DNA from: a candidate division KSB1 bacterium
GTDB taxonomy: Bacteria; Zhuqueibacterota; Zhuqueibacteria; Residuimicrobiales; Krinioviventaceae
Assembly (NCBI GenBank): GCA_034521575.1
Contig: JAXHMJ010000005.1
Location: 1,302,001 to 1,366,000, forward strand
DNA: 64,000 nucleotides
Direction of reading: 5' to 3'
The translations under genes were made by a program, and so were the position numbers. Positions 1 through 64,000 of this stretch are shown here, one piece after another; position 1 is the stretch's first letter, and the number at the start of each line of letters is the position of its first letter. The notes beneath the pieces were generated by a model. The model saw only the letters and a program-made list of their open reading frames with translations, was not told the DNA's origin and searched no databases.

Positions 1-1
1 C

Positions 2-514
2 AACGACCTGTTCTATCGGCTGAATGTGGTCTCTCTTGCGATGCCTCCGCTCCGGGACCGCAAAGAAGATATTCCGCTGCTGGCGGAATATTTCCGCAAA
101 AAATTTTCAGTAGAACTGCGCAAAAAGGTGAGACCGTTTACGCGGAATGCCATGCAAATGCTTATGGATCATCACTGGCCTGGCAACATTCGTGAACTGC
201 GCAACCTGCTTGAACGAGCGATTTTGATCGCAAAACCCGGCAAACCCATTGCTTCACATGCTCTAAACATGCCGGGAACCGCCTATTTCGAGGCCGGAGC
301 CCATGAAAAAAGGCAAGAAGAACGCGACGGAACCAATTTCAAAACATTGAACCTTCAGGAACTGGAACGGCAAGCCATCGTCACCGCGCTGATGCGCGCA
401 AAATGGGTGCAGCGGGATGCGGCAAAACTGCTGGGCATTTCCCCCCGGGTTTTAAACTACAAGGTATCACAGCACGACATCAGACATGAGAAATGGCGAA
501 AATATCATGATTAA
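2..514 (+). CDS. sigma-54-dependent transcriptional activator, C-terminal part
   Basis: The reading frame is open from base 2, so the gene enters from outside the window. The first residues (NDLFYRLNVV, then PPLRDRKEDIPLL) are the conserved C-terminal part of the AAA+ sigma-54 interaction domain, followed by the HHWPGNIREL motif. The last 45 residues form a Fis-type helix-turn-helix (RDAAKLLGISPRVLNYK). The family remodels RNA polymerase-sigma54 at -24/-12 promoters, usually under a two-component or signal-sensing N-terminal domain, which is not visible here. It lies directly upstream of the exopolysaccharide operon and probably controls it, but I see no clear -24/-12 element in the short gap at 1119-1195. 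Confidence 0.93.
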   Translation, partial: NDLFYRLNVVSLAMPPLRDRKEDIPLLAEYFRKKFSVELRKKVRPFTRNAMQMLMDHHWPGNIRELRNLLERAILIAKPGKPIASHALNMPGTAYFEAGAHEKRQEERDGTNFKTLNLQELERQAIVTALMRAKWVQRDAAKLLGISPRVLNYKVSQHDIRHEKWRKYHD

Positions 515-1118
515 CCAGCTTAAACGGATCAACTTCCGGAACACGTTGAAAATACTAATCATCACCTCTCTGCTATTGATTCCTGTTGAATCAATAGCGC
601 TTACATTGGTCTGGGACCCCGTTCAAAACGATGATATTCTCTGCTACAAAGTCTACTGGGGACGCGAATCCGGACGCTACACGAATTCCAAGTACGTGGG
701 CAAAGAAACACAATATAAAATCACTTTTGAGGACAGTGTTGTCTATTATATCACCGTGACTGCGATCGACATGTGGGGCAATGAAAGCAATTATGGCTCT
801 GAAATCAAACTGATCGGCGGTGTGTCAGAGCCGGTTGACCGTGAGGACAGCGCCGCGCTGAGTCTTTATCCGAATCCGGCCCAAACCCATATCAACATCC
901 AATTTAATTTGGAAAAAAGGCAGAATGTGTACATCAGCGTTTACAATATCATGGGGCAAAAAGTGACGACTCTAATCGAGCAATCATTCAGCCGCGGCAG
1001 TCACACAGTCCATTGGAACAGAATGTCTGCAAACGGCGGATTAGCAGCTGCCGGCATTTATTACTGCCGGATCCGGACTGATTCTCAAACGACCATACAG
1101 AAAATTACGTTGCTTTAA
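507..1118 (+). CDS. secreted FN3-like protein with T9SS type A sorting domain
   Basis: About 203 residues. The N-terminus has a basic stretch and a hydrophobic core ending near VESIA, a likely signal peptide. Residues ~35-110 look like a fibronectin type III domain (LVWDP..., YYITVTAID). The last ~75 residues start at LSLYPNPAQTHINIQF and carry the YNIMGQKV and AAGIYYCRI motifs of the T9SS type A sorting domain, so the protein is probably exported and then handled by a PorU-type sortase. An ATG at 486 is in frame; I prefer 507 because the signal peptide begins properly there. The gene overlaps the end of the activator gene by 8 bases, so the two are probably co-transcribed. Its role in the polysaccharide cluster is unknown. 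Confidence 0.8.
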   Translation: MINQLKRINFRNTLKILIITSLLLIPVESIALTLVWDPVQNDDILCYKVYWGRESGRYTNSKYVGKETQYKITFEDSVVYYITVTAIDMWGNESNYGSEIKLIGGVSEPVDREDSAALSLYPNPAQTHINIQFNLEKRQNVYISVYNIMGQKVTTLIEQSFSRGSHTVHWNRMSANGGLAAAGIYYCRIRTDSQTTIQKITLL

Positions 1119-1142
1119 AAATTTCATTATATTGCAATAAAC

Positions 1143-1179
1143 TATTGAAATAATCGGTATGGTTGTCTATATTTCAATA
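1143..1179. promoter_or_regulatory. 10-bp inverted repeat upstream of the exopolysaccharide operon
   Basis: TATTGAAATA (1143-1152) and its exact reverse complement TATTTCAATA (1170-1179) flank a 17-base spacer, 17 bases before the Wza-like start codon at 1196. It could be a regulator binding site or a stem-loop in the leader; the flanking sequence is AT-rich and there is no T-run that would make it a good terminator. Confidence 0.45.
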
Positions 1180-1195
1180 AAAACAAGGGTCTTTT

Positions 1196-3124
1196 ATGAT
1201 AAAGCGCATCCTCACCGCCCTGATGATGCTGGCGCCGGCAGTGTCTGTTCTGGCCCAAAGCAGCCAGGATGTATCGCAGATTGGGCAGACTCCGGTTACC
1301 GGTGCCGGTGAGAGTCAGCAAATATCAAAAGCTTCAGCCGCCCCCCAAGGCGATCTTCAGCGATTTGGCGCCAATTTATTCAGCGGCCGCACAGCGGAAA
1401 TCAATGCAGCCGGTTCTCTCCCCTCAGATTACCAGCTGGGTCCCGGCGATCAACTGGCCGTGTATATGGGTGGCAAAGTTCAGCAAGAGTTTGACCTCGC
1501 CGTCACAGCTGACGGTAAACTGTACGTTCCCAATATCGGGGTCATCTCTGTGAACGGCATGACCATGAACCGTTTTAAAGGCGAACTCGATCGCAATCTC
1601 AAACAATATTACAGCGATTATTCCCTGGACGTGATGCTGGCGCGTCCGAAACAGATCGGAGTCAGTGTCATCGGCGAAGTCACAAATCCCGGTAATTATA
1701 CCGCCGGCGCTCTGGCCGGCGTGCTTGATTTACTGATCATGGCACAGGGACCGACCCCCAACGGCTCGCTCCGCAATGTGCAATTGTACCGCCGGGACAC
1801 TCTGTATGCGCGCATCGACCTGTATAACTTTATTCTCCGGCCGGTCGGCCACAAACCCGTTGTCCTTCAGAGCGGCGACCGGCTGTATGTGCCGATCCGG
1901 CAGGCTTCAGTGGATATTGCCGGTGAAATCAACCGGCAAGCCAATTATGAACTGAATCCTGTGCAAACAGAACATTTGAGCGACCTGTTAAAATTGGCCG
2001 GCGGATTTACGGATATTGCGCTCCGGGAAGAGATCAAAATACAGAATATCAATGCCAATGGAGTGGCAACGGTTCAATATGCTGATTTTGGCTCCTATCC
2101 GGATATTGACCCGGCTGAAGACCCGGTTCTGTGCAACAACGACAGTATTTACGTGTTTGCCAAAACGATCAAATCACCTGCACAGCAAGTATCCATATAC
2201 GGAGAGGTAAAACGTGCCGGCAGTTATCCGTGGCAGGAAAACATCAGAGTCAGCGATTTGATCCTTATGGCCGGCGGACTAACACGAAGCGCCTATCTGC
2301 TGCGCGGCGAAGTGGCCACCATCGATTTGAATGAGGCTCCGGGAATTAGCTCTTTTAATGTACAGAATGTTCTGAATCGACAAACCGCTCCTATCATCCT
2401 GCAGCCGGATGACCAGGTGTTTATCCGGCGCATTCCCGACTGGGAAATGGGACCAACCGTTGATATCCAGGGTGAAGTGCAGTTTCCCGGCACGTATCCC
2501 ATCACCCAAAATTCGACTTTTCTCAGTTCTGTGATTCAGGCTGCCGGCGGACCAACCTCGAACGCCATGCTGCGCGAAGCCAGGCTCATGCGACAACAGG
2601 CCGTAATACCGGAAGACAAGGAATTTCAGCGCTTGTCTAAAATGCAGGCCGCGGACATGACGGACTCGGAATATGAATATTATGTTATGAAACAGAACAC
2701 CCGCGATATCAAAGAAATTGTGGTCGATTTTCAGAAACTGATTGTTGAGCAGGGCAGCACAGAAGATATTAAGCTCAAGGACGGGGACACTATACATATT
2801 CCCCCCAAGCCGCAGATTGTGTTCGTGACCGGCCGCGTATCCCAACCCGGCGGTGTGCTTTATCACCCGGGACGTTCTATCAATTATTATATTTCTCAGG
2901 CCGGCGGTTACACCTGGGATGCATCCAGAAACCGCGCCAAGGTCATCAAATTATCCGGGATGATCCTGGAAAAAAATAAAGTTAAAAGTCTGGATCCCGG
3001 TGACCGAATCTGGATTCCACGTAAAAAGGATGTCGATGTCTGGCAGGCATTTCAGGACATTGTCATGGTCATGGGACAACTGGCCACGGTGTACCTGGTA
3101 TTGCGTAACGCTGCTGAAAAATAA
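1196..3124 (+). CDS. polysaccharide export outer-membrane protein, Wza-like (Poly_export + SLBB)
   Basis: 642 residues with a clear signal peptide (cleavage near SVLAQS). A Poly_export domain follows at about residues 75-150 (YQLGPGDQL... is its hallmark). After it come several SLBB repeats, each recognisable by a G-E/G-x-V-x-x-PG motif (VIGEVTNPGNY, IYGEVKRAGSY, IQGEVQFPGTY, VTGRVSQPGG). Wza-type proteins form the outer-membrane exit channel for capsule or exopolysaccharide. E. coli Wza has about 380 residues; this one is longer because it has extra SLBB repeats, as is common in FCB bacteria. First gene of the run Wza-Wzz-acyltransferase-Wzi-Wzx. Confidence 0.93.
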   Translation: MIKRILTALMMLAPAVSVLAQSSQDVSQIGQTPVTGAGESQQISKASAAPQGDLQRFGANLFSGRTAEINAAGSLPSDYQLGPGDQLAVYMGGKVQQEFDLAVTADGKLYVPNIGVISVNGMTMNRFKGELDRNLKQYYSDYSLDVMLARPKQIGVSVIGEVTNPGNYTAGALAGVLDLLIMAQGPTPNGSLRNVQLYRRDTLYARIDLYNFILRPVGHKPVVLQSGDRLYVPIRQASVDIAGEINRQANYELNPVQTEHLSDLLKLAGGFTDIALREEIKIQNINANGVATVQYADFGSYPDIDPAEDPVLCNNDSIYVFAKTIKSPAQQVSIYGEVKRAGSYPWQENIRVSDLILMAGGLTRSAYLLRGEVATIDLNEAPGISSFNVQNVLNRQTAPIILQPDDQVFIRRIPDWEMGPTVDIQGEVQFPGTYPITQNSTFLSSVIQAAGGPTSNAMLREARLMRQQAVIPEDKEFQRLSKMQAADMTDSEYEYYVMKQNTRDIKEIVVDFQKLIVEQGSTEDIKLKDGDTIHIPPKPQIVFVTGRVSQPGGVLYHPGRSINYYISQAGGYTWDASRNRAKVIKLSGMILEKNKVKSLDPGDRIWIPRKKDVDVWQAFQDIVMVMGQLATVYLVLRNAAEK

Positions 3125-3132
3125 TCAGGTTG

Positions 3133-4404
3133 ATGAATATGCAAACAACACAACCCTCCCAAAAAGAAACACGGCTCAGCGATCTGCTGATGGTCCTTCT
3201 GGACTATCGCTGGATTATTCTCCGCAATACACTGATCACGTGTATTGCAGCCATTCTGCTCACCTTTGTTCTGCCGAAAAAGTGGACAGCCGAAACCACA
3301 TTGATGCCGCCTGAGGAAAACAGTCGCCCGGGCATGTCGTCCATGATGGAAGGCGTGGATCTACCCGGCTTTTCGTTCTCCAAGCAGACCTCTTCCACGG
3401 ATTTACTGCTGGAACTTTTAAAAAGCCGCAGTCTGAGCAGCGCCATCCTGCAGCGCACCTTTGTCAGCGACAATGACACCCTGCCGTTATACAAAATAGC
3501 GGGATTCTCCTCTGTGAGCGTCGGCACACAAAAAATGTATAAAATAGCAGAATTTATGAAATCAAAGCAGGGCATTATTTCCATCCGGGTCGAGCTTGGT
3601 GATCCGGATTTGTCCGCGCGTGTAGCCAACGCCTTTGTCGAAGAACTGGACCGCTTCAATCAGCAGAAAAGCGTGTCGCGGGCCAAAAACTCGCGTCTTT
3701 ACATTGAAGAACAGTTGGAAAACACACACGAACAACTTGTATCCGCGACAAAACGTCTGGCTGAATTTCAGCAGAAAAACCGCGCGGTGTCTCTGGAAAA
3801 CCAGATGCAGGCGTCATTTGAGCAAACCGGTCAGCTCAAAGCCCAAATCATCGCAAAGGAAATCAATATTTCCATGATGCAAGAGGCCATGAAACCGCAA
3901 AATCCGCAGCTCATTCGCGCCAAACAGGAACTCAAGGAAATGAAAAAACGCTACGCAGACCTGCAAATCGGCAGCGATTCGTCGCATATTGATACCACCG
4001 ATATTTACGTGCCGTTTCTGGATGTACCCAAAATAGCTATTCAGATTGCAGAACTCAAGCGCGATGTTCAGGTGCAGGAAACCGTATGGGAATTGTTGAA
4101 TCGTCAGTATTATCAGGCCAAAATTGAAGAGGCGCGCAACACGCCTACGGTACAGGTTCTGGACCCGGCGGTTCCGCCGCCTTTCCGCAGCGCTCCGCAG
4201 CGAAAATTGATTGTGATCGCGTTAACGCTGTTGGGATTTGTGTTCAGCATTTTTTATGCATTTGCCGATCACACCTACAACAACCTGAATGAGGCATCTG
4301 AAGAAAAACAGAAACTGCAAACCGTTTCCCGAACCCTGTCCGGAGACGCACAGCGTATCAGAAGCAAACTAAAAACACTCACTCGATCCCGCAAACGAGG
4401 ATAA
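3133..4404 (+). CDS. polysaccharide chain-length determinant, Wzz/GNVR family
   Basis: About 423 residues. A transmembrane segment near residues 27-48 and a second near the C-terminus (~355-375) bracket a long periplasmic, coiled-coil-rich region (roughly 170-250), the usual Wzz topology. The sequence PPEENSRPG following the first membrane segment, and VLDPAVPPPFRSAPQRK just before the second, are typical of GNVR-domain proteins. There is no tyrosine-kinase domain. It lies 8 bases after wza-like and 2 bases before the acyltransferase, so it is in the operon. TTG 3130, ATG 3133 and ATG 3139 are all possible starts. Confidence 0.9.
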   Translation: MNMQTTQPSQKETRLSDLLMVLLDYRWIILRNTLITCIAAILLTFVLPKKWTAETTLMPPEENSRPGMSSMMEGVDLPGFSFSKQTSSTDLLLELLKSRSLSSAILQRTFVSDNDTLPLYKIAGFSSVSVGTQKMYKIAEFMKSKQGIISIRVELGDPDLSARVANAFVEELDRFNQQKSVSRAKNSRLYIEEQLENTHEQLVSATKRLAEFQQKNRAVSLENQMQASFEQTGQLKAQIIAKEINISMMQEAMKPQNPQLIRAKQELKEMKKRYADLQIGSDSSHIDTTDIYVPFLDVPKIAIQIAELKRDVQVQETVWELLNRQYYQAKIEEARNTPTVQVLDPAVPPPFRSAPQRKLIVIALTLLGFVFSIFYAFADHTYNNLNEASEEKQKLQTVSRTLSGDAQRIRSKLKTLTRSRKRG

Positions 4405-4406
4405 AC

Positions 4407-5156
4407 ATGACACAAGTTATATCACCCAGCGCTCATATTGGCGAAGGAACTGAACTAAAGGAATTTGTGGTTCTGGAAGATGATGTTCGAATCGGAAAAA
4501 ACTGCATACTTGGTCACCATGTGGTGATTCACGCCGGAACCCAAATCGGCGACCATACCCGCATCGATGACTTTAGCGTTGTCGGTAAAGAGCCGATGCG
4601 CGCCAAACGCAGTATCTTCAAACAAGAGGACCTGGAGCCGGCGCGCGTGGGCGAACACTGCTTGATCGGAGCTCACGCCGTGGTGTACCGCGGCAGCCGG
4701 TTGCACGGCCACAATCTCGTCGCGGACGGCGCCGCCGTGCGCGAACAGGTGGAAATCGGCGAATACACCATTATCGGCCGCAATGCCACTATTGAGAACA
4801 AAACCCGGGTAGGCAAAAAATGCAAACTGGAAACCAACTGTTATATCACGGCCTATTCGGAGATTGAAGATTATTGTTTTATCGCGCCGGGTGTGCACAC
4901 CACCAACGATAACTTTCTGGGCCGCACCCGGGAACGCTTTAAGCATTTCAAGGGAATCACGGTCAAACGCGGCGGACGCATTGGCGGCCACGCGGTTATT
5001 TTACCCGGCGTGGTCATTGGAAAAGATGCCGTGGTCGGCGCCGGCGCGATTGTGACCCGTGACGTACCGGCCCGTAAAACCGTCATCGGACAACCGGCCC
5101 GGGTGTTCCGCGACGTCCCGGAAGCGCAGCTGCTGGAAAACCAGGACTGGGACTGA
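4407..5156 (+). CDS. left-handed beta-helix acyltransferase (LpxA/WbpD-like hexapeptide family)
   Basis: 249 residues made almost entirely of hexapeptide repeats ([LIV]-G-x4), for example VRIGKN, TQIGDH, VEIGEY and VVIGKDAVVGAGAIV, ending with IGQPARVF. This is the trimeric left-handed beta-helix fold of sugar N- or O-acyltransferases such as WbpD/WlbB. The substrate cannot be read from sequence, but the position inside an exopolysaccharide operon suggests acetylation of a nucleotide sugar or glycan. Confidence 0.88.
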   Translation: MTQVISPSAHIGEGTELKEFVVLEDDVRIGKNCILGHHVVIHAGTQIGDHTRIDDFSVVGKEPMRAKRSIFKQEDLEPARVGEHCLIGAHAVVYRGSRLHGHNLVADGAAVREQVEIGEYTIIGRNATIENKTRVGKKCKLETNCYITAYSEIEDYCFIAPGVHTTNDNFLGRTRERFKHFKGITVKRGGRIGGHAVILPGVVIGKDAVVGAGAIVTRDVPARKTVIGQPARVFRDVPEAQLLENQDWD

Positions 5157-5235
5157 GACAAATCGGTTTAACCGCATCCTGATGCGGCCAAACATCTTTC
5201 AGCTGGCAGAGAACCCGTCATGTTTTGTCAAACAT

Positions 5236-6900
5236 ATGCATAACCATAAAATAAAAACATTGCTGATCCTGTGTTTGTTCGCCGACTTTTTTATGGGAAA
5301 TCCGGCGGCTCAGAGCATCTATGTTCCGCTCAATCACTGGGCTTATGAGCTGTTGGACCGTCTGGAGACCAAAAAACAAATCCACGCTGCCCTGAACAGC
5401 ACCCGCCCCATGACCCGGGATCAGATGATCAGCGCTCTGCAGCGCCTTGATCCCAAAGCAGTACTCACACCAATTGATCAGCAACAGATCGAACAACTGA
5501 AACAGGCCTGGTATATGGACTGGCCGCAGCAAGATGCGCCAAACACCACACGCTGGACACAGTTAGCCCAATCGTCCCGTATCGATCCCTGGCTGCCCGA
5601 TCTGATTTACCGCGACGGTGTGCACCTGTTTTCGGCTCAAACCGGACCTCTCCAGGTATACGGCAATCCGATTGTCATCCGCAGCCGCAGCTACGCAACC
5701 GCCGATACCCTGGACGGCATAGAGCGCGAATTCAGCGACGGTAACGGGGTCATGCTGTGGGGACAACTCGGAGCCTTTTCGTTTTTAACGGATGTACGCG
5801 ATACCCGGGATTACGGTGATCGCGCCTATCCGCGCGGCAATGCCACAGACTTTGGTCTCGGTTTTGTCCAGGGCAGCAAAGGACAAATGTACCATGACGA
5901 AACCACGGCCTATATCAATTATCACAACAACTATCTGGATATCCTGTACGGCAAAGCAAAGAACCAGTGGGGCCCCGGCCGCACCGGACAGTTGATGCTC
6001 TCTGACGCCGCCACCAGCTACGACCAGATCAAACTGCAAATTTCCTTGCCTCACCTGAAATATACGACTATGCTCGCCTGGCTGAAACATTACACCACAG
6101 ACTATTTTTTCGGAAATGCACAAACCAAATATTTGGCCGCGCACCGACTCGAATTTTCCCCCTGGAACTGGCTGGAACTGGGTCTCCAGGAATCCATTGT
6201 CTATGCCGGCCGCACATTTGAACCCGGATATCTGAATCCGGTTATGTTTTTTCGTTCCGCCGAGCACTATCTCGGAGATCAGGACAACGCGCTCATGGGA
6301 CTCACATGGAATTTGAAACTCCCCCGGCGCACCCGGTTTTACGGTGAACTGCTCATCGATGATATGACCACCGGAAAACTGGGAACCGGATACTATGGCA
6401 ACAAATACGCCTGGCTCTGTGGTTTTAAGCATATCGATCTGTTTTCTCTGCCCAATCTGGATCTGGGCGCCGAATATGTGCGCATCCGGCCGCTGGTGTA
6501 TTCACACAAAGAACCGATGACCCGCTACCAGCATTTCAGCACTCCAATGGGTTACCCCACCGGTCCGCATACACAAACAGCCATCCTGGACTTGTCCTAC
6601 CGGCCGCACTACCGATTTCAGATTCAGACTTTGGTTCAGCATAGTGTCCGATATGAGAACAGCGGTGTCAATACCGGCGGAGATATAAACGATCCCGTCA
6701 TCTCCGGCGGACCGCTGTATATCAAGTTCGGGGAAGGACTGGACATGCCCTCTACGTCCTTTGATTTGTATCTTGATGTTCAGTTGGCGCTCAACCTGCA
6801 TATCAAAGCCGGATACTCTTATTCAAGGGGGAAATCTGCGAACCGGACAGACATCACCCGTCGTCAATGGACGTTGTCGTTTACATGGAACACTCTCTGA
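5236..6900 (+). CDS. capsule assembly protein, Wzi-like outer-membrane barrel
   Basis: I choose ATG 5236 because it begins a signal peptide (MHNHKIKTLLILCLFADFF... cleavage near NPAAQS); upstream in-frame codons only overlap the acyltransferase gene. The 554-residue product has an N-terminal helical part (NHWAYELLDRLE...) and then alternating aromatic/polar strands, with the GKAKNQWGPGRTGQLMLS and PGYLNPVMFFRS motifs typical of Wzi-family proteins. Wzi is an outer-membrane barrel that binds exported capsule and anchors it to the cell. The gene ends one base before the flippase start. Confidence 0.85.
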   Translation: MHNHKIKTLLILCLFADFFMGNPAAQSIYVPLNHWAYELLDRLETKKQIHAALNSTRPMTRDQMISALQRLDPKAVLTPIDQQQIEQLKQAWYMDWPQQDAPNTTRWTQLAQSSRIDPWLPDLIYRDGVHLFSAQTGPLQVYGNPIVIRSRSYATADTLDGIEREFSDGNGVMLWGQLGAFSFLTDVRDTRDYGDRAYPRGNATDFGLGFVQGSKGQMYHDETTAYINYHNNYLDILYGKAKNQWGPGRTGQLMLSDAATSYDQIKLQISLPHLKYTTMLAWLKHYTTDYFFGNAQTKYLAAHRLEFSPWNWLELGLQESIVYAGRTFEPGYLNPVMFFRSAEHYLGDQDNALMGLTWNLKLPRRTRFYGELLIDDMTTGKLGTGYYGNKYAWLCGFKHIDLFSLPNLDLGAEYVRIRPLVYSHKEPMTRYQHFSTPMGYPTGPHTQTAILDLSYRPHYRFQIQTLVQHSVRYENSGVNTGGDINDPVISGGPLYIKFGEGLDMPSTSFDLYLDVQLALNLHIKAGYSYSRGKSANRTDITRRQWTLSFTWNTL

Positions 6901-6901
6901 T

Positions 6902-8410
6902 ATGTCTGACTCTATTTCAGAACCCGGACAGCTTTACCAAAGCAAACACATTGCCCGTAACAGCTTGTACAATATCCTGGGGCAAATTCTCCCTTTTCTC
7001 GCAGCCCTGATCGCCATCCCGTTGCTCATTCAGGGCATCGGCAAAGAGAGGTTTGGTATTCTCAGTATCGGATGGATGCTGATGGGATATTTCAGCCTGC
7101 TGGATCTCGGACTGGCGCGTGTGATGACCAAACTGATCGGTGAAAAACTGGGACACGGCAAACAGGACGACATTCGCGAGATATTCTGGAGCGGTCTGTT
7201 GTTCCTCTTGCTGCTGGGTCTGTGCGCCGGCGGACTGTTGGCGCTGGCCGCCCCTGCCATTGTATCGCGTATTTTGAACATCCCTCCCGCCCTGCAGCAG
7301 GAAACCCGAGTCAGTTTTCTGCTCCTGGCCGCCGGTGTACCGCTGGTGACCACCACCACGGGACTGCGGGGAACGCTGGAAGCCTTTCAAAAATTCGGCC
7401 TTGTCAATATAGCCCGTTCCCTTAGCGGCATATTACTGTTCAGCACACCGCTGTTGCTGCTGCATTTCACGTCCGCCCTTCCCTGGTACATCCTTGCGCT
7501 ACTCATTGTCAGACTGGTGGTGGGATTGTTTTACGCTGCGATCATCAGCCGTTCGCTGCCCGCTCTGCGAAAAATGCAGACAACTTTTGAATTTCTCAAA
7601 GATATGTTCAGGCAGGGCATATGGATGTCAATCAGCAACATCCTGGGTCCGGTGATGGTGTACTTTGACCGCTTTTTCATCGGCGCCTGGCTGTCCATGG
7701 CCGCGGTTACGTTTTACGTCACTCCCTATGAAGTGGTGAGCAAATCCCTGCTCATCACCACAGCCCTGGTGCGTGTGCTGTTTCCGGCATTCTCCACCTC
7801 CTATTCGGTCAACCTCAGCCACGCCGGGGCGTTATATCGGCAGGGATTGCGCGCGCTTTACACGCTGATGTTCCCGCTTGCTATGCTTCTGATTGCCCTG
7901 GCTGAACCCGGACTGCGACTCTGGCTGGGCAGCGAATTCGCAGACAAGGGGACCCAGGTTGCGCAATGGCTGGCCATCGGATGTCTGGTCAATTCACCGG
8001 CGCAGATTGCCTTTTCACTGATTCAGGCCGCGGGCCGTGCAGACTTTACCGCCAAACTTCACATAGTGGAAATTCCGTTTTATCTTTTGCTGCTTTATGT
8101 GCTGGTGCATCGATTCGGGATCAGCGGCGCTGCCCTGGCATGGTGTCTGCGCGCTCTGATCGACAGCATTATTCTGGTCTTTTTTGCCCATCGTCTGTTA
8201 AAGAATCCCGGATGGCATAAACTGTACAGTTTGTTTTTAGCATCAACCATGGCTGCATTATTAGCAACCGCCCTGCAGGGAACGGTATTGATCACTGCAA
8301 GTTTGACAATCATTGTGCTTTTTCTTATCTTTAACTGGCATGTTTCCACCCCGGCTGAAAAGAATCATATACGCCACGTTTTAAAAATAACAAAAAGAGT
8401 GGGGAAATGA
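6902..8410 (+). CDS. Wzx-type polysaccharide flippase 1
   Basis: About 502 residues with some 12-14 predicted membrane segments, starting with SLYNILGQILPFLAALIAIP, a typical N-terminus of the oligosaccharide flippase (MOP superfamily). The protein would move undecaprenyl-linked repeat units across the inner membrane. ATG 6902 directly follows the Wzi stop. The last codons overlap the methyltransferase start (ATGA), so translation is likely coupled. A second flippase is encoded at 9862-11385. Confidence 0.92.
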   Translation: MSDSISEPGQLYQSKHIARNSLYNILGQILPFLAALIAIPLLIQGIGKERFGILSIGWMLMGYFSLLDLGLARVMTKLIGEKLGHGKQDDIREIFWSGLLFLLLLGLCAGGLLALAAPAIVSRILNIPPALQQETRVSFLLLAAGVPLVTTTTGLRGTLEAFQKFGLVNIARSLSGILLFSTPLLLLHFTSALPWYILALLIVRLVVGLFYAAIISRSLPALRKMQTTFEFLKDMFRQGIWMSISNILGPVMVYFDRFFIGAWLSMAAVTFYVTPYEVVSKSLLITTALVRVLFPAFSTSYSVNLSHAGALYRQGLRALYTLMFPLAMLLIALAEPGLRLWLGSEFADKGTQVAQWLAIGCLVNSPAQIAFSLIQAAGRADFTAKLHIVEIPFYLLLLYVLVHRFGISGAALAWCLRALIDSIILVFFAHRLLKNPGWHKLYSLFLASTMAALLATALQGTVLITASLTIIVLFLIFNWHVSTPAEKNHIRHVLKITKRVGK

Positions 8411-9069
8411 AAACCGTAATGTTTGATAAAAAAATCCACACGTATGCAGGACACAATCCTTATATTGTTCCGTTCGTCCCGCCCGACTCTTTTGTGCTTG
8501 ATGTGGGCTGCGGCACAGGTGAACTGGGTCGACGCTTGCAGAATGGCAAACATTGCCGGGTTTACGGTATCGATATTTCTCCTCAGGCACTCGTGCGGGC
8601 CCGTGAGCACTTGTACCGAACTGCTGTTGTGGATATCGAAGCTGACACCCCACAACTCCCGGATCAGAAATTTGATGTAATCATTTTGGGAGATGTGATT
8701 GAGCATTTGAGGTTTCCGGAACCGGCCCTCAAACGACTTTTACAGCTCTTGAAAACGAACGGTTTGGTCATCGTTTCCATCCCCAATGTGGCGAATATCC
8801 TGATCCGTTTGAAATTGCTGGCCGGTAAATGGCAGTATACACAATCCGGTATTATGGATGAAACACATATCCGGTTTTACACGTTTCAGAGCATGCTAAA
8901 ATTATTCGAGAACCTGGGTCTGCAGATCAAAGAATTTACCTCCATCCCCGGACGTTATTTTATCAAAAAATCCAAACGCCAAAACCCAACCCGACTCGAA
9001 CGCCTGCTCAGCCGGTGGTGGCCTGCATTATTTGCCACTCAATTTGTATTCAAACTGGAACAGCGATGA
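8407..9069 (+). CDS. class I SAM-dependent methyltransferase
   Basis: 220 residues. Motif I is FVLDVGCGTGELG (residues ~31-43), followed by an acidic residue region (VYGIDIS) and motif IV-like DVIILGDVIEHL. This is the Methyltransf_11/UbiG-like architecture found in many glycan-modifying methyltransferases. ATGA overlaps on both sides place it firmly in the polysaccharide operon; its substrate is probably a sugar or lipid-linked intermediate. Confidence 0.88.
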   Translation: MKTVMFDKKIHTYAGHNPYIVPFVPPDSFVLDVGCGTGELGRRLQNGKHCRVYGIDISPQALVRAREHLYRTAVVDIEADTPQLPDQKFDVIILGDVIEHLRFPEPALKRLLQLLKTNGLVIVSIPNVANILIRLKLLAGKWQYTQSGIMDETHIRFYTFQSMLKLFENLGLQIKEFTSIPGRYFIKKSKRQNPTRLERLLSRWWPALFATQFVFKLEQR

Positions 9070-9860
9070 ACATCATTGGCCTCTACAACCACCCGGAACT
9101 GCTTAAAGCCGGATTATTGAGCAGTCATCCGCACATCACGGATAAAGGACCGATTCTGATCGACAATACGCACAATGAATTCGAATCTTTTGGACAGGCC
9201 ATAAGGTTCGCGCTTTACAGGTTTACAGATGACCAGGTTCTGGTGCTGGCGCATCAGGACGCGCTGTTTTACGATCCGGAAACATTTAACAAAATACCGG
9301 AATGGATCCGGTCTATTGCCCGCAATGACGATTATCTGGCGGGCGCCGTGGGACAGCGGAGTAAAAAATCAGAGAAAGAAGGTTGCGGCGTCAATCCCAT
9401 TATTTCCGGAGGTAAACAGATCTCTAATATTCCCATTTCTGAACCCGAAACCGTTCAAATTATTGATGAATGCGTGATGATCACCAATCGACAAACCATA
9501 GAACGATTTAATTTGTTTACCGACAACCGGTTTGACTGGCATCTTTACGCGGCGGATGCCTCACTGACGCTGGCAGAACAGGGTTATGCGGTTTATGTGT
9601 TGCCGTTAAAAATCAATCACCTCTCGGCCGGACATGTAGACCTAAATTATCTAAACAAGGCCAAGCTTCTCTTGAAAAAATACGGTTTAAAAAACGTGGT
9701 GACGACGAATGGTTTGATTAACCATCGCATTCTTGCTCTCCGACGCTTTAAACGGCGGGCTCGGCAGCTTTCAAACCCGTTGAAACAGATGATTAAATTC
9801 AGGTGCCAATCGCATGATTCGAACAGGAACATGCCGCCTGCCACAAAGGAGCAGAGTTGA
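9066..9860 (+). CDS. putative glycosyltransferase, HQD-motif type
   Basis: 264 residues beginning at ATG 9066 (ATGA overlap with the methyltransferase). It has a nucleotide-sugar-transferase-like segment, VLVLAHQDALFYDPETF, where the HQD triplet resembles the DxD-like region of a family seen in polysaccharide clusters, and later IDECVMITNRQTI and FDWHLYAADASLTLAEQG, which match the acceptor half of GT-A enzymes. No signal peptide or membrane segment. The specific sugar is unknown. Confidence 0.65.
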   Translation: MNIIGLYNHPELLKAGLLSSHPHITDKGPILIDNTHNEFESFGQAIRFALYRFTDDQVLVLAHQDALFYDPETFNKIPEWIRSIARNDDYLAGAVGQRSKKSEKEGCGVNPIISGGKQISNIPISEPETVQIIDECVMITNRQTIERFNLFTDNRFDWHLYAADASLTLAEQGYAVYVLPLKINHLSAGHVDLNYLNKAKLLLKKYGLKNVVTTNGLINHRILALRRFKRRARQLSNPLKQMIKFRCQSHDSNRNMPPATKEQS

Positions 9861-9861
9861 A

Positions 9862-11385
9862 ATGTCGGAGAACCGGACACAACAGAATTCCACATTGCAC
9901 ACACGCGCCAAATCCATGTCCCGCCAATGGCTGGTCGTATTCTCCGGCAAGATATCCAAACAGGTCTTGAGTTTTTTCATCGGCGTGCTGATCGCCAAAA
10001 CGCTCGGCAGTGCCGTACTGGGCAATTATCAACTCGGTATCGTGGTCATTCAAGTGCTTACCATGCTCACGGTCATGGGCGCGGATCGGGGATTGATTCG
10101 TTTTTTACCGATTTACACCCGGGAGCACAAGGGCAAAGCCAAACGTATCATCCGCAGTTCTCTCGGCCTGTCCTTTGCAGCATCCCTTTTGCTGGCCGTA
10201 TTATTGTATATCTTTGGGCCAAAGCTCGGGGTTCTGCTGTTCAAAACCGAATCCGCAGGATTGGCATTGCGCGCTTTTGCCTTTTATCTGCCGTTTTTCA
10301 CCTTATACCGCATGCTGATCGCCGTATTCGACGGATTCAAGCGCGCTGATGTTGAATCCATCATCGAATCGATCGTGGCTCCGGCTCTTTATATTCTGTT
10401 ATTGATCGGCGTCAGTCTGCTCTCTCCCCGATTAACCTCGGTCATCACCGCCCGTATCCTGGTTTACATGATAAGCTGTGGTATTTTGCTGCGGCTGGTG
10501 TTTAAATATTTTAAAGATATTGCCGATTCTGTCGATCAGCCTGTTAATCTAAAGGCTTTTTACGTCTATTCAGCGCCGTTATTTTTAATCGGCACTCTGA
10601 ATCTGTTGATGAATCATGTGGATATTCTGCTCACCGGTTATTATCTTGAATCCTCACATGTGGGAATCTACACCATCGCTCAGCGACTGGCCATGCTGAG
10701 CCTGCTGGCCCTGCAGGCCATTAATGTCATATTTTCGCCGCACATCTCTGAACTGTTTCACGAACAGAAAATCAATGAACTGGAACGTCTGTTCAAGCTG
10801 TTCACCCGCTGGGTTTACAGCTTTTCACTGCTGGTCTTTGTGTTTTATGTTCTTTTCAAAAATCAGCTATTGGCGTTCTTTGGACATGAATTTTTAACCG
10901 GACAGTCGGCGCTGCTGCTGTTAACGCTGGGACAAATGATCAACGGACTTGGCGGCCCCAACGGCACCATCCTGGTCATGACCGGCAAGCAGAAATGGAT
11001 GCTGTGGAACTCGGTGTTGATGCTGTTTTTGAATACACTGTTTAATATTCTTTTTATCCCGCGGTGGGGCATCACCGGAGCTGCGCTCGCAACCGGTACC
11101 AGTATTGTGGTTGTGAATATACTCAAAACCCTGCAGGTCTATCACGAGTTCCGAATCCATCCATACGATTGGCCCTACCTGGGCAATACCGCGGTCATAG
11201 TGGCAGCAGGGGCCATAGTGATGGCACTGCAGCATCTCATTCATCTAAAAGGTTTACCGGGCGCCATGGCAGGAGGCATTATCTTGCTGACGTTATGTAT
11301 AGGCGGGTATTTGACCCTGGTAAAATCCAAAGATGACAAAATGATCATCACTCTCATACAAAAACGCCTGCACAGAAAGAAATAG
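9862..11385 (+). CDS. Wzx-type polysaccharide flippase 2
   Basis: 507 residues, ~12-14 membrane segments, MOP-superfamily oligosaccharide flippase (N-terminal FSGKISKQVLSFFIGVLIAK, then LGNYQLG). The start is ATG 9862, preceded by AAAGGAG at a good distance. It is only distantly similar in sequence to flippase 1 in the same operon, so two glycans, or two steps of one, may be exported. Last gene of the first plus-strand polysaccharide block. Confidence 0.9.
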   Translation: MSENRTQQNSTLHTRAKSMSRQWLVVFSGKISKQVLSFFIGVLIAKTLGSAVLGNYQLGIVVIQVLTMLTVMGADRGLIRFLPIYTREHKGKAKRIIRSSLGLSFAASLLLAVLLYIFGPKLGVLLFKTESAGLALRAFAFYLPFFTLYRMLIAVFDGFKRADVESIIESIVAPALYILLLIGVSLLSPRLTSVITARILVYMISCGILLRLVFKYFKDIADSVDQPVNLKAFYVYSAPLFLIGTLNLLMNHVDILLTGYYLESSHVGIYTIAQRLAMLSLLALQAINVIFSPHISELFHEQKINELERLFKLFTRWVYSFSLLVFVFYVLFKNQLLAFFGHEFLTGQSALLLLTLGQMINGLGGPNGTILVMTGKQKWMLWNSVLMLFLNTLFNILFIPRWGITGAALATGTSIVVVNILKTLQVYHEFRIHPYDWPYLGNTAVIVAAGAIVMALQHLIHLKGLPGAMAGGIILLTLCIGGYLTLVKSKDDKMIITLIQKRLHRKK

Positions 11386-11478
11386 TAATTGAACCCCCGT
11401 TCAGCTGAAATTCTGTCGATTACTTATCCTGACTTTTCATTCACAAATGATACTGTTTTCCACAATAAATTCAAAACA

Positions 11479-12726
11479 TCAGACCCAGCCTCTCAATTCA
11501 CAAGTCTCTGCAATACGCGCCACACCAACAATGGAAGCCGCCAATCGGGGATGCACCTTTTTTTCCTGTGTCGCCTCCTTGATGGTGTGATAAGCCTGGG
11601 TCAGGATTTTATCCAGCCGTTCATGAACAACAGCCTCTTCCCAAAAATCACGCGTTCCATCCTGAACCATTTCAAAATAAGAGACCGTCACGCCGCCGGC
11701 GCTGGCCAGGATATCCGGAATAACATGAATATTTTTTTCATAAAGTATTCTATCTGCATCCGGTGTGGTGGGACCGTTGGCAAGTTCACAGATAATTTTC
11801 GCCTTGATGCGTTCAACATTTTTCAACGAAATCGCATTTTCAAGGGCAGCCGGATATAAAATATTGACATCCAGTTCCAAAATGCTGTCACGGTCGACGG
11901 GGTTTGCGCCCGGAAAACCGACCACAGAGCCATTTTTCAATTTATACATGATCAAATCCTTGACAGGCATCCCATCGGGATTGTAAAGCCCGCCTCTGGA
12001 ATCGCAAACGCCAATCAATTTTCCACCGCCCAGTAATTCCTGATGTAAAAGCGCGGCGCGTTGTCCCGCATTGCCAAACCCCTGCACCGCAAAAGGACCG
12101 AGTGGATCAATATTCAAGGCCCGGCAAGCTTCACGCACTGTAATCACACCACCGCGCGCTGTCGCATCGCGGCGTCCTTCCGTACCACCGATCTGCATGG
12201 GCTTGTCAGTCAACACACCGGGATGATGATGCTGCACAATCGTTTCATATTCATCCATCATCCAGGCCATAATCTGCGGATTGGTATACACATCCGGAGC
12301 CGGAACATCTTTATCAATTCCAAGAAACGAGGCGCAAGCCCGCATATAGCCACGGGAAACATTTTCCAGTTCTCTGCGAGATAAATGACGCGGATCACAA
12401 ACAACACCGCCCTTACCGCCGCCCAGCGGCAGATCAACCACAGCGGTTTTCAAACTCATCCAACAGGCCAGAGCCCGAATGGTTTCAACCGTTTCATCCG
12501 GATAAAATCGAATCCCGCCTTTGGCCGGTCCGCGCGCTGTGTTATACTGCACACGGTAAGCATGGAAAATGCGGGTCTTTCCATCATCCATTTTCACCGG
12601 AAATGTAAAAGAAATTTCCCGTTGCGGCCAGGACAGTAAATCGATAGTGGCCTGATTTAAATTCAGGATTTTTGCCGCTTCTATAATCTGATTCTGAGCG
12701 GTTTCAAAAGAATTGTATGATTTCAT
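11479..12726 (-). CDS. Glu/Leu/Phe/Val dehydrogenase family glutamate dehydrogenase (short, hexameric type)
   Basis: 415 residues. The catalytic-lysine motif is LPLGGGKGGV, preceded by RGPAKGGIRFYP. The Rossmann glycine motif VQGFGNAGQ lies near residue 215. Length and sequence fit the NAD-preferring glutamate dehydrogenase group, which interconverts glutamate and 2-oxoglutarate + ammonia. Its start overlaps the stop of the upstream zinc-ribbon gene (TCAT on the plus strand). A second, NADP-type enzyme is encoded at 16023-17384. Confidence 0.94.
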   Translation of the reverse strand: MKSYNSFETAQNQIIEAAKILNLNQATIDLLSWPQREISFTFPVKMDDGKTRIFHAYRVQYNTARGPAKGGIRFYPDETVETIRALACWMSLKTAVVDLPLGGGKGGVVCDPRHLSRRELENVSRGYMRACASFLGIDKDVPAPDVYTNPQIMAWMMDEYETIVQHHHPGVLTDKPMQIGGTEGRRDATARGGVITVREACRALNIDPLGPFAVQGFGNAGQRAALLHQELLGGGKLIGVCDSRGGLYNPDGMPVKDLIMYKLKNGSVVGFPGANPVDRDSILELDVNILYPAALENAISLKNVERIKAKIICELANGPTTPDADRILYEKNIHVIPDILASAGGVTVSYFEMVQDGTRDFWEEAVVHERLDKILTQAYHTIKEATQEKKVHPRLAASIVGVARIAETCELRGWV

Positions 12727-12917
12727 GACTCATCATCCTTATTGCGATAATTCTTGGGAGGCTCGGTCTGGGGATTGTCATTGTGGTCCAATAAAATACG
12801 GTACCAGCATCCCCGGCACATCAAAGCGCGGTCCACACTCAGCAAAACCTGCTCCCAGGGACTCAATCGTTTGCCGCAATGCGGACATTTTACAGGAATT
12901 TTATCATGTTTTTCCAA
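12723..12917 (-). CDS. small zinc-ribbon protein
   Basis: 64 residues with CPHCGK near the N-terminus and CRGCW about 20 residues later, a four-cysteine zinc ribbon. The gene overlaps the gdh start by 4 bases and the end of the large receiver/PEP-binding gene by 14 bases, so the three genes form one unit. Function unknown; a partner or regulator of one of its neighbours is possible. Confidence 0.75.
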   Translation of the reverse strand: MEKHDKIPVKCPHCGKRLSPWEQVLLSVDRALMCRGCWYRILLDHNDNPQTEPPKNYRNKDDES

Positions 12918-15900
12918 ATTCAGCCTCCGGCTTTAAAACAATGCCTTTGCTTTTATGACCATTCATTTTAACAACAACAGGATGTTCAAAACGCAAATGC
13001 CGTATATACTGTTTCTGTTCAAGAGGCTTTTGCTGCAGCAGCCAGTCCCAGTCCACAAAACTTTCCGTCTGTTCCGGATGAACCGTATAATATCCGACCA
13101 TGAATGAGTTTAAATTTTGAAAAAAATGCGAACCCTGGGAAGGCGAGACACTGTGATCCTGAAAATTTGTCTCAATGATCACACGCGCCCCCGCAATCTG
13201 ATCCCAACGCACCGGAATACCCAGCCAGGGATCAAGCGATCCCCAGCGGCCCATACCAATCAGTACACAAGGGCGCTTCTCGTCAAGCAGTTTCGAATTC
13301 AGACGCCCGATTTCTGCAGCAACCTCGCGTGTTTTTGAACGGTCAAAGGCATCTCGATCGACCACAATAATATCATAAATATTCCGCAGTACACCATTGC
13401 CCAGCACCTTGACACTTTTGCAGATCAACTCTTTTTTATCAAAATGTCCAATATCCAGAACCTCCAGTTCCCGGTTCTGTACCACCGGGCGCATCTGCAA
13501 AATGGCGAATTCATTGGGTTGCGAGTCCGGTGTATGGGTGTTGACCGCAAACTCTATCTCGACCGGCGTTCCCATGCTCCAGCTGCCCATATCCAAAAGC
13601 AACTCGGTTATTTCCGGGAGGGGAAACAGTTTACCTTTGATCAAAGGTGCAAAAGACACAATTCGCGCTCCGGGTCGCGAAATGCCGTCATATATTCGAT
13701 CATTTTCCGGCGAAAAAGTAGAGCCGACCTGAGCCAGGGTATTGTCCTTCTCCGCTGCATCAAGATTATATTTTTTTAAAAAGGAATCCCAGACCGTATC
13801 GGGGCGTTCATCCCGGCTGCTCACATCCAGCGCATAAAACGAGGTCTGTGCATTTTGCAGGACATTTTTAGTGTTTCCTAACGTATTCAAATAATTTGGA
13901 TATTTGGGACAAAAACGAACCACAGAGCCGCCCTCCACCACCATCTTGCCCAGTCCCAAAGCAATTGAAACGATTCCATCGGATGCGTTTTGCGGTTTGA
14001 CCGGATAATAATTATAGGATCGGGCAACACCGGAGAAATTCGGATAAAACCGGTCGGAATAAAAAGAACCTACCATTTTTTGTACGATGACAGCCATTTT
14101 TTCATTTTCCAGACTGTATGACGTGGCTTTGATATAATCTTTTGCCGCTTTTAGATAGGTAGACGCATAGACCCGCTTTATTGCCTTTAACAGCTGAGCC
14201 AGCCGGATCATAGAATCTTCATGCGTATTGGGCAGCATACACGTATCATAGACCCCCGCAAATGGCTGATTATGTGAATCTTCCAAAAGGCTGGACGAAC
14301 GAACCGCCAGAGGTTCCTGAATGATATCGAGAAAGGATGCCAACTCGCCCAATATATTCTCAGGAAATTTTTTGGCATGCAGAAAACGTTGTATAATCTC
14401 CTGATCATCATTCGATTCAAGCGCAAAAGGCAATAATTCATTTTGTTCAACAAACGCATCGAAAATATCCGTACCAATGACAATAGCGGGAGGGATAAAT
14501 ATCCGAATTTCAGGAAAACGGTTTTGCAGGTTATAATTATTGATTAAAATATTGACAAAAGAAAGTCCGCGCGCTTTTCCGCCCAGCGATCCACCTCCCA
14601 ATCTGGAAATACTACTCACCGGATCATACATATCTTTTTTAAAAACGGTAACAATGCCGCGCTGACGGAGTTTACGATAATCGCGCAGCGCCTTGATCAG
14701 TGACTGGCGTGTCTCTTCAATCGTATTGTAATCAGATATCTTGCGCGGTCGCAATTGATGGGCCAGCCAAAATTCAGTTCTGGCTTTTAACCAGTTGGAA
14801 AAGTAATTGCGTTCGGCATGATAAATAATGCTTTCTTCCGGGACTGTTTTTAATTTTTGCTCCAGCATCGGCAGGTCCGAGGCGCGATCCACCTCGGTGC
14901 CGTCATGTGTGCGGAAAATAAAATCGCCAAAATAAAAGTGATCAAACATGAACTTGTGCAGTCGCTCGTAAAACTGCTCGGAATTTTTCAGTAAAAATTC
15001 GGCTCCCACCCGCAATGCTTTTTCCTGATTATCGCGGGAATAACTCTGTAAAAGAATTGGAATTTCAGGACGGGCCTGTTTGACATAGTGTGAAAACGTC
15101 AAACCTGCCTGCGAGTTCATTTTCCCGTTGCGGGGGAACTCTATATCCGAAATGATGCCGAGCACAGTCTCGTAATAAGCATCGTAATAGTCAGTTGCCT
15201 CTTCATAATCCGTACATAAAATTATTTTAGGCCGCGCCCGCGCTCTTAATTGTTTGTGAGAAAGATTGATACCCTCGGAAATCAAACGCTGCGCCTGCTT
15301 CATGACCTCAACGTACATTACAGGCAGAGTTGCGCTATAAAAGCGGACATCATCTTCAACCACCAGAATAGATTGCACTCCCACCAGATTCGTATCGTGT
15401 TCCAAATTCATCTTGTCTTCAAGATTTTTGATAACGGCAAGTAAAAGCCGAAAATCCCCATGCCAGATAAAGATCTGGTCAAAATCTTCAACACCCCCGT
15501 GAGTCATCAAATCAACAAGTTCACGGTTATCAAAGGCGAGCAGAACCACCGGGATATCAAGATCACTTTGCTTCAATCGCTGCGCAAAATGCGTAAGACT
15601 CATATCTTCAATATGCAAAGTGGTGATAATCAGATCAAAGCGGCGCTCCTGCCGGGCCAGTGCAATGGCTTCTTCACCGTTTGAAACTCGCGTCAATTCC
15701 GGGGCATGGCTGAGATTCAGGTGCTGATATTGTTCGCGGATTAACTCGTATAACCGGCCATCTTCCTCAAACACATACAGATCATACAAGCTGGAAACCA
15801 GCAAAACATCCCGAATTCTAAAGCGCATGAGATTCTGGAATCCCTGGAACCGGGTTCCATAGCCGTGTTCCACCCATAGGGGATCGGAATGGGGGAGCAT

Positions 15901-15924
15901 TTTAGACGAATGTTCATACATCAT
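12904..15924 (-). CDS. two receiver-like domains fused to a PEP/pyruvate-binding (PPDK N-terminal) domain
   Basis: About 1006 residues. Residues ~30-170 resemble a degenerate receiver. Residues ~190-370 form a second receiver with acidic pair (ILVVEDD), a likely phospho-acceptor aspartate (IISDIEFPRNG) and the conserved lysine (FLLKNS). The region from LGGGSLGGKARGLSF onward is the ATP-grasp PEP/pyruvate-binding domain, with AVRSSSLLEDS and a final ILQMRPV. I see no phosphohistidine swivel domain or PEP-utilising C-terminal domain, so this is not a complete PEP synthase or PPDK. Such fusions occur in Bacteroidota and relatives with no assigned function. ATG 15924 is preferred to TTG 15936. 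It sits between two glutamate dehydrogenases. Confidence 0.83.
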   Translation of the reverse strand: MMYEHSSKMLPHSDPLWVEHGYGTRFQGFQNLMRFRIRDVLLVSSLYDLYVFEEDGRLYELIREQYQHLNLSHAPELTRVSNGEEAIALARQERRFDLIITTLHIEDMSLTHFAQRLKQSDLDIPVVLLAFDNRELVDLMTHGGVEDFDQIFIWHGDFRLLLAVIKNLEDKMNLEHDTNLVGVQSILVVEDDVRFYSATLPVMYVEVMKQAQRLISEGINLSHKQLRARARPKIILCTDYEEATDYYDAYYETVLGIISDIEFPRNGKMNSQAGLTFSHYVKQARPEIPILLQSYSRDNQEKALRVGAEFLLKNSEQFYERLHKFMFDHFYFGDFIFRTHDGTEVDRASDLPMLEQKLKTVPEESIIYHAERNYFSNWLKARTEFWLAHQLRPRKISDYNTIEETRQSLIKALRDYRKLRQRGIVTVFKKDMYDPVSSISRLGGGSLGGKARGLSFVNILINNYNLQNRFPEIRIFIPPAIVIGTDIFDAFVEQNELLPFALESNDDQEIIQRFLHAKKFPENILGELASFLDIIQEPLAVRSSSLLEDSHNQPFAGVYDTCMLPNTHEDSMIRLAQLLKAIKRVYASTYLKAAKDYIKATSYSLENEKMAVIVQKMVGSFYSDRFYPNFSGVARSYNYYPVKPQNASDGIVSIALGLGKMVVEGGSVVRFCPKYPNYLNTLGNTKNVLQNAQTSFYALDVSSRDERPDTVWDSFLKKYNLDAAEKDNTLAQVGSTFSPENDRIYDGISRPGARIVSFAPLIKGKLFPLPEITELLLDMGSWSMGTPVEIEFAVNTHTPDSQPNEFAILQMRPVVQNRELEVLDIGHFDKKELICKSVKVLGNGVLRNIYDIIVVDRDAFDRSKTREVAAEIGRLNSKLLDEKRPCVLIGMGRWGSLDPWLGIPVRWDQIAGARVIIETNFQDHSVSPSQGSHFFQNLNSFMVGYYTVHPEQTESFVDWDWLLQQKPLEQKQYIRHLRFEHPVVVKMNGHKSKGIVLKPEAEFGKT

Positions 15925-16022
15925 ATTTACTTTCAATCATTATTTCAAAAAAGGCGGCCTGTCCCGGATAATAATCATCTGGATCGACAAAAAGTGAGGA
16001 CGGGAAACGCCGGTTACACGGT

Positions 16023-17396
<1,374 letters not shown>

Positions 17397-17631
17397 CTAA
17401 AGAGTTAATAATTTCCGTCGGTTATAATATAATTATACTTTTTGCCTGATTCAACAAAGAAAAAAAAGAATTCGTCAATATACCCCAAAGACCGTATTTT
17501 TTTTCAGGTTTTAAACATAATTGTTAAAAATATAAAATATCATTTTTAATTTAATAAAATAAATGATATGTTAAGATAGTCATACAATAATTATCATTAT
17601 TTCCGTAAAAAAATCACAACAGCTGAAAAAT

Positions 17632-18291
17632 ATGAAGCATGCGCCTGTTATCATTATCGGTATGCATCGATCCGGAACCACACTGCTTGCGAAATTATTA
17701 AAGCAGGCGGGACTGTGGATCGGAAATGATCTCATTGACACCTGGGAATCGCGGTTTTTCCTGAACCGCAATGAAAAAATTCTCAATGCCGGCGGCGGAA
17801 GCTGGGCGTCCCCCGAATGCGCGGAAGCTATTCTGGGGCATTCATCTTTACGTCGGGCACTGACCTTGGAATTGAAACAGGATGCATCCTCGGCTTTTTG
17901 TGCAGGATACCTCGGGCTGAAAAGGTATATTAAACACCGTTCATTGTTCAATCTTCAAGAGCCCTGGGGGTGGAAAGAACCCCGCACGATGCTGCTCCTT
18001 CCCCTGTACCTTGATATATTTCCCGGCGCCAAAGTCATACATATAGTTCGCAATGGTGTGGATGTGGCAGCGAGTCTGGCTCGTCGAGAGCAGGTCCGTT
18101 TGGAACAGACCATTTTGAAAAAATCAGCCTCTGAAAAACTCGGCGCTCTGAGCCGCGAATACAACAAAGAACCATCTTTTTTCTCTCTGCTGCACAACTA
18201 TGCCATATCAGCAAGACTGCGGTATCATCCGGTGGAAAAATATCGGAAATACGGGCTACTGCCTATTGCATCTACTGGAAAAGGGCTTTGA
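17632..18291 (+). pseudogene. sulfotransferase, 5' part of a frameshifted gene
   Basis: 219 residues. The N-terminus IIGMHRSGTTLLAKLLKQAG is the PAPS 5'-phosphosulfate loop of the sulfotransferase family, and VIHIVRNGVDVAASLARR is the 3'-phosphate-binding loop. The frame then ends early with a tail unlike the family. The missing C-terminal third continues in the next frame (18200-18574), so one single-base change around 18230-18270 breaks the gene, or the base call is wrong. A sulfotransferase beside glycosyltransferases suggests a sulfated exopolysaccharide. Confidence 0.82.
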
Positions 18292-18574
18292 ATTATGGAG
18301 GTATTATCTTAATATTTACTTTGAGCATCAACGCAGATTAAACTTTAATGCTTTAGATGTGAAATATGAATCGTTTCTCGAGAGCCCGGTAAACATTCTA
18401 ACTCAGCTGATCGAATTCTGTGAACTCAGAAACAGTAAAAACACAGTAAAAGATATATGTAATGTCATAGACACAACACGGAAAAATGCCTATAAACAGG
18501 ACAAAGATTTAGTCAATTTTTACCATTCAGTCAAATCGGACATAATTATGCAAAAATTATACGGTCAAAATTGA
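18200..18574 (+). pseudogene. sulfotransferase, 3' part in a shifted frame
   Basis: From about codon 20 (YCLLHLLEKGFELWRYYL) this frame gives the C-terminal part of the sulfotransferase encoded upstream, including the family's VKYESFLESPVNILTQLIEFC segment. Residues before this are an artefact of reading the overlapping region out of frame. Together 17632-18574 would encode about 313 residues, a normal length for the family. Confidence 0.78.
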
Positions 18575-18632
18575 AAATAATCAGAGCTTTGTTCAAAATA
18601 GCATAAAAAGCAGAAAAAGTTTGATCCCAAAT

Positions 18633-19892
18633 ATGTTCCAACCAAAATCGAAACATACATTCTATTCCTGGCTGCCTTTAGTTGCAAGTATTCTGTTTAT
18701 ACTGCTTCCTGTTGAATATGCCATTAGTCTGTTTGTAATATCAATGCTGGTCCTGTTTCTGATTCCAAAGTATTATGCAAACGATCCGCTATTTGCCCAA
18801 TTGCTTATTTTGGCTATTGTTCTCAGAATTGGCATTTTAATCGTAAATGTACACATACAGTTTTTACCCGACCAACCTGATGCTGCTCATTATTCCAGAC
18901 AGGGCCTGCAAATCGCCACCAATATCAGCAAAGGATACCCTCTGTTTGACAATGTTGAATACTCGACCAGTGTAAAAAGTTACGGTCTTTTCCTGGGACT
19001 CTTGTATATTATGGTCGGGCAAACACCGCTGGTGGCAGCTGTTTTGAATGTGCTTTTTGGAGTATTATCCGGAGTCTATATCTATAAAATTACATTACTC
19101 GTGTTCAAAGACAAAACAACAGCACTTGTTACCGGCGCTATCATGCTGTTCTTGCCGTCAGCGATTGCATTCACATCATTTGTTCTACGGGATCCTCTCA
19201 TACTGCTGTTAACGCTCATCCTGCTTTATCACCTTTTACGTATCCAGACCGACAAGCGTCGTACTTACGATTACTGGACGTCCCTGATCACATTTATTCT
19301 TGTCGGTATTTTGCGCATTCAAAACTTTTATCTGTACACATTGTTTTTTATCATTTTTTTTATTTTTTTATTTTTAAACTCGAAAATCAAATCAAGCAAA
19401 AAAATCCTATTTGTTTTGTTCATTCTGATCTTTCTCAGTATTCTCATCTACCAGTTTCAGGATCATATAAATGCGGTCATAACCTATCCGTTAAGGGCAC
19501 AACCTCACCGAATAGAAGGCGGATCTGCTTATCTTCTCCATATGGAATATAATACTTTATCTGATGTTATCAGGTATTTGCCAATTCGATTTATCTATTT
19601 CACCTATGGCCCGTTTCTTTGGGATGTTGGCGGCCTGTTTCAAATATTCTCCGCTATTGAAGGTTTTTTTATTTGTATCGCGTCTATCCTGACACTTTTT
19701 TACGTTGTCAAATTCAAACGGTATAGGAATAGTCAGGAGATATTCATTCTGATGTTTTGCCTACTGGGTCTGCTTGCCAACTCAATGGTTGACTCCAATT
19801 TTGGCACTGCTGTCCGACACAGATTAAATTATATCATATTTTTCTTCATGTTTGCAGTTGTATATATACGCCATATTAAATTTAAGCTATAA
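18633..19892 (+). CDS. polytopic membrane protein of the polysaccharide cluster (possible GT39/polymerase-like)
   Basis: About 419 residues with some 10-12 hydrophobic segments. The short soluble loop QPDAAHYSRQG after the second or third membrane segment, and FVLRDPLILLLTL later, resemble membrane glycosyltransferases of the ArnT/PMT type, which use lipid-linked sugars. A Wzy-like polymerase is the other candidate, since none is otherwise visible among the 17.6-26 kb genes. Low GC and many A/T-ending codons set it apart from genes before 17 kb. ATG 18633 is chosen over TTG 18621. Confidence 0.6.
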   Translation: MFQPKSKHTFYSWLPLVASILFILLPVEYAISLFVISMLVLFLIPKYYANDPLFAQLLILAIVLRIGILIVNVHIQFLPDQPDAAHYSRQGLQIATNISKGYPLFDNVEYSTSVKSYGLFLGLLYIMVGQTPLVAAVLNVLFGVLSGVYIYKITLLVFKDKTTALVTGAIMLFLPSAIAFTSFVLRDPLILLLTLILLYHLLRIQTDKRRTYDYWTSLITFILVGILRIQNFYLYTLFFIIFFIFLFLNSKIKSSKKILFVLFILIFLSILIYQFQDHINAVITYPLRAQPHRIEGGSAYLLHMEYNTLSDVIRYLPIRFIYFTYGPFLWDVGGLFQIFSAIEGFFICIASILTLFYVVKFKRYRNSQEIFILMFCLLGLLANSMVDSNFGTAVRHRLNYIIFFFMFAVVYIRHIKFKL

Positions 19893-19901
19893 AAGAGAAA
19901 T

Positions 19902-20813
19902 ATGTCACTCGAAAAAAAATGGTTAATCATTATAGTAAACTACAACACAGCTTTGCTTACCCTCAAAGCGATAAAATCAATTTACAAAAGCAATATCAAT
20001 AATTTTGACATAATTGTTATCGACAACAACTCGAGTGATAAAAGTGTAAAATTGATATCATCAACATTTCCCAGCCTTCAGATGATTGTAAACAAAACCA
20101 ATGTGGGATATGCAAAAGCCAACAATCAGGCTATTCGTTTGACGCAAAACGAATATATTTTACTCATGAACAGTGATACTGAAATGATTACCCAACATGC
20201 ACTGCAAAAACTGCAACAACATTTTGAAAAAGAGCAACAGACAGGGATAGTTGGCGCTGTTCTCCTAAATTCAAAGAAAAAAATCCAGTCAGCAGGCCGG
20301 CCATTTTTAACACTTTCTCAAATGATTAAAAAATACCTGTTTTGTTACGAGCCGAATAAAATCCAAAATTCAAGCACATCTTATCCAGTGGATTACGTTG
20401 ACGGAGCATTTTTAGCCATTCGGCGAAGTGCAATCAAAAATATTGGGTACATGGATGATAATTTTTTTCTTTTTGCAGAGGACATGGATTGGTGCAAACG
20501 TGCCTGGTTATGCGGCTGGCAGGTTCGCATTGCTCCGCAAATTCTTGTTTTGCATCATCATGGTGCCAGTTCAACACAGGATTTTACAAACGCATTGATC
20601 AGCAACGGTAAAAGTATTTACTATTACATGCAAAAATACAATCCCGGTCATGCTCAGATGGCATTTATTGTGTTTTGTATTGCACTGGGGTTACGTATTC
20701 CTTTGGCTATTCTTCGACATACCGGCCTTGCTGGTGACTATTGGCGGGCTTTAAAGTGCTGCATTCAATTGCTTCCTCGTCTTGAAACTCTGAATAATCG
20801 TAATACGTTATGA
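19902..20813 (+). CDS. glycosyltransferase family 2
   Basis: 303 residues. N-terminal LIIIVNYNTALLTLKAIKSI, then VIDNNSSDKS, NVGYAKANNQAI and the metal-binding motif MNSDTE are the GT2 (rhamnosyltransferase WbbL-like) hallmarks. DGAFLAIRRSA and AEDMDWCKRAW form the acceptor-side motif (ED). A hydrophobic C-terminal segment may associate it with the membrane. It overlaps the next gene by 4 bases. Confidence 0.93.
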   Translation: MSLEKKWLIIIVNYNTALLTLKAIKSIYKSNINNFDIIVIDNNSSDKSVKLISSTFPSLQMIVNKTNVGYAKANNQAIRLTQNEYILLMNSDTEMITQHALQKLQQHFEKEQQTGIVGAVLLNSKKKIQSAGRPFLTLSQMIKKYLFCYEPNKIQNSSTSYPVDYVDGAFLAIRRSAIKNIGYMDDNFFLFAEDMDWCKRAWLCGWQVRIAPQILVLHHHGASSTQDFTNALISNGKSIYYYMQKYNPGHAQMAFIVFCIALGLRIPLAILRHTGLAGDYWRALKCCIQLLPRLETLNNRNTL

Positions 20814-21940
20814 AAAAGATCGGTATAAATGCTATACTCTATGCACCATCACACGGCGGTATTGCTGTGTATATGAAATATTTAATACAGGAATGTTTGA
20901 AACATGAAAGCAAGCCGTACTTTTTTGTAAAACAAAATGAAATCAAAAACCTGGATATTCAGAAAAAATCATCACAAATCATTCCGGTTCATATACCTAC
21001 CTCCCCTGCAGCGCTAAGATTATCACTTGAATGCGTAATCTGGCCATATCTTTTAAAGCGCTATAACATACAATGTTTTCATAGCACCATCTCTTATCTG
21101 CCTCCGGGTATCAATAAACCGTCGATCGTTACAGTACATGATCTTCGAGTATTTCACTATCCCGAAACATTCAGCACATGGAGAAGGAAATATCTAATGA
21201 AAACGATTCCGGAATCAATCCGGAGAGCAAATAAAATTATTGCAATTTCCCATTGCACCCGCAAGGACATTATCGATCTATTTGCATGTCCTCCTGAGAA
21301 AATAAAAGTCATTCCACATGGAATTGATCAAACAAGGCTGCATATGACATTCTCGGAAATCTTGAAAAATGCCACTCTAAAAAAATATTGTTCTTATCCT
21401 TATTTATTGTTGGTTGGACATCTGGAACCTCGTAAAAATTTTCTTCGATTTCTGCAGGCGTTTCAATATTTAAAAACCACAAAAAATATTTCTGAACATG
21501 TCGTGATTGTCGGAAAATCAAACCGATACACCTCCATAATAAAACAGGAAATAGACCGGCTGTCATTAAAACCCTATGTTCATTTGACCGACTTTGTCAA
21601 CTATACAGAATTGGTCATTTTATATCAAAATGCCCGACTCGTTGTCTCCCCTTCGATTTTTGAGGGATTTGGTTTCACACCGTTGGAGGGCATGGCGGCT
21701 GGAAAACCTGTTATTGCATCCAATTGCTGCGCTCATTTAGAGACATTATCGCAGGCCGCTCTTTACTTTGATCCCTTTGATGTAAAAGATATGGCCGAAA
21801 AAATCTATGTACCTCTCCGGGAGCCCCAATTATACAACTCTCTGGTATTAAAAGGTGCAGAGCAGGCAGCAAAATACAGCTGGGAAACATGCTGTAAAAA
21901 AACTATAAAACTTTATGAGGATATATCAAACACATTATGA
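20810..21940 (+). CDS. glycosyltransferase family 4
   Basis: 376 residues, GT-B fold. N-terminal GGIAVYMKYLIQE is the acceptor-side glycine loop; LLVGHLEPRKNFLRFLQAF and PSIFEGFGFTPLEGMAAG (the EX7E region) are typical of GT4 enzymes. VHDLRVFHYPETF is typical of mannosyltransferase-like members. ATGA overlaps on both sides show operon membership. Confidence 0.92.
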   Translation: MKKIGINAILYAPSHGGIAVYMKYLIQECLKHESKPYFFVKQNEIKNLDIQKKSSQIIPVHIPTSPAALRLSLECVIWPYLLKRYNIQCFHSTISYLPPGINKPSIVTVHDLRVFHYPETFSTWRRKYLMKTIPESIRRANKIIAISHCTRKDIIDLFACPPEKIKVIPHGIDQTRLHMTFSEILKNATLKKYCSYPYLLLVGHLEPRKNFLRFLQAFQYLKTTKNISEHVVIVGKSNRYTSIIKQEIDRLSLKPYVHLTDFVNYTELVILYQNARLVVSPSIFEGFGFTPLEGMAAGKPVIASNCCAHLETLSQAALYFDPFDVKDMAEKIYVPLREPQLYNSLVLKGAEQAAKYSWETCCKKTIKLYEDISNTL

Positions 21941-23001
21941 AATCCTTGAGCATACTATTTTTACCACAAACAACCTTGATTGGCGCATCAAGTCGGGCGC
22001 GTATTTATCAATATCTGGAAAACATCAAAAACTCACCATTTCAGTATAAAATTGATGCAGGCTGTTCTGTTAAGCTTGATCAGAACTTTTTGAAAGGACC
22101 TTCTCTGCTGCAAAAAATCCACTGGTATATATCAAAAATATACGGGCGCCTTAAATATCTGTTTCAACTAGATCAATATGATTGTATTTTTATACAACGC
22201 GAATCTCTGCCTTATTTTTTTCCGTTTACTGAATTACTCTTGATAAAATGGGCAAAAAAATCAATTTTTGATTTTGATGACGCTATTTTTTACCATTATC
22301 AAAAGAAAAACTGGTTGCAGTTATTTATGGACTACCATGCTGTTGAACGTATATTAAAGACTTGTAATACTGTCATCGTGAGTAATTCCTATCTTGCAGC
22401 CTATGCCCGGCGTTTTAACCAAAATGTGCATATCATTCCCACAAGTATAAATATACAAAATCAAAAAAAGAATAAAGCAGAAAATCATCCCCCCATTATT
22501 GGATGGATGGGCAGCAATGCCACACGCCAGTATATAATTGATCTACTGCCCATACTTGAAAAACTTGGACAATCCACCCCTTTTATCCTCTATATTGTCG
22601 GAACAAAAATCAACAGTAAACATCTGAAAATTAAATGTTTTGATTGGAAAAAAGAAAAAGAGTGGCAATATCTCGACTCTTTTGATGTCGGTATTATGCC
22701 TCTTCCCGATACACCTTGGACACGCGGTAAAGGTGGTTACAAATTATTGCAATATATGTCAGCAAATGTCCCCTGCGTAGCCTCGAATGTCGGCATGAAC
22801 AAAGAAATCATTGAGCATAACGTCAATGGACTACTGGCCTCTACAGAGGAGGAATGGTTGCAATATTTAAAAACGTTGCTGAAAAATAAACAAAAAGGGA
22901 AACTGATCGCCTCAAACGGCTGGAACACGGTTAATAAAAAATATTCAATACAGGTAAATCTCAGAAATTGGAAATCAGTTATACATCAAACGTGCAAATA
23001 A
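21937..23001 (+). CDS. glycosyltransferase, GT4-like
   Basis: 354 residues. Family features are less strict: FDFDDAIF, PTSINI (nucleotide-binding half start), IGWMGSNATRQYI, IMPLPDTPWTRGKGGYKLLQYM and MSANVPCVAS. These match a group of GT4-like transferases in Bacteroidota polysaccharide clusters. AT-rich like its neighbours. Confidence 0.83.
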   Translation: MKSLSILFLPQTTLIGASSRARIYQYLENIKNSPFQYKIDAGCSVKLDQNFLKGPSLLQKIHWYISKIYGRLKYLFQLDQYDCIFIQRESLPYFFPFTELLLIKWAKKSIFDFDDAIFYHYQKKNWLQLFMDYHAVERILKTCNTVIVSNSYLAAYARRFNQNVHIIPTSINIQNQKKNKAENHPPIIGWMGSNATRQYIIDLLPILEKLGQSTPFILYIVGTKINSKHLKIKCFDWKKEKEWQYLDSFDVGIMPLPDTPWTRGKGGYKLLQYMSANVPCVASNVGMNKEIIEHNVNGLLASTEEEWLQYLKTLLKNKQKGKLIASNGWNTVNKKYSIQVNLRNWKSVIHQTCK

Positions 23002-23006
23002 GTAAA

Positions 23007-24083
23007 ATGTCAATCAATGTATTACATGTAACAGCAATCAGCGATATAGGCGGAGCTGAACGCATCGTCTTGAAATTGGCGGAGCATTCTCCCCCCCCGT
23101 ACCGATATGTAATTACCAGTCTGTCAGGAAAGGGGGAATTGGGTAAATACGCCGCACATTTGAACATCCCTTATTATGACCTTGATATCAAAAAAATATG
23201 GGCATTCCCAAAAATGTTTCATCGAATACTAAAGCAGCATAATATAAAAATCATACAAACTCACGGCTTAACCGCAGAATGTGCCGTAATTTTTGCTGCA
23301 GGATTTAAATATGCACCTTTGATTCCAACCCTCCATGGCGTTCATGATTATAGTGACGGCATCAAAAAGTATGTTATTCAAATGGCAAGACCTTTCGCAG
23401 ATCACTGGATATCCGTTACCCAAAAAGGAAAACAGATTCTTACAGATATTCATATCCCGCCAAGCCGTATTCAGGTAATACCTAATGGTCTGCCGGTTAA
23501 AGACATCCCGGCTACAGTAAAACAGAATAACAGGTGCTTTAATGTATTAACAGTTGCCAATCTTCGGCCTGTTAAAGGTCATATATATTTACTGAAAGCT
23601 ATAAACACAATCATAAGGTCTGGACATCGTAATATTCATTTTACTTTGGTAGGGCGAGATGACATGCACAGCCGTCTGCAACAGTACGCAAAAGATTTAA
23701 AGATATCTGATTATATTACCTTTACAGGATTTAAAAAAAATATAAATTATTTTCTTGGAAAAGCGGACCTTTTTGTATTACCTTCTTTATCAGAGGGATT
23801 GCCACTCTCTATCATTGAGGCAATGTATTGCAGGTTACCGGTCATTGCAACTAATGTCGGAGGCATTCCGGAAATTATTATCCATAAAAAAACAGGGCTG
23901 CTGGTCGAACCGGCAGACAGCGAAGATTTATACAGAAAAATTATGACTTTATATCCAAATGCTGAATTAAGACAGAAACTTGTAACCAATGCTTATGATT
24001 ATGCCGTAAAAAACTTTTCAATTACAACAATGATAAAATCTTATGTTCAATTTTATAATCAGGTATTAAAGCATGCCTGTTAG
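23007..24083 (+). CDS. glycosyltransferase family 4
   Basis: About 358 residues starting at ATG 23007, six bases after the previous stop (an upstream in-frame start at 22968 would overlap). IGGAERIVLKLAEH is the N-terminal GT4 loop, NLRPVKGHIYLLKAI the start of the donor domain, and PSLSEGLPLSIIEAMYCRLP the catalytic EX7E-type motif. Followed by an overlapping start of the next transferase. Confidence 0.92.
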   Translation: MSINVLHVTAISDIGGAERIVLKLAEHSPPPYRYVITSLSGKGELGKYAAHLNIPYYDLDIKKIWAFPKMFHRILKQHNIKIIQTHGLTAECAVIFAAGFKYAPLIPTLHGVHDYSDGIKKYVIQMARPFADHWISVTQKGKQILTDIHIPPSRIQVIPNGLPVKDIPATVKQNNRCFNVLTVANLRPVKGHIYLLKAINTIIRSGHRNIHFTLVGRDDMHSRLQQYAKDLKISDYITFTGFKKNINYFLGKADLFVLPSLSEGLPLSIIEAMYCRLPVIATNVGGIPEIIIHKKTGLLVEPADSEDLYRKIMTLYPNAELRQKLVTNAYDYAVKNFSITTMIKSYVQFYNQVLKHAC

Positions 24084-25446
24084 CAGAGCTATAAAGATCA
24101 TCCGTATACAATCAAGAATATGCATTGGGGGTCCCGCTTTGCATACTGAAATTCTGAGCAGGCATCTGTCAAATGAACGCTACCAGACTTTGTTGATTAG
24201 CGGTGCTATTGACAGCAATGAAAGCAGCAAAATTAAAGATTTTAAGCAAAAGGGGATTCCGGTATGTGTCATTCCTGAAATGAAACGCGTCTCGAATCCA
24301 ATTGATGACATCATGGCAATTTACAAATGTTTCAAGATAATCAGAAAGAAGAAACCGAATATTGTTCACACTCACACCGCCAAAGCCGGAACCGTTGGAC
24401 GCCTTGCCGCCTGGCTGGCAGGCGTGCCGTTGATTTATCATACCTTTCATGGGCACACCTTTCACAGCTATTTTTCCAAACCGGTGACCGCCGTGTTTTT
24501 GCTGATCGAGCGTGTTCTCGCCAGACTCAGCACAGCGGTTATTGCCATCAGCCCCTCACAGCTTGATGAACTCGTCAACCGCTATCACATCGCACCCAAA
24601 CAACATTTCAGAATGATTCGGCTCGGACTGGAGCTCGAGCCGTTCAAAAATCTGAAACGCAGAAACAGCCTGAAAAAGAGGTTGGGTCTGGATCCGGATT
24701 CTTGTCTGTTGGGAATTGTCGGCCGTTTGGTCCCCATCAAAAACATCGAAATGGCGCTCAAGGTTACGAGTCAGCTTGAATCCCGATACCATCTTTGCGT
24801 GATCGGCGACGGCCCCGAACGCAATACGCTTGAAATACGCAGCAAAGAACTCGGGCTGGAAAACCGGGTTCACTTTATGGGATGGATTGAAGATATTACC
24901 GGAATTTATGCGGAAATCGATGCGTTATTACTAACATCAAACAATGAGGGAACACCAGTAGCGGTTATCGAAGCGATGGCAGCCTCCATACCAGTCATTG
25001 CGACCGAGGTTGGTGGTGTTCCAGACCTTGTTAAACATGAGTTTAACGGTTATCTTTGCGCGTCACAAGATGTCGTTTCAATGTCCGGTTTTGTACGAGA
25101 TGTGTGTCAGGATCGATCACATACTCTACAAATATGTGAGAATGCACGCCGTTTTGTCTCTCAATATTATGCAGCCCATCGATTGCCTGAGCGATATCGA
25201 GCATTTGTATCAGGAACCAATTCCATAAAGTATCACATTTTTTTCTTTTATAATCTCAATGTTTTTATTATATTACATTGGGGTAAATTCGTATATGGGA
25301 AGAACATTCAGAGCCGGGACACAAGGATTCAGGTCCTGTCCTGGATCGATAAAATCGGGGCCGCCCCGATAGGTTTTATTTTTTATGGTATAAATTTTGC
25401 TATAATTAATAATAATGGCGAGACGAAAAGCAGTTACGAACCTTAG
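24073..25446 (+). CDS. glycosyltransferase family 4 with a frameshifted C-terminus
   Basis: The first ~370 residues are a normal GT4: GGPALHTEILSRHL at the N-terminus, HTHTAKAGTVGRLAAW, VGRLVPIKNIEMAL and LTSNNEGTPVAVIEAMAA. The expected family ending (DIE.LY....) appears only in the adjacent frame as SDIEHLYQEPIP with a stop at 25226-25228. A single-base indel around 25178-25190 therefore makes the frame run on to 25446; the last ~85 residues are probably not real, and the true gene would end at 25228 with ~385 residues. GC content is also mosaic: AT-rich ends, GC-rich middle. Confidence 0.85.
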   Translation: MPVSRAIKIIRIQSRICIGGPALHTEILSRHLSNERYQTLLISGAIDSNESSKIKDFKQKGIPVCVIPEMKRVSNPIDDIMAIYKCFKIIRKKKPNIVHTHTAKAGTVGRLAAWLAGVPLIYHTFHGHTFHSYFSKPVTAVFLLIERVLARLSTAVIAISPSQLDELVNRYHIAPKQHFRMIRLGLELEPFKNLKRRNSLKKRLGLDPDSCLLGIVGRLVPIKNIEMALKVTSQLESRYHLCVIGDGPERNTLEIRSKELGLENRVHFMGWIEDITGIYAEIDALLLTSNNEGTPVAVIEAMAASIPVIATEVGGVPDLVKHEFNGYLCASQDVVSMSGFVRDVCQDRSHTLQICENARRFVSQYYAAHRLPERYRAFVSGTNSIKYHIFFFYNLNVFIILHWGKFVYGKNIQSRDTRIQVLSWIDKIGAAPIGFIFYGINFAIINNNGETKSSYEP

Positions 25447-25463
25447 AAAATCAGGTTAAATTT

Positions 25464-26435
25464 ATGATACAGTTGGCGGGGTATTTTTTATTCACGTTAA
25501 TCATTTCACTGGTCACAGTACCCGTGGTTCGACAGTTTGCCATCCGCTATCACGTGGTGGCGCAAAAAAACCACCGTACGGTTCATGACGGCGAAATCCC
25601 CAAACTGGGAGGCGGAGCCATATTTTTTGCATTTGTCACCGGCATGGCCGCATTGTTGTATTTTGACCAGCAATCGGTGGCCCAATTTCACAGAGAACTG
25701 TTGAGTCTGTTAATCGGTACCACAATTTCGTTTATGACCGGCGCTCTGGACGACAAGATTGACCTGAATCTGCTCACTGAAATTCAGTGTCGAACTTTTG
25801 GTCGCCGCGCTCGCCGTTTCCATGGGATGGCGGGTGGAAACCATCATTCTTCCCGCGCCCTGGAACTGCAGGCTGGACTGTTTTCCTATCCATTCTCCAT
25901 GCTGTGGATCGTAGGCGTTGCCAACGCGTTTAATATGATCGACGGTCTGGATGGTCTGGCCGGTGGTGTAGCCGTTGCGGTCTCTTTGGTGAGTTTAAGC
26001 ATTGCCGCGCTGTTTGGCAATCAAATGGCCCCCGTGATCGCAGTTCTGTTGATGGGCGCTGTGATTGGATTTTTGCGCTATAATCTGAATCCCGCGTCTA
26101 TTTTTATGGGCGATTCCGGCAGCCTGTCTATTGGTTTTCTGCTGGCCTGTATCACCTTGAATTCGGCTTCGTTGGCGCCGGGCAAGACCGCATTTATTAT
26201 TCCGCTGCTGCTGCTTGCCCTGCCGATTACCGATACCATGCTTGCTATTACTCGACGCCTGCGGCGGGGTATCCATCCCTTTCACGCGGACCGGGAACAT
26301 ATTCACCACCGTCTGGTTAAATTAGGACTATCGCATTCACGTGCGGCTCTGGTCATGGTGGGCTGGTGTTTGATTCTCGGACTGTTTGCATTCCTGGTTG
26401 CTCATGATCTGTACGCCGGCAGCTTGATCCATTAG
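25464..26435 (+). CDS. WecA/MraY-family glycosyl-1-phosphate transferase with two compensating frameshifts
   Basis: 323 residues. PKLGGGAIFFAF, GALDDKIDLN, NAFNMIDGLDGLAGG, FMGDSGSLSIGF and HADREHIHHRL are the conserved cytoplasmic motifs of WecA-type enzymes that load a sugar-1-phosphate onto undecaprenyl phosphate. About 25 residues after LLTEIQ are basic and unlike the family, while the next frame over the same ~75 bases gives the expected hydrophobic helix (LLVAALAVSMGWRVETIILP). One indel near 25781 and an opposite one near 25856 explain this. It probably initiates repeat-unit synthesis for the block. Confidence 0.88.
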   Translation: MIQLAGYFLFTLIISLVTVPVVRQFAIRYHVVAQKNHRTVHDGEIPKLGGGAIFFAFVTGMAALLYFDQQSVAQFHRELLSLLIGTTISFMTGALDDKIDLNLLTEIQCRTFGRRARRFHGMAGGNHHSSRALELQAGLFSYPFSMLWIVGVANAFNMIDGLDGLAGGVAVAVSLVSLSIAALFGNQMAPVIAVLLMGAVIGFLRYNLNPASIFMGDSGSLSIGFLLACITLNSASLAPGKTAFIIPLLLLALPITDTMLAITRRLRRGIHPFHADREHIHHRLVKLGLSHSRAALVMVGWCLILGLFAFLVAHDLYAGSLIH

Positions 26436-26489
26436 CAGGTAACCGCCGGGTTCCTGCGCGAGGTCTATCAACGCAGAGAACGTTACCGT

Positions 26490-27731
26490 ATGAAACAACT
26501 TGAAATCATTTTATCGATAATCTTTTTATCGTGGGTTTGTTCTCTTTCTGCACAGTCGCGTTTCGAAATCACAGAAACCGGAAATGAGATCATCCTGGAA
26601 TGGCACTGCCCAAACCTGTCGTTTCAATCCATTGTTCTGCAAAACGAAATCTATAGTCTGCCTGTTCTCTCCGGTCTTGCACATCAGCAGACACCCGGCG
26701 CGCCACAGCTCCCCGTTGACGCCACCCTGATTTATGCCCCGGACCTCAAACTTGAATCTCTGGACTCGGTTACGGCACTCCACTCAACCGGCACCGTCTG
26801 CCCTGCCCCTGCTTATAGCCAGACCGATGCCGGGGACGTCCTGACCCGGTATGAACCCGACCCTGCTATTTATTCCTCATCCGCCCTCTATCCGCAATCA
26901 TTTGTGCGTCTGGACAAAGCCACCAGCAGCGGGAAAACAGTTTGGCGTGTTCAAATCACACCGCTTCAATATGATCCGGTGAACAACCGACTTGTTCAGG
27001 CGCGTTATCTGCGGCTGCGACTGGCTAAATCCACCCAGCCGTCTGCCCGCGAACCGGAAGCGCTTTTTAAATCCAGTACCACAAAAACCGTCTCTCGCCG
27101 ATTCGAACAGGCCGCGCAAACAAAACCCGTTAAACTCAAATGCGCTCAACCCGGTGTCTATGCGATCAACGGCAGTGATTTGCAGGCCATCGATGTGGCG
27201 ATCCAATCCCTGAACCCGTCCACACTACAGCTCTATCACAAAGATCAGGAACAAAGTATACAGCTGCAGGGGATGCAGGACGACCGCTTTGATCCGGATG
27301 ACCGGATTTTGTTCTATGCAGAACGATTGTCAGGCGATACAACCTTTTATCACGCTTACACCGATACCAATATCTACTGGCTGACCTGGGGGATCACAAC
27401 AGGTCGACATAAAACCGCTTCGGTAACTTCCGCCCCCACATCCGCACCGCTGAGCAGCTTTAATCATACATTGCATATTGAACGCGATCTGGATTACTAC
27501 CAGGGTGACGATAATCATGCCATCCAGAACAGTTTTACGACGCCCGGTGAAGGCTGGGTCTGGGAAAATTTATCGATCCCGGCACCCGCTTTGAAACCGC
27601 CTTTGATTGTCCGGGATATATCGATATTCAGGATTCGGTCAGCTTCCGCCTGCGCGTGCGCGGCCAAACCCGCAGCAGCAGCGCAAACGATCATCATATA
27701 CAGGTGGACATTAACGGCTTTACCGGCGTAG
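26490..27731 (+). pseudogene. C25 (gingipain/PorU-like) peptidase, N-terminal part before a frameshift
   Basis: The first 357 residues are coherent: a signal peptide (cleavage near SLSAQS) and then a propeptide/N-terminal domain like those of T9SS-associated C25 peptidases (GAPQLPVDATLIYAP, later LYHKDQEQSIQLQG and DRFDPDDRILFYA). After base ~27562 this frame becomes nonsense, while the next frame continues the protein. One base appears to be missing in or beside the GGGAAAA run at 27562-27568. The complete gene would run from 26490 to 32113, about 1,874 residues. Confidence 0.82.
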
Positions 27732-30700
27732 ACGCATTTTTCGATGATCGTGAGGAGCGTATCTACCGGTTTAAGGTTCCCGGAGATCTGATTTACAGCC
27801 GCGATAATGCTCTAATTATTCGTTCTGTCAGACAGAGTTCTGACCCGATCTCGCGCTTTTATTTTGACTGGCTGGAATGTGACAGTCCGGTTCGCTTCCA
27901 GGCACACGATGATCGGCTCTGTTTCTCCGATTCGACTCTGCCGGCACATGCAAGCATCCGTGTATCCGGGTTCAGCGGCGACAGCGTTTTCGTCTGGAAT
28001 CAAACGTCTGGTGACATCATCGCCCCCACTATTTCGCAGAGTGTGATCCGACGCATCCGTGTGGTATCCGCAGGACTCGCCGACGGCAACCGGGCGGAAT
28101 TTTTAATTGATGGGGAAACGATGTATTCCGGAAGCCGGGGAATTAGCCTCGTTTTTCTGGATTCTCATTCGGGTGAATTTTTATATTCAAAAACATATGA
28201 CACATACGGTTCTGAAACCGCGTCACAAGAATTGTCCAATAATATAGCAGAGGTACCAGACGGTACCATTGTCCTTGCAGCTGTACGTGATGATGGTGCA
28301 TCCCGCCTCTCTGAGCAGGCGATTGCTTCTCTGCAAAATTGCGGCAGCCAATACATTGACGAGTTGAAATATCGGGATTCCTGGGCGTTCATCGGCCGCA
28401 AAAACGATACAACGACAGTCTATGAACAACACACCCTAAAAGGCGCCGGACAGGCCGCTGTTTCAACATTTCTCGAATTTCAGGGAACGGCTCAGGACTT
28501 TACAGCAACATTCCAGGCAGAAAATCTGAATAACAGCGCTTTTATCGTCTTTGAGGAAAACAGCATTCGCAAACCCAAGCTGATAAATCGGAGTGAGATC
28601 CGTAATCCTCTGCACCATCCGGCAAGATACCTGATCATCACAGACCCCATGTTCGAAGAAGCGGCGCAGCAGCTTGCAGACTATCGCAAGGATCAGGAGC
28701 ACATCTCCAGCGCAGAAATTATATTTGTCCAGGATATCTATGATACATTTAATGACGGCATCAAACACCCCCGGGCGATCAAGACTTTTCTGCGGGATGC
28801 CTGGCAGATTTGGGGCGTTGAAAAACCCCGATATGTACTGCTTTTAGGGGATGCCAGCTGGGACCCCAAATTGAATATGCCGGACAGCCGGTTCCGGGAT
28901 ATCATCCCAAGTCTGGGCAATCCGGTGAGTGATGTCCTGTATTCCTGTTTCGATGATCTGCTGCCGGAGCTGGCGATCGGTCGGCTTCCGGCTGCCACAG
29001 CGGAACAGGCGGCAATGCTGGTATCCAAAATCATCGAATACGAAAATACACCGCCGGCAGAGTGGAACAAACACCTGTTGTTTATCAGCGGCGGATTTGA
29101 TGCCGTTGAACAAAGCCGGTTCAACAGTCAATCCCAGGCGCTTTCCGATGAGTTTGTCTCACCGGCGCCATTCGGCGGTGATGCGTATCATATCAAAAAA
29201 TCAGATGCCACCCTGATTGAAGGCGAACACACAGCGAATATTATTGATCATTTCGCAAAGGGAATGGCCTGGGTCAATTTTATCGGGCATGCCGGCAGCC
29301 GGACCTGGGAACTGTTTTTTCATAATTCAGATATCGACCGGTTGAACAATGCGCCGTATTACCCGTTCATATCCAGTATGACCTGCCATACCGGTCGATT
29401 TGCCGAACCCGGCGATGAAAGTTTTGGAGAACATTTTATCAATGCCCGGCAAAAAGGCTGTGTCGCATTCTGGGGGACATCCGGCTGGGGCTATACCTAT
29501 GAGGACAATCAACTGCTGCGGCAATTGTATCCGGCGATCCTGCAGGATACCGTGCGGATTCTGGGAGACGCTCTGAATCAGGCCAAAGTCGGGCTGTGGG
29601 AGCAGCAGGGTGTCACATCGCATGTGACCAATGTGATTCTGCAGTACAACCTCCTGGGAGATCCGGCCATGCGTCTGCAGCTGCCGAATCAACCGGATCT
29701 TACATTTTCAGATGACCCCATCAATATTGAACCCCGAATTCCCAGTGAAGCGGATTCGACCGCGCAAATCACATGCGCCCTGTCAAATATCGGACTGTTT
29801 CCGCCGGACAGCTTGCAGTTCAGGTTACGGGCAACATCACAGGAGAATCCGGAAACCCGAATCACCTGGAATCTCAAACGCGAACCGTTTACGCTCACAG
29901 ATACGATCAAGGTTACCTGGCCGCTTGCAGGGATGTCCGGAACCGTGAATCTGGATGCATCTATTGACGCCCAAGATGCCATTCCCGAATCGAATGAACA
30001 AAATAATAGCGCGACTCTGACAACACAGGTTTACAGCAGTTCTGTACGACTGGTTCAGCCCGCTGAATTCGCGCGTATATCAAATGGAGCGGTCACCTGT
30101 ATCGTGGAAAATCCTCCCAATATACCTTATAAAGAGTTATCATACGAGTTTCAACTGGACACTAGCAGGACTTTTAGCAGTCCGGTCCTGAAAACCCGCA
30201 CCCGGCAGGCAGACCCGCTGCAGACTTTGTGTCCATTTAATGATGTACAGCCCGGCATCTATTTCTGGCGGGTGCGTATACTCGATCAAACCCCGCCTCT
30301 TTGGCAGACAGGTTCGTTCACAGCGGTTTCGGACAGTCTGAACGGCTGGCAGCAAGCCAGCGCGCAATTTATTGAAAACAGCTATCAATCCACACAATCC
30401 GGTTCCAATGGGGTGCGTCTCAGCACAGAAAACATTTCACTGCGCGTTGAATCGGCCGGAAAACGGCAGGGCAATTTTGCGCGCATTCTGGTCAACTCAC
30501 AATCTGTCATGCCCACCAGCCGGGGATTCAATGTCGCCGTGCTGACCAACAACTGCGCTGAAATATGCGCCACCGCAACGTTCGATACCTGGGGAAATGA
30601 ACAGGCTTCTGAAAAACTGGCTGACTTTATTTCAAATGTCCCGGAAAATGATTATGTACTCGTTGCGGTCAAGGATGAAGCCAGCAACCGCCTGTACGAA

Positions 30701-32113
30701 CCGGCGCTAAACGCGCTGGAAACTCTCGGCAGTGTGCACTGCCGGGACATCGGACCTTTTGATTCCTGGGCAATCATCGGACGCAAGGGCGCCCCGCCCG
30801 GAAACGTCCCCGAAGCGTACAGCCCTTCGGATCAGGAAACCATTGCCGCTGTGTCCGACAGCATCCGGAGGCATGCTGCGTTCGGTCAGATACTTTCTCC
30901 GAAAATCGGTCCGGCTGCAGCGTGGTCAAAAGCGGAGATACAGTCAACTCTGCCGGACAGCACAAACATTAACGTTCATTTGATCGGACATCCGATATCC
31001 GGTGCACCGGACACGTTGTACACAGGATCTCCCGCAAACAGTCTCGATCTGTCATTTATTGACGCTCAACACACTCCCTATCTGAGCCTGGGCGCTCAAC
31101 TGAGCAGTCAAAACTATCGTATCACCCCTGTGCTGCAGAGCTGGCATGTTCTGTTCGACCCCACACCGGATATTGCGCTCTCGCCGCAGCTGTTCTCACA
31201 AAACCGGGACACAGTGACCAGCGGAGAACCGGTCACATTTTATTTCGATGTTTATAACCTCGGCGCCTCTATGACGGACAGCGGCAGTATCCGTATTCTG
31301 AGTAAAAATAGAGGCGAGGACCTCCACACCCTGTATTATCCGCCCCTGGCACATTCAAAATCGCATGCTCTGACTTTTGAAACCCCTATTTCGGCTTCAG
31401 GCATCACCCATTTTTACATAACAGCAGATCCGGAGAATGAACTCGTTGAAAGCTCCGAATCCAATAACGTCTTGCATACCACCGTATTTGCGAAAAAAGA
31501 CACCATCCCGCCCACACTGCTGATTACAGTCGATGACCGCCCCGTTTATGACGGAGATTTGATTTCACCGCGGCCGAATATTGTTATTTCAATTCAGGAC
31601 AATAATCAGAAATCCATCCGGGACACCAGCCAAATCAACCTTTCTCTGAACGGCGCGCGCATATCTTTCACAGACCAGGACGTGCTGACATACAATAAAG
31701 AAACACAAAACATTTATTTTTCGCCACAGCTTGACGACGGACATCATAAACTCATCGTTAATGTTTTTGATTCAGAAAACAACTCAACTGCGGAATCTTT
31801 TGCGTTTGAGGTTAAAAGCGAGTTGGTCATCCGAAACGCATTAAACTACCCCAACCCGTTTTCCGAGGCCACAGAATTCTCGTTCGGATTGAGCCGACAC
31901 GCGGATATCAATATCAGTATCTACACACTCGCCGGACGCAAAATCAAAGAACTGTCCGCAGGCAGGCGTTCACCGGGGTATCATCAAATTCCATGGGACG
32001 GATACGATGCAGACGGTGACATCCCGGCCAATGGTGTGTATTTGTACCAAATTCGGGCTGAATCGGAAAAAGAACAGAAAACCGTGCTCAACAAGTGTAT
32101 CATTGCTCGTTGA
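27656..32113 (+). CDS. C25 (gingipain/PorU-like) peptidase, catalytic and C-terminal part
   Basis: The coding frame is really open from ~27569. The peptidase C25 domain spans about residues 300-690; likely catalytic histidine is in VNFIGHAGS (codon at 29288) and catalytic cysteine in SSMTCHTG (codon at 29384). CARDB-like beta-sandwich domains follow (beginning PDLTFSDDPINI and PDIALSPQLF). The C-terminus (ALNYPNPFSEATEFSF ... ANGVYLYQI) is a T9SS type A/FlgD-like sorting tail. PorU itself is the T9SS sortase, but this protein is larger and has additional domains, so it may be a secreted C25 protease substrate of the system instead. Confidence 0.85.
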   Translation: MRGQTRSSSANDHHIQVDINGFTGVDAFFDDREERIYRFKVPGDLIYSRDNALIIRSVRQSSDPISRFYFDWLECDSPVRFQAHDDRLCFSDSTLPAHASIRVSGFSGDSVFVWNQTSGDIIAPTISQSVIRRIRVVSAGLADGNRAEFLIDGETMYSGSRGISLVFLDSHSGEFLYSKTYDTYGSETASQELSNNIAEVPDGTIVLAAVRDDGASRLSEQAIASLQNCGSQYIDELKYRDSWAFIGRKNDTTTVYEQHTLKGAGQAAVSTFLEFQGTAQDFTATFQAENLNNSAFIVFEENSIRKPKLINRSEIRNPLHHPARYLIITDPMFEEAAQQLADYRKDQEHISSAEIIFVQDIYDTFNDGIKHPRAIKTFLRDAWQIWGVEKPRYVLLLGDASWDPKLNMPDSRFRDIIPSLGNPVSDVLYSCFDDLLPELAIGRLPAATAEQAAMLVSKIIEYENTPPAEWNKHLLFISGGFDAVEQSRFNSQSQALSDEFVSPAPFGGDAYHIKKSDATLIEGEHTANIIDHFAKGMAWVNFIGHAGSRTWELFFHNSDIDRLNNAPYYPFISSMTCHTGRFAEPGDESFGEHFINARQKGCVAFWGTSGWGYTYEDNQLLRQLYPAILQDTVRILGDALNQAKVGLWEQQGVTSHVTNVILQYNLLGDPAMRLQLPNQPDLTFSDDPINIEPRIPSEADSTAQITCALSNIGLFPPDSLQFRLRATSQENPETRITWNLKREPFTLTDTIKVTWPLAGMSGTVNLDASIDAQDAIPESNEQNNSATLTTQVYSSSVRLVQPAEFARISNGAVTCIVENPPNIPYKELSYEFQLDTSRTFSSPVLKTRTRQADPLQTLCPFNDVQPGIYFWRVRILDQTPPLWQTGSFTAVSDSLNGWQQASAQFIENSYQSTQSGSNGVRLSTENISLRVESAGKRQGNFARILVNSQSVMPTSRGFNVAVLTNNCAEICATATFDTWGNEQASEKLADFISNVPENDYVLVAVKDEASNRLYEPALNALETLGSVHCRDIGPFDSWAIIGRKGAPPGNVPEAYSPSDQETIAAVSDSIRRHAAFGQILSPKIGPAAAWSKAEIQSTLPDSTNINVHLIGHPISGAPDTLYTGSPANSLDLSFIDAQHTPYLSLGAQLSSQNYRITPVLQSWHVLFDPTPDIALSPQLFSQNRDTVTSGEPVTFYFDVYNLGASMTDSGSIRILSKNRGEDLHTLYYPPLAHSKSHALTFETPISASGITHFYITADPENELVESSESNNVLHTTVFAKKDTIPPTLLITVDDRPVYDGDLISPRPNIVISIQDNNQKSIRDTSQINLSLNGARISFTDQDVLTYNKETQNIYFSPQLDDGHHKLIVNVFDSENNSTAESFAFEVKSELVIRNALNYPNPFSEATEFSFGLSRHADINISIYTLAGRKIKELSAGRRSPGYHQIPWDGYDADGDIPANGVYLYQIRAESEKEQKTVLNKCIIAR

Positions 32114-32536
32114 GGAAAATCTCACCAGAAAAAGCCCAAAAACCGACCTGCGGAAATGTGAACAGGTTGTGGATAACTTTTAAATCCCGCAACACCCCCA
32201 AATTTCGTTTTTACAAAATGTAACGTTTACATTCCAACGCGTCCCTTATTTAAAAACAATATCTTAACGTAATTAATGAAAAGTTATTCAACTTTGTTTT
32301 TACTTGACTTGTAGCTGTTTTGCAAAATACCCGATATTAACGAAACTTTAAATTAATGTTAAATACATGTTTTTTCGTACATGAATTTTCAATCAGTTAA
32401 AAAGGAGCAAAAAAAGACGTTTCAGGCTGTTAAAAAAATGTTGAAAAGTTGACATTATCTCATAAATTTTATCCGCACTCCATATCTGCAAGAACCATGG
32501 AATTCTACTTGGATTTGGTTTGAAAATTGTTTAATT
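32114..32536. other. AT-rich intergenic region with DnaA-box-like sites
   Basis: No gene is visible in this 423-base gap. It contains a perfect DnaA box on the minus strand (TGTGGATAA, 32168-32176) and a one-mismatch box on the plus strand (TTATCCGCA, 32469-32477), with long A/T runs between them. It may simply be a promoter region for the downstream kinase-like gene; two boxes are too few to call an origin. Confidence 0.35.
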
Positions 32537-34054
32537 ATGGGAAAGAAAAATCGAGAGAGACTGATGACATTTTCCGACTGGTATTATCTGCTTCTGTTCG
32601 CTGCGGGCATCGGTGTACTGATATTTATTTCCGAACTATTGCGTAAAACCACATCCTGGTCCATTGAAGGCACACGCAAGATCGTCCATATCGCGGTGGG
32701 ACTCTTTGTTGCCTCCACTCCTTTTTTACTAAACAGTATGTACCCCGTGTTGATGCTGGGAATTATGTTCGCTGTTCTGGATTTCATTGCGGTCAGGCGT
32801 CACTGGCTCAACGGTATGCACTCCACCCGGCGACCCAGTTACGGCACGGTGTTTTATCCACTGTCCATTGTTATTCTGACCCTCTGGCTCTGGAATTCAC
32901 ACCCGCTGATATTCATCAATTCTATACTGATTATGGCCGTTCCCGACGCGCTTGCGGCAATGGTCGGTGAACATATTGCCCGTCCGCGCGAGTATTATTT
33001 CGGTCCGGAAAAAAAATCCGTCCAGGGGTCGTTTACCATGTTTTTATCCACATGGGTCATTCTTTTGATCGGATTCTTTTTTTTATCCCCGTTGTTCGGC
33101 CAGCATTGGTCGACGCAACAAATTCTCTGGACAGCCATTATCACCGCCTTTCTGGCTACAGCCGGTGAAATGGTATCGGTACGCGGTTCTGACAATCTGA
33201 CGGTGCCTTTGATTTCCGCCTTTAGCTTATTCTATCTGATTGCCGAGCCCCTTGATCAGCGAATACAATTCTCGATAGGCATGGCCCTGGCTCTGATCCT
33301 GGCTCTGATCTCCTTTCAACTGAAATTTTTAACCGGCGGCGGTTCGGTATCCCTGCTTATTCTGGGCACACTCGTTTTTGGAATCGGCGGATCGACCTTT
33401 GCGATTCCCATACTCGCTTTTTTTGTCCTCTCAAGTATTCTCTCCAAAACCGGTAAAAAACGCAAAGACACCCTGATCAACATCTTTGAAAAAAGCGGCT
33501 GCCGGGATGCCGGACAGGTTCTGGCTAACGGCGGACTGGCGGGTCTGCTCGTGCTCGTCTGGTATTTTACAGGAGAACAGGATATTTATATTCTGTATAT
33601 CACCTCGCTGGCTGCGGTCACCGCAGATACCTGGGCTACAGAGATCGGCGTCCTCTCCAAACGATTGCCGCGCTCTATCCTGACATTCAAACAAGTCCCG
33701 CTCGGCACCTCCGGAGGCATCACGTTTCTGGGTTCGCTGGGCGCCTTGATCGGCTCCGCGCTCATTGGTTTCATCGGTTTTCTGGTGACCTCCGAACTCG
33801 AATTCGGTTTATCCGCTTTGATACTGGTTTCATTTGCGGGCCTGATTGCAAGCTTTGTAGACAGTCTGCTGGGAATCACAGTTCAGAGTCAGTACCAGTG
33901 TCAGGTTTGCGCCAAGATCACTGAAAAAAAACAGCATTGTGAGGTTCCCTCTGTTTTTTTCAAAGGCTGGCATTGGGTGAATAACGACACAGTCAATCTG
34001 CTTTGCGCGGTCTCCGGTGTGCTGCTGGTCTGGATATTTGTTACAATGATTTGA
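32537..34054 (+). CDS. fused dolichol/phytol-kinase-like and DUF92 (VTE6-like) membrane protein
   Basis: 505 residues, ~12-14 membrane segments. The N-terminal ~220 residues resemble the CTP-dependent dolichol/phytol kinase family (GTRKIVHIAVGLF, AVPDALAAMVGE, KSVQGSFTMF). The C-terminal ~270 residues are DUF92 (GRDAGQVLANGG-like segment, TADTWATEIGVLS, PLGTSGGITFLG, SFVDSLLGITVQ), the family of plant VTE6 phytyl-phosphate kinase. In plants the two phosphorylations of phytol are made by separate proteins, VTE5 and VTE6; here both are in one chain. An isoprenoid-alcohol salvage or lipid-carrier role is inferred. ATG 32564 is an alternative start. Confidence 0.8.
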   Translation: MGKKNRERLMTFSDWYYLLLFAAGIGVLIFISELLRKTTSWSIEGTRKIVHIAVGLFVASTPFLLNSMYPVLMLGIMFAVLDFIAVRRHWLNGMHSTRRPSYGTVFYPLSIVILTLWLWNSHPLIFINSILIMAVPDALAAMVGEHIARPREYYFGPEKKSVQGSFTMFLSTWVILLIGFFFLSPLFGQHWSTQQILWTAIITAFLATAGEMVSVRGSDNLTVPLISAFSLFYLIAEPLDQRIQFSIGMALALILALISFQLKFLTGGGSVSLLILGTLVFGIGGSTFAIPILAFFVLSSILSKTGKKRKDTLINIFEKSGCRDAGQVLANGGLAGLLVLVWYFTGEQDIYILYITSLAAVTADTWATEIGVLSKRLPRSILTFKQVPLGTSGGITFLGSLGALIGSALIGFIGFLVTSELEFGLSALILVSFAGLIASFVDSLLGITVQSQYQCQVCAKITEKKQHCEVPSVFFKGWHWVNNDTVNLLCAVSGVLLVWIFVTMI

Positions 34055-34203
34055 AATCCACTACAACACTGCATTAGAATTACCCCCGGTCAGCCAAAAA
34101 ACAGTCAAACGGCGGCATTATCTCAAGTTCATGCCGTATTGTGTGAAATGCCGGACCGTTTCCCCAATTTTCCATTCGTCATTCAATAATCATAATAAAA
34201 ATC

Positions 34204-34260
34204 TTGTATTTTTCTTGTAACATTTCTATATTTAAACACGTTTGCAATACAAACATGTTT
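34204..34260 (+). promoter_or_regulatory. sigma70-type promoter with twin palindromic operators
   Basis: TTGTAT (34204-34209), 17 bases, TATATT (34227-34232). Immediately downstream are two near-identical palindromes, AAACACGTTT (34234-34243) and AAACATGTTT (34251-34260), centred 17 bp apart. They lie just before the wHTH regulator gene, the usual layout for autorepression. Confidence 0.6.
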
Positions 34261-34275
34261 ATAAAAAGGAAACCG

Positions 34276-34584
34276 ATGATTTCAGACCTGACACAACAAT
34301 TAAACAAGGTTTTTCATGACCGGGTGCGCCTGGCCATCATGTCCACGCTGGTTGCGACTGAAGAGGAAAAAAGCTTTTCCGAATTGGTCGACATGCTCGA
34401 TTTGACCCGCGGCAATCTCAGCGTTCATGCCAGGGTACTGGAAAAACACGGGTATATTGAAATAAAAAAAGCATTTGTGGACAACAAGCCTAAAACCACA
34501 TTTAAAGCCACAAAAGCCGGACGCGATGCATTTGAACAATACATCACCCTTTTGGAACAAATCATTAAAGGAATTCAATCATGA
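34276..34584 (+). CDS. winged-helix transcriptional regulator (MarR/ArsR-like)
   Basis: 102 residues from ATG 34276, preceded by AAAAGGA. The HTH is FSELVDMLDLTRGNLSVHAR, followed by a wing (KKAFVDNKPKTTFKATKAG) and a C-terminal dimerisation helix. It belongs to the small single-domain winged-helix regulators (PF13601 type). It overlaps the next gene by ATGA and very likely represses the whole operon through the twin operators upstream. Confidence 0.87.
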   Translation: MISDLTQQLNKVFHDRVRLAIMSTLVATEEEKSFSELVDMLDLTRGNLSVHARVLEKHGYIEIKKAFVDNKPKTTFKATKAGRDAFEQYITLLEQIIKGIQS

Positions 34585-35198
34585 CAGAACAACATCAACA
34601 ATTGTCTCCTGAAGAGGCGATTGAACAAATCCAGCACATCCGCAACACCATGGCCCAGGCTTCAAAACGGTTCTTTATGTCCGCCTGGCAATGGATTGAA
34701 TGGGGCATTCTAATAATTATCGGCGGACTGATCACCCTTTATCTGGTTCACCAGGATAAATCCGAACACATCACTTTTATCTGGATTGCCATTTTTATCC
34801 TGGGCGGCGCTCTGGAGACGATTATCTGGTACCGGGGCGCTCAGGATCGCGGTATTAATCCATTGCAACCGTTCTCTATGAAAATTTGCGGCGTTTTGTT
34901 CGCTCTCATGATGGTGGGCATTTTCTACACACTCATTTTTGTCGAACTCAGCCTGCCGCTTTATATCCCCGGATTGTGGATGCTTGTATCCGGCCTCTGT
35001 ATCTTCATGATGGTTATCCTGGGCGATCGACGCGATCTTGTGTTGATGGGCTCGGTCCAGGTGATCAGCGGTATTTTGGCCTCCTCTGTTCTGCTCGATT
35101 ACTCGATACAGGTGGGAACCGTCTCTTTCGGGTTCGGCAGTATTGTGATGGGATTTTATCAGTTATACAATGAAAAAAAACAAAGGAGCGTATCATGA
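34581..35198 (+). CDS. six-helix membrane protein of unknown function
   Basis: 205 residues with about six hydrophobic segments after a soluble N-terminus (EEAIEQIQHIRNTMAQAS). Not assigned to a known enzyme. It is translationally coupled to the regulator (ATGA) and to the LolA-like gene (ATGA), so it belongs to the lipid-export operon and could sense a membrane ligand or help the transporter. Confidence 0.7.
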   Translation: MTEQHQQLSPEEAIEQIQHIRNTMAQASKRFFMSAWQWIEWGILIIIGGLITLYLVHQDKSEHITFIWIAIFILGGALETIIWYRGAQDRGINPLQPFSMKICGVLFALMMVGIFYTLIFVELSLPLYIPGLWMLVSGLCIFMMVILGDRRDLVLMGSVQVISGILASSVLLDYSIQVGTVSFGFGSIVMGFYQLYNEKKQRSVS

Positions 35199-35950
35199 AA
35201 TACATACTATCCACATTACTGGTCATCAGTATCCTTCCCCTGCAGGCACAAAACATGAGCGCGGATTCGATCATCCATCGTGTCAACGATCTAATCAACC
35301 AGAATTCCTCTCAAGCCGAGGTCAGCATGACCATCAGCACAAGTTCCGGCGACAAGCGCACCTTTGAATACAATATGTACACCAAAAACCAGGGCGAAAA
35401 AACCCTGATCGAATACACGGCGCCGCGGCGCATTCAGGGTCAAAAAATGCTCATGCTCAATCACGCCGATGATATCTGGCTGTATTTCACCCGCACCCGC
35501 CGGGTGCGTAAACTGGCATCGCACGCCAGAAAACAGAATTTCCGCGGCAGCGATTTTACGCATGAAGATATGGGCGGCAGCAACGCATTTATCGACGATT
35601 TTGACGCAGAGAAACTGCCGGACGAAGAAAAACGCGACATGGACTGTTACAAGCTGCGTCTCACCCGTAAACCGGGCGCCGGGTCCGGATACGCCAAACT
35701 GGTCATGTGGGTGAACAAGGACAATATGATGCCTGTTGTTATTGATTACTATGATAAAGACAATCCGGATCGCATTGCCAAAACCCTGAAACAATATGAT
35801 ATCAAAACCATTGACGACATCCCCACCCCCACGCGTATGGTCATGATCAACCACAATGACGATTCCAAAACGGTGATGCAAATGCATGGTATCGAATACA
35901 ATATCAAACTGGACAACACTCTGTTCACAGAAAGAGGATTGAAACGATGA
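35195..35950 (+). CDS. LolA-like outer-membrane lipoprotein-sorting protein
   Basis: 251 residues with a signal peptide (cleavage after LPLQAQ). It matches the periplasmic LolA-like family (PF17131): YTAPRRIQGQKML, DIWLYFTRTRRVRKLASH, GGSNAFIDDFD and LVMWVNKDNMMPVVIDYYD. The fold is a half-closed barrel that carries lipidic molecules across the periplasm. Members of this family are commonly encoded beside MMPL transporters, as here. Confidence 0.88.
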   Translation: MKYILSTLLVISILPLQAQNMSADSIIHRVNDLINQNSSQAEVSMTISTSSGDKRTFEYNMYTKNQGEKTLIEYTAPRRIQGQKMLMLNHADDIWLYFTRTRRVRKLASHARKQNFRGSDFTHEDMGGSNAFIDDFDAEKLPDEEKRDMDCYKLRLTRKPGAGSGYAKLVMWVNKDNMMPVVIDYYDKDNPDRIAKTLKQYDIKTIDDIPTPTRMVMINHNDDSKTVMQMHGIEYNIKLDNTLFTERGLKR

Positions 35951-37158
35951 GAACACTGTTTCTACTTTTGCTATTGTCCGCTGTCGTCGCCGGCGCGCAG
36001 CCGGTGCAGTTGACGGGCTATTATGAACCACAGTTGATGATCGCGCACCTGGACGGCGACACCTATCAGATGATGTCCAATAAACTGCGCGTTGACCTGT
36101 CCAAAACATACGGCAACGCCCTGTTCGCCGCCAATTTTGATTATATCACCTATCACGGCAAAACACAATGGAATTTAGCTGATTTTTTGCCGAGCCGCTA
36201 TAAATCTGTGATCCCGGATTTCACCTATTCATTCGGAGATCTGGTTCGATCGTCAGGGGGAGGGCGATTCGAGCACCGGCCGGAGCGTATTTTTCTCGAC
36301 AATGCTTTTGTGCGCCTGAACTTTGAGCGCTTTGATCTGACCATAGGCAAACAGCAGATGGGCATGGGCTCCGGATACACCTGGAATCCCACGGACCTGT
36401 TCAATGTCAAAGATGTCATGGATCCGAGCTATGAACAACCCGGTCACAATGCGGTTACACTAAATGTGCCGCTTTCGTCCCGATTTTCAATTCACAGCTA
36501 CTATGCCCCCGGTGAGGAATGGGAGAATTCCGCTAAAATGTTCAAAGTCAAAGCCTGGCTCGGCAAATTCGATGTTTCGTTGATGGTCATTTCCAAAGAG
36601 TGGACGCTGAAAGAATACACAGCGATGGCAATAGATTATCAATATAAACGCACCCTGTTTGCAACGGATATCGCCGGAGAATTGTTGGGACTGGGCGTCT
36701 GGGCTGAAGGTGGTTATAACCACATGAACCTTCAAACATCATCGCTGTCGGATGGTAAAGATGATTACTGGGAATGGGTGCTGGGAACGGATTATACGTT
36801 TGATTCAGGATTATACGTGATGAGTGAATGGTACCATAACGGCATGATGCCGGATGAGAGCCAACACTACTCGATCAGTGACTGGCTTTGGATGTTGACC
36901 GGCGAGGTCAAATCTTTATGCCGGGACCAGCTGTTCGCCATGTTTCGGTACCCGGTTACCGATCTGATTACAGCCGGCACTATGAGCATCAGTTCCCTGT
37001 CCGACGGCAGCGTCGCCCTGGTGCCTGTGCTGGAATGGAGTCTTTATCAGGACATCGAACTAACCATATACGGCAATATCTATACCGGCAGTGACGGACA
37101 GCTGTACGCCGCCAACATGGGCAACGGCGGTATGGCGCGGCTGCGGGTTTATTTTTAG
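35947..37158 (+). CDS. outer-membrane beta-barrel protein of the lipid-export operon
   Basis: 403 residues with a signal peptide (cleavage near VVAGAQ) and a barrel-like pattern of amphipathic strands ending in an aromatic residue (LRVYF at the C-terminus, a typical Bam signal). It is translationally coupled to the LolA-like gene. Its partner genes suggest an outer-membrane exit or receptor for the transported lipid. Confidence 0.75.
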   Translation: MRTLFLLLLLSAVVAGAQPVQLTGYYEPQLMIAHLDGDTYQMMSNKLRVDLSKTYGNALFAANFDYITYHGKTQWNLADFLPSRYKSVIPDFTYSFGDLVRSSGGGRFEHRPERIFLDNAFVRLNFERFDLTIGKQQMGMGSGYTWNPTDLFNVKDVMDPSYEQPGHNAVTLNVPLSSRFSIHSYYAPGEEWENSAKMFKVKAWLGKFDVSLMVISKEWTLKEYTAMAIDYQYKRTLFATDIAGELLGLGVWAEGGYNHMNLQTSSLSDGKDDYWEWVLGTDYTFDSGLYVMSEWYHNGMMPDESQHYSISDWLWMLTGEVKSLCRDQLFAMFRYPVTDLITAGTMSISSLSDGSVALVPVLEWSLYQDIELTIYGNIYTGSDGQLYAANMGNGGMARLRVYF

Positions 37159-37169
37159 GAACCTGAACC

Positions 37170-37547
37170 ATGAACGAACTTGTCTGGATTTATATGATCA
37201 ATGCAGCGATGCTGAGCGTACACGAGATGGATTCTGCCTATTGGCATGAATGGGATCTGTTTGGACTCAAAGGCGGCATCAACGGATTTCTGGTGATCCA
37301 TATACCACTGTTTGTCTTGATTTTCTACGGATTTTGGATGCTGATTGAAACGAATGTTATCGGCTTTTGCATTTCACTGCTGCTGGCCGTATGCGGAATC
37401 GGTGCGTTTGTGATTCACATGACATTTCTGCGTAAAGGCCATCATGGATTTGATACATTTGTATCCAAAACAATTCTAAGCAGCATCCTGATTGTTTCAA
37501 TCGTCCAGGGCGTGCTGACCCTTTTAAACTGGAACACGTGTTGTTGA
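37170..37547 (+). CDS. DUF6713-like small membrane protein
   Basis: 125 residues with four hydrophobic segments. SVHEMDSAYWHEWDLF near the N-terminus and GHHGFDTFVSK later carry conserved-looking His, Asp and Glu residues near the membrane face. It is 11 bases after the barrel gene. Function unknown. Confidence 0.62.
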   Translation: MNELVWIYMINAAMLSVHEMDSAYWHEWDLFGLKGGINGFLVIHIPLFVLIFYGFWMLIETNVIGFCISLLLAVCGIGAFVIHMTFLRKGHHGFDTFVSKTILSSILIVSIVQGVLTLLNWNTCC

Positions 37548-37660
37548 TCACTTGTTTTTCTTTTCTTTGCGATCTCTGCTTCTTTGCGTGAATAGATTTT
37601 GGGGGAGTTGGCATGCAAAGGTCGCTGACAAAAACAAATAGAAAATAAAGGAGAATCCCC

Positions 37661-40474
37661 GTGAGAGACCGATTATTGAAAAAACTTGCCTCCGCGCATG
37701 CCCGCCACCCCGGACGCATGCTCGTTCTGGTCGTATTGCTGACGCTGGTGTTCGGGTACCTGAGCGCCCAACTCAGCGTCACCATGCGCTGGTCCGATCT
37801 GCTGCCCGAAAACGATCCGCGCACCGTGCAGTTTAATAAAATCGTAAAAGAATTTTCAACGTCCACCAATCTTGTGGTGGTGGTTCAGGGGCCTGAAGAG
37901 CGCATCAAACAATTCAGTGATGAGCTGGCTCCGAAAATCACCGCGCTTGTTGATTCTTCACAAAATGAACGTATCCGTTCGGATATAAAAAGTCTACAGA
38001 AAGCACTGGCGGAACCGAACAATTCTCAACACCGGGATCAACTGCTGGAACAAATAAAAAGCAAACAGGCGAAACTGGACGAGCCGTTGTTCAAACGTGT
38101 GGATTACAAACTCGATATGGATTTTATCCGTAACCATGGTTTGATGCTGCTCGATGAAGCTGACCTGAAAAACATGAAAGATCAGTTTTATGACCCGAAT
38201 CTGCCCGGATTGCTCACCCATATCAATGACGCCATGGAAAAAGAGTATGTGCGCCGCGAGGAATCCATTTCCAGCCGTGAAAAAGAAGACAATGCCGTGA
38301 TGTTTCTGGACGGACTGAATCAGCTGGTGGCTATGTTGACAAACACGGCACGTTCCGGTTCCACCCGGGCAGTGGAAAAAAGCGTAGAGAAACTGCTCTA
38401 CGGCGATCCCTATATGATCTCTTATGATGAGAGGGCCCTGGTCATGCTCGCCATCCCCAATTTCAGCATGACGGATATGCAGAAACTGATCGACGGCACC
38501 AACGCCGTCCAGGCGGAACTCGAGCATATGCTGCCGGATTATCCGGACGTGAACGCCGGTTTGAGCGGATTCGTCGCCATTGCTCATGATGAAATGGTGT
38601 ACAGCCAGAAAAGTTTGAACTATACTTCGGTCATTGCCCTCATTGCTATTTTAATGATGCTCATCATTTCTTTCCGCATGTTGGCGGCTCCGATGTTAGC
38701 GCTGCTGAGCCTGCTCATCGGCTCGGTCTGGGCGGTCGGCACGGCCGCGGTGGTGGTCGGACAATTGAATATCATGACCCAAATGATGATCGTCATTTTG
38801 TTCGGACTGGGTATCGACTTTGCCATTCACCTCATCTCGGGCTTTACAGAATGGCGCGGCGCGGGAGAATCCATTGAAGAATCCATGCAGCAGACGTTTT
38901 TGAAAAGCGGCAAAGGGGTCATTACCGGCGGATTGACCACGGCCTGCGCGTTCCTCACCCTCGTCATCGCCCACTCGCGCGGTATGGAGGAAATGGGTCT
39001 GGTCACCGGATTCGGACTGCTGGCCATGCTGATCGAGACCTTTTTGCTGCTGCCTGCGCTGTTGGTCCTGAGAGAACGGCGTCTGGAGCGCAGAAACAAA
39101 CGCACTCGAACCCGCGATCTCTCGTTTCAATTCCTCGGCCGCACCGGCAATGGCCTGGCCGGGCGCTATCGTTTCACACTGATTGCAGCCGTTGTGGTTA
39201 CCGCTCTTTTGGGATGGACCGCTTCTCTGATCACATTTGATCATAATTATATGAATATTGAACCGGAGGGTCTGGAATCTATTGCCCTGCAGGACACCAT
39301 ACTAAAAAAATTCGATCTCAGTCTGGATTATGCCATGATCCTGGCCCCGAATCCGGATTCATCGCGACGCGTCTCCGAGGCAGCTGAGGATATGGGAAGC
39401 GTCGCCATGACAGAAGATATTTCGCGTTACCTGCCGTCAACAGAAGATCAAACGCAGCGCATTCCGCACCTTAACGACATTCGGCAAAACATACAGGACA
39501 CACGCATACAGTCCGGTCTCTCCGGCAGCGATATGCAGACGCTTGAGACTCAGCTCGAACGGCTGGAAATGAACATTATCGAGATGCAGGACATGGCGTT
39601 TTTGGGCGGACAGGCCAAAGTCGATAACAAATGCGACGAGATTGTCGGTGACCCGGAAGCGGAAAATCCTCAAAACAAAATCACAGACCTGCTGACGTAC
39701 ATACAAGAGCATCCCGAACCCGTCCAGTCCGCCTGGAGCCGGGTTCAGAATCAGTTTGCTCCCTTGTACAAACAGCGCGTACTGCGCATGAGTTCAACCG
39801 ATTCGATCAAACTGAGCATGCTGCCTGAGGACATCCTGGACCGTTACAGCAATGACAGCCGCGATCAATTTTTAGTCACCGCCTATCCCGCTGCCAATGT
39901 CTGGAAGGATGCTCAGTTCCTAAAGCGCTTTGTCGATGATCTGGAATATGTAACTCCCAAAGCAACCGGCATGCCGCCGATTTTCCTCGCACTCATCGAG
40001 GTGATCGGGCGGGACGGCCGACATGCGCTGATGCTGACCCTGGTGATCGTCTTTTTCCTGCTCTGGCTGGATTTCGGCAAGCCCCGGTATGCGTTAATGG
40101 CTATGACCCCTCTCGCCGTCGGATTAATCTGGATGGTCGGGTTTATGGTGTTGACCGGTCAGCAATTCACCGTCATGAATGTCATGGGCCTGCCTATGAT
40201 CCTGGGCATCGGCATTGATGACGGCGTGCATTTGATTCATCGCTGGCTGCATGAAGGCAAGGGCCGACTCTACACCGTATTTGCCAGTACCGGTAAGGCC
40301 ATCCTGTTGACGTCATTGACCACCATGCTGGCATTCGGCTCTCTGGTGTTTTCCGTCTGGCGCGGATTCGCGCAGCTCGGCGCCGCCCTGACGGTCGGTG
40401 TGGCCGCCTGTTTTTTGACCAGTGTGGTGATGCTTTCGGGTATCCTGGGATGGATTGAGAAACGCAAAAACTAA
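37661..40474 (+). CDS. MMPL/RND-family lipid transporter
   Basis: 937 residues starting at GTG 37661, preceded by AAAGGAG. Two halves each contain a first membrane helix, a large periplasmic loop and five further helices, the RND/MMPL layout. FGLGIDFAIHLISGFTEW and GIGIDDGVHLIHRWLHEGK are the two copies of the conserved helix-4 motif (GxGxD). Relatives include HpnN and mycobacterial MmpL, which export hydrophobic molecules. With the LolA-like and barrel genes it forms a complete envelope-spanning lipid route. Confidence 0.92.
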   Translation: MRDRLLKKLASAHARHPGRMLVLVVLLTLVFGYLSAQLSVTMRWSDLLPENDPRTVQFNKIVKEFSTSTNLVVVVQGPEERIKQFSDELAPKITALVDSSQNERIRSDIKSLQKALAEPNNSQHRDQLLEQIKSKQAKLDEPLFKRVDYKLDMDFIRNHGLMLLDEADLKNMKDQFYDPNLPGLLTHINDAMEKEYVRREESISSREKEDNAVMFLDGLNQLVAMLTNTARSGSTRAVEKSVEKLLYGDPYMISYDERALVMLAIPNFSMTDMQKLIDGTNAVQAELEHMLPDYPDVNAGLSGFVAIAHDEMVYSQKSLNYTSVIALIAILMMLIISFRMLAAPMLALLSLLIGSVWAVGTAAVVVGQLNIMTQMMIVILFGLGIDFAIHLISGFTEWRGAGESIEESMQQTFLKSGKGVITGGLTTACAFLTLVIAHSRGMEEMGLVTGFGLLAMLIETFLLLPALLVLRERRLERRNKRTRTRDLSFQFLGRTGNGLAGRYRFTLIAAVVVTALLGWTASLITFDHNYMNIEPEGLESIALQDTILKKFDLSLDYAMILAPNPDSSRRVSEAAEDMGSVAMTEDISRYLPSTEDQTQRIPHLNDIRQNIQDTRIQSGLSGSDMQTLETQLERLEMNIIEMQDMAFLGGQAKVDNKCDEIVGDPEAENPQNKITDLLTYIQEHPEPVQSAWSRVQNQFAPLYKQRVLRMSSTDSIKLSMLPEDILDRYSNDSRDQFLVTAYPAANVWKDAQFLKRFVDDLEYVTPKATGMPPIFLALIEVIGRDGRHALMLTLVIVFFLLWLDFGKPRYALMAMTPLAVGLIWMVGFMVLTGQQFTVMNVMGLPMILGIGIDDGVHLIHRWLHEGKGRLYTVFASTGKAILLTSLTTMLAFGSLVFSVWRGFAQLGAALTVGVAACFLTSVVMLSGILGWIEKRKN

Positions 40475-40545
40475 CAAGATGCAAACAAGGGTTTTGATGA
40501 TACAAGCTATCCTGTTAATTTCATGATACTTGTATACACCCCAAA

Positions 40546-40569
40546 CAGTATGTACTGGAGTACGTACTG
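40546..40569. repeat. 24-bp palindrome
   Basis: CAGTATGTACTGGAGTACGTACTG is an inverted repeat with 11-bp arms, one mismatched pair and a 2-base centre. It lies between the transporter gene and the first gene of the cassette region. Not followed by a T-run; an operator or array-boundary structure is possible. Confidence 0.4.
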
Positions 40570-40663
40570 AAATGGGTTATATTAGAATAGACATTGACTT
40601 TTTCAACTTTGCTACAAATTGCTTATGCCAAGTTGCCACAGGAAACGAAAGCACAAATATTGA

Positions 40664-41119
40664 TTGGAGCGCTGGGACCAAAAAGACCTACTATGTACTA
40701 TTCGTGACGCGATATCCCCGCTGGTAATTCTTTACGACGGGTGTGCCCTCGCGTTCGTTGGCCCTCCTGAAAATGTTTATTCGCAAGACGAACTCCTTGG
40801 GCGTATCTCTCGTACAGTCGAGAACCATCTCGACAAGACTCAGCCCCCCGCTATCGTGCTTCACGGCGCAATGCTCTTGACGCGTCTAATGGCTGGATCC
40901 ATCAAGTTCTCGCAGCATATCGAGAGTCCAGACCTAAATGCTTCTGTCGAGAATCCTGAAAGTGAGGAGGCACGAAAGGCAGCGTCTTTCATGCGGGCGA
41001 ACGCTGGGGCCGAATGGGGAATGTTGGGAGTGCCTACTGATTGGGCCAAGCATTTCTGGAACCGAAACGGAGAACTGAAGCGATGCGAGCTTCAGGAGTA
41101 TCTTAAACAAGATGACTGA
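40664..41119 (+). CDS. hypothetical protein paired with DUF5677; uncertain 5' end
   Basis: The clear frame runs from TTG 40664 for 151 residues. I do not recognise the family. The segment before it reads sensibly in another frame (LLQIAYAKLPQETKAQILI, ~40608-40665) and would join naturally to ERWDQKDLLCTIRDA, so a single-base frameshift near 40665 may have cut off the real N-terminus. The gene overlaps DUF5677 by 8 bases, suggesting a functional pair in one cassette. Confidence 0.55.
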   Translation: MERWDQKDLLCTIRDAISPLVILYDGCALAFVGPPENVYSQDELLGRISRTVENHLDKTQPPAIVLHGAMLLTRLMAGSIKFSQHIESPDLNASVENPESEEARKAASFMRANAGAEWGMLGVPTDWAKHFWNRNGELKRCELQEYLKQDD

Positions 41120-41909
41120 TGATCAAGAATCTCCGCTGGATGAGTTCATAGGTAGCTATTGCTCGAACGTCGTTGAGGGACTCGAATCTCGGTGGAACGC
41201 CCATACGTTAGAGATCTACAAGAACGAAATCTCGGAAGCAATTTGGGGGTTAACTTCGCGCCAAGCTACTCTCGGCTTGGAAATGGCGCGCAATCCCGGA
41301 ATTTGGAATCCTCATGTCGCGCCTATTATTTTGCGAGCGATGATTGATGTTCACATAACCTTGGCATGGATAATTAATGATCCCGAGGATCGCAGTCGGG
41401 ACTACATTCGTTTCGGTCTAGGCCAAGGGAAACTCTATCTTGAATACCTGCAGAATGAGGCAGACCAGATTCCGGAGGGCGAACTAGACCAACCTCTGGA
41501 GGATATCATTGAAATGCGGAAGTCATGGTTGAACTCTCAGTTGATGGAGTGGGCCATTGAGGTAAACGTTGGTTCTTGGTCCGGAAAATCCACGAGGGAG
41601 ATGGCCCAGGAATCCGGATGTGAGTCCCTGTACAAGTTTGCGTACGTGCCATTTAGCGGTCCTGCCCACAGCATGTGGCAGCATGTGGGTATCTATAATG
41701 TTGCGCCTTGCCAGAACCCACTGCATAAGAACCATCGCATGCCGGTTCTAACTGACTTTGATTTCCTGTATCGCTCTGCAAAGTATGAAAGCCGCACCTA
41801 CGAGTTATTGAGCGACAAGTTGCAACTCAATGTTGCGGTTCCTTTACCTGTCGATTTTTTCTTTGAAAACCATCCATTTAAAGGGCGCGAAAATGAAGCG
41901 GACGGCTAA
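41112..41909 (+). CDS. DUF5677 domain protein
   Basis: 265 residues, all-alpha. The conserved portion RAMIDVHITLAWIINDPEDRS near residues 77-97 and the later YKFAYVPFSGPAHSMWQH match DUF5677, a family without a known function that often occurs in defence or mobile regions. The stop codon TAA lies inside the 5' core (GGCTAAC) of the attC-like site that follows. Confidence 0.75.
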   Translation: MTDDQESPLDEFIGSYCSNVVEGLESRWNAHTLEIYKNEISEAIWGLTSRQATLGLEMARNPGIWNPHVAPIILRAMIDVHITLAWIINDPEDRSRDYIRFGLGQGKLYLEYLQNEADQIPEGELDQPLEDIIEMRKSWLNSQLMEWAIEVNVGSWSGKSTREMAQESGCESLYKFAYVPFSGPAHSMWQHVGIYNVAPCQNPLHKNHRMPVLTDFDFLYRSAKYESRTYELLSDKLQLNVAVPLPVDFFFENHPFKGRENEADG

Positions 41910-41963
41910 CCTCGCTATTCCAGCCGACGCAAAAAAACCGCGCGGCTGAATAGCCCGTTATCG
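41904..41963 (+). other. attC-like recombination site 1
   Basis: Core-like ends GGCTAAC (41904-41910) and GTTATCG (41957-41963). Between them GCTATTC-c-AGCCG-a-CGC pairs with GCGCGGCTGAATAGC, leaving two unpaired bases (c and a) on one strand, the signature of extrahelical bases that orient attC recombination. Confidence 0.72.
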
Positions 41964-41983
41964 CATATTAATTCATATAACGC

Positions 41984-42010
41984 TTGACATTTAACGTAGC
42001 ACGTTATAAA
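41984..42010 (+). promoter_or_regulatory. higBA promoter with overlapping operator
   Basis: TTGACA (41984-41989) and TATAAA (42005-42010) are separated by 15 bases. Between and over the -10 is the perfect inverted repeat TAACGT-AGC-ACGTTA (41992-42006), like known HigA operators (TAACG...CGTTA). This supports autorepression of higBA. Confidence 0.65.
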
Positions 42011-42018
42011 TTATCCGT

Positions 42019-42300
42019 ATGATAAAATCATTTAAATGTAAAGAAACAAATAAAATATTCAATCGAGAATATTCAAAAAAGTTGCCACATAATATCCAGA
42101 AAGTCGCTTTTAGTAAGCTGCGAATAATTAACAGAGCATATATATTAAATGATTTGAAAATGCCTCCAGGTAATAGGCTTGAATTATTGCATGGGGATCG
42201 TGAGGGCCAATACAGTATCAGAATAAATAATCAATGGAGAATTTGGTTTAAATGGATTGATCATGATGCAATTGATGTCGAAATTGTTGATTACCATTAA
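42019..42300 (+). CDS. higB: HigB-type toxin, RelE superfamily
   Basis: 93 residues. MIKSFKCKETNKIF at the N-terminus and PPGNRLELLHGDREGQYSIR followed by NQWRIWFKW are the HigB (GraT) family motifs. These toxins are ribosome-dependent mRNA endonucleases. The antitoxin gene follows after 11 bases, toxin first as usual for higBA. Confidence 0.92.
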   Translation: MIKSFKCKETNKIFNREYSKKLPHNIQKVAFSKLRIINRAYILNDLKMPPGNRLELLHGDREGQYSIRINNQWRIWFKWIDHDAIDVEIVDYH

Positions 42301-42311
42301 GGAGATAAATT

Positions 42312-42617
42312 ATGAGTAACAAGAAAATACCTCCCATACATCCCGGAGAGATATTATTCGAGGAATTTCTTAAGCCGATGGGATTAAGCCAAAATAAAAT
42401 TGCTCTTGATATTCGTGTACCAACTTGCCGAATAAACGAAATCATATTAGGTAAACGAAGAATTACGCCTGATACTGCTCTAAGATTAGCAAAATATTTT
42501 CACATGTCTCCACAGTTTTGGCTTGGTCTTCAAATGGATTATGATTTAGATACTGCTGAAGATCAATATGCAGAGAAAATTGAAAAAGAAGTTCAAGAGT
42601 ATCAAGAAGCTGTATAG
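42312..42617 (+). CDS. higA: HigA-type antitoxin
   Basis: 101 residues. IHPGEILFEEFLKPMGLSQN followed by RINEIILGKRRITPDTALRL and FHMSPQFWLGLQ is the diagnostic HigA/VapI XRE-type HTH. It would neutralise HigB and repress the operon through the inverted repeat at 41992-42006. An attC-like site starts 8 bases after the stop. Confidence 0.94.
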   Translation: MSNKKIPPIHPGEILFEEFLKPMGLSQNKIALDIRVPTCRINEIILGKRRITPDTALRLAKYFHMSPQFWLGLQMDYDLDTAEDQYAEKIEKEVQEYQEAV

Positions 42618-42624
42618 AATATTG

Positions 42625-42692
42625 CGATAACGAATAAGCGTTGCATTCGACCTGAACGCAGTGAAGGTCGATATGCGAACGCGGGGTTGGAC
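42625..42692 (+). other. attC-like recombination site 2
   Basis: Ends are CGATAAC (42625-42631) and a perfect GTTRRRY core, GTTGGAC (42686-42692). The arms GCGTTGCATTCGACCT and AGGTCGATATGCGAACGC pair with extra unpaired bases on one side. 68 bases long, directly after higA. The following ~240 bases up to 42934 show no gene. Confidence 0.7.
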
Positions 42693-42934
42693 TTGGCCCT
42701 GACGACTCGCAGCGAGTTTTAGTAGTGGAGTTGTAAGTTAATGGAATTTACATTTTTGGGAAGGCGCTCTACACAACAGTTAAAAACTGTTCAGAAAATA
42801 TATCTCGGAAAAAATACTATAAAAATGAATCATATCAAATCCTGAGCAAGGTTCAAAACAAGCTGTAAACAAGGCAAAACCACTGTTTTCTAATATAAAA
42901 GACATACGTCACCCATGTCATTGAAAATGATTTT

Positions 42935-43126
42935 TTAAAGTTTTGATTTAACAAAGCTTTTTGGAAGAATATGCTGTAAGAACAGATATATGAATTCATT
43001 GGCATCCAGTGACCGGGTTTTCACGGTATCTGTTTGAGCATCTTTATAGCGGAATGTTACCTTGCCATGTTGTAAGTTTATTATGTTTTTGTCAGAAATG
43101 GCTACACGCATGATGTATGGTGCCAA
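42935..43126 (-). pseudogene. IS91-family transposase fragment
   Basis: KYLAPYIMRVAISDKNI... FRYKD ... FIYLFLQHILPKSFVK is the C-terminal part of IS91-type (Y2 HUH) transposases, whose family pattern is YLARY..RVAISN...FRYKD...FL..F..HVLPKGF. Only ~63 codons remain and the frame stops right after the LPK.F motif. A remnant, not an active element. Confidence 0.75.
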
Positions 43127-43128
43127 GT

Positions 43129-43197
43129 ATTTAGGGGGTGGGATAGATTATTTTGAAAAGAAAAAGGAAATTAAAAGATATAATCCCACCCCCCTTA
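43129..43197. repeat. inverted repeat between mobile-element remnants
   Basis: TTAGGGGGTGGGAT (from ~43130) and ATCCCACCCCCCTTAA (to 43197) are near-complementary arms about 40 bases apart. They lie exactly between the transposase and the recombinase fragments and could mark an element end or a recombination scar. Confidence 0.45.
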
Positions 43198-43398
43198 AGA
43201 GCTGATTGTCCGTTTCCAACTGGTTTGATATGACAAACCTATTTCTTTTTTTGCAATTTTAGCAGCATCCTTGGCTTCTTTGAAAGCAATTTGTATACTT
43301 GTCAAAGGAATAGGTTTATCAGTGGTTGGCATAGCGTTTCCACCACGGCCAGGCGCCGGGAATATCCATTTTGGATTTCGATGTGTTTTGTTGTCCAT
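43195..43398 (-). pseudogene. tyrosine recombinase fragment (catalytic-domain part)
   Basis: NPKWIFPAPGRGG near the start, then PLTSIQIAFKEAKDAA, match the middle of XerD-like tyrosine recombinases found beside IS91-type transposases, just before the catalytic HxLR motif, which is missing. In transcription order this fragment precedes the transposase fragment, as in intact elements. Confidence 0.7.
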
Positions 43399-43400
43399 TC

Positions 43401-43547
43401 CTGGAGACGATTGGAAAACCTGCTGAATCGGTAACAGTCGATGATATCAGACGCTATCTTTATACTATGAAAACGCTCAGAAAGTGCAGTCAGGCCAATC
43501 TTAAGCAGGCTTGTAGCGCAATCAAGTTTTTGTTTGACAATTTATAA
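43401..43547 (+). pseudogene. tyrosine recombinase fragment (N-terminal SAM-like domain), inverted
   Basis: The plus-strand frame 43401-43547 encodes 48 residues, including PAESVTVDDIRRYL and CSQANLKQACSAIKFLFDN, the SAM-like core-binding domain of tyrosine recombinases. It abuts the catalytic-half fragment at 43398 but has the opposite orientation, so an inversion or two insertions created the junction. Confidence 0.7.
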
Positions 43548-43672
43548 CTATTGTAATCATTCCCGTAAGAGCCGCAGTTATGTGTGGTTTTTTCCGGGCT
43601 CAACGCAGGATAAAATACTTGATGTTAGGCTTAAAAGGGGGGAAAGTTAGTTGCGATGAATAAAAAAAGTAC

Positions 43673-43702
43673 TTGACTTATAGTATCACAATGTGATATA
43701 TT
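43673..43702 (+). promoter_or_regulatory. promoter and operator of the RelE/HTH pair; probably leaderless mRNA
   Basis: TTGACT (43673-43678), 18 bases, TATATT (43697-43702). A perfect inverted repeat TATCACA-A-TGTGATA (43684-43698) lies between and over the -10. The start codon (43707) is only 4 bases beyond the -10, so transcription should begin at or inside the start codon. Confidence 0.62.
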
Positions 43703-43706
43703 AAAT

Positions 43707-44075
43707 ATGCTCAAACTGAAGACGAAATGGTTTAACAAATGGGCCGGGAAAAATTCAATTCCCGACAGTTCGCTGCTTGAAGCCTTGGAAAATCTTGCCG
43801 GAAATCTCAGCACTTTCAATTTAGGAGGAGGGTTATACAAAGTCCGAACAAGAAGGAAGGGGCGGGGAAAAAGCGGCGGCTACAGAACGATTATCGCATA
43901 TAAAGAAATGGACAAAGCTATATTTATTTATGGATTTTCGAAAAATGAACGCGATAACTTGGATAAAGACGAATTGTACAGTTTCAAAAAGTTGGCCAAA
44001 GATTTATTGCAATTGAGTCATGATGAATATAAACGACAGGAGAAATTAGGCAATTTCTTCCGTCTAGAGGAGTAA
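43707..44075 (+). CDS. RelE/HigB-like toxin (PF06296 type)
   Basis: 122 residues. KTKWFNKWAGKNSIPD, LGGGLYKVRTRRKGRGKSGG and YRTIIAYK...FIYGFSKNERDNL are the hallmarks of this RelE-like toxin family. The HTH antitoxin follows after 4 bases. These toxins are thought to cleave translated mRNA. Confidence 0.9.
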   Translation: MLKLKTKWFNKWAGKNSIPDSSLLEALENLAGNLSTFNLGGGLYKVRTRRKGRGKSGGYRTIIAYKEMDKAIFIYGFSKNERDNLDKDELYSFKKLAKDLLQLSHDEYKRQEKLGNFFRLEE

Positions 44076-44079
44076 AGAT

Positions 44080-44418
44080 ATGAGAGAATCAATCAAAGAA
44101 GCGATCGGAGATACGATCCAAGATTTAATAAAAAATGGGATAAAGACATCCTTTACGGAAAAAGAATTAAAAGAACTTGGGATCAAGATACCCGATATTG
44201 AAATAAATGCTCGAGATATTCAGAGAATCCGAGAGAAGACAAATTTAAGCCAAACAGTTTTTGCAAAAGTATTGAATGTGAGTCCGTCATCTGTGAGGCA
44301 GTGGGAGCAGGGAAAACGAAAACCGACGGGATCGACTAAAGTGCTCTTAGAAATATTGGAAAAGCATCCGTCGATTCTCGACTATAGGATTTCATCCCAT
44401 CGAAATCCCAAAGCCTAA
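44080..44418 (+). CDS. XRE-family HTH antitoxin (NadS/HigA2-like)
   Basis: 112 residues. The C-terminal HTH is IREKTNLSQTVFAKVLNVSP followed by SVRQWEQGKRKPTG, typical of antitoxins paired with PF06296 toxins. The stop codon TAA lies inside the perfect 5' core GCCTAAC of attC-like site 3. Confidence 0.9.
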   Translation: MRESIKEAIGDTIQDLIKNGIKTSFTEKELKELGIKIPDIEINARDIQRIREKTNLSQTVFAKVLNVSPSSVRQWEQGKRKPTGSTKVLLEILEKHPSILDYRISSHRNPKA

Positions 44419-44477
44419 CGAATCCGGATGCACTTGACGGCTCTGCTGCGCGCCGCCGCAAGTGATCCAGGTTTTAT
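44413..44477 (+). other. attC-like recombination site 3
   Basis: 5' core GCCTAAC (44413-44419) matches RYYYAAC exactly. GGAT-g-CACTTG-a-CGGC pairs with GCCGCAAGTGATCC, leaving g and a extrahelical, the same pattern as in sites 1 and 5. The 3' core GTTTTAT (44471-44477) is degenerate. Confidence 0.75.
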
Positions 44478-44517
44478 TTAAAAAATTAATTGATATTTTA
44501 TAGAGTTTTGTCTAAAT

Positions 44518-44547
44518 TTGACAAAAATAATTGATAATTTGTATGTT
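44518..44547 (+). promoter_or_regulatory. promoter of the VapBC-like cassette
   Basis: TTGACA (44518-44523), 18 bases, TATGTT (44542-44547), 12 bases before the start codon at 44560. A cassette-borne promoter like those of the other toxin-antitoxin cassettes. Confidence 0.5.
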
Positions 44548-44559
44548 TAGGAAATTATT

Positions 44560-44772
44560 ATGAATGCTTATGATATTGGTAACAAAATTGAAAAATTACC
44601 CGATCATGTGATAGGTGAAATAAATGATTTTGTTGACTTTTTGTTGAACAAATATGGCTCAAAAAAAATCGAAAGTGATAAATTTAATTTTGATTGGGAA
44701 GGTCAATTATCACATTTGAAATCAAAGTATTCATCTGTTGAATTACAACATAAAGCCATGGAATGGCGATAA
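44560..44772 (+). CDS. DUF2281-like antitoxin
   Basis: 70 residues. The N-terminal KIEKLPDHVIGEINDFVDFL is the DUF2281 pattern (LP..v..ev.dFi.fL); the C-terminal half, with WEGQLSHLKSKYSSVELQ, would bind the toxin. It overlaps the PIN-domain gene, as in vapBC-type operons. Confidence 0.78.
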   Translation: MNAYDIGNKIEKLPDHVIGEINDFVDFLLNKYGSKKIESDKFNFDWEGQLSHLKSKYSSVELQHKAMEWR

Positions 44773-45149
44773 TGAAGTTAATTGATACAAATATCTTTTT
44801 AGAGATACTTTTGAAACAAGATAAAAGTGAAATATGTAAAAAATGTCTCGATGATAACATTGGTTCAATCAATATATCAGATTTTACACTTCATTCAATA
44901 GGAGTTATTTTATCAAGGGAAAAGAAAACTGAAACATTCAAGATTTTTTTATCTGATATTTTTCCCAAAACCAACCTTCTGTCCCTGCCTAAAAATAAAT
45001 ATCAAGAACTTATCAAAGCAAGTATAAATATTGGATTAGACTTTGATGATTCATATCAGTATTGTATAGCAAAACATTTTCAATTTAGACTTGTAACAAT
45101 GGATAAAGACTTTAAAAAAGTTAATGATATCAAAGTTGATTTTTTATAA
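44763..45149 (+). CDS. PIN-domain toxin, VapC-like
   Basis: 124-128 residues (start ATG 44763 or 44772). KLIDTNIFLEILL has the first catalytic aspartate of the PIN fold, DFTLHSIG the next motif region, and LDFDDSYQYCIAKHF plus LVTMDKDFKK carry the later acidic residues. PIN toxins cut tRNA or other RNA. A very AT-rich cassette compared with its neighbours. Confidence 0.82.
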   Translation: MAIMKLIDTNIFLEILLKQDKSEICKKCLDDNIGSINISDFTLHSIGVILSREKKTETFKIFLSDIFPKTNLLSLPKNKYQELIKASINIGLDFDDSYQYCIAKHFQFRLVTMDKDFKKVNDIKVDFL

Positions 45150-45216
45150 TTTTGATTTATAGAATTTTAATTTTCTAATGTCCAACACGTAGCTTAAATA
45201 TATTCAATTTTTTTAA

Positions 45217-45336
45217 ATATAACAATTCGCTCAAGCCGACGCAAAGGTCGTGTTTTAAATCTTAAAATCCGCGGTACACCTGCGCTCGTGACTCGCGGGG
45301 TGAGTCACGATTTTCCGGACTTTGCTCGGGTTAGCC
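45217..45336 (+). other. attC-like recombination site 4 (long)
   Basis: Ends ATATAAC (45217-45223) and GTTAGCC (45330-45336). Near the 5' end TTCGCTCAAGCCGACGCAAAG resembles many published attC arms; CCGA-c-GCAAAG pairs with CTTTGCTCGG near the 3' end. The large centre contains a further hairpin, GTGACTC...GAGTCAC (~45289-45308). About 120 bases, the size class of Vibrio repeats. Confidence 0.6.
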
Positions 45337-45415
45337 CATAAATATCCCTTGCAACGTTACGGGTTATACTATATATTGTGATAGTTAAAAGATATTGGGT
45401 GGTTTACCAGATACG

Positions 45416-45606
45416 ATAAAATCGTTCAAGAATAAAGCATTGTCAAAATTATACACTGATGGAGAGTCAGGAGTAAAATTAATCCAGATCATGTTTCAAA
45501 AATTTCAAGGGTACTTGACCGTCTCGATGCTTCTGTAAGTTTGTCACGGCCCTTGCATGTAAAGAATCTTGCAGGCGCAGGTCGTTTCGATGAAAGGAGA
45601 AACAAG
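45416..45606 (+). pseudogene. decayed HigB/RelE-type toxin
   Basis: IKSFKNKALSKLYTDGESG opens like a HigB toxin but with ATA in place of the start codon. The continuation, INPDHVSKISRVLDRLDASV, is in another frame, so a single-base shift lies near 45475. The core and C-terminus are missing; the frame runs into the fucosidase start region. It looks like a toxin gene truncated when the fucosidase cassette arose or was joined. Confidence 0.6.
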
Positions 45607-46623
45607 ATGATACGACAACTGATTCGACTGACGATTGCAGTACTTTTCGCAGTTCCAACTTTTGCCCAGGAACCTGCTTCCGCCGAACATCTGCGCAAGG
45701 ACTTTCTCACATGGAAGTTCGGGATGTTTATCCACTTCAACATGGCTACTTACCATAATTGCGAGTGGGCTCTCGGATACGAAGACCCCGCAACCTTCAA
45801 GCCGGAGAAACTGGACTGTAACCAGTGGGCCGAAGCTGCCGCTTCGGCAGGAATGAAATACGCTGTTCTGACAGTTAAGCACACCGGCGGATGGTGTCTC
45901 TGGGACAGCAAACAGACAAAGACCCACGCCATGTCGGCTTTTCCCCATTACAAAAATGGAAAAGGCGATATCGTGCGCGAGTTTGTTAAAGCCTGCCGCA
46001 AGCATAACTTAAAAGTGGGGCTCTACTACTGCTTTCCGAGCAACTTTGGAGTTCCAAAAAACAAGAGGCCGCTCAATGGGCTGCCGCCTGAAGCCGAGGG
46101 TGATCCCATTTCTTTCATCAAGAAGCAACTGACTGAACTCTTCACCGATTACGGGCAGATCGATCTCCTTTGGTGCGATCAGTATCAGTTCAACATCCGA
46201 GAGCATTGGCAGGAAATCGTAAAGCACGTCAAGGCTCTCCAGCCCAACTGTATCGTGATCGCAAACAACAGCCTAGATCTCAAGGAGACGGATATTTACA
46301 GCTACGAGTATCCCTGGCTCAAAACAAAACGGCGCAGGGCGCTACCGCCGGAGGACAACGAGACTCCATCGGAGGTCTGTGACAAGATGGGCCCTGCCTG
46401 GTTCTGGAAGGCCAGGGAAAACGCATCAAATATCAAAAGCGCGGAGCAGGTGGTGAAGATGGCAAGACTGTGCAACAGTCGAAAAGCCAACTACCTTTTG
46501 AATGTCGCACCTGATAAATCAGGCCTCATTCCGGTCTATTCTCTGGAGCGGTTGAAGGAGATCGGGAGTCTGCTGAATATAAAAGAGCCACAACGGTCAG
46601 GGCCTCAGACAGACGACAAATGA
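45607..46623 (+). CDS. alpha-L-fucosidase, GH29 family
   Basis: 338 residues from ATG 45607, preceded by AAAGGAG. A signal peptide (cleavage near PTFAQE) sends it to the periplasm or outside. WKFGMFIHFNMATY, the LTVKHTGGWCLWDSK motif and IDLLWCDQYQF (the aspartate is the likely nucleophile) are diagnostic of GH29. The enzyme removes terminal alpha-L-fucose. It is shorter than many GH29 enzymes because no C-terminal beta domain is present. An attC-like site starts 2 bases after the stop. It is followed by two sulfatase genes, suggesting joint action on sulfated fucans. Confidence 0.92.
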   Translation: MIRQLIRLTIAVLFAVPTFAQEPASAEHLRKDFLTWKFGMFIHFNMATYHNCEWALGYEDPATFKPEKLDCNQWAEAAASAGMKYAVLTVKHTGGWCLWDSKQTKTHAMSAFPHYKNGKGDIVREFVKACRKHNLKVGLYYCFPSNFGVPKNKRPLNGLPPEAEGDPISFIKKQLTELFTDYGQIDLLWCDQYQFNIREHWQEIVKHVKALQPNCIVIANNSLDLKETDIYSYEYPWLKTKRRRALPPEDNETPSEVCDKMGPAWFWKARENASNIKSAEQVVKMARLCNSRKANYLLNVAPDKSGLIPVYSLERLKEIGSLLNIKEPQRSGPQTDDK

Positions 46624-46624
46624 C

Positions 46625-46683
46625 ATCGAACAAGCCGGATGCACGCGACGGCTTACAGCCGCGCGTGATCCGCAGCGTTGAAC
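46625..46683 (+). other. attC-like recombination site 5
   Basis: The clearest site. Ends ATCGAAC (46625-46631) and GTTGAAC (46677-46683, a perfect GTTRRRY). GGAT-g-CACGCG-a-CGGCT pairs with AGCCGCGCGTGATCC with a 3-base loop; g and a remain extrahelical exactly as in site 3. 59 bases, a typical attC length. Confidence 0.82.
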
Positions 46684-46710
46684 TCTATAGTTGGCCAGAA
46701 GGGAGAATAG

Positions 46711-48024
46711 ATGAACAGACGTGATTTTGTAAACGCCACACTAGCAGCAGGGGGCACGCTTGCGCTTTTGACAAAAGTATACGCACAACCAGAAAAACCG
46801 AGGCAACAACCCAATATCGTTCTGATCATAGCGGACGATCTCGGTTTCGAGACCATCGGTTGCTACGGTGCTAAGGACTATAAAACTCCGAACATCGACG
46901 CTCTGGCAGCCAAGGGCGTGCGCTTCAACCACTGCTATTCCCAGCCACTTTGTACCCCGTCGCGCGTCCAGATCATGACCGGTCGGTACAACAACAGGAA
47001 CTACGAAGGTTTTGGCTACCTCAACCCCAAAGAAATTACTTTTGGAAACATCCTGAAAAAAACCGGATATCAGACGTGTATCGCAGGCAAATGGCAGCTC
47101 TGTGGCGACGCCAGCACTATCAAAGCCTTCGGGTTCGACGAACACTGCCTCTGGAACATGCACGCTTACAGAGAGGATGCACCAGATGCGAAGGAGCCAA
47201 AGGGGTGGCTGAGGCGCTATGATGCTCCCACTCTATACGAAAATGGCAAATGGATAGAGCATCCGGAAGGGGTCTATGGTCCACAAGTATGCGCCGATTT
47301 CATCCGTTCTTTCATCAAGAAGAACAAAGACCAGCCGTTCTTTGTGTATTACCCGATGATTCTCACACATGATCCATTTGTCCCAACGCCTGACAGTATC
47401 AACAAGAATTCCAAGGACAACAAAAAGAAGAACTTTGTCGACATGGTCGAGTATATGGATTTGCTAGTGGGACAAATAGTAAACCAGTTAGAAGAACAGG
47501 GCATTCTGGATAACACACTTGTTCTCTTCACGGGAGACAACGGTACACACAGGTCCATAACATCAGAAACAACCCGGGGGCGCATCAAAGGCGGCAAAGC
47601 TCAGATGACAGATGCGGGCACTCGCGTCCCGCTTATTGCGTGCTGGAGCGGCAAGTCTCCCGCCGGAACAGTCCTGGAAGACCTCGTCGACTTTTCGGAT
47701 TTTCTGCCAACCGTCCGCGAAGCCGCAGGTTCAGCGGTTCCAGCTGACCGCATCATTGATGGCCGTACCTTTCTCCCACAAATCCTCGGGAGAAAGGGCA
47801 AACCCCGTGAATGGATATTCTGTCATTACTGGGGCCGTGGCCGCAACAAAGAGCAGACACGCGAATTTGTCAGGGACCAACGCTGGAAACTCTATGATAA
47901 TGGACAAATGTACGATATCAAAAATGACGTTCTTGAACAGTCCCCCCTGCAAGATACTGAACCGAAATTGGTTGCTGTGCGAAAGCGTTTGCAGGCAGCG
48001 TTCGAAGCTGTCAGGAAACGGTAA
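46711..48024 (+). CDS. Tat-exported arylsulfatase-family enzyme 1
   Basis: 437 residues. MNRRDFVNATLAAGGTLALL is a twin-arginine (Tat) signal. The sulfatase metal site begins IVLIIADDLGFETIG. The catalytic formylglycine sequence is CTPSR (in QPLCTPSRVQIMTGRY), which matches C-x-P-S-R and needs maturation by FGE or an anaerobic maturase. FTGDNGTH is the second metal motif. An S1-type sulfatase that would remove sulfate esters from glycans. It sits alone between two attC-like sites. Confidence 0.93.
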   Translation: MNRRDFVNATLAAGGTLALLTKVYAQPEKPRQQPNIVLIIADDLGFETIGCYGAKDYKTPNIDALAAKGVRFNHCYSQPLCTPSRVQIMTGRYNNRNYEGFGYLNPKEITFGNILKKTGYQTCIAGKWQLCGDASTIKAFGFDEHCLWNMHAYREDAPDAKEPKGWLRRYDAPTLYENGKWIEHPEGVYGPQVCADFIRSFIKKNKDQPFFVYYPMILTHDPFVPTPDSINKNSKDNKKKNFVDMVEYMDLLVGQIVNQLEEQGILDNTLVLFTGDNGTHRSITSETTRGRIKGGKAQMTDAGTRVPLIACWSGKSPAGTVLEDLVDFSDFLPTVREAAGSAVPADRIIDGRTFLPQILGRKGKPREWIFCHYWGRGRNKEQTREFVRDQRWKLYDNGQMYDIKNDVLEQSPLQDTEPKLVAVRKRLQAAFEAVRKR

Positions 48025-48029
48025 TAATT

Positions 48030-48092
48030 GTCCAACAAAGCACTGCAGAACCACGTCGCAAAGCGCGCCGAGTCTGAGTGCAGACGTTCGAT
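48030..48092 (+). other. attC-like recombination site 6
   Basis: 5' core GTCCAAC (48030-48036) matches RYYYAAC exactly. GCACT-g-CAGA pairs with TCTGAGTGC, leaving g extrahelical. The 3' core is GTTCGAT (48086-48092). It starts 5 bases after the first sulfatase and ends 13 bases before the second. Confidence 0.7.
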
Positions 48093-48105
48093 TTAAGGAG
48101 AAAAA

Positions 48106-49566
48106 GTGCATAAAGGAATTACTCGACGCAACTTCATTCGGACTGCTGCTGTATCTGCTACAGCAAGCCTGATTCCATCGATCGGATATGCCAGAGAAAT
48201 CGGGGATCGTCCCAATATTGTAATATTTTTCCTGGATGACAGTGCTTACGGTGATTTCGCCCACAACGGCAACCCAACCATTCGCACTCCAAACATTTCA
48301 AAGCTGATGCGGGATGGCGTGAACTTTACCCAGTTCTATGTTAGCTCACCGGCTTGCAGCGCTTCACGATATTCACTATTGACCGGTCGTTATCCCGGGC
48401 GTTCCGGGTTGGGCAAATGGGTGATCGGACCGACATCGCAGCGTCATCTCCATTCGAAAGAAATCACCATAGCGGAAGGATTGAAAAAGCGCGGTTACAA
48501 GACCGGGATATTTGGCAAGTGGCATCTGGGAAGCCCCAACAAGAAGAATGGCGCATCACAAGATACCTTGCCACTTGCTCATGGTTTTGATCAATGGTTG
48601 GGAACCAATGTCTCCCATGATTATGGCAATGCCATGTTGTTGAAATCAAATCCTGCAGGAAATAATCCAATTAAAGGCTATTCTCTCATAGCTAATAACT
48701 TGCCATCAAAGCCCAGGATGTGCGCGTCGTTAACAGGACGGTATACAGAGTCTGCAATCTCATTTATTGAGAAGAACAAGAGCGAACCTTTCTTTGCCTA
48801 TATCCCCTTCAACATGCCTCACCTTGGAATTTATGCAAGCGAAAAGTTCCTAAACAAATCCCGGCGTGGTCTGCTCGGCGATGTTATGGAGGAAATTGAT
48901 TACAGTGTAGGCCGAATCAGAAAGGCGCTTGAAGATAACGGCCTTTCCGAAAACACGATAATTATCTTCTCTTCGGACAATGGGCCATGGATAAAGTTCA
49001 GGAATACAGCCAAACACCCCAAATATGGTGAAGCTCGCCTTCACGTAGGTTACGCACTTCCATTTCGTGATGGCAAAGGATCTACATGGGAGGGCGGACA
49101 TCGTGTCCCGGGAATATTCTGTTGGCCCGGCAGGATACCGGCCAACACAGTTGAACAATCTCCTGTCAGCACTCTGGATATACTACCCACGTTGTTTGCA
49201 ATAGCTGGCACTGAGGTCCCCAAAGACCGGTCTATCGATGGACGTGACATAAGACCATACTTAATGCCCAATAGGCACAAGGATAAAGTTCCTCCGTTTG
49301 AGTTTGTCTATTCAGCATCAGATAACAAGCCTTCTGCTATTCGGGTAGGGCCCTGGAAAATGCATATCCGTATATCCTCACAAACAGGAAATAATTATGG
49401 ATTCAAAGCGTCTCGTCTTGCTCCACTCTTATTTCAAGTTGAGCAAGATATTGGAGAGAGAATTGATCGAGCCAATGAACAAAAGGATCGTGTCGAGACG
49501 ATGCTTAATAAATTGAATGCCTTTGAAGCTCAAGTAAAGAAAGAAGGTAGTTTCTGGGATGTTTAA
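48106..49566 (+). CDS. Tat-exported arylsulfatase-family enzyme 2
   Basis: 486 residues from GTG 48106, preceded by AAGGAG. TRRNFIRTAAVSATASLIPS is a Tat signal. IVIFFLDDSAYGDF is the first metal site; CSASR (in SPACSASRYSLLTGRYPGR) is the formylglycine motif of the C-x-A-x-R type; FSSDNGPW the second metal motif. It is not a recent duplicate of sulfatase 1, judged by its sequence and different FGly motif. The stop codon TAA is inside GTTTAAC, which matches the 5' attC core. Confidence 0.93.
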   Translation: MHKGITRRNFIRTAAVSATASLIPSIGYAREIGDRPNIVIFFLDDSAYGDFAHNGNPTIRTPNISKLMRDGVNFTQFYVSSPACSASRYSLLTGRYPGRSGLGKWVIGPTSQRHLHSKEITIAEGLKKRGYKTGIFGKWHLGSPNKKNGASQDTLPLAHGFDQWLGTNVSHDYGNAMLLKSNPAGNNPIKGYSLIANNLPSKPRMCASLTGRYTESAISFIEKNKSEPFFAYIPFNMPHLGIYASEKFLNKSRRGLLGDVMEEIDYSVGRIRKALEDNGLSENTIIIFSSDNGPWIKFRNTAKHPKYGEARLHVGYALPFRDGKGSTWEGGHRVPGIFCWPGRIPANTVEQSPVSTLDILPTLFAIAGTEVPKDRSIDGRDIRPYLMPNRHKDKVPPFEFVYSASDNKPSAIRVGPWKMHIRISSQTGNNYGFKASRLAPLLFQVEQDIGERIDRANEQKDRVETMLNKLNAFEAQVKKEGSFWDV

Positions 49567-49640
49567 CGATAACAATCTATAATCCCAAAATTTAGTTGGA
49601 CAACCGCGAAACAACAGGTTCGCGAACAATCCCGTTGCAA
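49561..49640 (+). other. possible attC-like site 7
   Basis: GTTTAAC (49561-49567) matches RYYYAAC and holds the sulfatase stop codon. Downstream CCGCGAA and TTCGCG form a short stem and GTTGCAA (49634-49640) could be the 3' core. Outer arm pairing is poor, so this is weaker than the others. Confidence 0.4.
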
Positions 49641-49777
49641 AATACAACTTTGGCTGCAAGATAAATCAGATAGGGTTGAGATGAAAATATAATGCAATGC
49701 CATTTATCCTGAAATATTTACCTTGAATTTCATTATATTTATTGGTTAATTTAATTTTAATTGGAAAAGGATCAACA

Positions 49778-49978
49778 ATGAAAACCATGAAAATAGAAAA
49801 ACAATTTACGATTCAGGATATGAATGACACACCAAAAGAATCATCATTTTGGTTAAATAAATCACCACAAGAACGAATTGCTGCAGTTGAAATGATGAGA
49901 AGAATAAATTATGGCAAAAATTATTCTGCCGAGCGACTTTCAAGATTTTTTGAAATTGCTGAATTATCACAAGATTGA
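49778..49978 (+). CDS. small antitoxin-like protein paired with a nucleotidyltransferase
   Basis: 66 residues from ATG 49778 (after GGAAAAGGA). FWLNKSPQERIAAVEMMRRI is the pattern of small proteins encoded just before DUF6036/AbiEii-like nucleotidyltransferases. The next gene begins 68 bases before this one ends, so their translation is coupled. Confidence 0.72.
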   Translation: MKTMKIEKQFTIQDMNDTPKESSFWLNKSPQERIAAVEMMRRINYGKNYSAERLSRFFEIAELSQD

Positions 49979-50360
49979 ATATTTGTTAATAGGCGGGTTT
50001 GCAGTTGCCTATCACGGGTATCCACGCAGCACAGCAGGTATGGATATTTGGATTGGGATCAGCAAAAATAACGCTGAAAAACTGGTGACTGCTCTCAAAG
50101 AATTCGGTTTTGATCTCCCTGTGATAAAAAAAGAACTTTTTCTACAAAAAAACAAGATTTTCAGAATGGGCAGGACACCGATCAGAATTGAATTGTTGAC
50201 AACAATTTCCGGGGTCGATTTTCAAACCTGTTATTCCAGGCGAATAAAAAATACAATGAATGAAATCCCCATTAATATCATTAATCTACAAGATTTGAAA
50301 ACAAACAAAAAAGAAAGCGGACGGCATAAAGATTTGGATGATTTGGAAAATTTACCATAG
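49911..50360 (+). CDS. DUF6036-like nucleotidyltransferase, toxin-antitoxin or abortive-infection type
   Basis: 149 residues. YLLIGGFAVAYHGYPRSTAG is the nucleotidyltransferase glycine motif. The next residues, MDIWIG, hold only the second aspartate of the usual D-x-D pair; the first appears replaced by glycine (family pattern: T-x-D-[LMI]-D-I-W). Either the enzyme is inactive or it binds metal differently. The C-terminal INIINLQDLKTNKKESGRHK matches the family's ending. Last gene of the cassette region; no clear attC follows. Confidence 0.8.
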   Translation: MAKIILPSDFQDFLKLLNYHKIEYLLIGGFAVAYHGYPRSTAGMDIWIGISKNNAEKLVTALKEFGFDLPVIKKELFLQKNKIFRMGRTPIRIELLTTISGVDFQTCYSRRIKNTMNEIPINIINLQDLKTNKKESGRHKDLDDLENLP

Positions 50361-50993
50361 CAATTGCTGTTCAATACTCGTGTAGCTTTTTGCATCTCCA
50401 ATTTGGATAAATCGTTTTTCAATCAAAAACTCTTTTTAAAGATTAGCGTCAAAGTACCCGACCCCCAACGAGATTGTGCCCGGTCAACCGGGAAAAGCTG
50501 CAAGAGCAGCATACGGCTCTGATTTCAGCATTAAAGAAATGTACGGCATAATACAAAAAGATAGAATCTATTAACGGCAAAAAACGCAACATCAGCACGT
50601 CCTGAAAACAGAGGGGGTAGCGGAAGACAGGCAGCCGCGCGGCCGGCCTGCGTTGTTCAGCAGGACGGCAAACCGGTCTGCGGGAACAGGGAGAATTGGA
50701 AATCGCATCATCTGCGGTGTGACTGCACAAGGCGGCAGTTGTAAAGCCGGTTTAGCGAGGCGGTGCCCGCTCCCAAAATCCCGGACTATCGGCAAAATCA
50801 TAAATGGAGCGGGCAGCCTGGCTGTAGCGAGGGGAGACCTCCCCCTCCTGAAACCCGACTCTGTGTGCACCTGCGCATTTATTTAGCATTTGACCGTGTT
50901 CCATAAAAGCCGTTCTGTCCGAAAGCCCTTGCTTTTTTTCGGGTGAATGATTATGTTATCATCAGATTTGTCATCAATTGAAAGGATTGACTT
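50361..50993. other. intergenic region with a possible coding remnant
   Basis: No complete gene is visible in 633 bases. An open plus-strand frame, 50440-50574, encodes a protein-like C-terminal stretch (YPTPNEIVPGQPGKAARAAY, then SIKEMYGIIQKDRIY), perhaps a gene remnant; I cannot assign it. The GC-rich part 50610-50860 shows scattered inverted repeats but no known RNA. It may be the 3' boundary of the cassette region. Confidence 0.4.
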
Positions 50994-52235
50994 ATGAAAG
51001 ACCAGGATTATACCTGTGTGGAGCGTTTTTTAAAGTATATCACGTTTGACACGCAGTCTTCAGAAGAGTCCGACACTGTGCCGAGCACGGAAAAGCAAAA
51101 AAAACTCGGTAAGGTTCTCGTTGAGGAGCTGAAAGAGATGGGGCTGCAGGACGCGCATATGGACAACAACGGTTATGTGATGGCGTCGCTGGCCGGCAAT
51201 GTCGATCACGCCGTTCCGGCTATCGGACTCATCGCGCATCTGGACACGTCACCGGATGTGTCCGGCAAAGACGTCAAGGCCGTCACTCATGAAAATTATT
51301 CGGGCGGTGACATTAAACTCAAGGACGGGGTGGTGATTCCGGAAGGTGAGAATCCCGAGCTGGCCAGGAACAAGGGCAGCAATATCATCACCTCGGACGG
51401 CACCACGCTGCTGGGCGCGGACAACAAGGCCGGTATCGCTGAAATTTTCGATGCGGTGCAGGTTTTGCTTGATCATCCGGAGATCAAGCACGGGGATATC
51501 AAAATTGCGGTAACCCCGGATGAGGAAATCGGCAAAGGCGCGGATCATTTTGACATTGAAAAATTCGGCGCTGATTACGCCTATACGATCGACGGCGAAA
51601 GCGCCGGCGAGATTGAGGATGAAACCTTTTGCGCGGATGCGGTGAACATGACCATTACCGGCGTTAATGTGCATCCCGGTTACGCCAAGAACCGTCTGAT
51701 CAACGCGGTTAAAATAGCATCCGAGATCATCAATCTGCTGCCCAAAGATTCCATGTCCCCGGAAACCACAGAGGACCGCGAGGGCTATGTGCATCCGCAC
51801 GTCATGCAGGGCAATGTGGAAACCGCGTCGATTAAATGGCTGATCCGTGATTTTACCGTGGAAGGCCTGAAAGAAAAGGAAGCGTATCTGAAAAAGTTGT
51901 CCGATGACGTGATGAGTTCCTATCCGCAGGCCAGAATGAATTTTGAGGTACAGGAATTCTACCGCAACATGAAATACAAGCTAAACGAGGAACCGCGGGT
52001 TGTGGATTACGCGTTGGAAGCCGTGGAACGCGCCGGGATCAAATCGATCCGCAACTTGATCCGCGGCGGCACGGACGGCGCCCGGTTGTCTTATGAGGGA
52101 CTTTTGACGCCCAACGTCTTCACCGGCGGGCATAATTTCCACTCGCGCCAGGAATGGATTTCCGTCAAGGACATGAAAAAAGCCGTGGACGTGATCCTGA
52201 ACCTGGTGCAGATCTGGGCCGAGAAAAGCAAATAA
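50994..52235 (+). CDS. pepT: peptidase T (tripeptide aminopeptidase)
   Basis: 413 residues, the usual PepT length (~408). IGLIAHLDTSPDVSG is the first metal-binding motif, TTLLGADNKAGIAEI the second, TPDEEIGKGADHF contains the catalytic glutamate pair, YTIDGE follows, and IRGGTDGARLS plus GGHNFHSRQEW are C-terminal family motifs. A cytosolic M20 zinc peptidase that removes the N-terminal residue of tripeptides. AAAGGAT precedes ATG 50994. Confidence 0.96.
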   Translation: MKDQDYTCVERFLKYITFDTQSSEESDTVPSTEKQKKLGKVLVEELKEMGLQDAHMDNNGYVMASLAGNVDHAVPAIGLIAHLDTSPDVSGKDVKAVTHENYSGGDIKLKDGVVIPEGENPELARNKGSNIITSDGTTLLGADNKAGIAEIFDAVQVLLDHPEIKHGDIKIAVTPDEEIGKGADHFDIEKFGADYAYTIDGESAGEIEDETFCADAVNMTITGVNVHPGYAKNRLINAVKIASEIINLLPKDSMSPETTEDREGYVHPHVMQGNVETASIKWLIRDFTVEGLKEKEAYLKKLSDDVMSSYPQARMNFEVQEFYRNMKYKLNEEPRVVDYALEAVERAGIKSIRNLIRGGTDGARLSYEGLLTPNVFTGGHNFHSRQEWISVKDMKKAVDVILNLVQIWAEKSK

Positions 52236-52239
52236 ACGC

Positions 52240-52896
52240 ATGCAGTGGCGCAAACGTGTAACCCGACGAGTCTGGCGGTGGCCGGTCAAACTGGCCGCCG
52301 CAGCGCTGTTGGCTCTGATTCTTGTGCTCTGCGCCAAACCGATCCTGGTGTCTGCCGGAGGCTGGCTCAGCATGCCGTCCTCCGAGCAGCATTGCGATGC
52401 GCTCATCCTGCCGTCCGGGGCCACGGTATCGGATTATTTTATGCAGGAGGCCATTCGCTGTTATCAGGCCGGACAGGTGGACCGAATCATTGTGGTGATG
52501 CACGAATACGATCAGCCCTCCGGCGTGTTTGGACTCGAAAATTACCACGACCTTTTTATGCGGGAAATCCAAAGACGCGATATCCCGGATTCCGCGGTCA
52601 TTCCCCTGTTTCTCAAAATAAACGACCCTTATACCTACAATACAGCCAGGACACTAACGCCTTCACTGAACGCGCTCGGCATTGACAGCATATTGCTGCT
52701 TCAGGACAATTTCCATATCAAACGCAGTATTCTGACCTACAGGCATGTGATGAACGCACATGGCATAGAGGTAGAGCCTTATGTAATGCAAATCTATCTA
52801 AATGCAGACAACTGGCACACCTCGGCCAACGGCTGGCGCCGGGTGATTGATGAATATATCAAACTGATCGTTTACCGCATAAAAGGATATCTATAG
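52240..52896 (+). CDS. DUF218/YdcF-SanA-like membrane-anchored protein
   Basis: 218 residues. One N-terminal membrane helix (~residues 17-37), then CDALILPSGATVSDYFMQEA, EAIRCYQAGQVDRIIVV and NTARTLTPSLNALGIDSILL, a Rossmann-like DUF218 layout. Relatives (SanA, ElyC) affect cell-envelope integrity by an unknown route. Four bases after pepT. Confidence 0.7.
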   Translation: MQWRKRVTRRVWRWPVKLAAAALLALILVLCAKPILVSAGGWLSMPSSEQHCDALILPSGATVSDYFMQEAIRCYQAGQVDRIIVVMHEYDQPSGVFGLENYHDLFMREIQRRDIPDSAVIPLFLKINDPYTYNTARTLTPSLNALGIDSILLLQDNFHIKRSILTYRHVMNAHGIEVEPYVMQIYLNADNWHTSANGWRRVIDEYIKLIVYRIKGYL

Positions 52897-54153
52897 ATGA
52901 CGCGTCTGAACCGCTTGAAACGCATTTCACTGACAACCTGGATATTTATCGGACTGGGCAGCGGTATCCTGGCCGGACGACTCGTCGGCGAACCGATTGT
53001 TCCGGCAGCGCAGTTCTTGTCCGATATTTTTCTGCGCATGCTGCGCATGGCCATCATGCCGCTGATTCTGACCTCCATCACCTCCGGGGTGGTCAGTATC
53101 GGATCCGACAAAGGTGTGGGACGTCTGGGCCTGAAGACGCTGCTCTATTACCTGTCCTCCACCCTGCTGGCTATTTTGACGGGCCAGCTTTTGGTCAACC
53201 TGCTCAAACCCGGGGTGGGCGCCACCGTGGGACTGACCGCAGATGTAGAGTCCGTTCCGGTTTCCGATGACTCGATTGCCGATTTGCTGCTGCGCATCAT
53301 TCCGGTCAATCCGTTCGAGGCTCTGGCCAACGGCGATGTGCTGCCGGTGATCTTTTTCTGCATTATGTTTGGTATTTTTGTCATGCATCTGCAGGAACCG
53401 CATAAAGGCAAACTCGTCTCGGCCATTGAAGCGGCTTTTAAAACCATGATGAACATGACCCGGTTTATTGTTTGGCTGGCGCCCATCGGCGTGTTCGGCA
53501 TCAATGCCATGATCGCCGCCACCACCGGACTGGCTGCGTTCAAGTCTCTGGGATTTTATTTCATCACCGTGCTGCTGGCGCTGTTCTGGCATATGGGTGT
53601 CGATCTGCCGCTGCTGCTGCGATTGATCGGACGCGTGAATCCGCTCATGCACTATAAAGGCATGACCTCGGCCATGATCACGGCCTTTTCCACCAGCTCG
53701 TCCATGGTCACCCTGCCGCTGAATATCGAATGCGTGACCAAACGCTCACGCGTGTCGCAAAAAATTGCCAACTTTACTCTGCCCATCGGCGCGACGGTGA
53801 ACATGGACGGCACCGCCTTGTACGAATGCGTGGCCGCCATTTTTATTGCTCAGATATACGGAATTGAATTGACTGCGCTTCAGCAATTTCTTGTGGTGTT
53901 GACCGCGCTTTTGGCCTCCATCGGCGCGGCGGCCGTGCCCATGGCGGGATTGGTGATGATGAGTATCATTCTCAAGGCCATCGGCCTGCCGCTGGAAGCG
54001 GTGGGGATTATTCTGGCCGTGGACCGAATTCTGGACATGTTCCGCACCACGGTGAACGTGACCAGCGATTCCTGCGGGGCGGTGATCATTGCGCGCAGTG
54101 AAGGTGAGGCGCTGGACCGGATGGGCGAACCGGCGGAGCCTGGCGTCGATTGA
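52897..54153 (+). CDS. dicarboxylate/amino acid:cation symporter (DAACS family)
   Basis: 418 residues, ~8 membrane helices plus two re-entrant loops. FSTSSSMVTLPLNIE is the serine-rich hairpin motif, TLPIGATVNMDGTALYE the transport motif, and DRILDMFRTTVNVTSD the substrate-binding helix 8 motif of the GltP/GltPh family. Imports glutamate, aspartate or C4-dicarboxylates with H+ or Na+. Starts directly after the DUF218 stop codon. Confidence 0.95.
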   Translation: MTRLNRLKRISLTTWIFIGLGSGILAGRLVGEPIVPAAQFLSDIFLRMLRMAIMPLILTSITSGVVSIGSDKGVGRLGLKTLLYYLSSTLLAILTGQLLVNLLKPGVGATVGLTADVESVPVSDDSIADLLLRIIPVNPFEALANGDVLPVIFFCIMFGIFVMHLQEPHKGKLVSAIEAAFKTMMNMTRFIVWLAPIGVFGINAMIAATTGLAAFKSLGFYFITVLLALFWHMGVDLPLLLRLIGRVNPLMHYKGMTSAMITAFSTSSSMVTLPLNIECVTKRSRVSQKIANFTLPIGATVNMDGTALYECVAAIFIAQIYGIELTALQQFLVVLTALLASIGAAAVPMAGLVMMSIILKAIGLPLEAVGIILAVDRILDMFRTTVNVTSDSCGAVIIARSEGEALDRMGEPAEPGVD

Positions 54154-54251
54154 TGGTTCAGACAAATCGTATTGCTAAAGCCGGAACGGAACCATGAGCA
54201 ATGATTATCATCTAACAGCTTTAGCGAAATATCAGCTTTTATTTTCTATTG

Positions 54252-54332
54252 TTCGTTTCGGTCGTCTTGTTCGTTGCAAAATATTTCACTGAAAAAACAA
54301 ACAAGCAACGAACGATGACGAACACGACGAAC
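54252..54332. repeat. imperfect inverted repeat of GACGAAC-like heptads
   Basis: GTTCGTTTCGGTCGTCTTGTTCGTTGC (abridged: GTTCG...GTTCGTTGC, from 54252) pairs imperfectly with GCAACGAACG...GACGAAC (54303-54332), with an exact inner 9-bp stem GTTCGTTGC/GCAACGAAC. A related direct copy lies at 57896. Confidence 0.55.
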
Positions 54333-54408
54333 TAAAAGACCTTTTCCTTGTATCCTAAGGACAGAGTTTGTATTTTTAAAATGATCAAAAATGAAACAGG
54401 AGAATAAA

Positions 54409-55605
54409 ATGCAGGCTGTTCTCATGGTGGCGGGAAAAAGCACCCGCACCTATCCATTAACGTTGACGCGGCCAAAACCGCTGTTGCCGCTCTTGAATAA
54501 AGCAATCATCCGGCACAGTCTGGATCAGATAGCCGGATTGTTCGATGAGGTGATCCTGATCACCGGTTACAAACAGGATATGATTAAAAAGACACTCGGC
54601 GATTCCTACCGGGATATGCATCTGATTTATCAGGAGCAGACCGAGCAGCTGGGCACCGGTCACGCTGTGCTGCAGGCCAAAGCGCATATCAACGGCAAGT
54701 TTGTCGCCATGAACGGGGATGACCTGTTCTCGCGCGCGGATTTCGAACAGCTGCTGGAATACGACAATGCCGCATTGGTCAAACGCGTGGAAGATCCGTC
54801 CCTATACGGCGTGTTTCAGACCGACAGCAGTCACAAGGTATTGAATCTGGTTGAAAAACCTCAGACCTATCTCGGCGATCTGGCCAATATCGGCTGTTAT
54901 ATATTCCAGCCGGAAATTTTTACTGTACTCGAATCCACCCCTATGAGCGAACGCGGTGAGATCGAAATCACCTCGGCTGTGCTTGAGACTGCAAAAAATA
55001 AAGATTTTTATGCCCTGCCCATTGCGGGCGACTGGCTGCCCACCGGCTACCCCTGGCATCTGCTGGATCATCAGGAACACCTGATGGCGGAACTGGAGAG
55101 CGATACCCGCTCGGGTATTATTGAGGACGGCGTGACGATCAAGGGAAATGTACAGATCGGCGAAGGCAGCATCATCAAGTCGGGATGCTATCTCGAAGGC
55201 CCGATCATCATCGGGGCGGGCAGCGTCATTGATCCGCACTGTCACATTGGCCGCTATTCGGTGATCGGCGACAACTGCCGCATCGGACATGCAACTGAAA
55301 TCCGCCATTCTCTGATCATGAACGATTCCCAGATCGGACATTTGTCGTTTATTGCCGATTCGATCGTCGGCAGCAACTGTTTGATCGGGTCAGGAAGCAT
55401 GACCGCCAATATGCGGTTTGATGATGAAACCGTGCATTCCGAGATCAAGGGCAAACCCGTGGATTCCAAACGCAAATACCTGGGCGCTGTGTTTTCCGAT
55501 AGCGTGCGTGCCGGTATTCACACGTCATTTTATCCGGGTGTCAAGATTGATCCCGGTCAAACTATAGATCCGGGCTCTGTGGTTGTAACCGATGTCAAGA
55601 CCTGA
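54409..55605 (+). CDS. bifunctional sugar-1-phosphate nucleotidylyltransferase/acyltransferase
   Basis: 398 residues from ATG 54409, preceded by CAGGAGAA (an in-frame ATG at 54391 lacks such a site). The N-terminal half is a nucleotidylyltransferase: LMVAGKSTRTYPLTLTRPKP (G-x-x-x-R...PK), MNGDDLF (metal-binding D). The C-terminal half has left-handed beta-helix repeats (VQIGEGSIIKSG, HIGRYSVIGDNCRIG). Architecture like archaeal-type GlmU/GlcNAc-1-P uridylyltransferase or RmlA-like enzymes; supplies activated sugars for the cell wall or the exopolysaccharide. Confidence 0.9.
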   Translation: MQAVLMVAGKSTRTYPLTLTRPKPLLPLLNKAIIRHSLDQIAGLFDEVILITGYKQDMIKKTLGDSYRDMHLIYQEQTEQLGTGHAVLQAKAHINGKFVAMNGDDLFSRADFEQLLEYDNAALVKRVEDPSLYGVFQTDSSHKVLNLVEKPQTYLGDLANIGCYIFQPEIFTVLESTPMSERGEIEITSAVLETAKNKDFYALPIAGDWLPTGYPWHLLDHQEHLMAELESDTRSGIIEDGVTIKGNVQIGEGSIIKSGCYLEGPIIIGAGSVIDPHCHIGRYSVIGDNCRIGHATEIRHSLIMNDSQIGHLSFIADSIVGSNCLIGSGSMTANMRFDDETVHSEIKGKPVDSKRKYLGAVFSDSVRAGIHTSFYPGVKIDPGQTIDPGSVVVTDVKT

Positions 55606-55607
55606 AT

Positions 55608-56312
55608 ATGAAACAAACCTACAGCCGGTTTGAATTCAAAGGCGCGGTGGTTCGGGGCTATGACGCCTTTAATCACGTCAGCACGGCCGGACTGGATTTG
55701 GTCTGGCGGCGCAAGACCGCGCAATTTGCGGCGTATCATCTTGTACAGGCTCCGGGACATATTCTGGATCTGGCCTGCGGATCTGGAGATATGGCGCTCG
55801 CCCTGAAACGGCAGCTGCCGAATGCCCGCATTACCGGCAGTGAACCGTCGAATGAAATGCTGTCCTTGCTGCAGCACAAACAGACATTCCGGAACATAAA
55901 AGCGGTCAAAGCGGTCAGCGCCCTGCCGTTCGCCGACGCACAGTTCGATGCGGTGACCATTGCCTTTGGTGTGCGCAATTTTACCCGACTCGACGCTGAA
56001 ATGCGCGAGTGTCTGCGGGTGCTCAAACCTGGTGGACGATTGTACATCCTCGAATTTTTTCAGCCGCGGCATCCGGTTTTGCGCCGGTTTTTAACCCTGT
56101 ATCAGCGCGTTGCGTTCCCGATCATCGGGTATCTGCTCACCGGTCATATCAGCCAGTACCGCTATTTGTACAAATCGATTGTGACGTTTAAAACACTGCC
56201 GGCGTACAAGCGTATTCTGAATCAGGCAGGGTATACAAACGTACAATCATACCCCCTGGAACCCGGACTGGCGCACCTGGTCACGGCACAAAAACAGGAG
56301 ATAAATAAATGA
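55608..56312 (+). CDS. menG: demethylmenaquinone/ubiquinone C-methyltransferase
   Basis: 234 residues. YDAFNHVSTAGLDLVWRRK is the UbiE/MenG N-terminal signature (YD.fN...s.G.d..WR), ILDLACGSGDMALAL the SAM motif, and TIAFGVRNFTRLDAEMRECL plus GGRLYILEF the later family motifs. It methylates demethylmenaquinone in the last step of menaquinone synthesis. It overlaps menA by 4 bases. Confidence 0.95.
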   Translation: MKQTYSRFEFKGAVVRGYDAFNHVSTAGLDLVWRRKTAQFAAYHLVQAPGHILDLACGSGDMALALKRQLPNARITGSEPSNEMLSLLQHKQTFRNIKAVKAVSALPFADAQFDAVTIAFGVRNFTRLDAEMRECLRVLKPGGRLYILEFFQPRHPVLRRFLTLYQRVAFPIIGYLLTGHISQYRYLYKSIVTFKTLPAYKRILNQAGYTNVQSYPLEPGLAHLVTAQKQEINK

Positions 56313-57220
56313 ATATAAAAACCGCATGGAAAGCGGCCCGGCCGTTTTCTCTGACCGTCAGTTTTTTTCCGCCGCTGCTGGGCGGACTCTTGGCGGCTGC
56401 TCAGCCGTTTTCAGAATCGATAAATGGATTGCATCTGGTGATTACAGTCCTCGGCAGCATGCTGGTTCACGCGGGAGTGAATATGTTCTCCGATATCAAA
56501 GACTTTGACCGCGGTGTGGACCGGCCGGGTACATTCGGCGGCAGTCGCGTGCTGCTGGACAAAGATCTGAGCAAACGCGAGCTCTTGCTGCTGGCGGTCA
56601 TTTGTTTTGCTCTGGCGGCCGTCATTGGCGTTTATTTTATTCTTATTCTTGCCAACGGATTTTTACTTTTGTATCCGATCCTCATCGGCGCCCTGCTCGG
56701 TTTGTTTTACACCTATGGTCCGCTGCCGGTCAAGTATCACGCGCTGGGAGATCCGGCGGTCTTTATCGCGTTCGGTCCGGCCATGGCCGCCGGCGCGTTT
56801 TTCGTACAGGCCGGTTTCTACTCTCTGGAATCGATTCTCTATCCTTTGCCGTTTGCCTTTTTAGTGATTGCCATTCTGCATGCGAACAATCTGCGCGACA
56901 TTCAAAATGACAAACAGGTCAATATTCGCACCCTGGCCATGCTGCTGGGAGAACGCGGCTCCCAGGTTTATTACACGGGCCTGCTTGCCGCCGCTTATAT
57001 ATCGGTGCTGATTTTGATATTGTTTGCCGGATTGTCCCTCTTTACCCTGTCGGTATTCTTTACGCTCCCCCTCGCTCTGCAGCGTGTCAAATTGATCTGG
57101 AACAAACGCAACCTGAGCGAACAGGAATTCATTCCGGTAGATGCCCTGACCGCCCAGCTGCACATGGCGTTTAGTCTGGTGTACCTTGTTTCACTCATTC
57201 TGGATTGGATGATCCTGTGA
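56309..57220 (+). CDS. menA: 1,4-dihydroxy-2-naphthoate prenyltransferase
   Basis: 303 residues, UbiA superfamily, ~8-9 membrane helices. NMFSDIKDFDRGVDRPG contains the first Asp-rich motif (D..D..D) and NNLRDIQNDKQVNIRTLA the second. It attaches the polyprenyl chain to DHNA. Between menG and the CPBP gene, both overlapping, so one operon; the organism therefore makes menaquinone for respiration. Confidence 0.94.
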   Translation: MNIKTAWKAARPFSLTVSFFPPLLGGLLAAAQPFSESINGLHLVITVLGSMLVHAGVNMFSDIKDFDRGVDRPGTFGGSRVLLDKDLSKRELLLLAVICFALAAVIGVYFILILANGFLLLYPILIGALLGLFYTYGPLPVKYHALGDPAVFIAFGPAMAAGAFFVQAGFYSLESILYPLPFAFLVIAILHANNLRDIQNDKQVNIRTLAMLLGERGSQVYYTGLLAAAYISVLILILFAGLSLFTLSVFFTLPLALQRVKLIWNKRNLSEQEFIPVDALTAQLHMAFSLVYLVSLILDWMIL

Positions 57221-57858
57221 ACAAACCACGTCGACAACTACGCCTGATGATCGCCGGTGTTATTCTGGCGTTTATCCTCTGGTGGATCATGTTTGTACAT
57301 CCGCCGCTGAATTTCTGGATTTTGATGGCGGTCAGTACGCTGACGCTGACCGTGATCGGCCTGACCGCAGACCCCGGCATGCTGCGCAGCTGGAACCTTC
57401 GTATGGTTGCATGGGGCATCGGCTCTGCGCTGGTGTTATGGGGCATATTCTGGATCGGCAATGAACTGCTGCAGCTGATCAATGCGCATGTGGTTGAAAT
57501 CCTGCCTGAACGTTCCATACAGCTGCAGAGTGTGTATGCCAACCGCGATGCCATCCCGCAGCCGCTGCTGATTCTGCTGCTGGCGTTTCCGGTGGGATTC
57601 GGTGAAGAGGTATTCTGGCGCGGACTGGTGCAGAAACAGCTGCAACACCGGCTTTCCAACGGGCTCGGCTATGCCGCGGGTGTGGCGCTGTACGCGGGCG
57701 TGCATATTGTCACCGGCAACGGTCTGCTGATCATCGCCGCGCTGGTGTGCGGACTCTATTGGGGCGCGATTTACTGGAAAACCGGCAGTCTGGTGCCGGT
57801 GCTGATCTCGCACATGATCTGGGACCCGCTGATTTTTGTGCTGTTTCCGTTGTACTAG
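57217..57858 (+). CDS. CPBP-family intramembrane glutamic protease
   Basis: 213 residues from GTG 57217 (GTGA overlap with the menA stop). Six or so membrane helices. GFGEEVFWRGLVQKQL is motif 1 (EExxxR), ALYAGVHIVTG motif 2 (with H), and PVLISHMIWDPLIF motif 3 (H). These are the catalytic Glu/His residues of CAAX/bacteriocin-processing proteases. Substrate unknown. Confidence 0.9.
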   Translation: MNKPRRQLRLMIAGVILAFILWWIMFVHPPLNFWILMAVSTLTLTVIGLTADPGMLRSWNLRMVAWGIGSALVLWGIFWIGNELLQLINAHVVEILPERSIQLQSVYANRDAIPQPLLILLLAFPVGFGEEVFWRGLVQKQLQHRLSNGLGYAAGVALYAGVHIVTGNGLLIIAALVCGLYWGAIYWKTGSLVPVLISHMIWDPLIFVLFPLY

Positions 57859-57895
57859 TCCGGAAAAGGCTGCAGCGGTTAAATCAGGTAAAAAA

Positions 57896-57922
57896 AGCAA
57901 CGAACGAGACGAACGAAACGGG
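57896..57922. repeat. GACGAAC-type repeat, second copy
   Basis: AGCAACGAACGAGACGAACG (from 57896) repeats the motif found at 54303. It lies between the CPBP gene and the decayed coiled-coil paralogue. A dispersed simple-sequence element that recurs within 3.6 kb. Confidence 0.5.
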
Positions 57923-58036
57923 GCAAAAGTTGCTATCGTTGAAAAACCGTTACGAGACAAACTGGGAGAAGAAGGCTCTCAAAGCCTTATTAACTTGATG
58001 AATCCGATGCTACCAAGCTTGAAAACCATGAAATAA
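57923..58036 (+). pseudogene. N-terminal remnant of a coiled-coil protein paralogue
   Basis: The frame from 57923 encodes AKVAIVEKPLRDKLGEEGSQ followed by SLINLMN, closely parallel to the N-terminus of the 58294 gene (AKLVTVEEPLREKLGPKASE, then SLIHLIN). There is no start codon, and the coiled-coil part is missing. It indicates a tandem duplication followed by decay. Confidence 0.68.
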
Positions 58037-58293
58037 TCAATCCAGGCCAGACCAAATCACAGCACGGTAAAAATTGACTGCCCCGTTTCTTTAAACAGCC
58101 GGGGTTTCACCTTATTCTTTTCCGATGAACCTGGCCCGTGCAAAGCTTACAACAAGCAGTAGCACAGGGACTTGCCGCACTTACACTCTGCTTCAATAAC
58201 CAAAAGAGCTTTTTTGATATGCTCTACTTTTTTCTTGTATTTACCTGAAATACCATTAAATTATGTTATGTTTATCATAAAAAGGAGGGTACA

Positions 58294-58881
58294 ATGGCAA
58301 AACTGGTAACCGTAGAAGAACCATTACGGGAAAAACTGGGACCTAAAGCATCGGAAAGCCTGATTCATCTGATCAACAAAAGTCAGGAAGAGCAAAAACA
58401 CGAGATGTTGGAGTTTGTGGAAGAAAAATTTGAACGGCGGTTGACGGAAGAAATTGGCAAGGTTAATATAAGTATCGCAAATTTGGAGAATCGCTTTGAC
58501 CATCGCCTCACCACAGAAAGTTCCAAAGTCAATGAACGCTTGACAGAAGAGATTGGCAAAGTCAATGAACGCATGACAGAAGAGATTGGCAAAGTCAATG
58601 AGCGCATGACGGAAGAAATGGGCAAAGTCAATGAGCGCATGACGGAAGAAATGGGCAAAGTCAATGAGCGCATGACGGAAGAAATGGGCAAAGTCAATGA
58701 GCGCATGACGGAAGAAATGGGCAAGGTTAATATAACAATTGCCGACGTCGAAAAACGTCTTGATAATCGTATAACGGAAGAAGTATCCCGGACCCGCGCC
58801 GACCTCATCAAATGGATGTTTATTTTCTGGATCGGTCAAATCGGGGCGATGTTGGGGTTGTTGTTTGCGTTTTTCAAATAA
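58294..58881 (+). CDS. hendecad-repeat coiled-coil protein with C-terminal membrane anchor (LA_3696-like)
   Basis: 195 residues from ATG 58294, preceded by AAAGGAGG. The N-terminal ~30 residues form a small helical domain; residues ~50-165 are coiled coil; residues ~172-193 are one membrane helix (FIFWIGQIGAMLGLLFAFF). The coil centre is a run of near-perfect 11-residue repeats (VNERMTEEMGK), six in a row plus flanking variants, encoded by 33-bp DNA repeats at ~58531-58729. Resembles small coiled-coil proteins annotated as LA_3696/DUF1640-like; function unknown. Repeat number probably varies between strains. Confidence 0.75.
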   Translation: MAKLVTVEEPLREKLGPKASESLIHLINKSQEEQKHEMLEFVEEKFERRLTEEIGKVNISIANLENRFDHRLTTESSKVNERLTEEIGKVNERMTEEIGKVNERMTEEMGKVNERMTEEMGKVNERMTEEMGKVNERMTEEMGKVNITIADVEKRLDNRITEEVSRTRADLIKWMFIFWIGQIGAMLGLLFAFFK

Positions 58882-59234
58882 ATTCGTTTGTAAATGGCTA
58901 ACAACGTGTAACATGCTGTAAAATAAGGTAATAAAATAGTTGATGCGATGTCTTGCGGCGCCTGAGGGTGCAAAGACAAAAATAAAGTAAATACCCGGAC
59001 AGGGGATAAAAAATGCAAAGCTACAAAATGTCGCGTCCCGGATAAACATCTGCCGCTGTGTGCTGAAATCGTATTATTGAAAAGCTTGTTTCATGTGTTT
59101 TGCAGCGCAGCATCCGCGATGCCGTCGTGCAGGGACATCGGGCCCGACATACGGAGGGCGATATATGAGGTTGTCTTGAAAAAAATTAGTCCGGGTTCAT
59201 CCTCAGCAATAGTATCATTGATGACGCTTTTTCT
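58882..59234. other. intergenic region, no gene recognised
   Basis: 353 bases between the coiled-coil gene and the tandem repeat array. I see no convincing frame or RNA; frames here are short and run into the repeats. Confidence 0.5.
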
Positions 59235-60588
59235 TTTTCCTCCTTTTCCAAGGAGGGACGCTTTGTCAGAGGCGGACGCAGTCCGATATCTGACAAATCC
59301 GGGTGGTCCGTGCAGGGTATCGCCTGCAGGTGAGTTGCTGCCGTCAAACACCGTGCCCGGAAGGCGCGGTGTTTGCCCAGATGCGAAAAATTTATACGTA
59401 ATCATTCGGACCGGGTTTGCATGAATACAGCGTTGCGGCTACGGTTTACAACCTACCGGATGATTCACCTCCGAGCATTACTTGTTCTTTTCCCTCCTTT
59501 TCCAAGGAGGGACGCTTTGTCAGAGGCGGACGCAGTCCGATATCTGACAAATCCGGGTGGTCCGTGCAGGGTATCGCCTGCAGGTGAGTTGCTGCCGTCA
59601 AACACCGTACCCGGAAGGCGCGGTGTTTGCCCAGATGCGAAAAATTTATACGTAATCATTCGGACCGGGTTTGCATGGGTACAGCGTTGCGGCTACGGTT
59701 TACAGACCTACCGGATAATTCACCTCCGAGCGTTGCTTGTTCTCTTCCCTCCTTTTCCAAGGAGGGACGCTTTGTCAGAGGCGGACGCAGTCCGACATCT
59801 GACAAAGCCGGGTGGTCCGTGCAGGGTATCGCCTGCAGGTGAGTTGGTGCCGTCAAACACCGTACCCGGAATGCGCGGTGTTTGCCCAGATGCGAAAAAT
59901 TTATACGTAATCATTCGGACCGGGTTTGCATGGGTACAGCGTTGCGGCTACGGTTTACAACCTACCGGATAATTCACCTCCGAGCGTTGCTTGTTCTCTT
60001 CCCTCCTTTTCCAAGGAGGGACGCTTTGTCAGAGGCGGACGCAGTCCGACATCTGACAAAGCCGGGTGGTCCGTGCAGCGTATCGCCTGCAGGTGAGTCG
60101 CTGCCGTCAAACACCGTGCCCGGAATGCGCGGTGTTTGCCCAGATGCGAAAAATTTATACGTAATCATTCGGACCGGGTTTGCATGGGTACAGCGTTGCG
60201 GCTACGGTTTACAACCTACCGGATGATTCACCTCCGAGCGTTGCTTATTCTTTTCGCTCCTTTTCCAAGGAGGGACGCTTTGTCAGAGGCGGACGCAGTC
60301 CGACATCTGACAGAGCCGGGTGGTCCGTGCAGGGTATCGCCTGCAGGTGAGTTGCTGCCGTCAAACACCGTACCCGGAAGGCGCGGTGTTTGCCCAGATG
60401 CGAAAAATTTATACGTAATCATTCGGACCGGGTTTGCATGAATACAGCGTTGCGGCTACGGTTTACAACCTACCGGATGGTTCACCTCCGAGCATTACTT
60501 GTTCTTTTCCCTCCTTTTCCAAGGAGGGACGCTTTGTCAGATGCGGACGCAGTCCGACATCTGACAGAGCCGGGTGGTCCGTGCAGGG
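59235..60588. repeat. 254-bp tandem repeat array, five full copies and one partial
   Basis: The marker AGGAGGGACGCTTTGTCAGA recurs at 59251, 59505, 59760, 60014, 60268 and 60522, a period of 254-255 bp. Each unit contains several hairpins: CCCTCCTT-TTCC-AAGGAGGG, GTCAGA...TCTGAC around GGAC/GTCC, GCAGG...CCTGC, and CAAACACCG...CGGTGTTTG. Units differ by only a few bases. Overlapping frames in all directions occur only because of the repetition and are not genes. The sixth unit breaks off at ~60588, where unrelated sequence begins. Confidence 0.92.
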
Positions 60589-60666
60589 CATGCAGTTCAA
60601 TAAAAATGTGTCCGCAGAGCAACCAGCCATGAATGCGCAAATACAGCCGCGAATCCACCCCCGTGA
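60589..60666. other. junction between bacterial repeat array and foreign-looking sequence
   Basis: Repeat similarity ends at ~60588. The 5'-truncated Cys-rich frame opens at 60667, right after a TGA. CCGTGA...TCACGG (60661-60676) is a small hairpin at the edge. No gene is visible in these 78 bases. Confidence 0.5.
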
Positions 60667-62847
60667 AAACTCACGGACATTGCTGTCTGTAACGAGAATT
60701 ATAAGGGTTGGGAGATTGAGGGAAGATACTGTCATTATGACAATTATGTAACTGATTATTCTTTCTGTGGCTCAAGAGATAGGTGTTATAAGTCTGGTGA
60801 TTCTTCATGCTCTTATGTTGCTGATGGTGCTGGGGCTTCAAGGGATGTTGGCGGCGATGCCAGGCTTTGGTGCGGGTACAGTTGTTATCCTGTTACTGGC
60901 AAGACGTGTGAGGAGACTACTATCGGTGCTTGGTATGATGGGGATTCTGCTTCTAATGTCTGTGAGAATGCTAATATCAATGGCGGAAATGGTTTAGGTG
61001 TTTGGACTTTTGGAACCTGCGGCAAGAGTGTTTGTGATACTGCTGATGGTTCTGGTGATTATTGTTGTGGTGATGATTTTAATGAGGCGTATGTTTCCAC
61101 TGACTGCGATGGCAGTTCAGTTTCTTTTTGCTGTCCTTCGGGCAGTGTTGTGAAGGATAGCAGTTGTGTTTCAAAGTGTGATATGCAGGCGCCTGTTGAG
61201 ACTTTCTTTTCTGTTAATGGTCAGGAAGCCGGTACTGTTTATACTAGTAACCCCACGGTTAATATTGTTTCTTCTGGTGAGGATAATATTGGTATTGACC
61301 GGTATGTTTTGTATTATCAGGCTACAGTTAGCATACGGCTTTTATTCTGGGAAAGTAACCCTGAGATGCTAGCATTTGTTTCCGGTTCAGGCACGAGTCC
61401 TGACACAAAAGCGTATTCTGTCTCTTTGACCGAGCCAGACGAGTACGCTTTCAACGCTAAGGTTTATGATGCTTGGGATAATTCAGGTAATGAGTTAGGT
61501 TCGATAATTGTTTGTTATGATGATGAAGCTCCGGCGTTTATTGATGAATCAACTGCGTCATCATTGGGTCTTGATCCGGTAAGCATCTCTTCAATTGATA
61601 GGACAGCTACGGTTTCTTGGGTTCCTTGGGATGCAGGTTGCGCATCTTTTGATAATTCTATTGAGTGGTTTTTTGGGGGAGTTTGCAATCCTTCGCAGTC
61701 TCAGGGCGCTACTTCAATCTCTTCGAATAGCTTCTATTCTGAGGGTATTTACCTGGGAGAAGAGTATTACACTTCTAAGACTTTTTCAACTTACGGTCCT
61801 GTTTCTGCCAGGATAACTGTTACTGATGCTGCTGGCAATAGTTTCCAGAGCGATTGCTTGTCTGTTACGCTTGAGGCTAGCACTCCTACGTGTTCTGCTG
61901 CATGTTCTTCTTATGATGGCAGTGTTTGTGATTCTTCTCCTTTCACTGACGATCATGGCACTGTCGTATCATACTCAGGGGATAATGTTTGTGGGGAGGA
62001 TTGTTATTGTGTTGATTGTGATGGCGGTTACTCTTGGGATGCTAATTCGTTGGAGTGTTATCTTGACTCGCCTGATTTGGCTGTGACTGATATTTCTGTT
62101 GTTCCTGATCCTTGTTCTGTTTCCACTTCTGCTGATGTTGAGGTTACTGTTGAGAATATTGGCTCTCAGCCGATTCAGAGTGTGGATGATAATGTGTTTT
62201 CTGTTACTTTGAGTTATTCTGTTGGTGGCTCGGAGTATTCTCTTACTCAGTCTAGTATGGGGGACACGATTGTTGCTGGTGGTTCTAGAGTTTATTATTT
62301 TAATGATGTTTCTGGTCCTGGTTTTTGTGATTTTACTGTTTTGGGTGGTTTTGAGGAGTCTAAGCTTCTTTCTGTTTCTGTTACGAATACTCCTGCTGAT
62401 TTTAATTCTGCTAATGATGATGCTACTTATTCTCTTTCGTGTGAGATGACGTGTGATGATTGTATGGTTGCTGATGGTGATGCTGGCTGGTGTGCTAACA
62501 GTGATGGTTTGTGCTGGTATGACTCAACTCAGGGCAAGTGCCTCAGGGATTCTATGGTTTGGCAGGGCGGCGCCTGTGTGAGTTGTGTTGGTGATAATCA
62601 GTTTAGTGGACCGTATTGTTCTGTTGATTCTCACTGTTGTGGTTATCCTGACATGGCTAGTTACTGTGATCTTGAATATTTAGGACCTACTAAAGGAGTC
62701 TGCACTGGAACAGGATCGCCTTGCAGTCCCACCTGGTCTGATCCGGAGTCCATAGATGAAACCTCAGGAAAAGTTTGTTGTGATGCAGTCCTTCATGGTA
62801 CAGGAACTTATTATGCTGATCTTTTAGACTATGTAGTTTATGGATAG
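60667..62847 (+). CDS. Cys-rich secreted/surface protein, 5'-truncated, foreign-looking
   Basis: The frame is open from 60667 without any ATG, GTG or TTG until GTG 61150; the ~160 residues before that codon are clearly coding (Cys-rich, for example CGYSCYPVTGKTCEETTIGA). So the N-terminus is missing at the junction. Downstream are Ig-like segments, a CARDB-like domain (PDLAVTDISVVPDPCSV, then VEVTVENIGSQ) and Cys-rich modules (CDDCMVADGDAGWC). Codons end strongly in T, unlike the genes before 59 kb. Proteins of this style are frequent in DPANN archaea (Woesearchaeota/Pacearchaeota and relatives); that assignment is inference. Confidence 0.72.
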   Translation, partial: KLTDIAVCNENYKGWEIEGRYCHYDNYVTDYSFCGSRDRCYKSGDSSCSYVADGAGASRDVGGDARLWCGYSCYPVTGKTCEETTIGAWYDGDSASNVCENANINGGNGLGVWTFGTCGKSVCDTADGSGDYCCGDDFNEAYVSTDCDGSSVSFCCPSGSVVKDSSCVSKCDMQAPVETFFSVNGQEAGTVYTSNPTVNIVSSGEDNIGIDRYVLYYQATVSIRLLFWESNPEMLAFVSGSGTSPDTKAYSVSLTEPDEYAFNAKVYDAWDNSGNELGSIIVCYDDEAPAFIDESTASSLGLDPVSISSIDRTATVSWVPWDAGCASFDNSIEWFFGGVCNPSQSQGATSISSNSFYSEGIYLGEEYYTSKTFSTYGPVSARITVTDAAGNSFQSDCLSVTLEASTPTCSAACSSYDGSVCDSSPFTDDHGTVVSYSGDNVCGEDCYCVDCDGGYSWDANSLECYLDSPDLAVTDISVVPDPCSVSTSADVEVTVENIGSQPIQSVDDNVFSVTLSYSVGGSEYSLTQSSMGDTIVAGGSRVYYFNDVSGPGFCDFTVLGGFEESKLLSVSVTNTPADFNSANDDATYSLSCEMTCDDCMVADGDAGWCANSDGLCWYDSTQGKCLRDSMVWQGGACVSCVGDNQFSGPYCSVDSHCCGYPDMASYCDLEYLGPTKGVCTGTGSPCSPTWSDPESIDETSGKVCCDAVLHGTGTYYADLLDYVVYG

Positions 62848-62861
62848 AAAAGAATTCTTTT

Positions 62862-64000
62862 TTATTCTGGTTTTGGAAGCTCAAGTTTTTCTTTTTTTAT
62901 GATTGAGTCGAGTGGTATGTTTAGTGTGAGTGCGCCAAGGTGGTGTTCAGGTGATATTTGTATCTGGTTTCCTGGTGGTCCGTAACTGACTGAAGCCACA
63001 TATCCCTGTTCATGGTTCATCTCCCTTGTATCTCCATACATTGTTCCTGCTGCTGCGTCTTCCATCTCGTTTGTTACGTCTTCTCCGTTTTGTAGTGATG
63101 TTGTTACTTCTGATAACCCTCCTGCTCTTCTTGGTGTTCCAAGATCTCCTCTGTTTATTCTTGCGAATCCTTTGCTTGTGTGTTCCCCGTCTGGTATGGA
63201 ATTTGCATCAGAGCCGTTTACAGAAGGACTGTAGGTTGATATCAGTACCATGTAATCATAATCTTGTAGTATGTTTCCTGCCATGAAGTTACCTACAATA
63301 TAGCTTTCCTCAGCGCCATTATTTGCTTCTATATATACCGAGTCTGCCTCTGCCCTTGTTTGCAGTCTTATCAGGTTGTCTGTTGATTCTGGCACCTTGT
63401 CTATTAGCCAGTCTAAATTCTCCTGTGTGACTGGAAAGCCATCCGTGTTTGAAGTATTCACGTAGACTGTCCTTAGTGTTCCTTTTGGGAGTTCTTCGCC
63501 ATACTTTTTTTCCGGGTCCCATATCTTATTCTGAACATAAGTTTCTCTGTCGCTGTCCCCGTATACGCCGTGTGCGTTTATCACGAGAGCCATCTGCTCG
63601 TCGTTTTTCCAGGCTACTGGAACTGCTTTCAAAGGCGTGTCTTTAAGAAGTGAGTCAAGGTTCATGTCTTCTGTTCCTATGTCAAGGTCCCATTCTGTCA
63701 TCATTCGTCCGCCGCTGGAATCTGTTTGCATTTTGTATTGTCCTGGCGCAACCTGTATTGCAACCCTGCCATTCTCATCTGTTGTTATAGCGTAGTCTCC
63801 GAACATGACGTCAAGCGCCTTTACAAGCTCTTTGTTTATTGGGTCTTTGAAGGTTGCTGTGATGTCTGCTTCTGGTTCTACGCTGACTCGAACGTTTGCT
63901 TCACTGTACGCACCTGAAAAATCGCTTACGCGGATGGTTATGTCTGAGTGTCCGCTTTGGTCTTTTGCAAGGCTTTCTAAGGTTAGTTTTCCATCTTCGA
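62862..64000 (-). CDS. large surface protein, C-terminal part (incomplete at window end)
   Basis: The minus-strand frame stays open to the window edge, so the gene continues outside; the visible part has ~378 residues. The first residues (LTLESLAKDQSGHSDITIRV, then SDFSGAYSEANVRVSVEPEA) look like a VCBS/cadherin-like Ig repeat. Next is a carboxypeptidase-regulatory-like segment (ITTDENGRVAIQVAPGQYKM). The rest is not recognised. It converges on the Cys-rich gene with 14 bases between stop codons. Probably same foreign origin. Confidence 0.62.
   Translation of the reverse strand, partial: EDGKLTLESLAKDQSGHSDITIRVSDFSGAYSEANVRVSVEPEADITATFKDPINKELVKALDVMFGDYAITTDENGRVAIQVAPGQYKMQTDSSGGRMMTEWDLDIGTEDMNLDSLLKDTPLKAVPVAWKNDEQMALVINAHGVYGDSDRETYVQNKIWDPEKKYGEELPKGTLRTVYVNTSNTDGFPVTQENLDWLIDKVPESTDNLIRLQTRAEADSVYIEANNGAEESYIVGNFMAGNILQDYDYMVLISTYSPSVNGSDANSIPDGEHTSKGFARINRGDLGTPRRAGGLSEVTTSLQNGEDVTNEMEDAAAGTMYGDTREMNHEQGYVASVSYGPPGNQIQISPEHHLGALTLNIPLDSIIKKEKLELPKPE

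Follow-up and report, generated by a model that had tools for sequence, protein, structure and literature searches.

The sharp boundary near 60.6 kb of the 64-kb window (the whole stretch of DNA analysed, 64,000 nucleotides) probably marks the left end of about 7.5 kb of genuinely inserted foreign DNA, which comprises two tandem, partly homogenised gene pairs that may have been captured via one-sided homology. We hold it to be very probable that the insertion is a real acquisition and not an assembly error, because host sequence is found at all three of its edges and because a second capture of the same kind lies on another contig. We infer the route of entry, the homology-based mechanism, the function and the donor of the captured genes, and the claims made for them below are graded accordingly.

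The foreign block and its host surroundings

The window corresponds to C5:1,302,001-1,366,000, in the interior of the 2.62-Mb contig C5; the genome consists of 5 contigs and 5.26 Mb. The block begins inside the window and continues past its right end, where positions are given as window equivalents. The features of the region are as follows.

58294..58881, plus strand: host coiled-coil gene with 33-bp internal repeats, left flank; a dispersed family (18 matching places in the part of the genome sampled)
58880..59230, plus strand: host dispersed-repeat modules, left flank; 86-96% matches at C5:0.32, 0.40 and 2.55 Mb and at C1:0.545 Mb
59226..60588, plus strand: array of 5.4 copies of a 254-bp host tandem repeat, which also occurs elsewhere in the genome as single or double units
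60589..60681, plus strand: host repeat tail ending in the palindrome CCGTGAAAACTCACGG, the last host DNA before the putative junction, identified by matches to host loci
60682..64000 in the window and on to ~68,220 (C5:1,362,682-1,370,220), no strand: foreign block of ~7.5 kb, an outlier in composition and codon use
60682..62847, plus strand: Cys-rich foreign gene P0001, truncated at its 5' end; 726-aa frame whose first five codons are host, with no start before 61,150
62862..65234, minus strand: foreign secreted protein gene P0002, copy A, 790 aa, convergent with P0001; its start at 65,234 (C5:1,367,234) lies beyond the window
62,480-65,159 (the window ends at 64000), no strand: a unit that is partly duplicated, first copy; the second, 91% identical over 2.3 kb, spans 65,461-68,103

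Host DNA continues on both sides of the block. On the left, a UbiA-like gene has homologues of 42-51% identity within the host order. Downstream of the block, we named glnA, amtB, a sigma-54-type regulator and more host genes from their translations, and homologues of GlnA at 72-79% identity occur elsewhere in the host family and order. Host character (GC and skews) resumes past the block and holds for at least 115 kb. The gene for archaeal ribosomal protein L21e was not found in the host genome, and the assembly is thus not visibly mixed with an archaeon. We also considered whether the rest of C5 might be an archaeal genome joined at 60.6 kb, and rejected this reading given the host-like 115 kb downstream and the absence of L21e. 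The coiled-coil gene of the left flank carries tandem repeats of 33 bp (11 residues; window 58,294-58,881 and 58,524-58,731), and its relatives at many places in the genome vary in repeat number and are conserved in the non-coding sequence downstream.

The change in composition reported in the original prediction is real. The tetranucleotide distance of the block is 0.376, compared with 0.135 +/- 0.034 for 369 host windows, none of which lies as far out (7 SD), and the AT skew of the whole block, -0.34, is likewise 7 SD outside the host. AGA and AGG account for 80-82% of Arg codons in P0001 and P0002 versus 17% in the host (99.8th percentile), ATA accounts for 74% of Ile codons in P0002 versus 15% in the host, and the CpG observed/expected ratio is 0.64-0.80 in the foreign DNA versus 1.11-1.19 in three host stretches. 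A switch to T-ending codons had also been described. It holds for P0001, in which third-position T reaches 0.594 against a host mean of 0.277 and a maximum of 0.424 among 554 long ORFs, but not as a codon preference: the minus-strand gene P0002 has third-position A of 0.44 and T of 0.15. Because the T excess is on the plus strand for genes of both directions, it is a property of the strand, and the neighbouring host DNA lacks such a bias. P0001 is indeed rich in Cys, as claimed (6.6% versus 1.1% in the host); the description of the proteins as CARDB-like rests on a Pfam match below threshold (E 0.05; the score is 14.3 bits and the cut-off 22.7). When all ORFs in 2.58 Mb, about half of the genome, were scanned with a codon model, the window block and a locus on contig C2 ranked highest, and the next entries were mostly short or low-complexity frames.

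Other parts of the genome are unusual in ways of their own. The strongest composition outlier after the foreign block is C5:702-717 kb (L084, ~2,500-17,500), with a GC content of 0.29-0.33. Glycosyltransferase-like genes at window 17,600-25,400 sit in a low-GC island (~0.37), which is ordinary for surface polysaccharide loci, and at window 41,900-45,500, also low in GC (~0.36), ORFs of at least 150 aa occur at the edges only. A long simple-sequence-like repeat region at C2:282-287 kb (L138, ~1,990-7,280) has ORFs that translate as repeated RGQRSEVRGQR.

The only genes in the block are those of a convergent pair, in which a Cys-rich gene faces a gene for a secreted protein; the pair is present in two copies that match in part. 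In copy B, the Cys-rich member is a 113-codon remnant of a P0001-like gene (65,466-65,807), and the P0002-like gene facing it (65,804-68,118) has one frame break near 67,740. P0002 is composed of an internal YPNP/FlgD-like module, a PKD domain and a body without a known family. Residues 133-211 score above the cut-offs of two models for the T9SS type A sorting domain/Por_Secre_tail, TIGR04183 (29.2 versus 23 bits) and PF18962 (28.3 versus 27 bits). P0002 resembles T9SS type A cargo in passing both of these models; unlike in such cargo, the domain is internal and near the N-terminus (133-211 of 790) rather than C-terminal, and P0002 therefore cannot be filed as normal T9SS cargo. A fold prediction for the P0002 body from two sequences gave a mean pLDDT of 32.8 and was not usable.

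Identity between copies A and B is uneven, ranging from 97-100% mid-gene down to 67% near codons 590-630, and dS is 0.5 at the 3' ends versus 0.04 in the middle. Because the 3' ends are so much more diverged than the middle, a recent simple duplication does not explain the copies. Gene conversion between paralogues explains the uneven divergence. The difference between the copies ranges from 0 to 33% from one stretch to the next, and they may go back to two paralogues in the donor instead of a single duplication. The overall dN/dS ratio between them is 0.33, falling to 0.08-0.11 in the conserved middle, so purifying selection has acted on the P0002 type for at least some of its history. The start-less Cys-rich fragments are probably inert passengers, and P0002 copy A, which is intact, may be expressed from host-derived 5' sequence. 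A candidate archaeal TATA box upstream of copy A was dropped, as the first 27 codons are host-like and the promoter region may be host-derived.

Host sequence at the junctions and inside the foreign genes

At the left edge, the 254-bp array (59,226-60,588) stops at the position originally described, and the frame that opens at 60,667 does lack a start: its first ATG, GTG or TTG is the GTG at 61,150, 483 bases on. The gene had further been thought to be truncated exactly where the array ends. Instead, 93 bp of host repeat lie between the two, and the host/foreign junction appears to fall at about 60,682. Across the end of the array, 60,568-60,639 aligns with C5:1,697,535-1,697,607 (78%, E 1e-7), and 60,661-60,681, which reads CCGTGAAAACTCACGGACATT, matches host repeat tails at C5:1,700,682 and C5:1,250,472 (95% over 21 bp, with an E value of 0.03 for each of these short matches). 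With the junction placed there, the frame that opens at 60,667 would begin with five codons of host repeat. The palindrome, found at window 60,661-60,676 and at L109 and L112, is dispersed and terminates host intergenic repeats, and the repeat that it marks is one of several modular families recurring in varying order.

The original prediction saw one boundary, but the block ends at ~68,220 with host genes after it. At this right edge, 68,220-68,381 (window-equivalent) belongs to a host module that recurs at 86-88% in C5, C2 and C1, and host DNA resumes at ~68,220-68,235. Between copies A and B, 65,356-65,405 is the start of a host module that has several copies in the genome; this is the weakest of the three junctions, the matches being short (33-36 bp, 83-85% identity, E ~0.001). 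All three host/foreign junctions, left, middle and right, thus bear host dispersed-repeat modules. Of the 2.58 Mb examined, only 2.8% falls in repeats of at least 3 copies or within 20 bp of one, so that modules at every edge are not expected by chance.

Host sequence is also found within the foreign genes. We applied a codon-style score, trained on the P0002 body, along copies A and B and along the ORF at the C2 locus. Copy A is foreign in codon style from aa 28 onward and host-like only at aa 1-27. Copy B is foreign at aa 7-100, host-like for ~52 codons centred on the YPNP motif and then foreign again, with per-codon scores of -0.42 to -0.43 in the YPNP patch between stretches of +0.24 to +0.33. 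The calls for aa 1-27 of copy A and aa 1-6 of copy B are weak, as these stretches are short. At the DNA level, the YPNP patch of copy B matches host YPNP genes (82% over 57 bp, E 1e-7), and the host genome contains at least about 145 YPNP/FlgD-type modules. The simplest reading is that the patch would have arisen through gene conversion by a host YPNP gene after the foreign gene arrived.

The second capture, at C2:26.5-28.14 kb (locus L110, 5864-8155, equal to C2:25,864-28,155), has the same convergent layout as the C5 block. The front of its ORF consists of a host-style signal, CPD-like and YPNP region, and the codons turn foreign at ~aa 200-222, where third-position T rises from 0.2 to 0.6 and the frame is unbroken. 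After a frame change the ORF runs on as P0003, and its convergent partner is a Cys-rich fragment that lacks its 5' end and adjoins a host coiled-coil gene. The host modules of the right and middle junctions of the C5 block recur ~0.8-1 kb past the C2 locus. The fusion point on C2 lies after the YPNP domain, however, so that the homologous anchor is only a presumed one at this locus, which counts against the capture model proposed below.

Relatives, donor and rival explanations

P0001 has no relative in the 81 other genomes of the phylum or in phages, plasmids and viral contigs, and the P0002 body has none in the same 81 genomes. The N-terminal module of P0002, however, finds its best match in G064, a genome of the host's class, where a 521-aa gene aligns with it at 30% over 155 aa (E 8e-14), well past the limits of the YPNP motif. 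That gene is also the single relative of P0003 in the phylum (30%, E 2e-16). Pattern scans of genome contigs detected no relative of the conserved C-terminal part of P0002 or of the Cys-rich tail, pattern scans of viral contigs and tblastn against phages and plasmids found no donor relatives, and neither P0001 nor P0002 had hits in PHROGs. With no donor found, the label "foreign" rests on composition and on absence from 81 relatives. To the eye, the body of P0002 resembled that shared by P0003 and the G064 gene, but a profile comparison gave a probability of homology of 0.1%, and we do not claim it.

The G064 gene (G064:C261, L170) is like the captured genes in its signal peptide-like start, Ig/CPD-like domain and internal YPNP domain. 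Its body is homologous to P0003 on C2 and not detectably to the P0002 body, and no Cys-rich partner is among the genes listed beside it in the 3.7 kb read. At G064:C261 ~1,000-3,660, the P0003 homologue lies beside a truncated paralogue of its own N-terminus and a GIY-YIG-like gene, and an IS200-like transposase gene (RAYT-type by eye) is next to it.

In copy A, the N-terminal module of P0002 already shows the foreign codon style, so the donor itself had such modules. This bears on the idea of an inter-domain transfer from a DPANN archaeon. AGA/AGG and ATA use, CpG depletion and Cys-rich proteins may recall DPANN archaea, and the block would fit in its Cys-rich proteins, which 81 genomes of the phylum lack, in the 80% share of AGA/AGG among Arg codons of both foreign genes, in the ATA share of one (74% of Ile) and in its CpG depletion. 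Low-GC bacteria and CPR bacteria, too, often favour AGA/AGG. With the module type present both in the host's class (E 8e-14) and, in foreign codon style, in the donor, and with the only match of P0003 being a gene of that same class, an archaeal donor becomes less likely, and we regard it as unlikely overall. A mobile element such as a plasmid, phage or integron-like cassette could account for the repeated capture of one layout, for the repeats at the edges and for the transposase gene next to the G064 homologue; yet integrase, transposase and replication genes are all absent from the block, phage families gave no hits, and collections of phages, plasmids and viral contigs gave no matches, which makes this route quite improbable.

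Two further explanations do away with transfer altogether. The original prediction preferred misassembly, a false fusion of the chromosome with DNA from some other organism in the sample, and the abrupt change in composition, the start-less gene and the repeats at the edge are all what a chimera might leave. It would, however, need at least two false joins at the block and further ones on C2, it would have to place host-specific repeat modules at every edge with host DNA continuing on both sides, and it leaves unexplained the host-like patch within a foreign gene and the C2 ORF that changes codon style in frame; we therefore consider it very unlikely. Still less credible is that these are native, fast-evolving genes under a local, strand-biased mutation process. 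The T excess does follow the DNA strand rather than gene direction, and the type of N-terminal module exists in the host and its class, but a strand bias does not explain the CpG depletion or the shift from CGN to AGA/AGG on both strands, the protein families are missing from all relatives, and the adjacent host DNA lacks the bias. Foreign insertion, the other reading offered by the original prediction, is well supported by the composition outlier, the host flanks, the modules at the junctions, the mosaic codon pattern and the second capture.

Proposed capture through one-sided homology

How could such DNA have been joined to the chromosome? Foreign DNA can integrate through a homologous stretch at one of its ends while the opposite end is joined illegitimately, an event known experimentally as homology-facilitated illegitimate recombination (HFIR; PMC3240628). 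The process is like the present case in involving a kilobase foreign segment with one end plausibly anchored by homology and the other joined without it; it differs in that the event here is deduced from a finished genome and that the anchor would be a short, degenerate protein module. Three different truncation points are seen inside the Cys-rich gene, which leave 726, 113 and 129 residues of frame, and the opposite end of each captured piece lies in or just upstream of a YPNP-type gene and is joined to host sequence. One homologous and one illegitimate end would leave such boundaries.

We tentatively propose that the foreign genes were captured in this way. Pieces of donor DNA would have entered the cell and been joined to the chromosome by one-sided homology, for which the YPNP module, present in at least about 145 host genes, would be the obvious recognisable stretch. 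The other end would have been joined illegitimately inside the Cys-rich gene, beside host repeats. Once resident, the captured genes may then have acquired host sequence in their 5' parts by recombination, with the Cys-rich fragments remaining as start-less passengers. A broader version, in which host YPNP modules serve as standing recombination anchors that repeatedly import distant, possibly archaeal, surface-protein bodies behind host promoters and secretion modules, is speculative, and we think it improbable.

What appeared to be an assembly scar is thus read as one of two places in a single genome where captured genes for foreign surface proteins are spliced to host sequence. When a metagenome-assembled genome shows a break in composition, it should accordingly not be trimmed automatically as contamination. 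The mosaics show how a bacterium could use its own secretion signals for adhesin- or protease-like bodies of foreign origin, and how a short shared module may be enough to let in DNA from a very distant source.
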